Positions 1-64,000 of a stretch of 64,000 nt of DNA are shown here, piece by piece. Below the pieces are notes generated by a model, which worked only from the letters and a program-made list of their open reading frames with translations, was not told where the DNA came from and ran no database searches. The position numbers were made by a program, and so were the translations under genes. Source of the DNA: Amaranthus tricolor (taxonomy: Eukaryota > Streptophyta > Magnoliopsida > Caryophyllales > Amaranthaceae); the NCBI RefSeq assembly GCF_026212465.1, contig NC_080052.1, forward strand, positions 14,849,878 through 14,913,877, in the 5' to 3' direction. Each line of letters opens with the position of its first letter. Position 1 is the first letter of the stretch.

Positions 1-169
1 CTTAAAAACCCATAAAATCGCAACTTAACTTCTAATTTCTAGCATATGGCTATTATTTTCAATTCTAACCATTTCAACACAATAATATATGCCAAATAGT
101 GTTGTGTGCCAAGTTTCGTGCATAACAAACCATGTTTGACCTACGTTACGCGCGAAATTGACAAAAGCG
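1..169. repeat. Satellite short module (representative, ~169 bp)
   Basis: The module begins CTTAAAAACC(C/G)(A/T)TAAAATCGC and ends in a CpG-rich box TTACGCGCGAAATTGACAAAAACG. The same module recurs at 170-336 (167 bp, lacking AT in the ATATG part), 878-1046 and 1047-1215, and throughout all satellite blocks of the window. It is the only module found next to the CACTA exons (24,661-25,500 and 48,319-49,013), which suggests it is the ancestral unit. Its length is in the range common for plant satellites. Confidence 0.95.
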
Positions 170-336
170 CTTAAAAACCCTTAAAATCGCAACTTAACTT
201 TTAATTTCTAGCATGACTATTATTTTCAATTGTAACCATTTCAACACAATAATATATGCCAAATAGTGTTGTGTGCCAAGTTTCGTGCATAACAAACCAT
301 GTTTGACCTACTTTACGCGCGAAATTGACAAAAACG

Positions 337-877
337 CTTAAAAACCCTTAAAATCGGAAGTTAACTTCTAATTTCTAGCATATGACTATTATTTTCAATT
401 CTAACCATTTCAACACAATAATATATGCAAAATAGTGCTGTGTGCCAAGTTTCGTGTATAACAAACCATGTTTGACCTACTTTACGCGCGAAATTGACAC
501 AACAGTAAACTAGTGACCAGACTACATTGCGAGACACGTTGAGACCAAACCTATGCATCCAGGACCTAGGCTAAAGTGGAAATGGAATATTGGTACTTGG
601 ATCTAGCTATCAAGGTCCTAAAACCATTCGAACAATCCCCGTGGACTCCTAGAAGCTGAGCTGAAGAAGGGCTGCTCGACAGTTTGCTAGATCAGAATTT
701 TGTTTAAGTGTTTGTTGTTGTTTTGTGTTCTTTTCATGATCATTTGTAGTTTTTGACTGTGTCATTAATCAAATCTTACGCACAACATTAATCCTTGCAT
801 AGCCAAGGCCTTAATCAGCTCCGGTTTCGCATCAAAACCAAGTTTGTGTACTTTACGCGCGAAATTAAAAAAAAACG
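337..877. repeat. Satellite long module (representative, ~540 bp)
   Basis: The first ~160 bp match the short module. At GAAATTGACACAACAG the sequence leaves it and continues into a ~370-bp unrelated tail (about 500-877). The tail ends with a degenerate copy of the short-module end (AAACCAAGTTTG...TTTACGCGCGAAATT). The simplest reading is a short module that gained a ~370-bp insert together with a duplicated module end. The tail shows no internal repeat and no convincing coding potential; its source is unknown. In B halves the equivalent module is 1216-1754. Confidence 0.9.
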
Positions 878-1754
878 CTTAAAAACCCATAATATCGCAA
901 CTTAACTTCTAATTTCTAGCATATGGCTATTATTTTCAATTCTAACCATTTAAACACAATAATATATGCCAAATAGTGTTGTGTGGCAAGTTTCGTGCAA
1001 AACAAACAAAGTTTGAGCTACTTTACGCGCGTAATTGACAAAAACGCTTAAAAACCCTTAAAATCGCAACTTAACTTCTAATTTCTAGCATATGGCTATT
1101 ATTTTCAATTCTAACCATTTCAACACAATAATATATTCCAAATAGTGTTGTGTTCCAAGTTTCGTGCATAACAAATCAAGTTTGACCTAAATTACGCGCG
1201 AAATTGACAAAAACGCTTAAAAACCCTTAAAATCGCAACTTAACTTCTAATTTCTAGCATATGACTATTATTATCAATTCTAACCATTTCAATACAATAA
1301 TATATGCCAAATAGTGCTGTGTGCCAAGTTTCGTGCATAACAAACCTTGTTTGTCCTACTTTACGCGCGAAATTGACACAACAGCAAACTAGTGACCAGA
1401 CCACATTGCACGACACGTTGAGACCAAACCTATGCATCCAGGACCTAGGCTAAAGTGGAAATAGAATCTTGGTACTTGGATCTAGCTATCAAGGTCCTAA
1501 AACCATTCTAAAATCCCCGTGGACTCCTAGAAGCTAAGCTGAAGGAGGGCTGCTCGAAAGATTGCTAGATCAGAATTTTGTTTAAGTGTTTGTGGTTGTT
1601 TCGTGTTCTTTTCATGATCATTTGTAGTTTTTGACTGTGTCATTAATCAAAGCATACGCACAACATTAATCCTTGCATAGCCAAGGCCTTAATCAGCCCC
1701 GGTTTCATATCAAAACCAAGTTTGAGTACTATACGCGCGAAATTGACAAAAACG
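878..1754. repeat. Satellite B half-unit (representative)
   Basis: This is the second half of the dimeric repeat: two short modules (878-1046, 1047-1215) and one long module (1216-1754). Diagnostic differences from the A half include GCGCGTAATT in module 1, CAATACAATAA in the long module and GAAGGAGGGCTGCTCGAAAG in the tail. Some B halves (around 2,910, 4,662 and 8,168) share CCTAGTTTAGTGC while the others have CCAAGTTTCGTGC, a second layer of variation within the array. Confidence 0.9.
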
Positions 1755-4700
1755 CTTAAAAACCCATAAAATCGCAACTTAACTTCTAATTTCTAGCATA
1801 TGGCTATTATTTTCAATTCTAACCATTTCAACACAATAATATATGCCAAATAGTGTTGTGTGCCAAGTTTCGTGCATAACAAACCATGTTTGACCTACGT
1901 TACGCGCGAAATTGACAAAAGCGCTTAAAAACCCTTAAAATCGCAACTTAACTTTTAATTTCTAGCATGACTATTATTTTCAATTGTAACCATTTCAACA
2001 CAATAATATATGCCAAATAGTGTTGTGTGCCAAGTTTCGTTCATAACAAACCATGTTTGACCTACTTTACGCGCGAAATTGACAAAAACGCTTAAAAACC
2101 CTTAAAATCGCAACTTAACTTCTAATTTCTAGCATATGACTATTATTTTCAATTCTAACCATTTCAACACAATAATATATGCAAAATAGTGCTGTGTGCC
2201 AAGTTTCGCGTATAACAAACCATGTTTGACCTACTTTACGCGCGAAATTGACACAACAGTAAACTAGTGACCAGACTACATTGCACGACACGTTGAGACC
2301 AAACCTATGCATCCAGGACCTAGACTAAAGTGGAAATGGAATCTTGGTACTTGGATCTAGCTATCAAGGTCCTAAAATCATTCTAACAATCCCCGTGGAC
2401 TCCTAGAAGCTGAGCTGAAGAAGGGCTGCTCGACAGTTTGCTAGATCAGAATTTTGTTTAAGTGTTTGTGGTTGTTTTGTGTTCTTTTCATGATCATTTG
2501 CAGTTTTTGACTGTGTCATTAATCAAATCTTACGCACAACATTAATCCTTGCATAGCCAAGGCCTTAATCAGCTCCGGTTTCGCATCAAAACCAAGTTTG
2601 TGTACTTTACGCGCGAAATTAAAAAAAACGCTTAAAAACCCATAAAATCGCAACTTAACTTCTAATTTCTAGCATATGGCTATTATTTTCAATTCTAACC
2701 ATTTAAACACAATAATATATGCCAAATAGTGTTGTGTGGCAAGTTTCGTGCAAAACAAACAAAGTTTGAGCTACTTTACGCGCGTAATTGACAAAAACGC
2801 TTAAAAACCCTTAAAATCGCAACTTAACTTCTAATTTCTAGCATATGGCTATTATTTTCAATTCTAACCATTTCAACACAATAATATATTCCAAATAGTG
2901 TTGTGTTCCTAGTTTAGTGCATAACAAATCAAGTTTGACCTAAATTACGCGCGAAATTGACAAAAACGCTTAAAAACCCTTAAAATCGCAACTTAACTTC
3001 TAATTTCTAGTATATGACTATTATTATCAATTCTAACCATTTCAATACAATAATATATGCCAAATAGTGCTGTGTGCCAAGTTTCGTGCATAACAAACCT
3101 TGTTTGTCCTACTTTACGCGCGAAATTGACACAACAGCAAACTAGTGACCAGACCACATTGCACGACACGTTGAGACCAAACCTATGCATCCAGGACCTA
3201 GGCTAAAGTGGAAATAGAATCTTGGTACTTGGATCTAGCTATCAAGGTCCTAAAACCATTCTAAAATCCCCGTGGACTCCTAGAAGCTAAGCTGAAGGAG
3301 GGCTGCTCGAAAGATTGCTAGATCAGAATTTTGTTTAAGTGTTTGTGGTTGTTTCGTGTTCTTTTCATGATCATTTGTAGTTTTTGACTGTGTCATTAAT
3401 CAAAGCATACGCACAACATTAATCCTTGCATAGCCAAGGCCTTAATCAGCCCCGGTTTCATATCAAAACCAAGTTTGAGTACTATACGCGCGAAATTGAC
3501 AAAAACGCTTAAAAACCCATAAAATCGCAACTTAACTTCTAATTTCTAGCATATGGCTATTATTTTCAATTCTAACCATTTCAACACAATAATATATGCC
3601 AAATAGTGTTGTGTGCCAAGTTTCGTGCATAACAAACCATGTTTGACCTACGTTACGCGCGAAATTGACAAAAACGCTTAAAAACCCTTAAAATCGCAAC
3701 TTAACTTTTAATTTCTAGCATGACTATTATTTTCAATTGTAACCGTTTCAACACAATAATATATGCCAAATAGTGTTGTGTGCCAAGTTTCGTTCATAAC
3801 AAACCATGTTTGACCTACTTTACGCGCGAAATTGACAAAAACGCTTAAAAACCCTTAAAATCGCAACTTAACTTCTAATTTCTAGCATATGACTATTATT
3901 TTCAATTCTAACCATTTCAACACAATAATATATGCAAAATAGTGCTGTGTGCCAAGTTTCGTGTATAACAAACCATGTTTGACCTACTTTACGCGCGAAA
4001 TTGACACAACAGTAAACTAGTGACCAGACTACATTGCACGACACGTTGAGACCAAACCTATGCATCCAGGACCTAGGTTAAAGTGGAAATGGAATCTTGG
4101 TACTTGGATCTAGCTATCAAGGTCCTAAAACCATTCTAACAATCCCCGTGGACTCCTAGAAGCTGAGCTGAAGAAGGGCTGCTCGACAGTTTGCTAGATC
4201 AGAATTTTGTTTAAGTGTTTGTTGTTGTTTTGTGTTCTTTTCATGATCATTTGTAGTTTTTGACTGTGTCATTAATCAAATCTTACGCACAACATTAATC
4301 CTTGCATAGCCAAGGCCTTAATCAGCTCCGGTTTCGCATCAAAACCAAGTTTGTGTACTTTACGCGCGAAATTAAAAAAAACGCTTAAAAACCCATAAAA
4401 TCGCAACTTAACTTCTAATTTCTAGCATATGGCTATTATTTTCAATTCTAACCATTTAAACACAATAATATATGCCAAATAGTGTTGTGTGGCAAGTTTC
4501 GTGCAAAACAAACAAAGTTTGAGCTACTTTACGCGCGTAATTGACAAAAACGCTTAAAAACCCTTAAAATCGCAACTTAACTTCTAATTTCTAGCATATG
4601 GCTATTATTTTCAATTCTAACCATTTCAACACAATAATATATTCCAAATAGTGTTGTGTTCCTAGTTTAGTGCATAACAAATCAAGTTTGACCTAAATTA

Positions 4701-7700
4701 CGCGCGAAATTGACAAAAACGCTTAAAAACCCTTAAAATCGCAACTTAACTTCTAATTTCTAGTATATGACTATTATTATCAATTCTAACCATTTCAATA
4801 CAATAATATATGCCAAATAGTGCTGTGTGCCAAGTTTCGTGCATAACAAACCTTGTTTGTCCTACTTTACGCGCGAAATTGACACAACAGCAAACTAGTG
4901 ACCAGACCACATTGCACGACACGTTGAGACCAAACCTATGCATCCAGGACCTAGGCTAAAGTGGAAATAGAATCTTGGTACTTGGATCTAGCTATCAAGG
5001 TCCTAAAACCATTCTAAAATCCCCGTGGACTCCTAGAAGCTAAGCTGAAGGAGGGCTGCTCGAAAGATTGCTAGATCAGAATTTTGTTTAAGTGTTTGTG
5101 GTTGTTTCGTGTTCTTTTCATGATCATTTGTAGTTTTTGACTGTGTCATTAATCAAAGCATACGCACAACATTAATCCTTGCATAGCCAAGGCCTTAATC
5201 AGCCCCGGTTACATATCAAAACCAAGTTTGAGTACTATACGCGCGAAATTGACAAAAACGCTTAAAAACCCATAAAATCGCAACTTAACTTCTAATTTCT
5301 AGCATATGGCTATTATTTTCAATTCTAACCATTTCAACACAATAATATATGCCAAATAGTGTTGTGTGCCAAGTTTCGTGCATAACAAACCATGTTTGAC
5401 CTACGTTACGCGCGAAATTGACAAAAACGCTTAAAAACCCTTAAAATCGCAACTTAACTTTTAATTTCTAGCATGACTATTATTTTCAATTGTAACCGTT
5501 TCAACACAATAATATATGCCAAATAGTGTTGTGTGCCAAGTTTCGTTCATAACAAACCATGTTTGACCTACTTTACGCGCGAAATTGACAAAAACGCTTA
5601 AAAACCCTTAAAATCGCAACTTAACTTCTAATTTCTAGCATATGACTATTATTTTCAATTCTAACCATTTCAACACAATAATATATGCAAAATAGTGCTG
5701 TGTGCCAAGTTTCGTGTATAACAAACCATGTTTGACCTACTTTACGCGCGAAATTGACACAACAGTAAACTAGTGACCAGACTACATTGCACGACACGTT
5801 GAGACCAAACCTATGCATCCAGGACCTAGGTTAAAGTGGAAATGGAATCTTGGTACTTGGATCTAGCTATCAAGGTCCTAAAACCATTCTAACAATCCCC
5901 GTGGACTCCTAGAAGCTGAGCTGAAGAAGGGCTGCTCGACAGTTTGCTAGATCAGAATTTTGTTTAAGTGTTTGTTGTTGTTTTGTGTTCTTTTCATGAT
6001 CATTTGTAGTTTTTGACTGTGTCATTAATCAAATCTTACGCACAACATTAATCCTTGCATAGCCAAGGCCTTAATCAGCTCCGGTTTCGCATCAAAACCA
6101 AGTTTGTGTACTTTACGCGCGAAATTAAAAAAAAACGCTTAAAAACCCATAAAATCGCAACTTAACTTCTAATTTCTAGCATATGGCTATTATTTTCAAT
6201 TCTAACCATTTAAACACAATAATATATGCCAAATAGTGTTGTGTGGCAAGTTTCGTGCAAAACAAACAAAGTTTGAGCTACTTTACGCGCGTAATTGACA
6301 AAAACGCTTAAAAACCCTTAAAATCGCAACTTAACTTCTAATTTCTAGCATATGGCTATTATTTTCAATTCTAACCATTTCAACACAATAATATATTCCA
6401 AATAGTGTTGTGTTCCAAGTTTCGTGCATAACAAATCAAGTTTGACCTAAATTACGCGCGAAATTGACAAAAACGCTTAAAAACCCTTAAAATCGCAACT
6501 TAACTTCTAATTTCTAGCATATGACTATTATTATCAATTCTAACCATTTCAATACAATAATATATGCCAAATAGTGCTGTGTGCCAAGTTTCGTGCATAA
6601 CAAACCTTGTTTGTCCTACTTTACGCGCGAAATTGACACAACAGCAAACTAGTGACCAGACCACATTGCACGACACGTTGAGACCAAACCTATGCATCCA
6701 GGACCTAGGCTAAAGTGGAAATAGAATCTTGGTACTTGGATCTAGCTATCAAGGTCCTAAAACCATTCTAAAATCCCCGTGGACTCCTAGAAGCTAAGCT
6801 GAAGGAGGGCTGCTCGAAAGATTGCTAGATCAGAATTTTGTTTAAGTGTTTGTGGTTGTTTCGTGTTCTTTTCATGATCATTTGTAGTTTTTGACTGTGT
6901 CATTAATCAAAGCATACGCACAACATTAATCCTTGCATAGCCAAGGCCTTAATCAGCCCCGGTTTCATATCAAAACCAAGTTTGAGTACTATACGCGCGA
7001 AATTGACAAAAACGCTTAAAAACCCATAAAATCGCAACTTAACTTCTAATTTCTAGCATATGGCTATTATTTTCAATTCTAACCATTTCAACACAATAAT
7101 ATATGCCAAATAGTGTTGTGTGCCAAGTTTCGTGCATAACAAACCATGTTTGACCTACGTTACGCGCGAAATTGACAAAAGCGCTTAAAAACCCTTAAAA
7201 TCGCAAATTAACTTTTAATTTCTAGCATGACTATTATTTTCAATTGTAACCGTTTCAACACAATAATATATGCCAAATAGTGTTGTGTGCCAAGTTTCGT
7301 TCATAACAAACCATGTTTGACCTACTTTACGCGCGAAATTGACAAAAACGCTTAAAAACCCTTAAAATCGCAACTTAACTTCTAATTTCTAGCATATGAC
7401 TATTATTTTCAATTCTAACCATTTCAACACAATAATATATGCAAAATAGTGCTGTGTGCCAAGTTTCGCGTATAACAAACCATGTTTGACCTACTTTACG
7501 CGCGAAATTGACACAACAGTAAACTAGTGACCAGACTACATTGCACGACACGTTGAGACCAAACCTATGCATCCAGGACCTAGGCTAAAGTGGAAATGGA
7601 ATCTTGGTACTTGGATCTAGCTATCAAGGTCCTAAAACCATTCTAACAATCCCCGTGGACTCCTAGAAGCTGAGCTGAAGAAGGGCTGCTCGACAGTTTG

Positions 7701-10700
7701 CTAGATCAGAATTTTGTTTAAGTGTTTGTGGTTGTTTTGTGTACTTTTCATGATCATTTGCAGTTTTTGACTGTGTCATTAATCAAATCTTACGCACAAC
7801 ATTAATCCTTGCATAGCCAAGGCCTTAATCAGCTCCGGTTTCGCATCAAAACCAAGTTTGTGTACTTTACGCGCGAAATTAAAAAAAACGCTTAAAAACC
7901 CATAAAATCGCAACTTAACTTCTAATTTCTAGCATATGGCTATTATTTTCAATTCTAACCATTTAAACACAATAATATATGCCAAATAGTGTTGTGTGGC
8001 AAGTTTCGTGCAAAACAAACAAAGTTTGAGCTACTTTACGCGCGTAATTGACAAAAACGCTTAAAAACCCTTAAAATCGCAACTTAACTTCTAATTTCTA
8101 GCATATGGCTATTATTTTCAATTCTAACCATTTCAACACAATAATATATTCCAAATAGTGTTGTGTTCCTAGTTTAGTGCATAACAAATCAAGTTTGACC
8201 TAAATTACGCGCGAAATTGACAAAAACGCTTAAAAACCCTTAAAATCGCAACTTAACTTCTAATTTCTAGCATATGACTATTATTATCAATTCTAACCAT
8301 TTCAATACAATAATATATGCCAAATAGTGTTGTGTGCCAAGTTTCGTGCATAACAAACCTTGTTTGTCCTACTTTACGCGCGAAATTGACACAACAGCAA
8401 ACTAGTGACCAGACCACATTGCACGACACGTTGAGACCAAACCTATGCATCCAGGACCTAGGCTAAAGTGGAAATAGAATCTTGGTACTTGGATCTAGCT
8501 ATCAAGGTCCTAAAACCATTCTAAAATCCCCGTGGACTCCTAGAAGCTAAGCTGAAGGAGGGCTGCTAGAAAGATTGCTAGATCAGAATTTTGTTTAAGT
8601 GTTTGTGGTTGTTTCGTGTTCTTTTCATGATCATTTGTAGTTTTTGACTGTGTCATTAATCAAAGCATACGCACAACATTAATCCTTGCATAGCCAAGGC
8701 CTTAATCAGCCCCGGTTTCATATCAAAACCAAGTTTGAGTACTATACGCGCGAAATTGACAAAAACGCTTAAAAACCCATAAAATCGCAACTTAACTTCT
8801 AATTTCTAGCATATGGCTATTATTTTCAATTCTAACCATTTCAACACAATAATATATTCCAAATAGTGTTGTGTGTCAAGTTTCGTGCATAACAAACCAT
8901 GTTTGACCTACGTTGCGCGCGAAATTGACAAAAGCGCTTAAAAACCCTTAAAATCGCAACTTAACTTTTAATTTCTAGCATGACTATTATTTTCAATTGT
9001 AACCGTTTCAACACAATAATATATGCCAAATAGTGTTGTGTGCCAAGTTTCGTTCATAACAAACCATGTTTGACCTACTTTACGCGCGAAATTGACAAAA
9101 ACGCTTACAAACCCTTAAAATCGCAACTTAACTTCTAATTTCTAGCATATGACTATTATTTTCAATTCTAACCATTTCAACACAATAATATATGCAAAAT
9201 AGTGCTGTGTGCCAAGTTTCGTGTATAACAAACCATGTTTGACCTACTTTACGCGCGAAATTGACACAACAGTAAACTAGTGACCAGACTACATTGCACG
9301 ACACGTTGAGACCAAACCTATGCATCCAGGACCTAGGTTAAAGTGGAAATGGAATCTTGGTACTTGGATCTAGCTATCAAGGTCCTAAAACCATTCTAAC
9401 AATCCCCGTGGACTCCTAGAAGCTGAGCTGAAGAAGGGCTGCTCGACAGTTTGCTAGATCAGAATTTTGTTTAAGTGTTTGTTGTTGTTTTGTGTTCTTT
9501 TCATGATCATTTGTAGTTTTTGACTGTGTCATTAATCAAATCTTACGCACAACATTAATCCTTGCATAGCCAAGGCCTTAATCAGCTCCGGTTTCGCATC
9601 AAAACCAAGTTTGTGTACTTTACGCGCGAAATTAAAAAAAAACGCTTAAAAACCCATAAAATCGCAACTTAACTTCTAATTTCTAGCATATGGCTATTAT
9701 TTTCAATTCTAACCATTTAAACACAATAATATATGCCAAATAGTGTTGTGTGGCAAGTTTCGTGCAAAACAAACAAAGTTTGAGCTACTTTACGCGCGTA
9801 ATTGACAAAAACGCTTAAAAACCCTTAAAATCGCAACTTAACTTCTAATTTCTAGCATATGGCTATTATTTTCAATTCTAACCATTTCAACACAATAATA
9901 TATTCCAAATAGTGTTGTGTTCCAAGTTTCGTGCATAACAAATCAAGTTTGACCTAAATTACGCGCGAAATTGACAAAAACGCTTAAAAACCCTTAAAAT
10001 CGCAACTTAACTTCTAATTTCTAGCATATGACTATTATTATCAATTCTAACCATTTCAATACAATAATATATGCCAAATAGTGCTGTGTGCCAAGTTTCG
10101 TGCATAACAAACCTTGTTTGTCCTACTTTACGCGCGAAATTGACACAACAGCAAACTAGTGACCAGACCACATTGCACGACACGTTGAGACCAAACCTAT
10201 GCATCCAGGACCTAGGCTAAAGTGGAAATAGAATCTTGGTACTTGGATCTAGCTATCAAGGTCCTAAAACCATTCTAAAATCCCCGTGGACTCCTAGAAG
10301 CTAAGCTGAAGGAGGGCTGCTCGAAAGATTGCTAGATCAGAATTTTGTTTAAGTGTTTGTGGTTGTTTCGTGTTCTTTTCATGATCATTTGTAGTTTTTG
10401 ACTGTGTCATTAATCAAAGCATACGCACAACATTAATCCTTGCATAGCCAAGGCCTTAATCAGCCCCGGTTTCATATCAAAACCAAGTTTGAGTACTATA
10501 CGCGCGAAATTGACAAAAACGCTTAAAAACCCATAAAATCGCAACTTAACTTCTAATTTCTAGCATATGGCTATTATTTTCAATTCTAACCATTTCAACA
10601 CAATAATATATGCCAAATAGTGTTGTGTGCCAAGTTTCGTGCATAACAAACCATGTTTGACCTACGTTACGCGCGAAATTGACAAAAGCGCTTAAAAACC

Positions 10701-13700
10701 CTTAAAATCGCAACTTAACTTTTAATTTCTAGCATGACTATTATTTTCAATTGTAACCATTTCAACACAATAATATATGCCAAATAGTGTTGTGTGCCAA
10801 GTTTCGTGCATAACAAACCATGTTTGACCAACTTTACGCGCGAAATTGACAAAAACGCTTAAAAACCCTTAAAATCGGAACTTAACTTCTAATTTCTAGC
10901 ATATGACTATTATTTTCAATTCTAACCATTTCAACACAATAATATATGCAAAATAGTGCTGTGTGCCAAGTTTCGTGTATAACAAACCATGTTTGACCTA
11001 CTTTACGCGCGAAATTGACACAACAGTAAACTAGTGACCAGACTACATTGCACGACACGTTGAGACCAAACCTATGCATCCAGGACCTAGGCTAAAGTGG
11101 AAATGGAATATTGGTACTTGGATCTAGCTATCAAGGTCCTAAAACCATTCTAACAATCCCCGTGGACTCCTAGAAGCTGAGCTGAAGAAGGGCTGCTCGA
11201 CAGTTTGCTAGATCAGAATTTTGTTTAAGTGTTTGTTGTTGTTTTGTGTTCTTTTCATGATCATTTGTAGTTTTTGACTGTGTCATTAATCAAATGATAC
11301 GCACAACATTAATCCTTGCATAGCCAAGGCCTTAATCAGCTCCGGTTTCGCATCAAAACCAAGTTTGTGTACTTTACGCGCGAAATTAAAAAAAAACGCT
11401 TAAAAACCCATAAAATCGCAACTTAACTTCTAATTTCTAGCATATGGCTATTATTTTCAATTCTAACCATTTAAACACAATAATATATGCCAAATAGTGT
11501 TGTGTGGCAAGTTTCGTGCAAAACAAACAAAGTTTGAGCTACTTTACGCGCGTAATTGACAAAAACGCTTAAAAACCCTTAAAATCGCAACTTAACTTCT
11601 AATTTCTAGCATATGGCTATTATTTTCAATTCTAACCATTTCAACACAATAATATATTCCAAATAGTGTTGTGTTCCAAGTTTCGTGCATAACAAATCAA
11701 GTTTGACCTAAATTACGCGCGAAATTGACAAAAACGCTTAAAAACCCTTAAAATCGCAACTTAACTTCTAATTTCTAGCATATGACTATTATTATCAATT
11801 CTAACCATTTCAATACAATAATATATGCCAAATAGTGCTGTGTGCCAAGTTTCGTGCATAACAAACCTTGTTTGTCCTACTTTACGCGCGAAATTGACAC
11901 AACAGCAAACTAGTGACCAGACCACATTGCACGACACGTTGAGACCAAACCTATGCATCCAGGACCTAGGCTAAAGTGGAAATAGAATCTTGGTACTTGG
12001 ATCTAGCTATCAAGGTCCTAAAACCATTCTAAAATCCCCGTGGACTCCTAGAAGCTAAGCTGAAGGAGGGCTGCTCGAAAGATTGCTAGATCAGAATTTT
12101 GTTTAAGTGTTTGTGGTTGTTTCGTGTTCTTTTCATGATCATTTGTAGTTTTTGACTGTGTCATTAATCAAAGCATACGCACAACATTAATCCTTGCATA
12201 GCCAAGGCCTTAATCAGCCCCGGTTTCATATCAAAACCAAGTTTGAGTACTATACGCGCGAAATTGACAAAAACGCTTAAAAACCCATAAAATCGCAACT
12301 TAACTTCTAATTTCTAGCATATGGCTATTATTTTCAATTCTAACCATTTCAACACAATAATATATGCCAAATAGTGTTGTGTGCCAAGTTTCGTGCATAA
12401 CAAACCATGTTTGACCTACGTTACGCGCGAAATTGACAAAAGCGCTTAAAAACCCTTAAAATCGCAACTTAACTTTTAATTTCTAGCATGACTATTATTT
12501 TCAATTGTAACCATTTCAACACAATAATATATGCCAAATAGTGTTGTGTGCCAAGTTTCGTGCATAACAAACCATGTTTGACCAACTTTACGCGCGAAAT
12601 TGACAAAAACGCTTAAAAACCCTTAAAATCGGAACTTAACTTCTAATTTCTAGCATATGACTATTATTTTCAATTCTAACCATTTCAACACAATAATATA
12701 TGCAAAATAGTGCTGTGTGCCAAGTTTCGTGTATAACAAACCATGTTTGACCTACTTTACGCGCGAAATTGACACAACAGTAAACTAGTGACCAGACTAC
12801 ATTGCACGACACGTTGAGACCAAACCTATGCATCCAGGACCTAGGCTAAAGTGGAAATGGAATATTGGTACTTGGATCTAGCTATCAAGGTCCTAAAACC
12901 ATTCTAACAATCCCCGTGGACTCCTAGAAGCTGAGCTGAAGAAGGGCTGCTCGACAGTTTGCTAGATCAGAATTTTGTTTAAGTGTTTGTTGTTGTTTTG
13001 TGTTCTTTTCATGATCATTTGTAGTTTTTGACTGTGTCATTAATCAAATGATACGCACAACATTAATCCTTGCATAGCCAAGGCCTTAATCAGCTCCGGT
13101 TTCGCATCAAAACCAAGTTTGTGTACTTTACGCGCGAAATTAAAAAAAAACGCTTAAAAACCCATAAAATCGCAACTTAACTTCTAATTTCTAGCATATG
13201 GCTATTATTTTCAATTCTAACCATTTAAACACAATAATATATGCCAAATAGTGTTGTGTGGCAAGTTTCGTGCAAAACAAACAAAGTTTGAGCTACTTTA
13301 CGCGCGTAATTGACAAAAACGCTTAAAAACCCTTAAAATCGCAACTTAACTTCTAATTTCTAGCATATGGCTATTATTTTCAATTCTAACCATTTCAACA
13401 CAATAATATATTCCAAATAGTGTTGTGTTCCAAGTTTCGTGCATAACAAATCAAGTTTGACCTAAATTACGCGCGAAATTGACAAAAACGCTTAAAAACC
13501 CTTAAAATCGCAACTTAACTTCTAATTTCTAGCATATGACTATTATTATCAATTCTAACCATTTCAATACAATAATATATGCCAAATAGTGCTGTGTGCC
13601 AAGTTTCGTGCATAACAAACCTTGTTTGTCCTACTTTACGCGCGAAATTGACACAACAGCAAACTAGTGACCAGACCACATTGCATGACACGTTGAGACC

Positions 13701-15783
13701 AAACCTATGCATCCAGGACCTAGGCTAAAGTGGAAATAGAATCTTGGTACTTGGATCTAGCTATCAAGGTCCTAAAACCATTCTAAAATCCCCGTGGACT
13801 CCTAGAAGCTAAGCTGAAGGAGGGCTGCTCGAAAGATTGCTAGATCAGAATTTTGTTTAAGTGTTTGTGGTTGTTTCGTGTTCTTTTCATGATCATTTGT
13901 AGTTTTTGACTGTGTCATTAATCAAAGCATACGCACAACATTAATCCTTGCATAGCCAAGGCCTTAATCAGCCCCGGTTTCATATCAAAACCAAGTTTGA
14001 GTACTATACGCGCGAAATTGACAAAAACGCTTAAAAACCCATAAAATCGAAACTTAACTTCTAATTTCTAGCATATGGCTATTATTTTCAATTCTAACCA
14101 TTTCAACACAATAATATATGCCAAATAGTGTTGTGTGCCAAGTTTCGTGCATAACAAACCATGTTTGACCTACGTTACGCGCGAAATTGACAAAAGCGCT
14201 TAAAAACCCTTAAAATCGCAACTTAACTTTTAATTTCTAGCATGACTATTATTTTCAATTGTAACCATTTCAACACAATAATATACGCCAAATAGTGTTG
14301 TGTGCCAAGTTTCGTGCATAACAAACCATGTTTGACCTACTTTACGCGCGAAATTGACAAAAACGCTTAAAAACCCTTAAAATCGGAACTTAACTTCTAA
14401 TTTCTAGCATATGACTATTATTTTCAATTCTAACCATTTCAACACAATAATATATGCAAAATAGTGCTGTGTGCCAAGTTTCGTGTATAACAAACCATGT
14501 TTGACCTACTTTACGCGCGAAATTGACACAACAGTAAACTAGTGACCAGACTACATTGCACGACACGTTGAGACCAAACCTATGCATCCAGGACCTAGGC
14601 TGAAGTGGAAATGGAATATTGGTACTTGGATCTAGCTATCAAGGTCCTAAAACCATTCTAACAATCCCCGTGGACTCCTAGAAGCTGAGCTGAAGAAGGG
14701 CTGCTCGACAGTTTGCTAGATCAGAATTTTGTTTAAGTGTTTGTTGTTGTTTTGTGTTCTTTTCATGATCATTTGTAGTTTTTGACTGTGTCATTAATCA
14801 AATCATACGCACAACATTAATCCTTGCATAGCCAAGGCCTTAATCAGCTCCGGTTTCGCATCAAAACCAAGTTTGTGTACTTTACGCGCGAAATTAAAAA
14901 AAAACGCTTAAAAACCCATAAAATCGCAACTTAACTTCTAATTTCTAGCATATGGCTATTATTTTCAATTCTAACCATTTAAACACAATAATATATGCCA
15001 AATAGTGTTGTGTGGCAAGTTTCGTGCAAAACAAACAAAGTTTGAGCTACTTTACGCGCGTAATTGACAAAAACGCTTAAAAACCCTTAAAATCGCAACT
15101 TAACTTCTAATTTCTAGCATATGGCTATTATTTTCAATTCTAACTATTTCAACACAATAATATATTCCAAATAGTGTTGTGTTCCAAGTTTCGTGCATAA
15201 CAAATCAAGTTTGACCTAAATTACGCGCGAAATTGACAAAAACGCTTAAAAACCCTTAAAATCGCAACTTAACTTCTAATTTCTAGCATATGACTATTAT
15301 TATCAATTCTAACCATTTCAATACAATAATATATGCCAAATAGTGCTGTGTGCCAAGTTTCGTGCATAACAAACCTTGTTTGTCCTACTTTACGCGCGAA
15401 ATTGACACAACAGCAAACTAGTGACCAGACCACATTGCACGACACGTTGAGACCAAACCTATGCATCCAGGACCTAGGCTAAAGTGGAAATAGAATCTTG
15501 GTACTTGGATCTAGCTATCAAGGTCCTAAAACCATTCTAAAATCCCCGTGGACTCCTAGAAGCTAAGCTGAAGGAGGGCTGCTCGAAAGATTGCTAGATC
15601 AGAATTTTGTTTAAGTGTTTGTGGTTGTTTCGTGTTCTTTTCATGATCATTTGTAGTTTTTGACTGTGTCATTAATCAAAGCATACGCACAACATTAATC
15701 CTTGCATAGCCAAGGCCTTAATCAGCCCCGGTTTCATATCAAAACCAAGTTTGAGTACTATACGCGCGAAATTGACAAAAACG

Positions 15784-18700
15784 CTTAAAAACCCATAAAA
15801 TCGAAACTTAACTTCTAATTTCTAGCATATGGCTATTATTTTCAATTCTAACCATTTCAACACAATAATATATGCAAAATAGTGTTGTGTGCCAAGTTTC
15901 GTGCATAACAAACCATGTTTGACCTACGTTACGCGCGAAATTGACAAAAGCGCTTAAAAACCCTTAAAATCGCAACTTAACTTTTAATTTCTAGCATGAC
16001 TATTATTTTCAATTGTAACCATCTCAACACAATAATATATGCCAAATAGTGTTGTGTGCCAAGTTTCGTGTATAACAAACCATGTTTGACCTACTTTACG
16101 CGCGAAATTGACAAAAACGCTTAAAAACCCTTAAAATCGGAACTTAACTTCTAATTTCTAGCATATGACTATTATTTTCAATTCTAACCATTTCAACACA
16201 ATATAATATGCAAAATAGTGCTGTGTGCCAAGTTTCGTGTATAACAAACCATGTTTGACCTACTTTACGCGCGAAATTGACACAACAGTAAACTAGTGAC
16301 CAGACTACATTGCACGACACGTTGAGACCAAACCTATGCATCCAGGACCTAGGCTAAAGTGGAAATGGAATATTGGTACTTGGATCTAGATATCAAGGTC
16401 CTAAAACCATTCTAACAATCCCCGTGGACTCCTAGAAGCTGAGCTGAAGAAGGGCTGCTCGACAGTTTGCTAGATCAGATTTTTGTTTAAGTGTTTGTGG
16501 TTGTTTTGTGTTCTTTTCATGATCATTTGTAGTTTTTGACTGTGTCATTAATCAAATCTTACGCACAACATTAATCCTTGCATAGCCAAGGCCTTAATCA
16601 GCTTCGGTTTCGCATCAAAACCAAGTTTGTGTACTTTACGCGCGAAATTAAAAAAAACGCTTAAAAACCCATAAAATCGCAACTTAACTTCTAATTTCTA
16701 GCATATGGCTATTATTTTCAATTCTAACCATTTAAACACAATAATATATGCCAAATAGTGTTGTGTGGCAAGTTTCGTGCAAAACAAACAAAGTTTGAGC
16801 TACTTTACGCGCGTAATTGACAAAAACGCTTAAAAACCCTTAAAATCGCAACTTAACTTCTAATTTCTAGCATATGACTATTATTATCAATTATAACCAT
16901 TTCAACACAATAATATATGCCAAATAGTGTTGTGTGCCAAGTTTCGTGCATAACAAACCATGTTTGACCTACTTACGCGCGAAATTGACACAGCAGCAAA
17001 CTAGTGAGCAGACCACCTTGCACGACACGTGGAGACCAAACCTATGCATCCATGACCTAGGCTAAAGTGGAAATGGAATCTTGGTACTTGGATCTAGCTA
17101 TCAAGGTCCTAAAACCATTCTATCAATCCCCGTGGACTCCTAGAAGCTGAGCTGAATGAGGGCTGCTCGAAAGTTTGCTAGATCAGAATTTTGTTTAAGT
17201 GTTTGTGGTTGTTTCGTGTTCTTTTCATGATCATTTGTAGTTTTTGACTGTGTCATTAATCAAAGCATACGCACAACATTAATCCTTGCATAGCCAAGGC
17301 CTTAATCAGCCCCGGTTTCATATCAAAACCAAGTTTGAGTACTATACGCGCGAAATTGACAAAAACGCTTAAAAACCCATAAAATCGAAACTTAACTTCT
17401 AATTTCTAGCATATGGCTATTATTTTCAATTCTAACCATTTCAACACAATAATATATGCAAAATAGTGTTGTGTGCCAAGTTTCGTGCATAACAAACCAT
17501 GTTTGACCTACGTTACGCGCGAAATTGACACAAGCGCTTAAAAACCCTTAAAATCGCAACTTAACTTTTAATTTCTAGCATGACTATTATTTTCAATTGT
17601 AACCATTTCAACACAATAATATATGCCAAATAGTGTTGTGTGCCAAGTTTCGTGTATAACAAACCATGTTTGACCTACTTTACGCGCGAAATTGACAAAA
17701 ACGCTTAAAAACCCTTAAAATCGGAACTTAACTTCTAATTTCTAGCATATGACTATTATTTTCAATTCTAACCATTTCAACACAATATAATATGCAAAAT
17801 AGTGCTGTGTGCCAAGTTTCGTGTATAACAAACCATGTTTGACCTACTTTACGCGCGAAATTGACACAACAGTAAACTAGTGACCAGACTACATTGCACG
17901 ACACGTTGAGACCAAACCTATGCATCCAGGACCTAGGCTAAAGTGGAAATGGAATATTGGTACTTGGATCTAGATATCAAGGTCCTAAAACCATTCTAAC
18001 AATCCCCGTGGACTCCTAGAAGCTGAGCTGAAGAAGGGCTGCTCGACAGTTTGCTAGATCAGATTTTTGTTTAAGTGTTTGTGGTTGTTTTGTGTTCTTT
18101 TCATGATCATTTGTAGTTTTTGACTGTGTCATTAATCAAATCTTACGCACAACATTAATCCTTGCATAGCCAAGGCCTTAATCAGCTTCGGTTTCGCATC
18201 AAAACCAAGTTTGTGTACTTTACGCGCGAAATTAAAAAAAACGCTTAAAAACCCATAAAATCGCAACTTAACTTCTAATTTCTAGCATATGGCTATTATT
18301 TTCAATTCTAACCATTTAAACACAATAATATATGCCAAATAGTGTTGTGTGGCAAGTTTCGTGCAAAACAAACAAAGTTTGAGCTACTTTACGCGCGTAA
18401 TTGACAAAAACGCTTAAAAACCCTTAAAATCGCAACTTAACTTCTAATTTCTAGCATATGACTATTATTATCAATTATAACCATTTCAACACAATAATAT
18501 ATGCCAAATAGTGTTGTGTGCCAAGTTTCGTGCATAACAAACCATGTTTGACCTACTTACGCGCGAAATTGACACAGCAGCAAACTAGTGAGCAGACCAC
18601 CTTGCACGACACGTGGAGACCAAACCTATGCATCCATGACCTAGGCTAAAGTGGAAATGGAATCTTGGTACTTGGATCTAGCTATCAAGGTCCTAAAACC

Positions 18701-18951
18701 ATTCTATCAATCCCCGTGGACTCCTAGAAGCTGAGCTGAATGAGGGCTGCTCGAAAGTTTGCTAGATCAGAATTTTGTTTAAGTGTTTGTGGTTGTTTCG
18801 TGTTCTTTTCATGATCATTTGTAGTTTTTGACTGTGTCATTAATCAAAGCATACGCACAACATTAATCCTTGCATAATCAAGGCCTTAATCAGACCCGGT
18901 TTCGCATCAAAACCAAGTTTGAGTACTTTACGCGCGAAATTAACAAAAACA
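15784..18951. repeat. Two shortened higher-order repeats of 1,584 bp
   Basis: Copies at 15,784-17,367 and 17,368-18,951 are almost identical. Each has a normal A half (876 bp) but a B half of only 708 bp, missing one short module. Both share private variants (CACAATATAATATGC; ACCTACTTACGCGCG with one T lost; CAGCAGCAAACTAGTGAGCAG). One shortened dimer therefore arose by loss of a module and was then duplicated. Confidence 0.93.
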
Positions 18952-21805
18952 CTTAAAAACCCATAAAATCGCAACTTAAATTCTAATTTCTAGCATATGG
19001 CTATTATTTTGAATTCTAACCATTTCAACACAATAATATATTCCAAATAGTGTTGTGTGCCAAGTTTCGTGCATAACAAACCATGTTTGACCTACTTTAC
19101 GCGCGAAATTGACAAAAACGCTTAAAAACCCTTAAAATCGCAACTTAACTTCTAATTTCTAGCATATGACTATTATTATCAATTCTAACCATTTCAATAC
19201 AATAATATATTCCAAATAGTGCTGTGTGCCAATTTTCGTGCATAACAAACCATGTTTGTCCTACTTTACGCATGAAATTGACACAACAGCAAACTAGTGA
19301 CCAGACCACATTGCACGACACGTAGAGACCAAACCTATGCATCCCTGACCTAGGCTAAAGTGGAAATGGAATCTTGGTACTTGGATCTAGCTATCAAGGT
19401 CCTAAAACCATTCTAACAATCCCCATGGACTCCTAGAAGCTGAGCTGAAGGAGGGCTGCTCAAAAGTTTGCTAGATCAGAATTTTGTTTAAGTGTTTGTG
19501 GTTGTTTCGTGTTCTTTTCATGATCATTTGTAGTTTTTCAATGTGTCATTAATCAAAGCATACGCACAACATTAATCCTTGCATAACCAAGGCCTTAATC
19601 AGCCTCGGTTTCGCATAAAAACCAAGTTTGAGTACTATACGCGCGAAATTGACAAAAACGCTTAAAAACCCATAAAATCGCAACTTAACTTCTAATTTCT
19701 AGCATATGGCTATTATTTTCAATTCTAACCATTTCAACACAATAATATATGCCAAATAGTTTTGTGTGCCAATTTTCGTGCATAACATAAAAAGTTTGAC
19801 CTACTTTACGCGCGAAATTGAAAAAAAACGCTTAAAAACCCTTAAAATCGCAACTTAACTTCTAATTTCTAGCATATGACTATTATTATCAATTCTAACC
19901 AGTTCAACACAATAATATATTCCAAATAGTGATGTGTGCCATGTTTCGTGCATAACAAACTATGTTTGACCTACTTTACACGCGAAATTGACACAACAAC
20001 AAACTAGTGACCAGACCACATTGCACGACACGTTGAGACCAAACCTATGCATCCAGGACCTAGGCTGAAGTGGAAATGGAATCTTGGTACTTGGATCTAG
20101 CTATCAAGGTCCTAAAACCATTCTAACAATCCCGGTGAACTCTTAGAAGCTGAGCTGAAGAAGGGGTGCTCGACAGTTTGCTAGATCAGAATTTTGTTTA
20201 AGTGTTTGTGGTTGTTTCGTGTTCTTTTCATGATTATTTGTAGTTTTTGACTATGTCATTAATCAAAGCGTACACACAACATTAATCCTTGCATAACAAA
20301 GGCCTTAATCAGCCCCGGTTTCGCTTCAAAACCAAGTTTGAGTACTTTACGCGCGAAATTGAAAAAAACGCTTAAAAACTCATAAAATCGCAATCTAACT
20401 TCTAATTTCTAGCATATGGGTATTATTTTCAATTCTAACCATTTAAACACAATAATATATGCCAAATAGTTTTGTGTGCCAAGTTTCGTGCATAACAAAC
20501 CATGTTTGAGCTACTTTATGAGCGAAATTGACAAAAACGCTTAAAAACCCTTAAAATCGCAACTTAACTTCTAATTTCTAGCAGATGACTATTATTATCA
20601 ATTCTAACCATTTCAACACAATCATATATGCCAAATAGTGTTGTGTTCCAAGTTTCGTGCATAACAAACCATGTTTGACCTACTTTACGCGCGAAATTGA
20701 CATAGCAGCAAACTAGTGAGCACACCACCTTGCACGACACGTGGAGACCAAACCTATGCATCCAGGACCTAGGATAAAGTTGAAATGGAATCTTGGTACT
20801 TGGATCTGGCTATCAAGGTCCTAAAACCATTCTAACAATCCCCGTGGACTCCTAGAAGCTGAGCTGAAGGAGGGCTGCTCGAAAGTTTGCTAGATCAGAA
20901 TTGTGTTTAAGTGTTTGTGGTTGTTTCGTGTTCTTTTCATGATCATTTGTAGTTTATGACTGTGTCATTAATCAAAGCATACGCACAACATTAATCCTTG
21001 CATAACCAAGGCCTTAATCAGCCCCGGTTTCGCTTCAAAACCAAGTTTGAGTACTTTACGCGCGAAATTGAAAAAAATGCTTAAAAACCCATAAAATCGC
21101 AACTTAACTTCTAATTTCTAGCATATGGCTATTATTTTCAATTCTAACCATTTAAACACAATAATACATGCCAAATAGTGTTGTGTGCCAAGTTTCGTGC
21201 ATAACAAACCATGTTTGAGCTACTTTATGAAGCGAAATTGACAAAAACGCTTAAAAACACTTAAAATCGCAACTTAACTTCTAGTTTCTAGCATATGACT
21301 ATTATTATCAATTCTAACAATTTCAACACAATAATATATGCCAAATAGTGCTGTGTCCCAAGTTTCGTGCATAACAAACTATGTTTGACCTACTTTGCGC
21401 GCGAAATTGACACAACAGCAAACTAGTGACCAGACCACATTGCACGACACGTTGAGACCAAACCTATGCATCCAGGACCTACGCTAAAGTGGAAATGGAA
21501 TCTTGGTACTTGGATCTAGCTATCAAGGTCCTAAAACCATTCTAACAATCCCCGTGGACTCCTAGAAGCTGAGCTGAAGGAGGGCTGCTTGACAGTTTGC
21601 TAGATCGGAATTTTGTTTAAGTGTTTGTGGTTGTTTCGTGTTCTTTTCATGATCATTTGTAGTTTTTGACTGTGTCATTAATCAAAGCTTACGCACAACA
21701 TTAATCCTTGCATAACCAAGGCCTTAATCAGCCCCGGTTTCGCTTCAAAACCAAGTTTGAGCACTTTACGCGCGAAATTGAAAAAAACGCTTAAAAACCC
21801 ATAAA
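18952..21805. repeat. Four ~709-bp satellite units (short + long module)
   Basis: Units at 18,952-19,660, 19,661-20,370, 20,371-21,079 and 21,080-21,789 each hold one short and one long module. They are more divergent from each other than the dimers to the left. The last 16 bp (21,790-21,805) begin a new module that is cut by a CACTA terminus. Array edges usually hold such older, less homogenised units. Confidence 0.92.
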
Positions 21806-22028
21806 CACTAGTGGAAAAAACCTCGTTTGCTGCGGTTTTTTTGCCATTATTTGCTGCGGTTTTGGCCCCCAGCAATAGTGATAGCAGCAAATGTCCTACT
21901 TTAAACGCTGCGGTTCAAAACCGCACCAAATAAGGGCATTATTTGCTGCGGTCAAGGGGAAAAACCGCAGCAATTAGTTTGGCATTATTTGTTGCGGTCA
22001 GGCCTAAAACCGCAGCAATAAGTCTCTT
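21806..22028. repeat. CACTA terminal and subterminal repeats
   Basis: After the CACTA end there are at least seven copies of (T)TGCTGCGG(T) or its complement. Three pairs are close inverted repeats able to form stems: GCGGTT/AACCGC, TTGCTGCGGT/ACCGCAGCAA, and TTGTTGCGGT/ACCGCAGCAA with a G-U. In CACTA families such motifs are transposase (TNPA-type) binding sites. A second copy is at 23,950-24,173. Confidence 0.85.
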
Positions 22029-22180
22029 TTTTTTTTTCTTTTTCCGTTTAATCCTTATAATAATGCAATAATATTACAATGTAATAACAGTGATTAATCC
22101 AATGATAATCACAGATAATCAATATATATATACATTAAATAAACTATAAAAATTAATCAATATATACTAATTACAATTTA

Positions 22181-22482
22181 TCAAGGACAAATATTAGCAA
22201 GATACACGGCAATCTTGTCTTTTAATTCGCGCATCTCTTCACTTCTCAAAGCGCGTGTTTCCCTCGGAATGTCGTTTAAAACCTATATTATAATATTAAA
22301 ATAAAAGCTATTAATATAGAAACATTTAGATTTTACCAATAATATATTTAATTAAGAACGTAACAAATACTTACGGCATCTATATTTTCGACTCCAAATT
22401 CCTTCACGGAATTTATAATATCGTCCATAAACTTCAGCGCGTAGTAGCCGCAGTCAACGGAAGAAGGAGGTTGTTGAAAGCA
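22181..22482 (-). pseudogene. Ulp1-like protease, last two exons (first copy)
   Basis: The minus-strand exon 22,482-22,375 (108 nt, 36 codons) encodes ...QQPPSSVDCGYYALKFM..., the catalytic-cysteine region of a C48 (Ulp1/SENP-type) peptidase: an oxyanion Gln followed by DCGYY. The last exon 22,282-22,181 (34 codons) ends ...YLANICP-stop. The intron has GTAAGT at its 5' end and ATAG at its 3' end, and both exons are in phase 0. The 5' side shows an acceptor (CTCTTAG) next to 22,482. The upstream exons are not attached here but match those at 38,641 and 49,026. CACTA elements often carry captured Ulp1 domains; its role in transposition is not established. Confidence 0.85.
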
Positions 22483-22515
22483 CTAAGAGAAAAAAGAAGT
22501 TAGTGTCAAAAATGG

Positions 22516-23949
22516 TTAAAAACGCATAAAATCGCAACTTAACACATAAATTCTAGAATATGACTATGATTTTCAATTCTACCAACTTCTACACAATAAT
22601 ATATACCAAATAGTGTTGTGTGCCAAGTTTCGTGCAAAACAAACAAAGTTTGAGCTACTTTACGCACGGAATTGACAAAAACGCTTAAAAACGCATAAAA
22701 TCGCAACTTAACTTCTAATTTCCAGCATATGACTATTATTATCAATTCTAACCATTTCAACACAATCATATATGCCAAATAGTGTTGTGTTCCAAGTTTC
22801 GTGCATAACAAACCATGTTTGACCTACTTTACGCGCGAAATTGACATAGCAGCAAACTAGTGAGCACACCACCTTGCACGACACGTGGAGACCAAACCTA
22901 TGCATCCAGGACCTAGGATAAAGTTGAAATGGAATCTTGGTACTTGGATCTGGCTATCAAGGTCCTAAAACCATTCTAACAATCCCCGTGGACTCCTAGA
23001 AGCTGAGCTGAAGGAGGGCTGCTCGAAAGTTTGCTAGATCAGAATTGTGTTTAAGTGTTTGTGGTTGTTTCGTGTTCTTTTCATGATCATTTGTAGTTTA
23101 TGACTGTGTCATTAATCAAAGCATACGCACAACATTAATCCTTGCATAACCAAGGCCTTAATCAGCCCCGGTTTCGCTTCAAAACCAAGTTTGAGTACTT
23201 TACGCGCGAAATTGAAAAAAATGCTTAAAAACCCATAAAATCACAACTTAACTTCTAATTTCTAGCATATGGCTATTATTTTCAATTCTAACCATTTAAA
23301 CACAATAATACATGCCAAATAGTGTTGTGTGCCAAGTTTCGTGCATAACAAACCATGTTTGAGCTACTTTATGAAGCGAAATTGACAAAAACGCTTAAAA
23401 ACACTTAAAATCGCAACTTAACTTCTAGTTTCTAGCATATGACTATTATTATCAATTCTAACAATTTCAACACAATAATATATGCCAAATAGTGCTGTGT
23501 CCCAAGTTTCGTGCATAACAAACTATGTTTGACCTACTTTGCGCGCGAAATTGACACAACAGCAAACTAGTGACCAGACCACATTGCACGACACGTTGAG
23601 ACCAAACCTATGCATTCAGGACCTACGCTAAAGTGGAAATGGAATCTTGGTACTTGGATCTAGCTATCAAGGTCCTAAAACCATTCTAACAATCCCCGTG
23701 GACTCCTAGAAGCTGAGCTGAAGGAGGGCTGCTTGACAGTTTGCTAGATCGGAATTTTGTTTAAGTGTTTGTGGTTGTTTCGTGTTCTTTTCATGATCAT
23801 TTGTAGTTTTTGACTGTGTCATTAATCAAAGCTTACGCACAACATTAATCCTTGCATAACCAAGGCCTTAATCAGCCCCGGTTTCGCTTCAAAACCAAGT
23901 TTGAGCACTTTACGCGCGAAATTGAAAAAAACGCTTAAAAACCCATAAA
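22516..23949. repeat. Satellite block between the two CACTA termini
   Basis: The first module (22,516-22,684) is clearly divergent (AACACATAAATTCTAGAATATG), as expected for an array edge. The rest repeats the units of 20,586-21,805 as part of the tandem duplication and ends at the second CACTA terminus. Confidence 0.92.
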
Positions 23950-24325
23950 CACTAGTGGAAAAAACCTCGTTTGCTGCGGTTTTTTTTGCCATTATTTGCT
24001 GCGGTTTTGGCCCCCAGCAATAGTGATAGCAGCAAATGTCCTACTTTAAACGCTGCGGTTCAAAACCGCACCAAATAAGGGCATTATTTGCTGCGGTCAA
24101 GGGGAAAAACCGCAGCAATTAGTTTGGCATTATTTGTTGCGGTCAGGCCTAAAACCGCAGCAATAAGTCTCTTTTTTTTTTTCTTTTTCCGTTTAATCCT
24201 TATAATAATGCAATAATATTACAATGTAATAACAGTGATTAATCCAATGATAATCACAGATAATCAATATATATATACATTAAATAAACTATAAAAATTA
24301 ATCAATATATACTAATTACAATTTA

Positions 24326-24627
24326 TCAAGGACAAATATTAGCAAGATACACGGCAATCTTGTCTTTTAATTCGCGCATCTCTTCACTTCTCAAAGCGCG
24401 TGTTTCCCTCGGAATGTCGTTTAAAACCTATATTATAATATTAAAATAAAAGCTATTAATATAGAAACATTTAGATTTTACCAATAATATATTTAATTAA
24501 GAACGTAACAAATACTTACGGCATCTATATTTTCGACTCCAAATTCCTTCACGGAATTTATAATATCGTCCATAAACTTCAGCGCGTAGTAGCTGCAGTC
24601 AACGGAAGAAGGAGGTTGTTGAAAGCA
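24326..24627 (-). pseudogene. Ulp1-like protease, last two exons (second copy)
   Basis: Exons 24,627-24,520 and 24,427-24,326 duplicate those at 22,482-22,181. One visible change turns DCGYY into DCSYY next to the catalytic Cys. The acceptor CTCTTAG next to 24,627 is intact and is the natural partner of the donor next to 38,641: the exon there ends ...FPKWIARK in phase 0 and this one begins CFQQPP in phase 0. Confidence 0.82.
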
Positions 24628-24660
24628 CTAAGAGAAAAAAGAAGTTAGTGTCAAAAATGG

Positions 24661-25782
24661 TTAAAAACGCATAAAATCGCAACTTAACACATAAATTCTA
24701 GAATATGACTATGATTTTCAATTCTACCAACTTCTACACAATAATATATACCAAATAGTGTTGTGTGCCAAGTTTCGTGCAAAACAAACAAAGTTTGAGC
24801 TACTTTACGCACGGAATTGACAAAAACGCTTAAAAACGCATAAAATCGCAACTTAACTTCTAATTTCCAGCATATGACTATTATTATCAATTCTAACCAT
24901 TTCAACACAATAATATATGCCAAATAGTGTTGTGTGCCAAGTTTCGTGCATAACAAACCATGTTTGACCTACTTTACGCGTGAAATTCACAAAAACACTT
25001 AAAAACGCATAAAATCGCATCTTAACTTCTAATTTCTAGCATATGACTATTATTATAAATTCTAACCATTTCAACACAATAATATATGCCAAATAGCGTT
25101 GTGTGCCAAGTTTCGTGCATAACAAACCATGTTTGACCTACTTTACGCGCGAAATTGACAAAAACGCTAAAAAACCCATAAAATCGCAACTTAACTTCTA
25201 ATTTCTAGCATATTACTATTATTATCAAGTATAACCATTTCAACACAATAATATATGCCAAATAGTGTTGTGTGCCAAGTTTCGTGCATAACAAACCATG
25301 TTTGACCTACTTTACGCGCGAAATGAACAAAAACGCTTAAAAATGCATAAAATCGCAACATAACTTATAATTTCTAGCATATGACTATTATTATCAAGTC
25401 TAACCATTTCAACACAATAATATATGCCAAATAGTGTTGTGTGCCAAGTTTCGTGCATAACAAACCATGTTTGACCTACTTTACGCGCGAAATTGACAAA
25501 TAAAAACGCGAAATTGACAGCATCAAACTAGTGACCAGACCACCTTGCACGACACGTGGAGACCAAACCTATGCATCCAGGATCTAGGCTAAAGTGGAAA
25601 TGGAATCTTGGTACTTGGATCTAGCTATCAAGGTCCTAAAAACATTCTAACAATCCCCGTGGACTCCTAGAAGCTGAGCCGAAGGAGGGCTGGTCGACAG
25701 TTTGCTAGATCAGAATTTTGTTTTAAGTGTTTGTGGTTGTTTCGTGTTCTTTTCATAATCATTTGTAGTTTTTGACTGTGTC
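24661..25782. repeat. Satellite block, left part of the Ulp1 intron array
   Basis: About five short modules follow the exon side, then one long module (tail with CAGCATCAAACTAGTGACC). The tail is cut by the gypsy insertion at GTGTC and resumes at 37,156. The edge near the exon carries only short modules. Confidence 0.92.
25778..25782. repeat. 5' target site duplication of the gypsy element (GTGTC)
   Basis: GTGTC precedes the LTR start TGTAACACC and recurs at 37,156-37,160 directly after the 3' LTR. The uninterrupted satellite reads ...GACTGTGTCATTAATC, so the insertion site is certain. Confidence 0.95.
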
Positions 25783-28198
25783 TGTAACACCCCGATATTT
25801 TCCCAATATATTAAATGATTTGCTAGTAATATTATTATTTTTATTATTATTATTCTTTTTAGAAAAAATATATATTTCTTTTTATTATTTATTTTGTTAG
25901 TAGATTAAATCATGAGACTTCAACTTTTAAGGCAATTAAAATCATTTTAAGCCCAAATCTTTTTCCTAATCTATCTTTAACTTCAAAAAAAAAAATAAAT
26001 AAATAAAAACAAAAAAAAATAAAATAAAATAAATGGGAAGTGGAATCATTTGGCCGGCCATATGGAGGGTTAAGGGGGGATTAGTAACCTCTTAGGAAGA
26101 TTGAAGATCAAGGAATTATTGCCTTCTATAATTATTGCCTTAATTTCCTTAATTCCTTTATTTCCTTAATCTCCTAATTATCTTACATCTTTTCATTTTC
26201 AAACCATTTGCAAGTAAGAAAACACTCCCAAAACACTACATGTCTCACGCCTAAATCCTCCACCTTGGTTCATCAATTTTGGTGTTTTGTTCTTGAAGCA
26301 ATTGTGAGTAATCCTTAATCTAGTTTTTATTTTTTTAAATTTTAATTTAAATTTCTATGATTTTTATGTGTGTTATTTTATAGTTTATGATTTATTCATG
26401 ATTTAAAATTCATGTGGGGAAGTATGATGTTTTTCCATTTAAATTAATGTATGGTTTTAGGGTTTTAGATATGTTTACATGTGTATGAAGAATTGTTTGA
26501 AGAATGATTGAAAAAATATATATATATATATATGTATATACAAAAAAAAAAAAAAAAATGGTTGCTCATATAAAAAAAAAATATATGTTGTGATGGAAAT
26601 TTATTTTTATTTTTATTGATAAATAGTGGAGATTTATAATGTTGGTAGAGAAATATACATGTATATGTGTGGTGTGTTTGTGTGTGTAAATTGGTGTAAA
26701 AAGATTTATTTTTGAGAAAAATATAAATAAATAATTAAAATTTATTTTTGGATGTGATCATGAAAATTATGTAAATTTTATTGTTTAGATTTAATAGGGA
26801 ATAAAGCATTGAAATTTATATATTTGTGATAAAAAAATGAGATCCCGTAGGTTTTGAAGATGATGGAAAAATTGTGTTTTTGGAGCATTTTTGGCTTTAA
26901 AATTAAGTTAAAAATACTTATACTATGTTATAAATTATGAAAATTGGTACTCGGGGGTTTTGACGCCTTCCGGACGCAACGGTGAAGTCGGATTTTCAGT
27001 TTGACAGTTTTAAGATGAGTTTCTGGACAGATTGTATAGGCTGTCCGGTTTTGTGTATATACCATGTCATAGTATGTGATGGATGTTCATGTTGTGTGTA
27101 GTATTCTAGGTATGGATGTGATTGTATATGTGTGTTATGGATGATTTGAGGAAAATGTGTATGTGTGCTTATTTCCCGAATACGATTGAACCTTGTAGGA
27201 AGTCGATTCGTGACCGGGAATTGATTAAGACGCTTGCGAGTTGGTTATCTTGCTTAAGGTATGTACACGCAGCGTGGTTCGCATTAGTCCGATGTATCAT
27301 ATAATAATGGTATACAAAAGTAAGGCATGGATATATAGTACGGATAATGTTATCTTTCGAATAAATAATTTTTATACATTGTTTTGATAAGCAGAGGTAG
27401 TATGACCTCACTAACTTTAAAGTGGACGTAGTATGACGTCAATTGGTGGAAAAGAATTACTCGCGGTATATGAGGGCATTATGAGCCACCGCGGGGGTAT
27501 GCATACTTAACCATAGGCACCGAAGTAAGGCGAGTGTCTATGGTAGAGGCTTGCTTAGGGGTTAGCTCCCCCTAATGTATTGTCTCACTTATGGAGTTTG
27601 GAGTGTACCGGCAGTATGGCTGGATAGTACAGCAGTATGGCTGACTAACTTTTACATGCAAATAAATATTCTTAATAAGTATGATCGAAGCGTACGGTTC
27701 TGTGAATTGTCAGCTAGTTAATTAAAACTTTCTCTTGTGTTATTATTTATTTGGTATGCGACGTTTGCTGACGTGTACTTTTGGTCTTAACGACCCTGCG
27801 ATGATGTTGTTTCCTATCTGGGCAATGACTAGCAGTAAGTTAAGTTGCAGGTCTGGGGAGTGAGGATTGTCCCTTGAAGAAATAAATTATTAGGGTAGAG
27901 AAGTCTTAATAAGAACTTCAAAATTTAGTTTAAAGAACATTTGGTTTTTATGAGGCGACTTTCGTTCTCAAGTTGTAATAAGTAGATTTAACTTTTCGTT
28001 CTTATCCGCTGCTAAGAATTTCTTATTATCTAGTAGTTCTTAATAACGCTAATAGAACTCGATCCGCACGTTTTCCTTAACTTCAAAACCGTTTTAAACT
28101 GTTTTCTAACATCCCGGTTTGACTCGGATTATAGTTGTCTCGTTTTTAAAAGGTCATTTTCTCTTTTCGTACGACCCGAGTTATTCTGAGATGTTACA
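25783..28198 (+). repeat. 5' LTR of the gypsy element (2,416 bp)
   Basis: It starts TGTAACACC and ends GTTACA, next to the primer binding site. It is very AT-rich in the first 1.1 kb, with (TA)n and A-runs near 26,515-26,580, then more balanced. A 60-codon ORF at 27,122-27,304 is too short and of unlikely composition to be called a gene. A dense hairpin cluster lies at 27,394-27,647. The same sequence forms the 3' LTR at an offset of 8,957 bp. Confidence 0.96.
27394..27647 (+). other. Hairpin cluster in the gypsy 5' LTR (AGTATG loops)
   Basis: Seven potential stem-loops lie in 254 bp. Four have the same hexaloop AGTATG with different complementary stems: GAGGT/ACCTC (27,394-27,409), GACGT/ACGTC (27,425-27,440), CCGGC/GCTGG with one G-U (27,608-27,623), and CAGC/GCTG extended by TAGT/ACTA around a bulged A (27,625-27,647). 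Between them are CGCGGT/ACCGCG (27,462-27,493), a 10-bp stem CCATAGGCAC/GTGTCTATGG (27,511-27,543) and TTAGGGG/CCCCTAA (27,555-27,575). All this is read directly from the sequence. A role in RNA packaging, dimerisation, translation or reverse transcription is inference. Confidence 0.75.
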
Positions 28199-28200
28199 AC

Positions 28201-28212
28201 TGGTATCAGAGC
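28201..28212 (+). promoter_or_regulatory. Primer binding site (initiator tRNA-Met)
   Basis: TGGTATCAGAGC, two bases after the 5' LTR end, is complementary to the 3' end of plant initiator tRNA-Met, the usual primer for chromoviruses of this type. Confidence 0.95.
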
Positions 28213-28499
28213 GGGAGTTTTATTTAGTGTTATTTATCTATATCGATAGACTAACGTTAAAAAAAAAAATTTATTAAAATTAATTAACGAGAGTAAAAGG
28301 GGTAGACATTAAGGGGATATGATGTGTTGTGCTTTGTGTCTTTAAGCATGATGTCATGGATAACTTGATGAGTGTATGATAGCATTTCTGTGTCTATATC
28401 TCTGATGTTTTGAATTATCTATCTTTGTTTGATCTTAGAAATTGATTGCCTTGTTTTCTTTCCTTGTGAGTCAGGAAGTTCGATTATTATTTTTCTCTC
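28213..28499 (+). other. Gypsy leader before the acidic ORF
   Basis: 287 bp of AT-rich sequence with a run of A at 28,260-28,269. I see no ORF or clear structure. Confidence 0.6.
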
Positions 28500-29393
28500 A
28501 TGGATAAAGGAAAAAGACCGGCCGATGAAGGAATTAATACCCGAGAGGAACCCTGGAGAGTTTTAGATGATGCCCCAGCTTGGGCAGAAATAGAGGCTCA
28601 GGGAATTTGGGATAGAAAAGAGGGAGAAAGTGATTTGGATTACACCCGACGAATGGAAATGATCTACAAAAAGTCCAAACAGGTGTATGAAAGAATAATG
28701 GAAGAGGAAACGAATGCATTGAAAGGGATGATTGACGAGTTTCACCTAGAGCTTGACAGGAGGGTAAGAGCAGTTCAAACTGAGGGTCGGGACGGAGTTG
28801 ACGTTCCAGAGTCTAGTGGGGCAAGGAGAGATAATAATGAGGAGGATGTTCACATAGTAGACCCAGACTCAATGCCATTTATAATCTTCGATGGGTTGGA
28901 TTTCGAGAGGGATCCAGAGGAGGATCCAGAGGAGGATCCCGAAGAGGATCCAGAAGAGGACCCGGAGGAGGAGGACCCCGATGAGGACCCAGAAGAGGAA
29001 TATGAGGAGGAGTTCGAAGAAAATTCTGATGAGGAGCAGGGAGAATTCATGGAGGAGGATCCTTTAGGAGTGGTAGAAGATCCTGATGAGGATAACTTAG
29101 GGGATGGATATAATGCTGATGAGGAGGGGGAACTAGCTTATAGAGATGGAATGATGAGTGATGATGATAGTGGGCATATTATTTTAGGGGGTTGGCCGGT
29201 GAGGCGAGAGGATCTTATGAGCGAGGAAGAGAGTGAAATCATGATGTGGGTGGAGGAACCACCTGAGCCAATAATTGTAGAGCTTTCTGATTCCGATAGC
29301 GCGTCTAGCGATGACTCTGATGATGCTGATTTTGACCCTGATCAATACATGGAGGATCGGGACCGCATGGATGCGTCACCTTTATGTGTCTGA
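28500..29393 (+). CDS. Extra acidic ORF between PBS and gag (297 aa), function unknown
   Basis: A complete 297-codon ORF starts at ATG 28,500, the first long-frame ATG after the primer binding site. The N-terminal ~100 residues are mixed and probably helical (WAEIEAQGIWDRKEG; many K/R/E). Residues ~120-230 are extremely acidic, with four to five copies of the pentapeptide-like DPEED run encoded by a direct DNA repeat GAGGATCC(A/C)GA, so slippage has lengthened it. The C-terminus is Ser/Asp-rich (SDSDSASSDDSDD), like casein-kinase-2 sites. No retroviral domain is visible. Chromoviruses normally have a single gag-pol ORF, so this is an additional gene; the acidic stretch could bind histones or other basic proteins, but that is speculation. 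It ends 455 bp before gag-pol. Confidence 0.75.
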   Translation: MDKGKRPADEGINTREEPWRVLDDAPAWAEIEAQGIWDRKEGESDLDYTRRMEMIYKKSKQVYERIMEEETNALKGMIDEFHLELDRRVRAVQTEGRDGVDVPESSGARRDNNEEDVHIVDPDSMPFIIFDGLDFERDPEEDPEEDPEEDPEEDPEEEDPDEDPEEEYEEEFEENSDEEQGEFMEEDPLGVVEDPDEDNLGDGYNADEEGELAYRDGMMSDDDSGHIILGGWPVRREDLMSEEESEIMMWVEEPPEPIIVELSDSDSASSDDSDDADFDPDQYMEDRDRMDASPLCV

Positions 29394-29659
29394 TTGTTTT
29401 TACTTTATTTTGATGATGCATATGCTTGAGTCGTATGTCTAGTCCCTTAGTAGAATAATTGCGAACAATTTTGTTGGTTAAGTGATTTGGTTGTTTATCT
29501 CGGACTTTTGTAGTTTTGAACAGTGACTATGTGGGAATTTATACCCCAGTATTCTTTCTAGATTGGAAGTATATGGTTTGTTTGTTTTGAATTTGAATTT
29601 CGTTTTTAAAAATATAAACAATTAGAAAGTAGAATTGATTCAGTGTTGTATTTATGGAA

Positions 29660-29698
<39 letters not shown>

Positions 29699-29848
29699 AT
29701 TATAGACTTATTGTTCAACCTTTTTACCTTTAGGGCTGCTACCTTGTATATTTTAGAGCAATAACAGAATGAGTTTTTCCTTAAACCTCAAACGCTATAG
29801 AAATGTATTTACATACCTTGTTTAACCTAATGCAGTATACCTGCCATC
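29394..29848 (+). other. Spacer between the acidic ORF and gag-pol
   Basis: 455 bp without an ORF, with an uninterrupted A34 tract (29,661-29,694). The region looks like a 3' untranslated region followed by poly(A). A TAATGCAG acceptor-like site (29,829-29,836) lies shortly before the gag ATG and could serve a spliced gag-pol mRNA; no matching donor was verified. Confidence 0.5.
29661..29694 (+). repeat. A34 homopolymer tract
   Basis: 34 uninterrupted A residues follow ATTTATGGAAC, 267 bp after the stop codon of the acidic ORF. This may be a simple slippage product or the remains of a poly(A) tail from a captured transcript. Confidence 0.9.
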
Positions 29849-32800
29849 ATGCCACCCTTTTTGAAAAGGTCCGTGCCAAGAGGAAACTCTGATCGCGTGC
29901 TTCGAAACCTAGTTAAGGCCCTAGCTGGTGCAAGGAATCCGAGACCGAAATCCTTGGAGGAAAAGGCTTCGTCAATTAGTAAGAGAATAGCCCAGAGTAA
30001 ACCCTCGACTTATAGTGGAAAAGGTGAACCTTCTATGTTGGAAAACTGGCTGAGAGAATTTGACAAGCTTTTTAGTGTGGTGAGATGTCCTGCTGAGCTT
30101 ATGGTTGACCAAGCCGCGTTTTTCCTAGTGGAAGACGCTGACTATTGGTGGACACATAGTAAGATGAGGTTGATATCAGAAAACGACGGTGACTTAAGCT
30201 GGGAAGGATTTAAGGGGGCGTTAAGGGACCAATTTTATCCGCCTCATGTTAGGAAGGACAAATCAAATGAGTTTGCTAGGTTCGAAATGGGAAACCTAAC
30301 GGTAGATGAATATTATCAGAAATTTATGGAATACTTGAAGTTTTGCCCTGACGATGTCCCAACTGAGGGAAAGAAAATACAACGTTTTGAGTTAGGTCTA
30401 TCGTATGAGATCCAAAAACACATTGAGACTGATAGATATGATACGTTAGACCAGCTATATAAGAGAGCTGCGCAGATTGGGAATGTTATCAGGAAGGAAA
30501 AAGAGAAGTTGGGCCATAGCGGAGAAAAGAGAAAAGAACCCGTGTTTCAGAATGATACGAATGCGAGTAATCAAGTCCAAAATCAATTTAAAAAGCACAA
30601 ACCGTTTGGAGGCTTTCAGGAGAAAGGTTTCCATTCTGGTCAAAACAGCAAGAATGGGGGAAATTCGAGAATAGAGGCTAGAATGCAGAAGCCTTTGTAT
30701 GATCGTAATGGGAAGGAAAGAATCTTCAACTGTAGGAGATGCCAAAAGAATCACCCAGGAAGGGACTGCCGGGGGGCGTTAGTGGACTGTTCTTACTGTG
30801 GTAAGCCGGGCCATAGAATGTACGAGTGTTATACTCGCATAGGACAACAAGAGTTGCAAGGGGGAAATCATAGAGGTTTCCAACAGCAAAGACTCACTAA
30901 CGGACGAAGTGGTAATGAAGCTGGAAGGGGGAATCACAATGGTGGAAGTTTTGGCCGAAACTTGGGAGGTGCCTCAAACCCTAGGTTTCTGGGAAATAAC
31001 TCCGGTGTTCAGCAACGACCGGGAAATGCTAGAAACGAGAATTTCTTTTCAAGCCAACGTGGGAATCAAGGAGGTGTTACTACTTCTACCCAGAACGACG
31101 GCAGGCTTTCAGCAGTTAACTCGAGGGAGGCAGCGCAGGCGTCGGATGTGGTCATAGGTACGTTCTGTATTAATGAAAAATCCGTTAAAGTACTGTTTGA
31201 TTCTGGTGCATCATGCTCGTTTGTTTCAAAGTCTAGAGTTAAGGACTTAGAATTGGAAAACCCCGAGGAAACATCTTTTTCAGTCTCTACTCCTTCTGGG
31301 GAGACTTTTCAATGTAATACGTTGTTCCGTGAAGTGCCGGTTAAGATAGGGAAAGTGAAATTTCCAAGTAATTTATTTTCTCTAGAAATGGATGATTTAA
31401 ATGTAATACTTGGGATGGATTGGCTAAGTAGATACAAAGCGATAATAGATTGTGAAGAACAGTCAGTGACCTTAAGTGGACCTAGGGGGGAGAAGGTTAA
31501 GTATAGGAGTCTTCCTAAGGGACCAAGGATAAAGATCGTATCATCATTAAAGGTCAAGAAGTTAATCAAGCAAGGGCAACCGTGGTTTCTGTGTAGTATA
31601 AGTAAAGTAGGGGAGCGGGAGTTGCAGCTTGAGAACATTCCAGTGGTCTGTGATTTTAGAGATGTTTTTCCAGAAGAACTTCCTGGTATGCCGCCAAGAA
31701 GGGACGTGGACTTCTCGATTGATTTAATCCCTGGGACAGGGCCAATTTCAAAAGCTCCTTACCGAATGGCCCCAAAGGAGATGGAAGAATTGAAAGTCCA
31801 ATTAGAAGAGTTGTTAGAGAAGGGTTATATAAGACCTAGTGTGTCGCCTTGGGGAGCCCCAGTGTTGTTTGTAAGGAAAAAGGACGGAACGATGCGTCTC
31901 TGTATTGATTACAGAGAACTTAATAAGGTCACTGTTAAGAATAAGTACCCGTTACCACGGATCGATGATCTTTTTGATCAGTTGCAAGGGGCAGGAGTCT
32001 TTTCCAAGGTTGATCTGCGGTCAGGGTACCATCAGTTACGTATCAAGGAGGAGGATATTAGTAAATCAGCTTTTAGAACCAGATACGGACACTTCGAGTT
32101 TACCGTGATGCCTTTTGGGTTGACCAACGCACCTGCAGCATTTATGGGGTTGATGAATCGGGTTTTTAACGCGTACCTCGATAAGTGTGTGGTGGTGTTC
32201 ATTGATGATATTTTGGTATATTCCAAGAGCCAAGAAGAACATCAAGAACATTTAAGGATAGTCTTGCAGATTCTGCGAGAGAATCAGTTGTATGCTAAGT
32301 TTTCGAAGTGTGAATTTTGGTTAGAGCAAGTGGCTTTTCTGGGTCACATTGTTTCTAAGGAAGGAATTTCCGTTGATCCAGCAAAAGTAGCGGCTGTTCG
32401 GGATTGGTCTACACCTCGGAATGTTACAGATATCCGGAGTTTCTTGGGATTAGCAGGATACTATCGTCGTTTTGTGAAGGACTTTTCTCGCATCGCTCGT
32501 CCACTGACAGCCTTGATGAAGAAGGAAAAGAAGTTCGAATGGACTGAGGAGTGCGAGAAGGCATTTCGGTTATTAAAGGAGAAGTTAACTACAGCCCCTG
32601 TGTTGACCTTACCTGACCCATCCTTGGAATACTCTGTCTATAGTGACGCTTCCAAACATGGGTTAGGTTGTGTTTTGATGCAAGATAGAAAGGTGGTGGC
32701 GTATGCTTCACGTCAACTAAGGACTCATGAGGTGAATTATCCAACACATGACTTGGAGTTAGCTGCTGTGGTTTTCGCATTGAAAATCTGGCGACATTAC

Positions 32801-34588
32801 CTTTATGGTGTCAAATGCAAGGTCTTTACGGATCATAAAAGTTTGCAATTTTTGTTCACTCAATCCGAGTTGAATTTGCGCCAACGACGTTGGTTAGAAC
32901 TTATCAGTGATTATGATTTAGAGATTTCATATCACGAGGGCCGTGCGAATGTAGTCGCTGATGCTTTGAGTAGGAAATCGAGGCATTTCGTCTCAGCGTT
33001 AATAACCTCTGAGGAGTTGTGTAAGGAGTTTGGGAGAATGAACTTGGAGATAATCCAAGAAGGGGAATTGGAAGCCAAGTTGAGTGCCTTGTCTATTCAA
33101 CCTACCTTTTTCGAAGAGATTATGGCTAAGCAACTGGAAGACCCAAAGTTCATTAAACTTCGGGAGCAGATCAGTGAAGGGAAAGCGGAAGGTTTTACAA
33201 TTCATGAGGACGGTAGTCTTCGTTTTAAGGGACGGTGGTGTGTGCCGGATGGGTGTGACTCCTTGAAGGAAAAATTATTGAACGAAGCTCATTATTCTAG
33301 ATACTCGGTTCATCCTGGTGGGGATAAGATGTATCAAGATTTAAAATGCATGTTTTGGTGGTCTGGTATGAAAAAGAATATTGCTGAATTTGTTTCCAAG
33401 TGTTTAACGTGTCAAAAGGTTAAGAGTGAACATCGAAGACCAGCTGGGTTACTGCAACCTCTAGAAGTCCCGGTCTGGAAGTGGGATGACATATCTATGG
33501 ATTTCGTGTTAGGGTTGCCACGAACTAAAGCTGGTAATGATACTCTTTGGGTTATCGTGGATAGGCTTACTAAGTCTGCAAGGTTTATTCCGATGAACTG
33601 TAAGTGGGATATGGAACAACTTGCTCGTGCCTATATTCGATACGTTGTTCGATATCACGGAATACCTCGTACTATTGTCTCCGATCGTGATACTCGATAC
33701 TTGTCACATTTTTGGAAATCATTACAGCAGGCTTTGGGAACCACTCTTCTTCATAGTACGTCTTTTCACCCTATGACGGATGGTCAGACTGAACGTGTCA
33801 ATCAGATACTAGAAGACATGTTGAGAGCAATAGCCATGGAATGGCAAGGTTCATGGGATGAACATTTGGATTTAGTAGAATTCTCTTATAATAACAGTTA
33901 TCAGGCAACGATTCAAATGGCTCCGTTTGAAGCACTGTATGGTCGTAAGTGCCGTAGTCCTGTATGTTGGGATGATTTTACTGAATCCGTCACATTAGGA
34001 CCTGATATGCTTGTGCAAATGACAGAGAAAGTAAAGTTGATTCGCGATAAAATGAAGGCAGCCCAGGATAGACAAAAATCGTACGCCGATCTCCGACGTC
34101 GGCCTGATGAGTACGAAGTGGGCGACAAAGTTTTACTCCGTGTGTCTCCGATGAGAGGAGTGGTTCGTTTTGGTGCTCGTGGGAAGTTGAGCCCGCGTTT
34201 CATTGGCCCCTATGATATTGTGGAGCGGATTGGGAAGTTAGCTTACCGGTTAGCGTTACCTAATGCGTTGGGTAAGGTTCATGACGTTTTTCATATCTCC
34301 CAGTTAAAACGTTATATTGCGGCTTCTTCGCATGTCTTAGACCCGGAACCGTTAGAACTTGATGAAAGCCTCACCTATGAAGAGCAACCTGTCCAGATTT
34401 TAGATAGAAAGGTTCGCAGTACTCGGCGAAAAGATGTTGCAATGGTTAAGGTTCTATGGTCAAATCATCGGTCACAAGAGGCAACTTGGGAAACAGAAGC
34501 TTCAATGCGAGAGAAGTATCCGCATCTTTTTCCTCAGGTTAGTAAGTTACGGGGACGTAACTTTTTAAGGGGGGGTAGGAAGCGGTAG
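29849..34588 (+). CDS. gag-pol: Gypsy gag-pol polyprotein (1,579 aa, intact)
   Basis: It is one uninterrupted ORF. Order by residue: gag capsid-like domain ~50-215; two zinc knuckles, C295-C298-H302-C307 (short spacing) and C314-C317-H322-C327; aspartic protease with DSGA at 451-454; reverse transcriptase ~640-820 with FIDD at 784-787 (catalytic Asp 786-787); RNase H from ~930 (SDAS...) with a TDHKSL motif; integrase with an HHCC finger ~1147-1190 and DDE residues D1218, D1279 and E1315 (35 residues between the last two); C-terminal chromodomain ~1510-1560 (VKVLWSNH...EATWE). The chromodomain and the iMet primer place it in the chromovirus group, closest to Tekay/Del. The ATG at 29,849 is the first in frame. 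It makes the virus-like-particle protein and the enzymes that copy and integrate the element. Confidence 0.97.
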
Positions 34589-34739
34589 AATTTTGCGTTT
34601 TGCGCACTTTGAGGTTTATTTTGATCTATTTCTTTTGTTGTGTGCATGTTTTGTCGTTTTTTTTTATGTGTGTGATTGTTGTGTGTTTGTGTTTGTACGT
34701 TGAGGTTTTGGGGTCAAAACCTTTTTAAGGGGGGTAGTC
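34589..34739 (+). other. Gypsy 3' untranslated region with polypurine tract
   Basis: T/G-rich spacer after the pol stop codon. AAGGGGGGTAG (34,727-34,737) sits just before the 3' LTR and is the likely plus-strand primer. A similar TTTTTAAGGGGGGTAGG is found at the end of pol (34,562-34,578), a second purine tract. Confidence 0.8.
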
Positions 34740-37155
34740 TGTAACACCCCGATATTTTCCCAATATATTAAATGATTTGCTAGTAATATTATTATTTTTA
34801 TTATTATTATTCTTTTTAGAAAAAATATATATTTCTTTTTATTATTTATTTTGTTAGTAGATTAAATCATGAGACTTCAACTTTTAAGGCAATTAAAATC
34901 ATTTTAAGCCCAAATCTTTTTCCTAATCTATCTTTAACTTCAAAAAACAAAAATAATAAATAAAAACAAAAAAAAATAAAATAAAATAAATGGGAAGTGG
35001 AATCATTTGGCCGGCCATATGGAGGGTTAAGGGGGGATTAGTAACCTCTTAGGAAGATTGAAGATCAAGGAATTATTGCCTTCTATAATTATTGCCTTAA
35101 TTTCCTTAATTCCTTTATTTCCTTAATCTCCTAATTATCTTACATCTTTTCATTTTCAAACCATTTGCAAGTAAGAAAACACTCCCAAAACACTACATTT
35201 CTCACGCCTAAATCCTCCACCTTGGTTCATCAATTTTGGTGTTTTGTTCTTGAAGCAATTGTGAGTAATCCTTAATCTAGTTTTTATTTTTTAAATTTTA
35301 ATTTAAATTTCTATGATTTTTATGTGTGTTATTTTATAGTTTATGATTTATTCATGATTTAAAATTCATGTGGGGAAGTATGATGTTTTTCCATTTAAAT
35401 TAATGTATGGTTTTAGGGTTTTAGATATGTTTACATGTGTATGAAGAATTGTTTGAAGAATGATTGAAAAAATATATATATATATATATGTATATACAAA
35501 AAAAAAAAAAAAAAATGGTTGCTCATATAAAAAAAAAATATATGTTGTGATGGAAATTTATTTTTATTTTTATTGATAAATAGTGGAGATTTATAATGTT
35601 GGTAGAGAAATATACATGTATATGTGTGGTGTGTTTGTGTGTGTAAATTGGTGTAAAAAGATTTATTTTTGAGAAAAATATAAATAAATAATTAAAATTT
35701 ATTTTTGGATGTGATCATGAAAATTATGTAAATTTTATTGTTTAGATTTAATAGGGAATAAAGCATTGAAATTTATATATTTGTGATAAAAAAATGAGAT
35801 CCCGTAGGTTTTGAAGATGATGGAAAAATTGTGTTTTTGGAGCATTTTTGGCTTTAAAATTAAGTTAAAAATACTTATACTATGTTATAAATTATGAAAA
35901 TTGGTACTCGGGGGTTTTGACGCCTTCCGGACGCAACGGTGAAGTCGGATTTTCAGTTTGACAGTTTTAAGATGAGTTTCTGGACAGATTGTATAGGCTG
36001 TCCGGTTTTGTGTATATACCATGTCATAGTATGTGATGGATGTTCATGTTGTGTGTAGTATTCTAGGTATGGATGTGATTGTATATGTGTGTTATGGATG
36101 ATTTGAGGAAAATGTGTATGTGTGCTTATTTCCCGAATACGATTGAACCTTGTAGGAAGTCGATTCGTGACCGGGAATTGATTAAGACGCTTGCGAGTTG
36201 GTTATCTTGCTTAAGGTATGTACACGCAGCGTGGTTCGCATTAGTCCGATGTATCATATAATAATGGTATACAAAAGTAAGGCATGGATATATAGTACGG
36301 ATAATGTTATCTTTCGAATAAATAATTTTTATACATTGTTTTGATAAGCAGAGGTAGTATGACCTCACTAACTTTAAAGTGGACGTAGTATGACGTCAAT
36401 TGGTGGAAAAGAATTACTCGCGGTATATGAGGGCATTATGAGCCACCGCGGGGGTATGCATACTTAACCATAGGCACCGAAGTAAGGCGAGTGTCTATGG
36501 TAGAGGCTTGCTTAGGGGTTAGCTCCCCCTAATGTATTGTCTCACTTATGGAGTTTGGAGTGTACCGGCAGTATGGCTGGATAGTACAGCAGTATGGCTG
36601 ACTAACTTTTACATGCAAATAAATATTCTTAATAAGTATGATCGAAGCGTACGGTTCTGTGAATTGTCAGCTAGTTAATTAAAACTTTCTCTTGTGTTAT
36701 TATTTATTTGGTATGCGACGTTTGCTGACGTGTACTTTTGGTCTTAACGACCCTGCGATGATGTTGTTTCCTATCTGGGCAATGACTAGCAGTAAGTTAA
36801 GTTGCAGGTCTGGGGAGTGAGGATTGTCCCTTGAAGAAATAAATTATTAGGGTAGAGAAGTCTTAATAAGAACTTCAAAATTTAGTTTAAAGAACATTTG
36901 GTTTTTATGAGGCGACTTTCGTTCTCAAGTTGTAATAAGTAGATTTAACTTTTCGTTCTTATCCGCTGCTAAGAATTTCTTATTATCTAGTAGTTCTTAA
37001 TAACGCTAATAGAACTCGATCCGCACGTTTTCCTTAACTTCAAAACCGTTTTAAACTGTTTTCTAACATCCCGGTTTGACTCGGATTATAGTTGTCTCGT
37101 TTTTAAAAGGTCATTTTCTCTTTTCGTACGACCCGAGTTATTCTGAGATGTTACA
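34740..37155 (+). repeat. 3' LTR of the gypsy element (2,416 bp)
   Basis: It is nearly identical to the 5' LTR, starting at T34,740 (TGTAACACC) and ending GTTACA at 37,155, followed by the target duplication GTGTC. Confidence 0.97.
36351..36604 (+). other. Hairpin cluster in the gypsy 3' LTR
   Basis: The same seven stem-loops as at 27,394-27,647, shifted by 8,957 bp and unchanged, including the four AGTATG loops. Confidence 0.75.
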
Positions 37156-37160
37156 GTGTC
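37156..37160. repeat. 3' target site duplication of the gypsy element (GTGTC)
   Basis: It matches 25,778-25,782 and restores the satellite sequence GTGTCATTAATC. Confidence 0.95.
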
Positions 37161-38616
37161 ATTAATCAAAGCTTACGCACAACATTAATCCTTGCATAAC
37201 CAAGGCCTTAATCAGGCCCGGTGTCGCATCAAAACCAAGTTTGAGTACTTTACGCGCGAAATTGACAAAAACGCTTAAAAACGCATAAAATCGCAACTTA
37301 ACTTCTAATTTCTAGCATATGACTATTATTATCAATTCTAACCATTTCAACACAATAATATATGCCAAATAGTGTTGTGTGCCAATTTTCGTGCATAACA
37401 AACCATGTTTGACCTACTTTACGCGCGAAATGGACAAAAACGCTTAAAAACGCATAAAATTGCAACTTAACTTCTAATTTCTATCATATGACTATTATTA
37501 TCAATTATAACCATTTCAACACAATAATATATGCCAAATAGTTTTGTGTGCCAAGTTTCGTGCATAACAAACCATGTTTGACCTACTTTACGCGCGAAAT
37601 TGACAAATAAAAACGCGAAATTGACAGCATCAAACTAGTGACCAGACCACCTTGCACGACACGTGGAGACCAAACCTATGCATCCAGGACCTAGGCTAAA
37701 GTGAAAATGGAATCTTGGTACTTGGATCTAGCTATCAAGGTCCTAAAACCATTCTAACAATCCCCGTGGACTCCTAGAAGCTGAGCCGAAGGAGGGCTGG
37801 TCGACAGTTTGCTAGATCAGAATTTTGTTTTAAGTGTTTGTGGTTGTTTCGTGTTCTTTTCATGATCATTTGTAGTTTTTGACTGTGTCATTAATCAAAG
37901 CTTACGCACAACATTAATCCTTGCATAACCAAGGCCTTAATCAGCCCCGGTTTCGCATCAAAACCAAGTTTGAGTACTTTACGCGCGAAATTGACAAAAA
38001 CGCTTAAAAACGCATAAAATCGCAACTTAACTTCTAATTTCTAGCATATGACTATTATTATCAATTATAACCATTTCAACACAATAATATATGCCAAATA
38101 GTGTTGTGTGCCAAGTTTCGTGCATAACAAACCATGTTTGACCTACTTTACGCGCGAAATGGACAAAAACGCTTAAAAACGCAAAAAATCGCAACTTAAC
38201 TTCTAATTTCTAGCATATGACTATTATTATCAATTCTAACCATTTCAACACAATAATATATGCCAAATAGTGTTGTGTGCCAAGTTTCGTGCATAACAAA
38301 CCATGTTTGACCTACTTTACGCGCGAAATTGACAAATAAAAAGGCGAAATTGACAGCATCAAACTAGTGACCAGACCACCTTGCACGACACGTGGAGACC
38401 AAACCTATGCATCCAGGACCTAGGCTAAAGTGGAAATGGAATCTTGGTACTTGGATCTAGCTATCAAGGTCCTAAAACCATTCTAACAATCCCCGTGGAC
38501 TCCTAGAAGCTGAGCCAAAGGAGGGCTGGTCGATAGTTTGCTAGATCAGAATTTTGTTTAAGTGTTTGTGGTTGTTTCGTGTTCTTTTCATGATTATTTG
38601 ACCAAACCTATACAAA
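37156..38616. repeat. Satellite block, right part of the Ulp1 intron array
   Basis: It continues the long-module tail interrupted by the gypsy element, then short modules and a long module (to ~38,600). It breaks off inside the tail at TTCATGATTATTTG and passes through a scrambled ~16-bp stretch (ACCAAACCTATACAAA) into CCCATAAAATCG and the splice donor next to 38,641. Several modules use AACGCATAAAATCG, a variant typical of intron-edge modules. Confidence 0.9.
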
Positions 38617-38640
38617 ACCCATAAAATCGAATTTGTGTAC

Positions 38641-41073
38641 CTTTCTTGCTATCCATTTTGGAAATGTGGCTCTGGATGTAGATCCCATTTGTCCACGCAC
38701 TCTTTTCATGGCGCTGAAACGCATGGGAAAAGTAATACCATTTATATATATATATAACACTTAATTAAATCAAATTGGTAAAATAATTAATATTACGTAC
38801 GCATTCAACAATGCTTTGAATCTTGTGTTGCGAGGTAGGCTGTTAGGTTTTTGTAATGAGTCGAAGACGTGCACGGTGTTCGTTAAAGGACATATGATCA
38901 AAAGTATCCAATGCAAACTACAAACACAAATTTAAAATCTACAAATTAGAGATTAGGTGACTTTAAAAATCAAAGATAAGTTCAATTTCAAAAATAAAAC
39001 TTACTCTTCCCAATATGGAGCCAGAATGAATGTGTGTTTACATGCAAGGGAATTAGTCAAAGAAGTCTCAATGTATGCTCTGACGACATCTGGATCATTT
39101 CTACATTTACTACCCGAAATCGTCTCCGGACAAAACCATCCAATTTTTATTGGAGGTTCGCAAGAATTTACCTCCTCGTAAACCGCACTAAACTCACAAA
39201 TAAGAGAATTTTGTTAGTAATTCGGTCATTAAAACAATTAAACAACAACGCCTAACTTGTAAGATAATGAACATCACCTCATGTAGACATGGAAAAGAGC
39301 TACGTTCAGCATCTCTCCTCTCAAAAATTGCCCGATGTCACTAGGACCAATAATTACATACGGGTCTTCTGAAAAGCAGTATTGCTCCTTCAGTAGGGGC
39401 AACATGATTGGGTCCTCCTCACTTATGCGAGATGCACAATAATGTAGCCATTTGCAATCTTGAGAGAGATCTTTTAGCTCCTCATCAGTCAAAATTGGAG
39501 TGCTTGGCATCGACTTTGACCCAGTCGATACCTTTGCTGAGGAACCGACCTCTCTACAAGATCCCTTTGGACTCTTTTGCTATTTCAATTTATAAATAAA
39601 AATTAAATTAGTGTGAGCATGCAATTAAAAAATAAAAATAAATAAGGTACAAATGATTCTTACCGTGTTAGTGAATCGGACCCAAGCATATGGCCATGTG
39701 ACGAAACTACCTAGGGCGTCTGATAGTTTCTCAAGGCTCCATGCTGGCATTGGAATTGGGAGTGAGAAATCTTCAAACCCCTTTACAATAGTCTCCACGG
39801 CCACACTGATGTGGCCACTTGTAACAGGCACTGAATGCACTGTTTGGCCCTCTTTATTTGGCTGTGCCCTACCATATGCAACCTCAGTTAAGTCGCCATC
39901 ACTAGCAACACCTAACTGAGGCAGCAAAAGAGAACAAGGAGTCGCCTCCGGAAAATTGTGTCGTTTAGTATAATAAGCATCATAATAAAATTTTAATTAC
40001 GCGTTGCAATTTAAATTAATAAGTGCTTATATATTTAAAAACTATGTACCTGTAGCACTGGCACCGGAGTTGGCTCCGGATTTTGAGCAACGGGGGTATT
40101 AGTAAAGAGCTGGGGTGCTACGGGGGTAATGGGCTCGGGTGTTGGCTCGACCAAAGCGTCAGAATCACCATGTTGAATTCCCTGATCCTCGACAATCAGG
40201 TTTGCCAAGTCCACAATGGGTGCACCCATCTTTTGCAACACGGTGGCCAACTTCGCGAGAACGTCCTTCGTAATCTCCGCTCGGAGGGTTGCTGCTTCTT
40301 CCCGCAGTGCCGTTCGGGATTGAGTAGCAACACACTCTTTGCCGAATGCCTTTTGTAACCCCACGCGGACGCCTCCTTTTCCGACTACCCGCCCACTGTG
40401 GTCTTTCCCTAAGACCATATGCAATGCGTCAACATTGCCTTTTGGGGTGAACTCCCCCGTAGCTTCTTTTTCCTTCCAGCCCATCTGTTCAAATAAAAAG
40501 TGACATATATAGTAATTAGTATAAGTACATCAAAGCCAAAGAATACAAAACAAATGAAGAATATACTTAATAATTTCAAAACTCACCACAGCATCAGCAA
40601 CCTTCTTCGTTCCCGGATCATTAATTGTAAATTTACCACTTGCATCTCGGGAATGAAGCCCGCAATACCAATCACGCACCCGATCTCCAACAAGAGTATG
40701 TACGGATGCGGAGGTAGTCGTAGATGAGGGTGTGGATGAACTTTGATTGGGGTATATACCCGCATCCACCCACTCTTTTCGGACCTCATTGTACGTTTTC
40801 TGGCCTAAGCGATGGTAAAACTTCCTTTTGCTTGCAGAATCTGAAGCTTTACCACGCTTTTCCTAATTAATCAATAGAAATCGAATGTCATGTATTAGTT
40901 TAATGACTGAATCAAAAGAAGTAAATTCAAATTGGTAAACTATAATATAATATGAAATACTTACAACTTCTATGGGAGTTGTTCTTTTGGCAACAAAGGT
41001 CTCCCAATCCCTCTTCGATATGTGACCCCATATTTCGTAAGGCATCTTCGAAGGTGCTTGCTCTCCACCTTCG
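38641..41073 (-). pseudogene. CACTA second gene: Transposase_24 + DUF8039-like + Ulp1-like protease (copy 1, 5' truncated)
   Basis: Exons read on the minus strand. From 41,073: a Transposase_24-like part (EGGEQAPSKMPYEIWGHI...; ~40,860-40,587 with GDRVRDWYCGL; 40,484-40,050 with HSGRVVGKGGVRVGLQKAFG). Then a segment like DUF8039 (39,930-39,653; VHSVPVTSGHISV...LGSFVTWP). Then Ulp1 (39,579-39,287 with IGQFLRGEMLNVALFHVYMR; ~39,199-39,005 with FILAPYWE; 38,917-38,801 with HWILL and the Asp of FDSL; 38,713-38,641 ending FPKWIARK). The catalytic His and Asp are here and the Cys lies in the exon at 24,627. Exon phases match for the last three junctions. The 5' end is cut at 41,073 by a Ty1/copia fragment. 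The domain names come from family memory; the Ulp1 call is strongest. Confidence 0.8.
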
Positions 41074-42742
41074 ATATGTGGCAGCAAAGGTTAATGTTAA
41101 GGTATCTGCTGAAGAGATATCAAAAGAAATGATTGTTGGCTTCGGATTGGACAAACAATGGTATGAATCAAATTTTTTTCCTCAATTTCACGCCATATTC
41201 CAAAATCAAGCTTGGGAATCTTTAATGGGAAACTATTGCTGTAACCCAATGTATCCCAACTTAGTGCGTGAGTTTGCTTTAAATTTTTCTTTTGACCATG
41301 GAGTCTGCACTAGTGAAGTAAAGGGGATCAAAATTGAATTTAATAACCTGATTTTAGGAGGATGGTTGGGTGTTCCCTCGACTAGTTTTGATAGATATGT
41401 TGTTGGGTCAAAAATTAATTTTTCCGGTATAAATGAGAAGTTGGTGTGGAAGTTTTTAGGGTTGAATGAGAAAAAGGGAAAAGTTAGTCATAATGTGCTA
41501 TCACCTATGCACAAACTGTTGTACAACATAGCAAGAAGATTCATTTTGCCTCGCACATCCAAAAGAAGTGAGGTTAGTCTTAGAGATGCTACGTTAATCT
41601 ACTGTCTGGCGAACCACATCAAGATTAATTTTCCTTCTTTAATGATTTGTCATTTAAATGATTGTATTTTTAAAAGGAATGTGTTAGGATATGGTGGACT
41701 GTTGACCTGGATATTTAAGAAATTGGGTGTTCCTCTTGATGGTCCAAACTATCCCATGGGTCCAAACAACAAAGTGGGTGTAAAATGTTTGAAAAATTTA
41801 CGCCTAAGATTAACTGAAAATGGGACCCTTGAGAACATTTGTGAACAATCAGAGGACACCAATGAAGAAGAAGAAGTTGAAGAAAATGTTGAGGAGGAGG
41901 AAGTAAACAAGGAGGAACAGGAGGAGCCTGTTCCCTCTGCCACTGAGAAGGCAGAGGGGCATTCTGAGGAGGAAGAACAGGAGGAAAACTCTTGTAAGGG
42001 GGAAGTAGAGAAGGAACTGGTGAAGGTTGCTGTGGAGGAAGAAGAAAAGAAAAATGAGAAGGGTTCTTCACCTGGTTTGACCCCTAGGAAGAGTAGAAGG
42101 CTAGCTTCTAAAGGAAAGAAACCTGTTGTTGTTATTGATGATGACTCTACCTCATACACAACAGCACAACCAAGCCAACCTTCCTCACCTAGACCTGCCA
42201 CACCGTCATACCATAAACCATCACCACCACAATCACGAATACGACCATCTTCACCACCTAAGTCACCTATACCATCACCATCACCTGTACCCCCTTCACC
42301 ACATCAAGGTTTAGGTGACACTACAGTTCCCACTGACCCTCTAACCTCCATTCTCCTGAAACTCAATGATTTGCAGTCAAGCTTCCTTGTGTTTAAAGAT
42401 GAAATTCGTGTCTCTATAGCCTCACTATCTGCTCAAATGGACCAAATGGAAGCACGTTTAGGGGCCAAACTGGACACAGTAGAGGTGGAGACAGAATATG
42501 TTGATGATGAAGCTCCTGCAACTTTATTTCTCCTTTTTCATTCCTTCTTATTTGTTGCAACTATCACTCTCATTAAACAATCTTTTTATGTTTTTCATTT
42601 TGTACCAGCTGGGGTACTGCTTAATACACTGAATCATATTTTCTTTTTGTGCTACTTAATATCTGTTATTTTCATCATTGTTGATCATGTTTGCATTCAT
42701 TGGTACTCGCTTTTAATTTTTGCATCCTTATTCTCTCTTTGA
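41074..42742 (+). pseudogene. ORF downstream of pol (putative plant transposon protein / Transposase_32-like), 5' truncated
   Basis: An open frame of ~556 codons from the junction to the stop at 42,740. The N-terminal ~250 residues form a conserved globular domain (MIVGFGLDKQWYESNFFPQ..., NVLSPMHKLLYNIARRFILP, TLIYCLANHIKINFP). A highly acidic Glu-rich stretch, a basic patch (RKSRRLASKGKK), a Pro/Ser-rich low-complexity region and a short coiled-coil-like segment (ILLKLNDLQSSFLVF...) follow. The partner at 58,544-60,244 stops just after TEYVDEEE; here the stop is lost and ~70 hydrophobic residues translate what is 3' untranslated sequence in the partner. The family resembles PF20167 ('putative plant transposon protein', from memory). 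Function unknown; it occupies the place of the env-like ORF of SIRE elements. Confidence 0.7.
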
Positions 42743-43418
42743 CTATAACTATATGTTTAGTGCTGTGGCTTGATTGCTCAAATTCTTTTTGAATGATGTC
42801 AAAAGGGGGAATATTTAGCACAAACTTAAATAATGCTTGAGTATGCTTAGTCTGATATACATTTATGCTTGAGTATGCTTAGTCTGATATACATTTATTC
42901 TGTTGAACATTAGGACTGTGGCTATGCTCTATGATCTGAATGCTATATGTTTTACTACTGCATACATGCTCATACATGCTCTGATATGAACTGGATTATA
43001 TGTGATGATTTATTTGAATTAAGCTTTGATTAGTAATAATTTTAGCTCTATTATACATACTGAGATACATACTTTGATTGTTATGATTTATATGCTCTGA
43101 TGATTACTTGAATGCTATGATAAAAGTTCTTACAGTGCTTTAAGTTTTGTTTGGTAAGTTTTGTTTTGTTTTAGTTCTATTTGAAATCTTAAGTTATAAA
43201 CTACTTCCGATGTTTTGATTATGCTTAAGTTATTTTAAATATTTCTAATTAATAGAGTAATTTGTTTTTAATGTATGCTTGGTAAATTATATTGTAACGA
43301 GTTAATTTACTAAGTAATGTAGAGTTGTTTTAATCTCGAACATGCTCTTCAATATTGGTTTTACTCTATTTTGTTTAAGTTTGTTTAAAAAGTTTGTCAT
43401 CATCAAAAAGGGGGAATT
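42743..43418 (+). other. Copia 3' untranslated region with two polypurine tracts
   Basis: 676 bp, AT-rich and without an ORF. AAAAGGGGGAAT occurs at 42,800-42,811 and again directly before the LTR (43,406-43,417); the second is the functional-looking polypurine tract. A 32-bp direct repeat sits at 42,833-42,896. Confidence 0.75.
42833..42896 (+). repeat. 32-bp tandem direct repeat (two copies)
   Basis: A unit starting ATGCTTGAGTATGCTTAG and ending ATACATTT occurs at 42,833-42,864 and 42,865-42,896 without change. Confidence 0.9.
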
Positions 43419-44278
43419 TGTTGGACCTTTTGAGTTTTGATGATGACTACACTTTATTTAAGCGAACATGTTTTTAGAGATTGTGCAGGTCGATATCCGA
43501 TTATGATTATGATCGTTGATAGTACCTATGGCTTAGTTCATGGGAATATACATGTCAAAAGGTTTCAAGAGATGTTAGAAGAGTATATCACGTGGGATGT
43601 AAAATGGAGACAGGAAGTCTACTGTTCCCAGGTTTGATGTTCTAGCAAGTTGGAATTTGGAGACAGCGCAGTGTTCCCTAACTGAAGTCAATTTACGTTA
43701 GCTAATAAATTCTATCTTTTATTTTTTAGTTAATGTATTTAAATTAATTGGTTGCATTAGTTTATTAAAGTTAATTGGCAAAAAGAATTTCTAAAATTCC
43801 TCACGTGTGGGTTTCAAGATTAATTCCTTATTTTTAGGAGATAAACTTGGATCTACTAAAAAGTAGGAACAGCAGTTAGGTCTTAATTATTTTTGGATTT
43901 TCTGAAAAATAATAAAAATAATCTTTTCCTAAAAATAGTAAAAATAACCATTTTCTAAGAATTAGTCAAAAGATAACCGTTTTTAGAATTAGTCAAAAGA
44001 TAACCGTTTTACCAAAACCGTTTTCTAAATATAGCATGAAGTTCCAGCCATTAATTTGGGGAACAGGAATTACTACTGAAGAAACTGCTACTTTAGGGAA
44101 CAGCGGTTATTAAGGAACAGCGGTTATCAGGGAATAGCGGTTACTGATTGCCTTAACCGTTTGTTTGATTTATTCAAAGGCTGAAGTATTAACCGTTTTG
44201 TGATTCATTCAGCATCATTCATTGATCCATGACTAAGGATAATGGATTGGAATATTCCTTATTCTTAGGGATTTTAGC

Positions 44279-44290
44279 TCTATAAATAAG
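44279..44290 (+). promoter_or_regulatory. LTR TATA box
   Basis: TATAAATA at 44,281-44,288 in the LTR, at the position expected for the U3/R border. Transcription would start ~30 bp downstream, which puts the hairpin cluster in the leader RNA. Confidence 0.65.
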
Positions 44291-44479
44291 AGACTCGGTT
44301 ATTCTTCAAAACTCGCCTTAGTATGAGCCATTTAATCATACATAATTTTGGGAGAATTTTTACAAGAAAAATTTGTTTTAAAAATGCCAATTAATTTATA
44401 ATATTTTCTTGTGCAACTCATTGATTTTATTTTTAAAGAATTTTTATTCTTTTGTAAGGGTTTTTGAGAGAATTTGTAA

Positions 44480-44680
44480 TTAGACTCGGGTGAGTCTAAG
44501 GGGCAAATTAGATAGCTTTTAATGAAGCTAGAAAAGAGATTAGCTTTGAGTAAAGCTAAGGAGAAAGCTTCTAGTGAAGCTAGTGGTGAGAATTAGCTTT
44601 TAGTGAAGCTAAGTTTGTTGCTTTGAGTGAAGCAATTTAAGAGAGAAGAGTTGGCCTAGTTGATGCACTTCGAGTGAAGT
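44480..44680 (+). other. Hairpin cluster in the copia LTR (GAGT/TAGT loops)
   Basis: Seven stem-loops in 201 bp, each with a four-base loop: TTAGACTC/GAGTCTAA loop GGGT (44,480-44,499); TAGCTTT/GAAGCTA loop TAAT (44,513-44,530); TTAGCTTT/AAAGCTAA loop GAGT (44,540-44,559); AGCTTC/GAAGCT loop TAGT (44,566-44,581); TTAGCTTT/GAAGCTAA loop TAGT (44,593-44,612); TTGCTTT/GAAGCAA loop GAGT (44,618-44,635); ACTTC/GAAGT loop GAGT (44,667-44,680). Stems differ in sequence but stay paired. The related LTR at 56.6-57.8 kb has matching hairpins, one with a compensating change. Confidence 0.75.
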
Positions 44681-44942
44681 AAGATGTTTAATGTAATTGT
44701 AACGAGTTGCCTTAAACATAGTGGAGAATTTAGAAATCCCGTAGGGTCGTGGTTTTTCCTTCTATTTAGGCCTAGAAGGTTTCCACGTAAAAATCGTTTG
44801 TCTCTTTTAATTATTTCGCTCTAAGTTTAAGCTTTATTTATTTTATTCAATTCCGCAAAAACAGGGCAAAAACACTTAAACTAGTAACAACAACAATTCA
44901 CCCCCCCTCTTGTTGCTGTTCCCGTTCCTAATTCAGTCTACA

Positions 44943-46259
44943 GTCTTGTTATGCAACTGCATCAATGCCCTATCCCCTTTAGAAGGATGTTTTGCGCGCA
45001 ATATATCAAAATGCTCACTCAAAAAAGGATGAACTTCCGGAATATGATGCAACACATACAAGTGTGCTTGTAGAAGGCTTTCTCGAGGAGGTGTGACCGA
45101 TTTGGAGCCAATTGTTCCTTTTCCCCTCAAGCCTTCCTTCATGTCTAGAGGTGGGAAGTCCAATAGGCTTTGCCATGGCCAAATACTCGGCTATAAAGTT
45201 ACTAATCTCATCGCTCACAGTGCCTTGAATCATACTCCCCTCTGGTTGTGCTGGATTCCTCACCTTGTTTTGTAAAACACCCATGTGTCTTTCAAAAGGA
45301 TAACACCACCTTAAAAAAACTGGACCCAAAAGTTTGATCTCACGAACGAGATGGAGAATAAGATCAACCATTATGTCAAAGAAAGAAGGTGGAAAATACA
45401 TCTCAAACTTGCATAAAGTTACAATCACGTCGAGTTGAAGTGCATCAAGTTTAAAGGGATCAAGAACTTTACTACAAATTGTGTTGAAGAACGAACATAG
45501 TTCGGTAATAGCATATCTCACATGTTTTGGCAGTATTCCACGGATTGCAATTGGTAAGAACACTTGCATCATTACATGGCAATCGTGAGATTTCATGCTT
45601 CCAAACTTCAGCTCACCATTTAGGCTAACAAATCTCTTCATGTTGGATGAGTACCCAGACGGAACCTTAATGCCATACAAACACTCACAAAATGTCCGCT
45701 TCTCTGCTTTGGACAATGTGTAGCAAGCTGGAGGCAAATAAACTTTATCATAAAGCATCTTCTTCTTATTGTCACCAACTTCATCATCAGCTATATTTCT
45801 TTTCTTACTCACCTTAACATGTGCCCACAACTCCGGACAAAGACCCTTACATTCAAACCAATCTCGCACGGCCCTAACATCTTTTGTCTTACCCGGAATG
45901 TTCATGAGAGTCCCGAGTATGGCATCGCATACATTTTTCTGTATATGCATAACGTCAAGACAATGCCTAACCTGTAGATCTCTCCAATATGGAAGCTTCC
46001 AAAAGATTGATTCTTTTTTCCATAATCGGCCTTCACCTCCTTGCACTTGCCCCGTTTTACCAAATACAGTCTCAACTCCCTTAACCTGTTCATAAACCTC
46101 ATAACCGGTCAACGGTCGACGAGCTACACGGTCCTCAACCTCCCCATTGAACAACTTCTTCTTCTTACGATATTGGTGGTCTCGTGGGAGGAACTTTCGA
46201 TGGTGCATGAATACGTGTTTGCACTTAGGAATCCACGTGGATTCCATGTCATCGATACA
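44943..46259 (-). pseudogene. TNP2-like CACTA transposase fragment (copy 1)
   Basis: The minus-strand protein segment begins IDDMESTWIPKCKH at 46,258 (anything further upstream in that frame is satellite). It runs through the Transposase_21 (TNP2) region (YWRDLQVRHCLDVMH; NVCDAILGTLMNI) and a DUF4218-like region (LPIAIRGILPKHVR; PVFLRWCYPFERHMG). A frameshift (an extra A in GGGGAAAAGG on the minus strand, near 45,120) breaks the frame before SKSVTPPRESLLQAH; the same change is present in copy 2 near 53,112. The 3' end is cut by the copia LTR at 44,942 and the 5' part is lost at 46,260. TNP2 would be the catalytic transposase; this copy cannot be functional. Confidence 0.88.
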
Positions 46260-49013
46260 TATGGCTATTATTTTCAATTCTAACCATTTCAACACAATAA
46301 TATATGCCAAATAGTGTTGTGTGCCAAGCTTCGTGCATAACAAACCATGTTTGAGCTACTTTATGCGCGAAATTGAAAAAAAACGCTTAAAAACCCTTAA
46401 AATCGCAACTTAACTTCTAGTTTCTAGCATATGACTATTATTATCAATTCTAACCATTTCAACACAATAATATATGCCAAATAGTTTTGTGTGCAAAGTT
46501 TCGTGCATAACAAACCATGTTTGACCTACTTTACGCGCGAAATTGACATAGCAGCAAACTAGTGAGCAGACGACCTTGCACGACACGTGGAGACCAAATC
46601 TATGCATCCAGAACCTAGGCTAAAGTGGAAATGGAATCTTGGTACTTGGATCTAGCTATCAAGGTCCTAAAACCATTCTAACAATCCCCGTGGACTCCTA
46701 GAAGCTGAGCTGAAGAAGGGCTGCTAAAAAGTTTGCTAGATCAGAATTTTGTTTAAGTGTTTGTGGTTGTTTCGTGTTCTTTTCTTGATCATTTGTAGTT
46801 TTCGACTGTGTCATTAATCAAAGCATACGAACAACATTAATCCTTGCATAACCAAGGCCTTAATCAGCCCCGGTTTCGCATCAAAACCAAGTTTGAGTAC
46901 TTTACGCGCGAAATTGACAAAAACGCTTAAAAACCCATAAAATTGCAACTTAACTTCTAATTTCTAGCATATGGCTATTAATTTCAATTCTAACCATTTC
47001 AACACAATAATATATGCCAAATAGTGTTGTGTGCCAAGTTTCGTGTATAACAAATAAAGTTTGAGCTACTTTACGCGCGAAATTGACAAACGCTTAAAAA
47101 CCCTTAAAATCGCAACTTAACTTCTGATTTCTAGCATATAACTATTATTATCAATTCTAACCATTTCAACACAACAATATATGCCAAATAGCATAACAAA
47201 CTATGTTTGACCTACTTTATGCGCGAAATTGACACTACAGCAAACTAGTGACCAGACCACATTGCACGACACGTTGAGACCAAACCTAAGCATCCAGGAC
47301 CTAGGCTAAAGTGGAAATGGAATCTTGGTACTTGGATCTAGCTATCAAGGTCCTAAAACCATTCTAACAATCCCGTGGACTCCTAGAAGCTGAGCTGAAG
47401 GAGGGCTGCTCGACAGTTTGCTAGATCAGAATTTTGTTTAAGTGTTTGTGGTTGTTTCGTGTTCTTTTCATGATCATTTGTAGTTTTTGACTGTTTCATT
47501 AATCAAAGCTTATGCACAACATTAATCCTTGCATAACCAAGGCCTTAATCAGCCCCGGTTTCGCATCAAAACCAAGTTTGAATACTTTACGCGCGAAATT
47601 GAAAAAAACACTTAAAAACCCATAAAATCGCAACTTAACTTCTAATTTCTAGCATATGGCTATTATTTTCAATTCTAACCATTTCAACACCATAATGTAT
47701 GCCAAATAGTGTTGTGTGCCAAGTTTCATGCAAAACAAAAGAAGTTTTAGCTACTTTACGCGCGAAATTGACAAAAACGCTTAAAAACCCTTAAAATCGC
47801 AAGTTAACTTCTAATTTCTAGCATATGACTATTATTATCAATTCTAACCATTTCAACACAATATTATATGCCAAATAGTGTTGGTTCCAAGTTTCGTGCA
47901 TAACAAACCATGTTTGACCTACTTTACGCGCGAAATTGACACAGCAGCAAACTAGTGAGCAGACCACCTTGCACGACACGTGGAGACCAAACCTATGCAT
48001 CCAAGACCTAGGCTAAAGTTGAAATGGAATCTTGGTACTTTGATCTAGCTATCAAGGTCCTAAAAACATTCTAACAATCCCCGTGGACTCCTAGAAGCTG
48101 AGCTGAAGGAGGGCTGATCGACAGTTTCCTAGATCAGAATTTTGTTTAAGTGTTTGTGGTTGTTTCGTGTTCTTTTCATGATCATTTGTAGTTTTTGACT
48201 GTGTCATTAATCAAAGCTTACGCACAACATTAATCCTTTCATAACCAAGGCCTTAATCAGCCCCGGTTTCGCATCAAAACCAAGTTTAAATACTTTACGC
48301 GCGAAATTGAAAAAAACGCTTAAAAACCCATAAAATCGCAACTTAACTTCTAATATCTAGCATATGGCTATTATTTTCAATTCTAACCATTTCAACAAAA
48401 TAATATATGCAAAATAGTGTTGTGTGCCATGTTTCGTGCAAAACAAACAAAGTTTGAACTACTTTACGCACGAAATTGACAAAAACGCTTAAAAACCCTT
48501 AAAATCGCAACTTAATTTCTAATTTCTAGCATATGACTATTATTTTCAACTTTAACCATTTCAACAGAATAATATATGCCAAATTGTGTTGTGTGCCATG
48601 TTTCGTGCTTAACAAACCATGTTTGACCTACTTTACGCGCGAAATTGACAAAAACGCTTAAAAACCCGTAAAATCACAACTTAACACCTAATTTCTAGCA
48701 TATGACTATCATTTTAAATTTTAATAATTTTAACACAATAATATATGCCAAATAGTGTTGTGTGCCAAGTTTCGTGCATAACAAACCAAGTTTGACCTAC
48801 TTTACGCGCGAAATTGACAAAAACGCTTAAAAACCCTTAAAATCGCAACTTAACACCTAATTTCTAGCATATGACTATTATATTCAATTCTAACCATTTC
48901 AACACAATAATATATGCCAAATAGTCTTGTATGCGAATTTTCGTGCATAACAAACCAATTTTGACCTACTTTACGCGCGAAATTGACAAAAACGCTTAAA
49001 AACGCATAAAATC
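46260..49013. repeat. Satellite block between CACTA copies 1 and 2
   Basis: It begins mid-module, fused to TNP2. Long modules start at 46,386, 47,093 and 47,780, alternating with short modules at 46,926 and 47,611. From 48,319 there are only short modules (48,319, 48,488, 48,657, 48,826), increasingly divergent (AACACCTAATTT), up to the splice donor of the Ulp1-like gene next to 49,026. It is equivalent to the intron array of copy 1. Confidence 0.93.
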
Positions 49014-49025
49014 GAATTTGTGTAC

Positions 49026-52000
49026 CTTTCTTGCTATCCATTTTGGAAATGTGGCTCTGGATGTAGATCCCATTTGCCCAAGCACTCTTTTCATTGTGCT
49101 GAAACGCATGGGAAAAGTAATACTATTTATATATATATATAACACTTAATTAAATCAAATTGGTAAAATAATTAATATTACGTACGCATTCAGCAACGCT
49201 TTGAATCTTGTGTTGCGAGGTGGGCTTTGAGGTTTTTTTATTGAGTCGAAGACGTGCACAGTGTTCGTTAAAGGACAAATGATCAAAAGTATCCAATGCA
49301 AACTACAAACACAAATTTAAAATCAACAAATTAGAGATTAGGTGACTTTAAAAATCAAAAGATAAGTTCAATTTCAATAATAAAAATTACTCTTCCCAGT
49401 ATGGAGCCAGAATGAATGTGTGTTTAGATGCAAGGGAATTAGTCAAAGCAGTCTCAATGTATGCTCTGACCTGATCTGGATCATTTCTACATTTACTACC
49501 CGAAATCGACTCCGGACAAAACCATCCAATTTTTATTGGAGGTTCGCAAGAAATTAGCTCCTCGTAAGCCGCACAAAACTCACAAATAAGAGAATTTTGT
49601 TAGTAATTCGGTCATTAAAACAATTAAACAACAATGCCTAACTTGTAAGATAATGAACATCACCTCATGTAGACATGGAAAAGAGCTACGTTCAGCATCT
49701 TTCCTCTCAAAAATTGCCCGATGTCACTAGCACCAATAATTACAAACAGGCTCTCTAAAAAGCAGTATTGCTCCTTCAGCAGGGTCAAAATGATTGGGTC
49801 CTCCTCACTTATGCGAGATGGACAATAATGCAGCCATTTGCAATCTTGAGAGAGATCTTTTAGCTCCTCATCGGTCAAAATTGGAGTGCTTGGCATCGAC
49901 TTTGACCCAGTCGACACCTTTGCTGAGGAACCGACCTCTCTCCAAGATCTCTTTGGACTCTTTTGCTATTTCAATTTATACAATTAAATTAGTGTGAGCA
50001 TGAAATTAAAAAAATAAAAATAAATAAGGTACAAATGATTCTTACTATGTTAGTGTATCGGACCCAAGCATATGGCCATGTGACGAAACTACCTAGGGCG
50101 TCTGATAGTTTCTCAAGGCTCCATGCTGGCATTGGAATTGGGAGTGAGAAATCATCAAACCCCTTTACAATAGTCTCCACGGCCACACTGATGTGGCCAC
50201 TTGTAACAGGCATTGAATGCACTGTTTGGCCCTCTTTATTTGGCTGGGCCACACCATATGCAACCTCAGTTAAGTCGCCATCACTAGCAACACCTAACTG
50301 AGGCAGCAACAGAGAACAAGGAGTCGCCTCCTGAAAATTGTGTCGTTTAGTATAATAAGCATCATAATAAAATATTAATTACGCATTGCAATTTAAATTA
50401 ATAAGTGCTTATATATTTAAAAACTATGTACCTGTAGCACTGGCTCCGGAGTTAGCTCCGGATTTTGAGCAACGAAGTTTATGTTCTCCGGTGTGGTGTT
50501 TTCCACTTCAGGGGTATTAATAATGAGCTGGGGTGCTACGAAGGTAATGGGCTCGGGTGTTGGCTAGACCAAAGCGTTAGGATCCCCATGTTGACTTTCC
50601 TGATCCTCGACAATTAGGATTGCCAAGTCCACAATGGGTGCTCCCATCTCCGCTCGGAGGGTTGCTACTTCTTCCCGCAGTGCCGTTCTGAATTGAGTAG
50701 CAACACACTCTTTGCCGAATGCCTTCTGTAACCCCACGCGGATGCCTCCTTTTCCGACTACCCGCCCACTGTGGTCTTTCCCTAAGACCATATGCAATGC
50801 GTCAATATTGCCTCTTGGGGTGAACTCCCCCGTAGCTTCTTTTTCCTTCCAGCCTATCTGTTCAAATAAAAAGTGACATATATAGCAATTAGTATAAGTA
50901 CATCAAAGCCAAAGAATACAAAACAAATGAAGAATAAACTTAATAATTTCAAAACTCACCACAGCATCAGCAACCTTCTTCGTTCCCGGATCATTAATGG
51001 TAAATTTACCACATGCATCTCGGGAATGAAGCCCGCAATACCAATCACGCACCCGATCTCCAGCAAGAGTATTCACGGATGCGGAGGTAGTCGTAGATGA
51101 GGGCGTGGATCAACTTTGATTGGGGTATAAACCCGCATCCACCCACTCTTTTCGGACCTCATCGTACGTTTTCTGGCCTAAGCGATGGTAAAACTTCCTT
51201 TTGCTTGCAGAATCATAAGCTTTACCACGCTTTTCCTAATTAATCAATAGAAATCGAATGTCATGTATTAGTTTAATGATTGAATCAAAAGAAGTAAATT
51301 CAAATTGGTAAACTATAATATAATATGAAATACTTACAACTTCTATGGGAGTTGTTCTTTTGGCAACAAAGGCCTCCCAATCCCTCTTCGATATGTGACC
51401 CCATATTTCGTAGGGCATCTTCGAAGGTGCTTCTCTCCACCTTCGTTTCCCGTTTTGACCTTTTTGGTCGTACGGGCACGGCTCTTCATAATCCAGCCAG
51501 TTACTAGCTTGGATTTGAAATCTTTGAATCTTTCAGCAACAGCTGAAAGAAACACATTCTTCTTGTCCTCATCGCTCTCGATGTGGAAAAGATTCTACAA
51601 AAAAAATTTATATTTATTACTATCAATCAAATTAATTTTAAAATGAAAATAAATGAGTAAAAATAGTAAAGTTGCTTACCACAGTATCATGCCATAGAGA
51701 GTTCTTCAAACCCTCTGGAACCTCGTTCCATGCGTGCAATATGGAAAGCTTGCGGATACATAGACCTACTTGTTTTCCATATTGCCTACGCCATTTTCCG
51801 CAGGGTTTACCCAATGCATTGTATTCCAAATGCATGGGTTCTATGACTTTGAGGTTTTTTGTAGGACCTCGCCCTTTTCTTTTCTTACTGGTAGTGGTGA
51901 GAGCATCCATTGGTGGGGCGTCTTCAGTTTCAAAATCATTGTCAATCGGTGGAGCGTCTTCAGCCATACGCTCGTATCTCACAATTTGGTCTTCTTCGCT

Positions 52001-52069
52001 GTCATTACTACGATGCTCATTATCCGAGGTCTCAATCTCGGGGACAATTTCATCTCTGAATAAATGCAT
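49026..52069 (-). pseudogene. CACTA second gene: Transposase_24 + DUF8039-like + Ulp1-like (copy 2)
   Basis: The most 5' exon found starts with MHLFRDEIVPEIE at 52,069 and runs through RGPTKNLKVIEPMH...WNEVPEGLKNSLW (N-terminal Transposase_24 region). An exon with SDEDKKNVFLSAVAERFK (~51,600-51,420) follows, then exons matching copy 1 down to 49,098-49,026. Breaks: loss of one base near 51,430 (GCTTCTC versus GCTTGCTC in copy 1) shifts the frame at GGE-K; a TAG replaces GAG near 50,565; a 45-bp stretch is missing and a ~45-bp stretch is gained in the 50.5-50.65 kb exon. Upstream Ulp1 exons keep the His and Asp (HWILL, FDS). The exon ends at a good donor (AAG/GTACAC), after which satellite begins. 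Confidence 0.8.
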
Positions 52070-52299
52070 TGTATATCAGTACCTGAAAGAGTATGAATAG
52101 AAATATATTAGAACATAAGCTAAGTAATATTAAAAATATGACAAAAAATTCTAATACTTTCAACACAATAATATATAACAAATAGTGTTATGTGCAATGT
52201 TTCATGCAAAACAAACCAAGTGCCAAAAAAACATTAAAAAGCTTTAAATTCATACCTTGTGAATCACTTAATTCAAATGTATTCCTTCCGTGTGATCTA

Positions 52300-55200
52300 C
52301 ACGCATATAACCAACATCTACATCATCTACATCATCTTGATCCACTGATTTTGGATAGATAAAGGGAGGGGAGTCTTCAAAAGCATCATATTCTTCCTCA
52401 TCCTCACATCACCTATACCAAGGATACTTCTTTTTCCCGGTACAACAATAGACCATTTTTTATCAGACGGGTCGACAATGTAGAATACTTGCTTGGCTTG
52501 TGTAGCTAGTATGAATGGCTCCTCACTATCACGCAAACGAGCTAAGTCTACAAGAGTAAATCCACAAGGGTCGTCATTTTTAATGCATCGTCGATTATTA
52601 TCTACCCACTTACATTTGAAAAGACCAATGTTGAAAGTAGAGTAGTCAAGCTCCCATATTTCATGTACCCGTCCTTAGTATACCAATTTAGCATCAACCC
52701 GCGCTTGATCCTTCGCACTCGCGTAAAATGTAGATGACGCCAAAATAGAAACCCCACTATTCTGTAGATACGATGACTTCTTGTCTTGACCCTCAGTCCA
52801 AAATGTGAAGCCATTGACATCGTAACCCTCATATTTGTTGACATCATCACGATGACCAAAAGCTAACCACTTAACAATTTCGGATACACCCTTGAGCTCT
52901 AAGCATATTACTCGATTATGAAACCAATTAATAAACGTCTTGTTATGCAACTGCATCAATGCCCTATCCCCTTTAGAAGGATGTTTTGCGCGCAATATAT
53001 CAAAATGCTCACTCAAAAAAGGATGAACTTCCGGAATATGATGCAACACATACAAGTGTGCTTGTAGAAGGCTTTCTCGAGGAGGTGTGACCGATTTGGA
53101 GCCAATTGTTCCTTTTCCCCTCAAGCCTTCCTTCATGTTTAGAGATGGGAAGTCCAATAGGCTTTTCCATGGCCAAATACTCGGCTATAAAGTTACTAAT
53201 CTCATCGCTCACAGTGCCTTGAATCATACTCCCCTAGGGTTGTGCTGGATTCCTCACCTTGTTTTGTAAAACACCCATGTGTCTTTCAAAAGGATAACAC
53301 CACCTTAAAAAAACTGGACCCAAAAGCTTGATCTCACGAACAAGATGGACAATAAGATGAACCATTATGTCAAAGAAAGAAGGTGGAAAATACATCTCAA
53401 ACTTGCATAAAGTTACAATCACGTCGAGTTGAAGTGCATCAAGTTTAAAGGGATTAAGAACTTTACTACAAATTGTGTTAAAGAACGAACATAGCTCGGT
53501 AATAGCATATCTCACATGTTTTGGCAGTATTCCACGGATTGCAATTGGTAAGAACACTTGCATCATTACATGGCAATCGTGAGATTTCATGCTTCCAAAC
53601 TTCAGCTCACCATTTAGGCTAACAAATCTCTTCATGTTGGATGAGTACCCAGACGGAACCTTAATGCCATACAAACACTCACAAAATGTCCGCTTCTCTG
53701 CTTTGGACAATGTGTAGCAAGCTGGAGGCAAATAAACTTTATCATAAAGCATCTTCTTCTTATTGTCACCAACTTCATCAGCTCTATTTCTTTTCTTACT
53801 CGCCTTAACATGTGCCCACAACTCCGGACGAAGACCCTTACATTCAAACCAATCTCGCACGGCCCTAACATCTTTTGTCTTACTCGGAATGTTCATGAGA
53901 GTCCCGAGTATGGCATCGCATACATTTTTCTCTATATGCATAACGTCAAGACAATGCCTAACCTGTAGATCTCTCCAATATGGAAGCTTCCAAAAGATTG
54001 ATTCTTTTTTCCATAATCGGTCTTCACCCCCTTGTACTTGCCCCGTTTTACCAAATACAGTCTCAACTCTTAACCTGTTCATAAAGCTCATAACCGGTCA
54101 ACGGTCGACGAGCTACACGGTCCTCAACCTCCCCGTTGAACAACTTCTTCTTCTTACGATATTGGTAGTCTCGTGGGAGGAACTTTCGATGGTGCATGAA
54201 TACGTGTTTGCACTTAGGAATCCACGTGGATTCCATGTCATCGATACATATTGGGCATGCTTTCTTCCCTTTGTTCTTATACCCCGATAAGTTGTCATAT
54301 GCCGGAAAATCATTAACGGTGCATAAAAGCATTGCACGCAAGGTGAACTCCTCATTAGCATATGCATCAAACACTGAAACGCCTTCATCCCACATCTTTC
54401 ACAAATCCTCAACGAGAGGTGCAAGATACACATCTATGTCATTGCCAGGTTGTTTAGGACCCGAGATAAGAAGCGAAAGCATTATGTACTTACGCTTCAT
54501 ACACAACCAAGGTGGCAAATTATAGATCACTAAAAGTACCGACCAAGTACTATGTTGAGAACTAAAATTGCCAAATGGGTTCATTCCATCCGTACACAGT
54601 CCGAGCCTTAAATTACGAACCTCATCCCCAAAAGTCTTATGCAACCTATCAATACTCTTCCACTCCGGAGAATCAAATGGATGTGTGAGCAAGTGACCTT
54701 TCTTCACCCTATCTGCATGCCACCTCAAATTTAACGCATCTTTCTTTATAGAAAACAAGTGCTTGAATCTAGGTATTATTGGAAGATACCACAATACCTT
54801 ATCCGGGGGCCCTTTAACATCCCGAGCCCCTTTACGCTTGTAGCGCGATAACCCACACCTAGGACACTCTTCTAAGTTCTCGTTTTCATTCCGATACAAC
54901 ACACAATCATTCGGACACGCATGAATCTTCTGGTACTCTAAGCCGAAAGGACACATGAGCTTTTTGGCATAATATGTCGACTTTGGAAGTTCATTTCCCT
55001 CAGGAAACATCTCACCTAACGCTTCTAATAACATTCTGAAACTAGCGTCACTCCAATTGAACTTTGACTTAATGTTGAAAATTGTCAACACTGCTGTTAG
55101 TTTGGTGAAGTTTGTACATCCAGGGTACAAAGGCTTTTGAGAAGCCTCTGTCAACAAGTCAAAAACACGAGGACGTTTTCCTAACTCATCCTCGACTCCC

Positions 55201-55520
55201 TCCATCATCTCATAAACACGATCCACATCGTCATCGACATTCTCTTCATCTGTCTCATACCCATCAACATGATCTACTACATCCTCATTGACATCGACCA
55301 CATTATTGACGTCCTCAACAACACTTTTCTCTTTGTAAACTCCCTCCTAACCATGCCAAACCCAAACATGATATTGAGGCCTAAACCCACGTCAAAGTAT
55401 GTGCTCCCTAAGAATATCAACACTATCTACCTTTGATACATTGCCACAACTGACACATGGGCAATAAAAACCAACTCCCCCCGTCCTAACTTGATGTTCA
55501 ACCGCAATACTTCAAAATTT
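52300..55520 (-). pseudogene. TNP2-like CACTA transposase gene (copy 2), broken by stops and frameshifts
   Basis: From the 5' end: a transposase-associated zinc-finger-like domain (FYCPCVSCGN...ILREHIL...YHVWVWHG; ~55,500-55,322) with in-frame stops at 55,394-55,392 and 55,349-55,347. Then an ORF from 55,301 with acidic DVNEDVVDHVDGYETDEEN, CPNDCVLYRNENENLEECPRC and HLLTHPFDSPEWKSID, stopping at TGA 54,399. It continues in the same frame to 54,063 (CPICIDDMESTWIPKCKH). A 2-bp loss near 54,070 shifts the frame, then TNP2/DUF4218-like sequence runs to ~53,010. The GGGGAAAAGG frameshift shared with copy 1 is near 53,112. A DUF4216-like end (GYDVNGFTFWTEGQDKKS; TAA at 52,675; then IWELDYSTFNIGLFKC; VFYIVDPSDKKWSIVVPGK) finishes by ~52,300. 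It is a clear pseudogene. Confidence 0.87.
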
Positions 55521-56562
<1,042 letters not shown>

Positions 56563-56833
56563 TGTAGGAATGCTAATGGATGATCGAATGCAACAAGAGG
56601 GGGGGTGAATTGTTGTGTAGTAGGTTTAAGATTTTTGCCTCTAATTTTTGCGGAATTGTATCAAGTAAAGAACAAAACTTAAACTCAAAAACGAAAAGAA
56701 AAATAATAAAGGAGACAAAGATTTTACGTGGAAACCTTCTTGGCCTAATAAGAAGGAAAAACCACGACCCCCCGGGATTTCAAAATTCTCACTATGTTAA
56801 GGCAATCAATTACAATTACACAAAACAATGTTT

Positions 56834-56978
56834 GCTTCACTTGAAGCTTCTCAATTCTCTAAATGCTTCACTCAAAGCTTCTCTACTTAGGCCTACTTCT
56901 CTTCTCTTCTCTTTCTCTCCTTCTCTTTCTCTTCTCTCGATTCTATTCTCTATTCCCTTAGACTTCCCATAAGTCTAA
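56834..56978 (-). other. Hairpins in the minus-strand copia LTR
   Basis: On the minus strand: TTAGACTT/AAGTCTAA with loop ATGGG (56,978-56,958), GCTTT/GAAGC loop GAGT (56,878-56,865), GCTTC/GAAGC loop AAGT (56,847-56,834). The first corresponds to TTAGACTC/GAGTCTAA in the other LTR: one base on each strand of the stem has changed so that pairing is kept. Confidence 0.7.
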
Positions 56979-57167
56979 TTACAACAAAACACTCAATTAC
57001 CCTTTACAAGGCCAATTCTCATGAAGATTAAAATTAAGTAGTTGCTCAAGAAAAATATAATGAATTAATTGGCATTCAAAAAAAGAAAATATTTTTCTTT
57101 GAATAATCTCCCTTAAATGGACACTCTCTATTCATATCCGCTTAACCATAGCTTCCCTCTTTTATAA

Positions 57168-57178
57168 AGGGAACAGCC
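57168..57178 (-). promoter_or_regulatory. LTR TATA box (minus strand)
   Basis: The minus strand reads TTTATAAAAGAGGG. It lies ~190 bp upstream of the first hairpin, the same arrangement as TATA 44,281 and the hairpins from 44,480 in the related LTR. Confidence 0.6.
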
Positions 57179-57811
57179 GTCAGTGCACTCAGTCCACGTT
57201 CTCCATGAGATGCACTTATCCCACGACTTCCATAAACTTACTTGCTCCCAAAGAAAGTGGGAAGTTAGTTGAAAGTCGGAGTGGAACATAACTGCTGTAC
57301 GGTTAATATTACATGGGTTAAAGGAAGATCTTAAAATGTAGGAGACTAATTCAAAGTAGAGAACAAGTCTCTTGGATGTCCGAGTTTATAGGAGATAAAC
57401 AAGGAATTAGTCTTCTCCATGTTTTTAGGCGTATTAAAAACATTTTGCCAATTAATAAATAAATTTAATTAAGCAACTAATTAAATTTTAACCTTTTACA
57501 TTAACTAAAAACAGAAAACATAATTTTCGTAACTTCCAGTCAATGTCTTCTTCAGACCTGTATTGTAGGGAACAGCGCACTGTCTCCATCTACAACTTTG
57601 GTCAGGACTTCAACTCTAGGAACAGTAAACTGACTTCTAAAGCAATTGCCCAACTTCTTGGATATTTGAGACATGTACAACTTCCACGAATCAAGTCATA
57701 GGCTTCATCAACGATTTAAATTAAACCGGATATATACCTACAAAACAATCTCTAAAAGTATGTTTGTTTATTTAAAAGTGAAGTCATCATCAAAACCTTA
57801 AGAGGCCAACA

Positions 57812-57826
57812 AATTCCCCCTTTTTG
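57812..57826 (-). promoter_or_regulatory. Polypurine tract (minus strand)
   Basis: The minus strand reads AAAAAGGGGGAATT directly before the LTR start TGTTGG, as in the related element at 43,404-43,418. Confidence 0.85.
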
Positions 57827-58543
57827 ATGATGGCAAACTTTATAAACAAACTTAAGTAAAATAGAGTAAAACAAATTTCTTAGAGCATACTAGAGATTAA
57901 AGCAACTCTAAATAACTTAGCAAATCAACTCGTTACAATATAATTTACCAAGCATTCAATAAAACAATTTACTCCATAATATCAAATTTTTTTTTTTTCA
58001 AAACTTTCAAAATTAATTAACCTAAAACTTAAATAAAATAAACTAAGTTAAACTAAAATAAACTGACATAATAACTAACATAATTAAACTAACACACATT
58101 AACTAACAAAATTAAACTAACACACATTGTTAAATAATTTCAATCAGAAACATTTTGAGAACAAATGTACAAGAACAATAAATATCCTCAAAAACTTAGC
58201 AACTGTGTATGTAACTGTGTATTCACTGCTCTTCTTAAGTTTTTGCATAATCTTCCCCTTTTTGTCATCAAACAAAAAGAATTGGGGTTATCAAACCTCA
58301 GCACAAACCATATAGATTTGTCAGTGATGAAAGCAAGAAACAATAATAAGAGTAAGTGCCATGAATAAAAATCAAACCTGCATATAGTCAATTGTCACAG
58401 ACCATGAAAATAAAAACAAAGAAATAAAAGTAGCAATTGTTCAACGTAACAACAACAATGTACCCCAGATGGTACAAAGTAAAAGGTGAAATTGTTTGTG
58501 AAATGTAACAGCCAATCAAATCTTAAAAACATAGGGAGAGGGT
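57827..58543 (-). other. Copia 3' untranslated region (minus strand)
   Basis: ~717 bp, AT-rich, with repeats of AACTAACA(C)A near 58,075-58,125. No credible ORF. A second purine tract, AAAAAGGGGAAGATT on the minus strand (58,250-58,264), parallels the upstream one in the related element. Confidence 0.6.
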
Positions 58544-60244
58544 TCAAGGGGCAGTCTCTTCTTCGTCTACATATTCGGTCTGCACTTCTACTGTATCCAA
58601 CTTTGCACCAAGACGATAAACCATCATGGTCAGTTGATCAACAATTGAAGCGAGTGAGACACGAACTTCATCTTGAAAAGTACTGAATTGAGACTGTAGA
58701 TCATTAAGCTTGGAGAGAACAGAATGTGAAGATGCTGTAGGAATAGGATCAGCACAACCAATACCAGGAGATGATGGAAATGGTGGTGGTGTAAAGTGAA
58801 TAGGTGATGGAGGTGGTGATGAAGTTTGATTTGGTGGTGGAGTGGTTGGCTTGGGTGAGAGAGCTTCGTTTAAAGTAGGCTCAGGAATGGTTTCAGAAGT
58901 GATATCATCAACCGTTGCAGCCTTTCGTTTTGAAGCAAGCCTCCTACTCTTCCTTTGAATAGCTTTACCCTTCCTCCTTAATGCAATCACAACCTCTTCA
59001 TCACTGGAATCATGACAGAGATCATGAGGCACTTCTTCTCCTAAAGCTACTTCCTCTCCTTGTTCCCCCTCAGTTCTTGTCCCCTCCTCCTGTTCCTCTT
59101 CTTCAGTGGGAACAGGCCCTTGTTCTTCCTTTTCTACTACTTCTTCTTTTTCTTTTTCTTTTTCTTTTTCCTCTTCTTTTTCTTTCTTTATTTTTACTTC
59201 TTTTTCAATTTCTTCTTCTTCTTCCTCCATTTCCTCCTCATCAGAACCTACATCAATTACTTCTTCTGATTCATTTATTAACACCCCTTCATCGTTTAAT
59301 TGGAGATGCAAATTTTTCAGACACCGTGCACCAATTTTCATATTGGGACCCATTGGGAACTCCAACCCATCCAATGGTACACCAAACTTTCTGAAAATCC
59401 AAGTCAACAGCCCCCCATAACCAACAAAATTTTTCTTCTCAATACAATCAGACAAATGCGATATCATCAATGACGGAAAATTTATCTTTATGTGGTTATC
59501 CATGCAATAAATTAAGGTTGCATCACGTAGACTCACCTCACTCCTCTTAGAGTTTCAGGGCAAGATGAATCTTCGTGCTACATTATAGAGTAATTTATGC
59601 AATGGAGATAAGACATTGTGACTGATTTTACCTCTTTTTTGTTCAACCCCTAAAAACTTAAAAATTGTCTTTTCATTAATTCCAGAGAAAACAATTTTTG
59701 TACCAACGCAATATGTATCAAAACCAACATTAGGAACACTAAACCATTCCCCCAACAATGCACTGTTAAATTCTATTTTGATGTTCTTGACACTACTAGA
59801 ACACGTCCCACAATCATTTGAGAAATTCGAAATGAATTCTCGCATTAGATTTGGAAAAATGGAATTGCAACTAAAATTTGTCATCAAAATCTCCCATTCT
59901 TGATTTTGTAAAATGTCATGCAATTTAGGAAAATAAGTAGAATCATACCAGTACTTGTCTAACCCAAATCCTACAGACATTTCTTTTGCAACTTCTTCAG
60001 CACTATTAGGATCAGCAAGCTTCGAACGTTTGACTACTTTGGAAGATGATCCACCTTTTGGTGATGAAATCTTGCGTTTTGTACCAGTAGGTTCAGTAGA
60101 TTGTTTGGGTGATGTATTTGTGGTTTCTTTGGTGGTGAGTGGTGCAGCATCCAGTAATGGTGGAGGATGAACCACTCTCAGAGGTTTTGGCTGTGATTGT
60201 TTACGGGATTTAGGGGTTTTCCTTGAGGAACTTGGGGTTTTCAT
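58544..60244 (-). pseudogene. ORF downstream of pol (Transposase_32-like), one nonsense codon
   Basis: The minus-strand ATG at 60,244 opens a basic, Ser/Pro-rich N-terminus (KTPSSSRKTPKSRKQ; TKRKISSPKGG), then the conserved domain (EMSVGFGLDKYWYDS; NVLSPLHKLLYNVARRFILP). A single in-frame TGA at 59,555-59,557 interrupts it. The frame continues NSKRSEVSLRDATLIYC, a very acidic stretch with lysines (EEEEIEKEVKIKKEKEEEKE), RKSRRLASKRK, a Pro-rich region and a coiled-coil-like end, stopping at 58,544. The partner at 41,074 has CGC where this copy has TGA, which fits decay of a CGA codon. Intact length would be ~566 residues. It gives the full N-terminus missing from the partner. Function unknown. 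Confidence 0.75.
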
Positions 60245-60810
60245 TTTGAAGTGTTGAATAGATTGAGAGATAGGGAGGAGGACGGTTTCTTGAAGAGGAA
60301 TTGAGAAGGCGTGTGAAGTGTGAAGTAAGAGAAGGGTTTAATAATGTGATGAAATGACGGTTTCCTTAAGTCCAATCCCTTTAATGCTCTAATCATAGCG
60401 TTTGATATGGAAAGATTTTGAAGAGATGGGATTGAAAACCGTTTCCCATTATTTTTATTTTAAGTTGGCCGTACATTTTTTTTAAAATAATTTGAAATAT
60501 GAATAAATTATGAAATATGAATATTAAAATAAAATATGAAAATAAAATAGAAAAAGGATGAATTATAAAAAATATAAAGAAAATAACGAACATATTGCTG
60601 TGGTCTGATCAAACTAATAACATGCAAACAATATGAAAAGATGAGATTGGAACTTGGTATGATCAAGCTCCACTAAAGTTGGTTGTATAAAATTTCAATG
60701 AAGCATCATGAAAAAAAGGAGGGTCAGTAATCAACCTCAAAATTTTGATTGAAAATCAATTATTGCATGGATCAGGTAAACACGTAATGAAGTTTGTACT
60801 ATGAATATCT
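60245..60810. other. Region between the divergent copia pieces
   Basis: On the minus strand, the ~120 bp before ATG 60,244 are pyrimidine-rich (CTTCTCTTACTTCACACTTC; CCGTCCTCCTCCC), like a plant mRNA 5' leader. The rest (60,400-60,810) is AT-rich and I recognise nothing. The inversion or recombination point must lie here or at 60,811. Confidence 0.5.
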
Positions 60811-60845
60811 TCTTGTTGCATTCGATCTCCATTAGCATTCCTACA
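60811..60845 (+). repeat. Truncated 5' LTR end (35 bp)
   Basis: TCTTGTTGCATTCGAT...CATTCCTACA matches the end of the LTR at 56,563 apart from a small difference (GATCTCC versus GATCATCC). The sequence before it (GAATATC) does not match any LTR here. Confidence 0.85.
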
Positions 60846-60847
60846 AT

Positions 60848-60860
60848 TGGTATCAGAGCC
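60848..60860 (+). promoter_or_regulatory. Primer binding site (initiator tRNA-Met)
   Basis: TGGTATCAGAGCC, two bases after the LTR end CTACA, is the usual iMet primer site of Ty1/copia elements. Confidence 0.95.
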
Positions 60861-60914
60861 CTGTTCCTCATTTAATCAGGAAACCCTGAGAGCAGTATCC
60901 TGTTCCCTGGAAAG

Positions 60915-62729
60915 ATGTTGAAGATGAACGAGCGCATGGAAGAGGGGTACTCCACACAAAGGCCACCCATGTTCGATGGGAAATTCTATACTTACTGGAA
61001 AAATAGAATGGAAATCTTCATAAAAGCCGAAAACTATCAAGTTTGGAGAGTCATTGAAATTGGAGACTTTGAGGTGACGACCATCAACTCCAACAATGAA
61101 GCTGTTCCAAAACCAATCACTGAATATGAAAAGGAAGATTTTCAAAAGATGGAGATGAACGCTCTTGCTATCAAGTTACTTCACTGTGGGCTTGGTCCAA
61201 ATGAGCACAATCGTATTATGGGTTGCAAAACCGCTAAGCAGATTTGGGACCTGCTAGAAGTTACCCATGAAGGTACTAGTGAAGTAAAGAGATCCAAGAT
61301 TGACTTGCTAATGTCCAAATATGAAAGATTCGTCATGGAACCGAGGGAAAACATTCAAGAGATGTTCACTAGGTTCACAAACATTACGAATGAGTTAGTC
61401 TCTCTTGGTAGAATCATTCCCGTTGATGAACAAGTTAGGAAAGTACTTAGGAGTCTTCCTCAAGACGAACGCTGGAGAGCAAAGGTCACTGCCATCCAGG
61501 AGTCCAAAGATTTCACCAAGTTTAATTTGGAAGAGCTGGCTGGTTCTCTAATGACCCATGAATTGCATTTGGGAACCGCTGACAGTTCCCGAAACAAAGG
61601 ATTGGCTCTGGCAGCAGATGATAGTGAAGAATCAGAAGATGGTGAAGAGGAAGCAGCTTTGTTGGCACGTAAATTCAAAACATTCTTCAGGAACAGAAAA
61701 TATGGAAATCAAAGAAATAATAAAGAAAAGGGAACTACAAACTTGAAGACAAATTTTGAATGCCACAAATGCGGGAGCACTGAACACTTCATCAAGGATT
61801 GCCCTCAATGGAAAAATGAGAAGGGCAAGGGAAAAGCAAGAGAAGTTGGAAGACAATATAAGAAGGGAAACTTCAAAACTGATTTTAGAAAGGCAATGAT
61901 CGCAGCTTGGGGTGATACGGAGAGCGAGGCTGAGACAGAAGCTCCAGTGGAGGAAGAAACCGCAAATCTGTGTCTCATGGCATCTCATGAAGAATCTAAG
62001 GAAAAAGAGGTAATGTCTTCTAGTCCATCTTCTAAACAACTGTCTAACTTAAGTAAGAATAAATTAATCAAATTCTTGTTAGAGACAAAAGAAAAATTGA
62101 ATGAAAAAACAGCTAAGTGTCTCCAAATTGAGAAAGACCTCAACTCAAACAAGGATCATGTATCCTATCTAAATTCATTTAGAATAGATGTACAAAGCAG
62201 ATTTTTTAATTTGCTAGATCAGAATGTTGTTTTGAAAGAGACAATTGAGAAATTGAAACAAGAATTTATTTTCCTTAGTATCGAAATGAATCAAAACAGA
62301 TTGTTAGGATTAAGTAAAGATGCAAACAATATATCTACTCACATGGTTAACACTGAATTTCAAAAGTTGAAATCAAAATTAGAATCCTACGAAATTGAAA
62401 ATGAAAATTTGAAAAATAAAATAAACTTAAGAGGAAAAGGGAAATTCAATGAAATTCCCAAATGGATTCTAAATGCTAAAATCAAAAGTAAAGAAGGACT
62501 AGGCTATATGAAGAATGATAAAAAGAAAAAGGTCTATGTAGATCTCCCTAGTAGCAAAATATGTTCCTTCTGTGGTAAAAGTGGACACCTGAAACATCAA
62601 TGTATAAAGAAGGAACAGCATATCAAAGCAAATAAAAATTATGTCGAACGAATATGGATTAAGAAATGTGATTCAAGTATTGTCGACAAGGAACCCAAGG
62701 ATGAATGGGTTCTTGTACCTAACCATTAG
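60915..62729 (+). CDS. gag: Ty1/copia gag (604 aa) ending at an in-frame UAG
   Basis: The N-terminus (PMFDGKFYTYWKNRMEIFI, residues ~17-40) and ARSLP-type region (VRKVLRSLPQDERWRAK) are the UBN2/DUF4219-type copia gag domain. Zinc knuckle 1 is C283-C286-H291-C296, followed by an acidic linker, a long coiled coil (~390-530) and zinc knuckle 2 (C550-C553-H558-C563). The ORF ends WVLVPNH-UAG; the next codons, in the same frame, read FALQVQVRGNNSWYLDSGCS, the copia protease. The long coiled-coil gag with two separated knuckles is typical of SIRE-like elements. ATG 60,915 is 55 bp after the primer site. Gag makes the capsid of the virus-like particle. Confidence 0.92.
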   Translation: MLKMNERMEEGYSTQRPPMFDGKFYTYWKNRMEIFIKAENYQVWRVIEIGDFEVTTINSNNEAVPKPITEYEKEDFQKMEMNALAIKLLHCGLGPNEHNRIMGCKTAKQIWDLLEVTHEGTSEVKRSKIDLLMSKYERFVMEPRENIQEMFTRFTNITNELVSLGRIIPVDEQVRKVLRSLPQDERWRAKVTAIQESKDFTKFNLEELAGSLMTHELHLGTADSSRNKGLALAADDSEESEDGEEEAALLARKFKTFFRNRKYGNQRNNKEKGTTNLKTNFECHKCGSTEHFIKDCPQWKNEKGKGKAREVGRQYKKGNFKTDFRKAMIAAWGDTESEAETEAPVEEETANLCLMASHEESKEKEVMSSSPSSKQLSNLSKNKLIKFLLETKEKLNEKTAKCLQIEKDLNSNKDHVSYLNSFRIDVQSRFFNLLDQNVVLKETIEKLKQEFIFLSIEMNQNRLLGLSKDANNISTHMVNTEFQKLKSKLESYEIENENLKNKINLRGKGKFNEIPKWILNAKIKSKEGLGYMKNDKKKKVYVDLPSSKICSFCGKSGHLKHQCIKKEQHIKANKNYVERIWIKKCDSSIVDKEPKDEWVLVPNH

Positions 62730-64000
62730 TTTGCATTGCAGGTTCAAGTGAGGGGGAACAACTCATGGTATCTCGACAGTGGGTGTTCCAAGCACATGAC
62801 GGGTGATAAATCTAGATTTCTCTCACTTGAAGCGTATGATGGGGGAACTGTAACCTTCGGTGATAATATGAAGGGTGAAATAATCACCAAAGGAAAGGTT
62901 GGAAGGTCTAGTTCCCATGCCATCGATAACGTATTTTTAGTCGAGAATTTAAAACACAATTTGTTAAGTATTTCTCAATTTTGCGACAAAGGTAACTCTG
63001 TTAAGTTTACTTCTGAACGATGCATAATTTCTAGGAACAGTACAGGAGATCCTGTGCTGGAGGGAATCAGAAAAGGGAACACCTATGTGGTGGACCTGGA
63101 CACTGTTCCCAAAAACAGTCTAACGTGTTTAAGCGTTATAGAAGAAGACCCACTTCTTTGGCACAAGCGACTAGGTCATGCTAGCTATTCATTGATTAAC
63201 TCTTTAAGATCAAAAGACCTAGTAAGTGGATTACCTGCAATAAAATTCCTTAAAAATGAAGTTTGTGATCCTTGTGCTAAAGGAAAACAAGTGCGGTCAT
63301 CCTTTAAATCAAAGAACGTTGTGACTACCACTAGACCATTAGAATTAATTCATATGGATTTATGTGGACCTATGAGAACACAAAGTCGTAGTGGCAAAAG
63401 ATATGTGTTTGTCATAGTTGATGATTTTAGTAGATTTACTTGGACCTTATTTTTGGTAAGCAAAGATGAAGCTTTTGATGAGTTTGTTTCTTTTGCTAAT
63501 AAAATACAAAAATCTACCAATAATCAAATCGTTCACATAAGGTCTGATCATGGGAAAGAATTTGAAAATTCAAACTTCATGAATTATTGCAATGAACATT
63601 GCATAAATCACAATTTTTCCGCACCTAGAACACCACAACAAAATGGAGTGGTAGAAAGGAAAAATAGGACCTTAGAAGAAATGGCTAGGACCATGTTGAT
63701 TGCTAGTGGTCTACCTAGGAATTTTTGGGCAGAAGCCGTCAATACTGCATGTTACATATTGAATCGTGTACTAATAAGGCCAATCACTTCTAAAACACCC
63801 TATGAATTACTCAAAGGTGTTAAACCAAATATTTCCTATTTTCGTGTATTTGGATGCAAATGTTTTGTTCATGTGAATGGAAAACGAAATATAGGTAAGT
63901 TTGATGAAAGAAGTGATGAAGCAGTATTCCTCGGTTATTCATCACATAGTAAAGCTTACAGAGTTTATAATAAGAGAACAATGGGCGTAGAGGAATCTAT
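62730..64000 (+). CDS. pol: Ty1/copia pol, 5' part (protease, integrase), in frame with gag
   Basis: There are ~423 open codons directly after the gag UAG and in the same frame, to the window end. Protease: WYLDSGCSKHMTGD with Asp at 62,775. GAG-pre-integrase HHCC finger at ~63,160-63,290 (WHKRLGHAS...CDPCAKGK). Integrase core: D in HMDLCGP (63,357), D in RSDHGKEF (63,546), E in VVERKNR (63,654), with exactly 35 residues between the last two. The sequence continues with FGCKCFVHV and GYSSHSKAYRV, the usual region after the core. No frameshift or stop is seen; reverse transcriptase and RNase H should follow beyond 64,000. Confidence 0.93.

Follow-up and report, generated by a model that had tools for sequence, protein, structure and literature searches.

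The window, a 64,000-bp stretch of Amaranthus tricolor contig NC_080052.1, holds two copies of a CACTA transposon and arrays of a 169-bp satellite (Table 1). The element carries a tnp2 transposase, with profile matches to PF02992 (E 5e-47), PF13960, and PF13952 (DUF4216). Its 3' terminus, CACTAGTGGAAAAAACC, was found at 21806 and 23950, and the duplicated 3' end matches 23950-24645 with 1 mismatch in ~695 bp. The 5' terminus was sought in the window and not found. On the opposite strand, there are three matches to the 3' terminus (44751, 50495, and 56630) with 4 or 5 mismatches in 17 positions, none with the CTAGTG end. The two CACTA copies are 95.3% identical in the Ulp1 part (1,482 bp) and 97.9% identical in the tnp2 part (1,315 bp), and they could stem from a segmental duplication instead of transposition.

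Table 1. Features of the CACTA-satellite locus, in window coordinates
Feature	Position	Strand	Remarks
Outer satellite array	1..21805	+	169-bp monomers in twos or threes with a 333-bp spacer between; higher-order unit ~1753 bp (TRF, nhmmer)
Duplicated CACTA 3' end	21806..22482	-	CACTAGTGG terminus, subterminal repeats, last Ulp1 exons (exon 5 22482-22375)
Satellite separating the duplicated 3' ends	22507..23949	+	Recombinant
Copy-1 CACTA 3' end	23950..24519	-	Terminus CACTAGTGGAAAAAACC, last exon
Ulp1 exon 5	24520..24627	-	CFQQPPSSVDCSYY...; Gln and Cys side
Predicted Ulp1 intron	24628..38640	-	Satellite and gypsy element; 14,013 bp
Acceptor-edge monomer	24652..24820	+	7/18 window-versus-A. hypochondriacus sites in the A. 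hypochondriacus state
Young Ty3/gypsy LTR element in intron array	25783..37155	+	TSD GTGTC
Copy-1 intron satellite, donor side	37156..38640	+	4 monomers, spacers, last 40 bp scrambled
Ulp1 exon 4	38641..38713	-	...FPKWIARK
Ulp1 exons 1-3, modelled	38801..39579	-	39579-39278, 39187-39005, 38917-38801; His and Asp side
Copy-2 satellite after the same Ulp1 donor	46258..49026	+
CACTA copy 2, Ulp1 and ORF2 exons	49027..51445	-	95-97% to copy 1, two aligned pieces
Inter-ORF spacer or intron, one lone degenerate monomer	52083..52255	-	173 bp; between tnp2 stop and ORF2
tnp2 transposase, copy 2	52271..55346	-	Transposase_21, DUF4218, DUF4216

In copy 1, exon 4 of the Ulp1 gene ends at 38641 (AAG^GTACAC) and exon 5 starts at 24627 (TTTTTCTCTTAG^TGC), both in phase 0. 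The joined exons give a single open frame of 261 amino acids, as expected from the splice pair proposed in an earlier sequence-only reading of this DNA. The same reading saw the two exon sides as one Ulp1 catalytic region, and this is borne out by the Peptidase_C48 profile (PF02902), which scores 39.6 bits on the joined protein and 24.1 bits when exon 5 is removed, a gain of 15.5 bits. The motifs LHWILL, VFDSL, QQPP, and DCSYY/DCGYY are present, which we take to be the His, Asp, Gln, and Cys motifs of the catalytic center. The exon at 24627, to which DCGYY had been assigned, has DCSYY; DCGYY belongs to the duplicated exon at 22482. The exon 4/exon 5 junction is read through in four of seven A. 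tricolor relatives (P0002, P0004, P0005, and P0007). A search for P0004 relatives in viral contigs gave nine pattern matches, of which none was confirmed, and an exact scan of the same kind of contigs with satellite 36-mers gave no match.

The predicted intron between the two exons (38640-24628) is 14,013 bp long, versus 87 to 90 bp for the three upstream introns, and it is intact only once within the window. As the earlier reading stated, it contains only satellite and one young gypsy element (25783-37155; TSD GTGTC; LTRs 99.8% identical), without which its length would be ~2.6 kb. On sequence grounds, the satellite occupies a predicted spliceable intron, across which we infer that the exons are joined.

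The window satellite is a tandem 169-bp repeat with 151/169 positions (89%) identical to the A. hypochondriacus 169-bp monomer and 150/169 identical to AmC4. The A. hypochondriacus repeat has been published as putative centromeric, and its relative AmC4 was located mainly to pericentromeres by FISH (PMC5577786, PMC11678860). For A. tricolor, the published centromere calls used a 126-bp unit (PMC9847342). Judged by sequence likeness, the window satellite is a member of a genus-wide pericentromeric Amaranthus family and hence not local. The higher-order repeat blocks of the outer array are 98.97 to 100% identical (8 compared), and 26 of the 35 nhmmer matches to the 333-bp spacer fall in this array (1..21805).

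The same Ulp1 donor is used in both CACTA copies. It had been noted that the copy-2 donor directly adjoins satellite, and indeed copy 2 continues with the same 21 bases as copy 1 before the satellite begins. As the donor-satellite junction is common to both copies, the entry of the satellite predates their separation, which upholds part of the earlier proposal that the satellite began in the CACTA intron or entered it early. The copy-2 satellite is broken off at 46258, where it is fused to the copy-1 tnp2 with a 5-bp microhomology (CATAT).

A single degenerate monomer lies between tnp2 and ORF2 of copy 2. Its profile score is 49.6 bits, versus 9.3 bits for the best of 20 shuffles, and the alignment score of the stretch 52085-52258 is 128.5, whereas none of 1000 shuffles exceeded 64. 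Outside a 76-bp core the match is modest: the left flank is equalled by 11/1000 shuffles with the A. hypochondriacus reference and 228/1000 with the window consensus, and the right flank by 81/1000 and 21/1000, respectively. Over the aligned positions the unit is closer to A. hypochondriacus (114/138) than to the window consensus (110/140). We set aside a typing of 18 diagnostic sites and gave it no weight, because its outcome depends on the alignment: 9 sites are of A. hypochondriacus type, 2 of window type, and 7 undecidable in the A. hypochondriacus alignment, versus 4, 6, and 8, respectively, in the window-consensus alignment. The unit has about monomer length and splice-like sites at both bounds; since it comes after the tnp2 stop codon, 52083-52255 may be no intron. 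We searched 34.6 kb of nonsatellite window DNA in four stretches, omitting the near-identical second 3' end (23950-24627), for further lone monomers, and the next best match after 52147-52222 scored 1.8 bits.

Among 172 proteins, only P0011 and P0038, two ORF2 relatives translated from short contigs, matched the satellite with more than 50 bits; the best score in three shuffled sets was 26.9 bits. In P0011, ORF2 runs into the start of the Ulp1 intron (HKFDFMRF...) and a diverged monomer, with 65.9% identity over 44 amino acids to the copy-2 intron start (63.9 bits, E 2e-19) and 55.8 bits to the satellite consensus. P0038 contains a monomer translation that matches the lone spacer unit over 27 amino acids (78%, 50.8 bits) and the satellite consensus over 37 amino acids (62%, 57.4 bits). 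As its satellite score exceeds the spacer-unit score, P0038 could be an array junction. P0046 and P0044 resemble the spacer unit before ORF2 and were not counted, as their scores (25.4 and 20.4 bits) are below the shuffled maximum. Taken together, the lone monomer and P0011 make the satellite-CACTA association look old and linked to the element.

The CACTA-to-satellite junctions recur at monomer phase 164-168: 168 at the Ulp1 donor, 164-167 at the spacer unit in 6/8 alignments (those of full length), and 164 at the 3'-terminus junction. For this reason we considered an introner (mobile intron) but did not adopt it. P0011 looks like a deletion derivative: its junction is better explained if ORF2 was joined to the Ulp1 intron by a deletion at CAC microhomology. 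The rest would follow from a preferred breakpoint; with the 3'-terminus junction also at 164, a phase of ~164 may be such a site.

The array edges next to the exons had been described as carrying only simple modules and the most divergent copies. The first part agrees with the acceptor edge, where five simple monomers precede the first spacer, and with the copy-2 donor edge, which has ~4.4 simple monomers, but the copy-1 donor edge disagrees, having part of a 333-bp long-module spacer (38357-38600) at 40 bp from the exon. The second part fits the acceptor-edge monomer, which is 87.6% identical to the window consensus versus an outer-array mean of 96.6% (n = 68). It does not fit copy 2, whose donor-edge monomers (94.7 and 93.5%) are matched or exceeded in distance by interior monomers at 47604 (92.9%) and 48312 (93.5%). 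At 7 of the 21 positions where the acceptor-edge monomer departs from the window consensus, it has the A. hypochondriacus state (P 0.007 against the empirical rate), and this monomer looks like an older type. The copy-2 donor-edge monomers were not significantly of older type in the same test (P 0.12 and 0.07).

The stretch of satellite at 22507..23949, flanked by the duplicated 3' ends, is intron-edge-like to ~22750 and outer-array-like from ~22744. It records an unequal crossover near 22.7 kb between the intron array and the array beyond the 3' terminus, so satellite has moved between the two. In a monomer tree rooted by choice on the lone spacer unit, interior intron monomers are placed among outer-array monomers, and the branch separating the acceptor-edge monomer from the other window monomers has a support of only 0.17. 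Given this mixing and the crossover, the 1-21.8 kb array cannot be called the descendant of the intron array, as the sequence-only reading had it; that the family is genus-wide also speaks against such descent. That reading had named widespread arrays with no CACTA nearby as evidence against itself. The published genome-wide arrays come close to this with respect to a local origin, and they do not decide on a CACTA birth of the family.

We consider it probable that the Amaranthus CACTA lineage has long carried the 169-bp pericentromeric satellite in its noncoding parts, and we favor such old carriage, with the element as a possible but less likely birthplace. Of these parts, the Ulp1 intron would hold the array and the tnp2-ORF2 spacer the lone monomer. 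Because the array sits inside an intron, it could grow while the protease stays unbroken. When the element moved or was duplicated, the array would travel along, and the carried satellite may have seeded new arrays. Recombination between inside and outside arrays, which have the same orientation, would homogenize the interior; it can leave older monomers next to the exon and can copy the 3' end of the element.

An early capture is a serious possibility, if somewhat short of probable: an ancestral CACTA in satellite-rich pericentromeric DNA would have taken up a monomer or short array of a pre-existing satellite at two noncoding places. This is consistent with the genus-wide, mainly pericentromeric occurrence of the satellite, with its position adjoining the 3' terminus of copy 1, with the inside/outside exchange seen in the crossover, and with the capture of satellite DNA by CACTA described for Chenopodium quinoa (PMC8978399). 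However, it would require two captures that agree in orientation and almost agree in monomer phase. Slightly less plausible is birth in the element, by which a single-copy CACTA intron or spacer was amplified in tandem in the Ulp1 intron, splicing making the array harmless, and was then spread to the pericentromeres by the transposon. The lone unit of about monomer length within splice-like sites, the similar unit in P0038, and the older-type bases in the acceptor-edge monomer point this way, but the root of the tree was a choice, the acceptor-edge branch is poorly supported, and interior intron monomers mix with outer ones. It is unlikely that the CACTA copies simply lie within a pericentromeric satellite field and that rearrangements put satellite between the Ulp1 exons here only: the locus is heavily rearranged (a 2145-bp duplication, the microhomology fusion at 46258, and the gypsy insertion), but the donor-satellite junction is identical in both copies, the Ulp1 splice sites and frame are intact, and P0011 again shows the intron start together with a diverged monomer.

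The source of centromeric satellites and the spread of one family over many chromosomes are a long-standing question. A lone monomer in a mobile element together with an array tolerated in an intron would be a concrete, checkable route for satellite origin and spread, and Amaranthus is a crop genus for which several genome assemblies have been published. Carriage would explain how an old monomer survived beside an exon despite a homogenized interior, and the CACTA may have carried the amaranth centromere-region repeat for a long time, or even have given rise to it.

The Amaranthus 169-bp repeat and AmC4 are of the same family as the window satellite, and in the cited sections no CACTA link is made for the repeat (PMC5577786, PMC11678860). 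For Arabidopsis Atenspm, Kapitonov and Jurka described an internal En/Spm-like region that generates satellite arrays; a protease-gene intron goes unmentioned in the citing text (PMC7320549). CACTA-satellite links are already known in Chenopodium. A C. quinoa Jozin CACTA, of the same superfamily, has a 5.55-kb array of a 171-bp satellite DNA near its 3' end, which was called captured; it gives evenly dispersed FISH signals, and no intron is described in the part of the report concerned (PMC8978399). The window satellite is not of this type, as the 171-bp monomer has no detectable relation to it (20 and 14 of 200 shuffles score equally high). Another likeness is the Chenopodium satellite CficCl-61-40, a major Amaranthaceae satellite, which was traced to an internal part of the tnp2-type CACTA Jozin (PMC7320549). 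The source there is a ~40-bp piece of the tnp2 domain, whereas in Amaranthus it would be a 169-bp noncoding unit, found in the inter-ORF spacer and the Ulp1 intron.

In CACTA copy 1, the joined exons of the Ulp1-like protease gene form an open frame, with introns of 90, 87, 87, and 14,013 bp in order. The Peptidase_C48 score rises from 24.1 bits without exon 5 to 39.6 bits with it, in agreement with the sequence-only reading, which had joined exons 4 and 5 into the Ulp1 catalytic region. The long intron between them (38640-24628), here the Ulp1 intron, was also rightly described there as satellite plus one gypsy element, the LTR pair of which shows 1 mismatch and 4 gaps over 2,421 aligned bases. 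The sample is one window of one genome, with one intact Ulp1 intron, and splicing is predicted from sequence.

Exons of the copy 1 Ulp1-like gene and the element within its long intron (window positions)
Feature	Position	Strand	Remark
Ulp1 exon 1	39579-39278	-	taken from in-frame stretch
Ulp1 exon 2	39187-39005	-	
Ulp1 exon 3	38917-38801	-	
Ulp1 exon 4	38713-38641	-	
Ulp1 exon 5	24627-24520	-	
gypsy element in Ulp1 intron	25783-37155		TSD GTGTC

We searched for relatives of the spliced protein with an E cutoff of 0.001, a search that reaches only proteins of similar length with short words in common. All seven relatives are from A. tricolor, with identities up to 97%. Together with the satellite matches below, this places the window in Amaranthus, probably in A. 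tricolor or a near relative. The exon 4-5 junction is read through in four of them (P0002, P0004, P0005, and P0007), which as protein alone is no proof of an intron there, and is absent from P0001, P0003, and P0006. Exon 5 is duplicated, with its second copy at 22482-22375; one copy reads DCGYY and the other DCSYY, next to the presumed catalytic cysteine.

Identity between the two CACTA copies is 95.3% on the Ulp1 side (1,482 bp compared) and 97.9% in tnp2 (1,315 bp compared). In both, exon 4 is followed by GTACACAAATT and then by satellite, with 21 bases identical, so the claim that the copy 2 donor directly precedes satellite stands. The copy 2 segment 51446-52936 (1,491 bp) is missing from copy 1, where its place is taken by 41074-44942, with a Transposase_32 gene. 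Inverted relatives of pieces of this Transposase_32 element, at 71 to 82% identity, are found at 56.6 to 60.0 kb (56590-60002), and a perfect (AT)91 microsatellite (55833-56014) lies upstream of copy 2 tnp2. Copy 1 tnp2 is fused to satellite at 46258 via a 5-bp microhomology, CATAT, and a single deletion joining the copy 2 intron array to copy 1 tnp2 could explain both truncations.

The CACTA 3' end is present in two copies, 2,144 to 2,145 bp apart. Between them, the sequence from 22482 to ~22750 is identical to the acceptor edge of the Ulp1 intron, and from ~22744 on it resembles the outer array (the satellite at 1-21805, beyond the 3' terminus), with 2 differences in ~1,160 bp (22790-23949). 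This succession is the signature of unequal crossing-over that joined the intron array to the array beyond the 3' terminus. The 3' terminus (21806 and 23950) adjoins satellite at monomer position 164, and the Ulp1 intron junction has phase 168; junctions near phase 164-168 possibly reflect a preferred breakpoint.

A text search of 5.39 million open papers for six satellite 16-mers, taken from three sites on both strands, found them only in two Amaranthus papers, PMC5577786 and PMC11678860. In the available excerpts, the former describes for A. hypochondriacus a "major centromeric repeat monomer" of 169 bp at presumed centromeres, and the latter describes AmC4, a 169-bp repeat making up 1.0% of A. 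cruentus, with FISH clusters that are mostly pericentromeric. The window consensus monomer is identical to the A. hypochondriacus monomer at 151/169 positions and to AmC4 at 150/169. For A. tricolor, PMC12651990, as excerpted, gives satellite DNA as 5.70% of the genome and a repeat, AmT1, with 91% identity to AmC4 over 96% coverage. The centromeres of A. tricolor were called with a 126-bp unit (PMC9847342, accessible part), arithmetically the length of three 42-bp AmC9 units, so the centromere core of this species may consist of something other than the 169-bp family. A higher-order repeat of ~1753 bp occupies 871-14899; eight blocks compared pairwise show 98.97 to 100% identity, by which its amplification looks very recent. 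The long module (169-bp monomers plus spacer) has a spacer of 333 bp, which occurs in every array, with 35 matches in the window (e.g., 37628-37960). This spacer has a 24-bp stretch in common (23/24) with 62210-62233, in a copia-type gag region.

A profile search of the 34.6 kb of nonsatellite window gave a sole further satellite match, at 52147-52222 (49.6 bits; E = 8.5e-15), the best score among 20 shuffles being 9.3 bits. This degenerate lone unit lies within a 173-bp stretch of copy 2 (52255-52083) between the tnp2 stop codon and ORF2, with edges CAAG^GTATGA and CTCTTTCAG^GT. Whole-monomer alignment of 52085-52258 scored 128.5, against a maximum of 64 in 1,000 shuffles; we regard the match as certain in the core and modestly supported in the flanks. 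The unit is oriented like the Ulp1 array, and in six of eight alignments (the full-length ones) its end falls at monomer position 164 or 167, the Ulp1 donor being at position 168. Its identity over aligned positions is 82.6% with the A. hypochondriacus monomer and 78.6% with the window consensus, which suggests that its split from the satellite predates the present form of the window arrays.

At the acceptor edge of the Ulp1 intron, 7 of the 21 differences of the edge monomer (24652-24820; second copy at 22507) from the window consensus are A. hypochondriacus-type bases (P = 5e-6 under uniform mutation and 0.007 against the outer-array rate). The copy 2 donor-edge monomers have 3/11 and 3/9 (P = 0.12 and 0.07 against the outer-array rate), and each of the 68 outer-array monomers as far as 20.3 kb has 0 to 2 such sites. 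A tree was built from 61 sequences, with the lone unit chosen as its root. In this tree, both published monomers fall outside the window clade (support, 0.97), and the acceptor-edge monomer is the first branch inside it, with a support of only 0.17. Copy 2 interior monomers are dispersed among outer-array monomers, and the remaining copy 1 intron monomers cluster together in a single group that is nested among outer ones (support, 0.78).

We inspected all 45 ORF2 relatives, 43 of them on ENA contigs, and scanned 172 protein sequences for satellite (these 45, the 7 Ulp1 relatives, and the 120 listed of 1,551 tnp2 relatives). Only P0011 and P0038, both ORF2 relatives, exceeded 50 bits, tnp2 being covered by the matches listed; the shuffled control reached 26.9 bits (best of 3 sets). 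P0011 has 75% identity to ORF2 over 79% of ORF2 and after ...ISILH switches to KFDFMRFKTFLALL..., a stretch that fits the copy 2 Ulp1 intron start and first monomer (65.9% over 44 amino acids; E = 2e-19) more closely than it fits the satellite consensus. At the switch point, the window ORF2 has ATATTGCAC and the intron CACAAATTCG; since CAC is in both, a deletion via CAC would give the P0011 junction. Known from translation alone, P0011 points to a diverged CACTA copy in which a diverged monomer comes after the same intron start. In P0038, a monomer translation is joined to ORF2. It is 78% identical to the lone unit over 27 amino acids, but in total it scores higher against the satellite consensus (57.4 versus 50.8 bits), so this monomer, likewise seen only as translation, may be of either kind. 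In the protein predictions P0046 and P0044 (ENA contigs), a satellite-like LKWLELKL precedes the lone-unit spacer's acceptor side, with ORF2 after that; these are too short for significance alone.

A spliceable intron, a shared junction, a lone unit, and exchange between arrays are thus evident at the sequence level. An intron array would cost the element little, and the element would transport it. Because the arrays inside and outside would recombine, array interiors would track the current satellite while the exon-side monomer could remain old. As to origin, an early double capture of the satellite by CACTA, to which we give somewhat less than an even chance, would account for the observations other than the lone unit with its orientation and phase. 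Birth of the satellite in the element, which we hold to be possible but less likely than not, would account for these three. The 3'-terminus junction is also at phase 164, so the agreement in phase could instead come from a preferred breakpoint.

According to the available parts of the papers, Chenopodium has CACTA elements that are a source of satellites (PMC7320549), C. quinoa has CACTA elements with satellite arrays close to their 3' end (PMC8978399), and a review counts the interior of DNA transposons as one origin of satellites (PMC12628747). No Amaranthus satellite-CACTA link or intron-born satellite was recognized in titles and abstract beginnings among the literature matches listed. 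The sequence-only reading had called the seeding of satellites by tandem repeats in CACTA a known idea, borne out by the Chenopodium paper as excerpted, and had held that a protease intron as the cradle would be a new case. Given the Chenopodium and C. quinoa precedents, the CACTA-satellite association is already known as a kind, and a pericentromeric satellite family that one transposon carries both as a lone relative and as an array in an intron is, within the reach of these searches, new.
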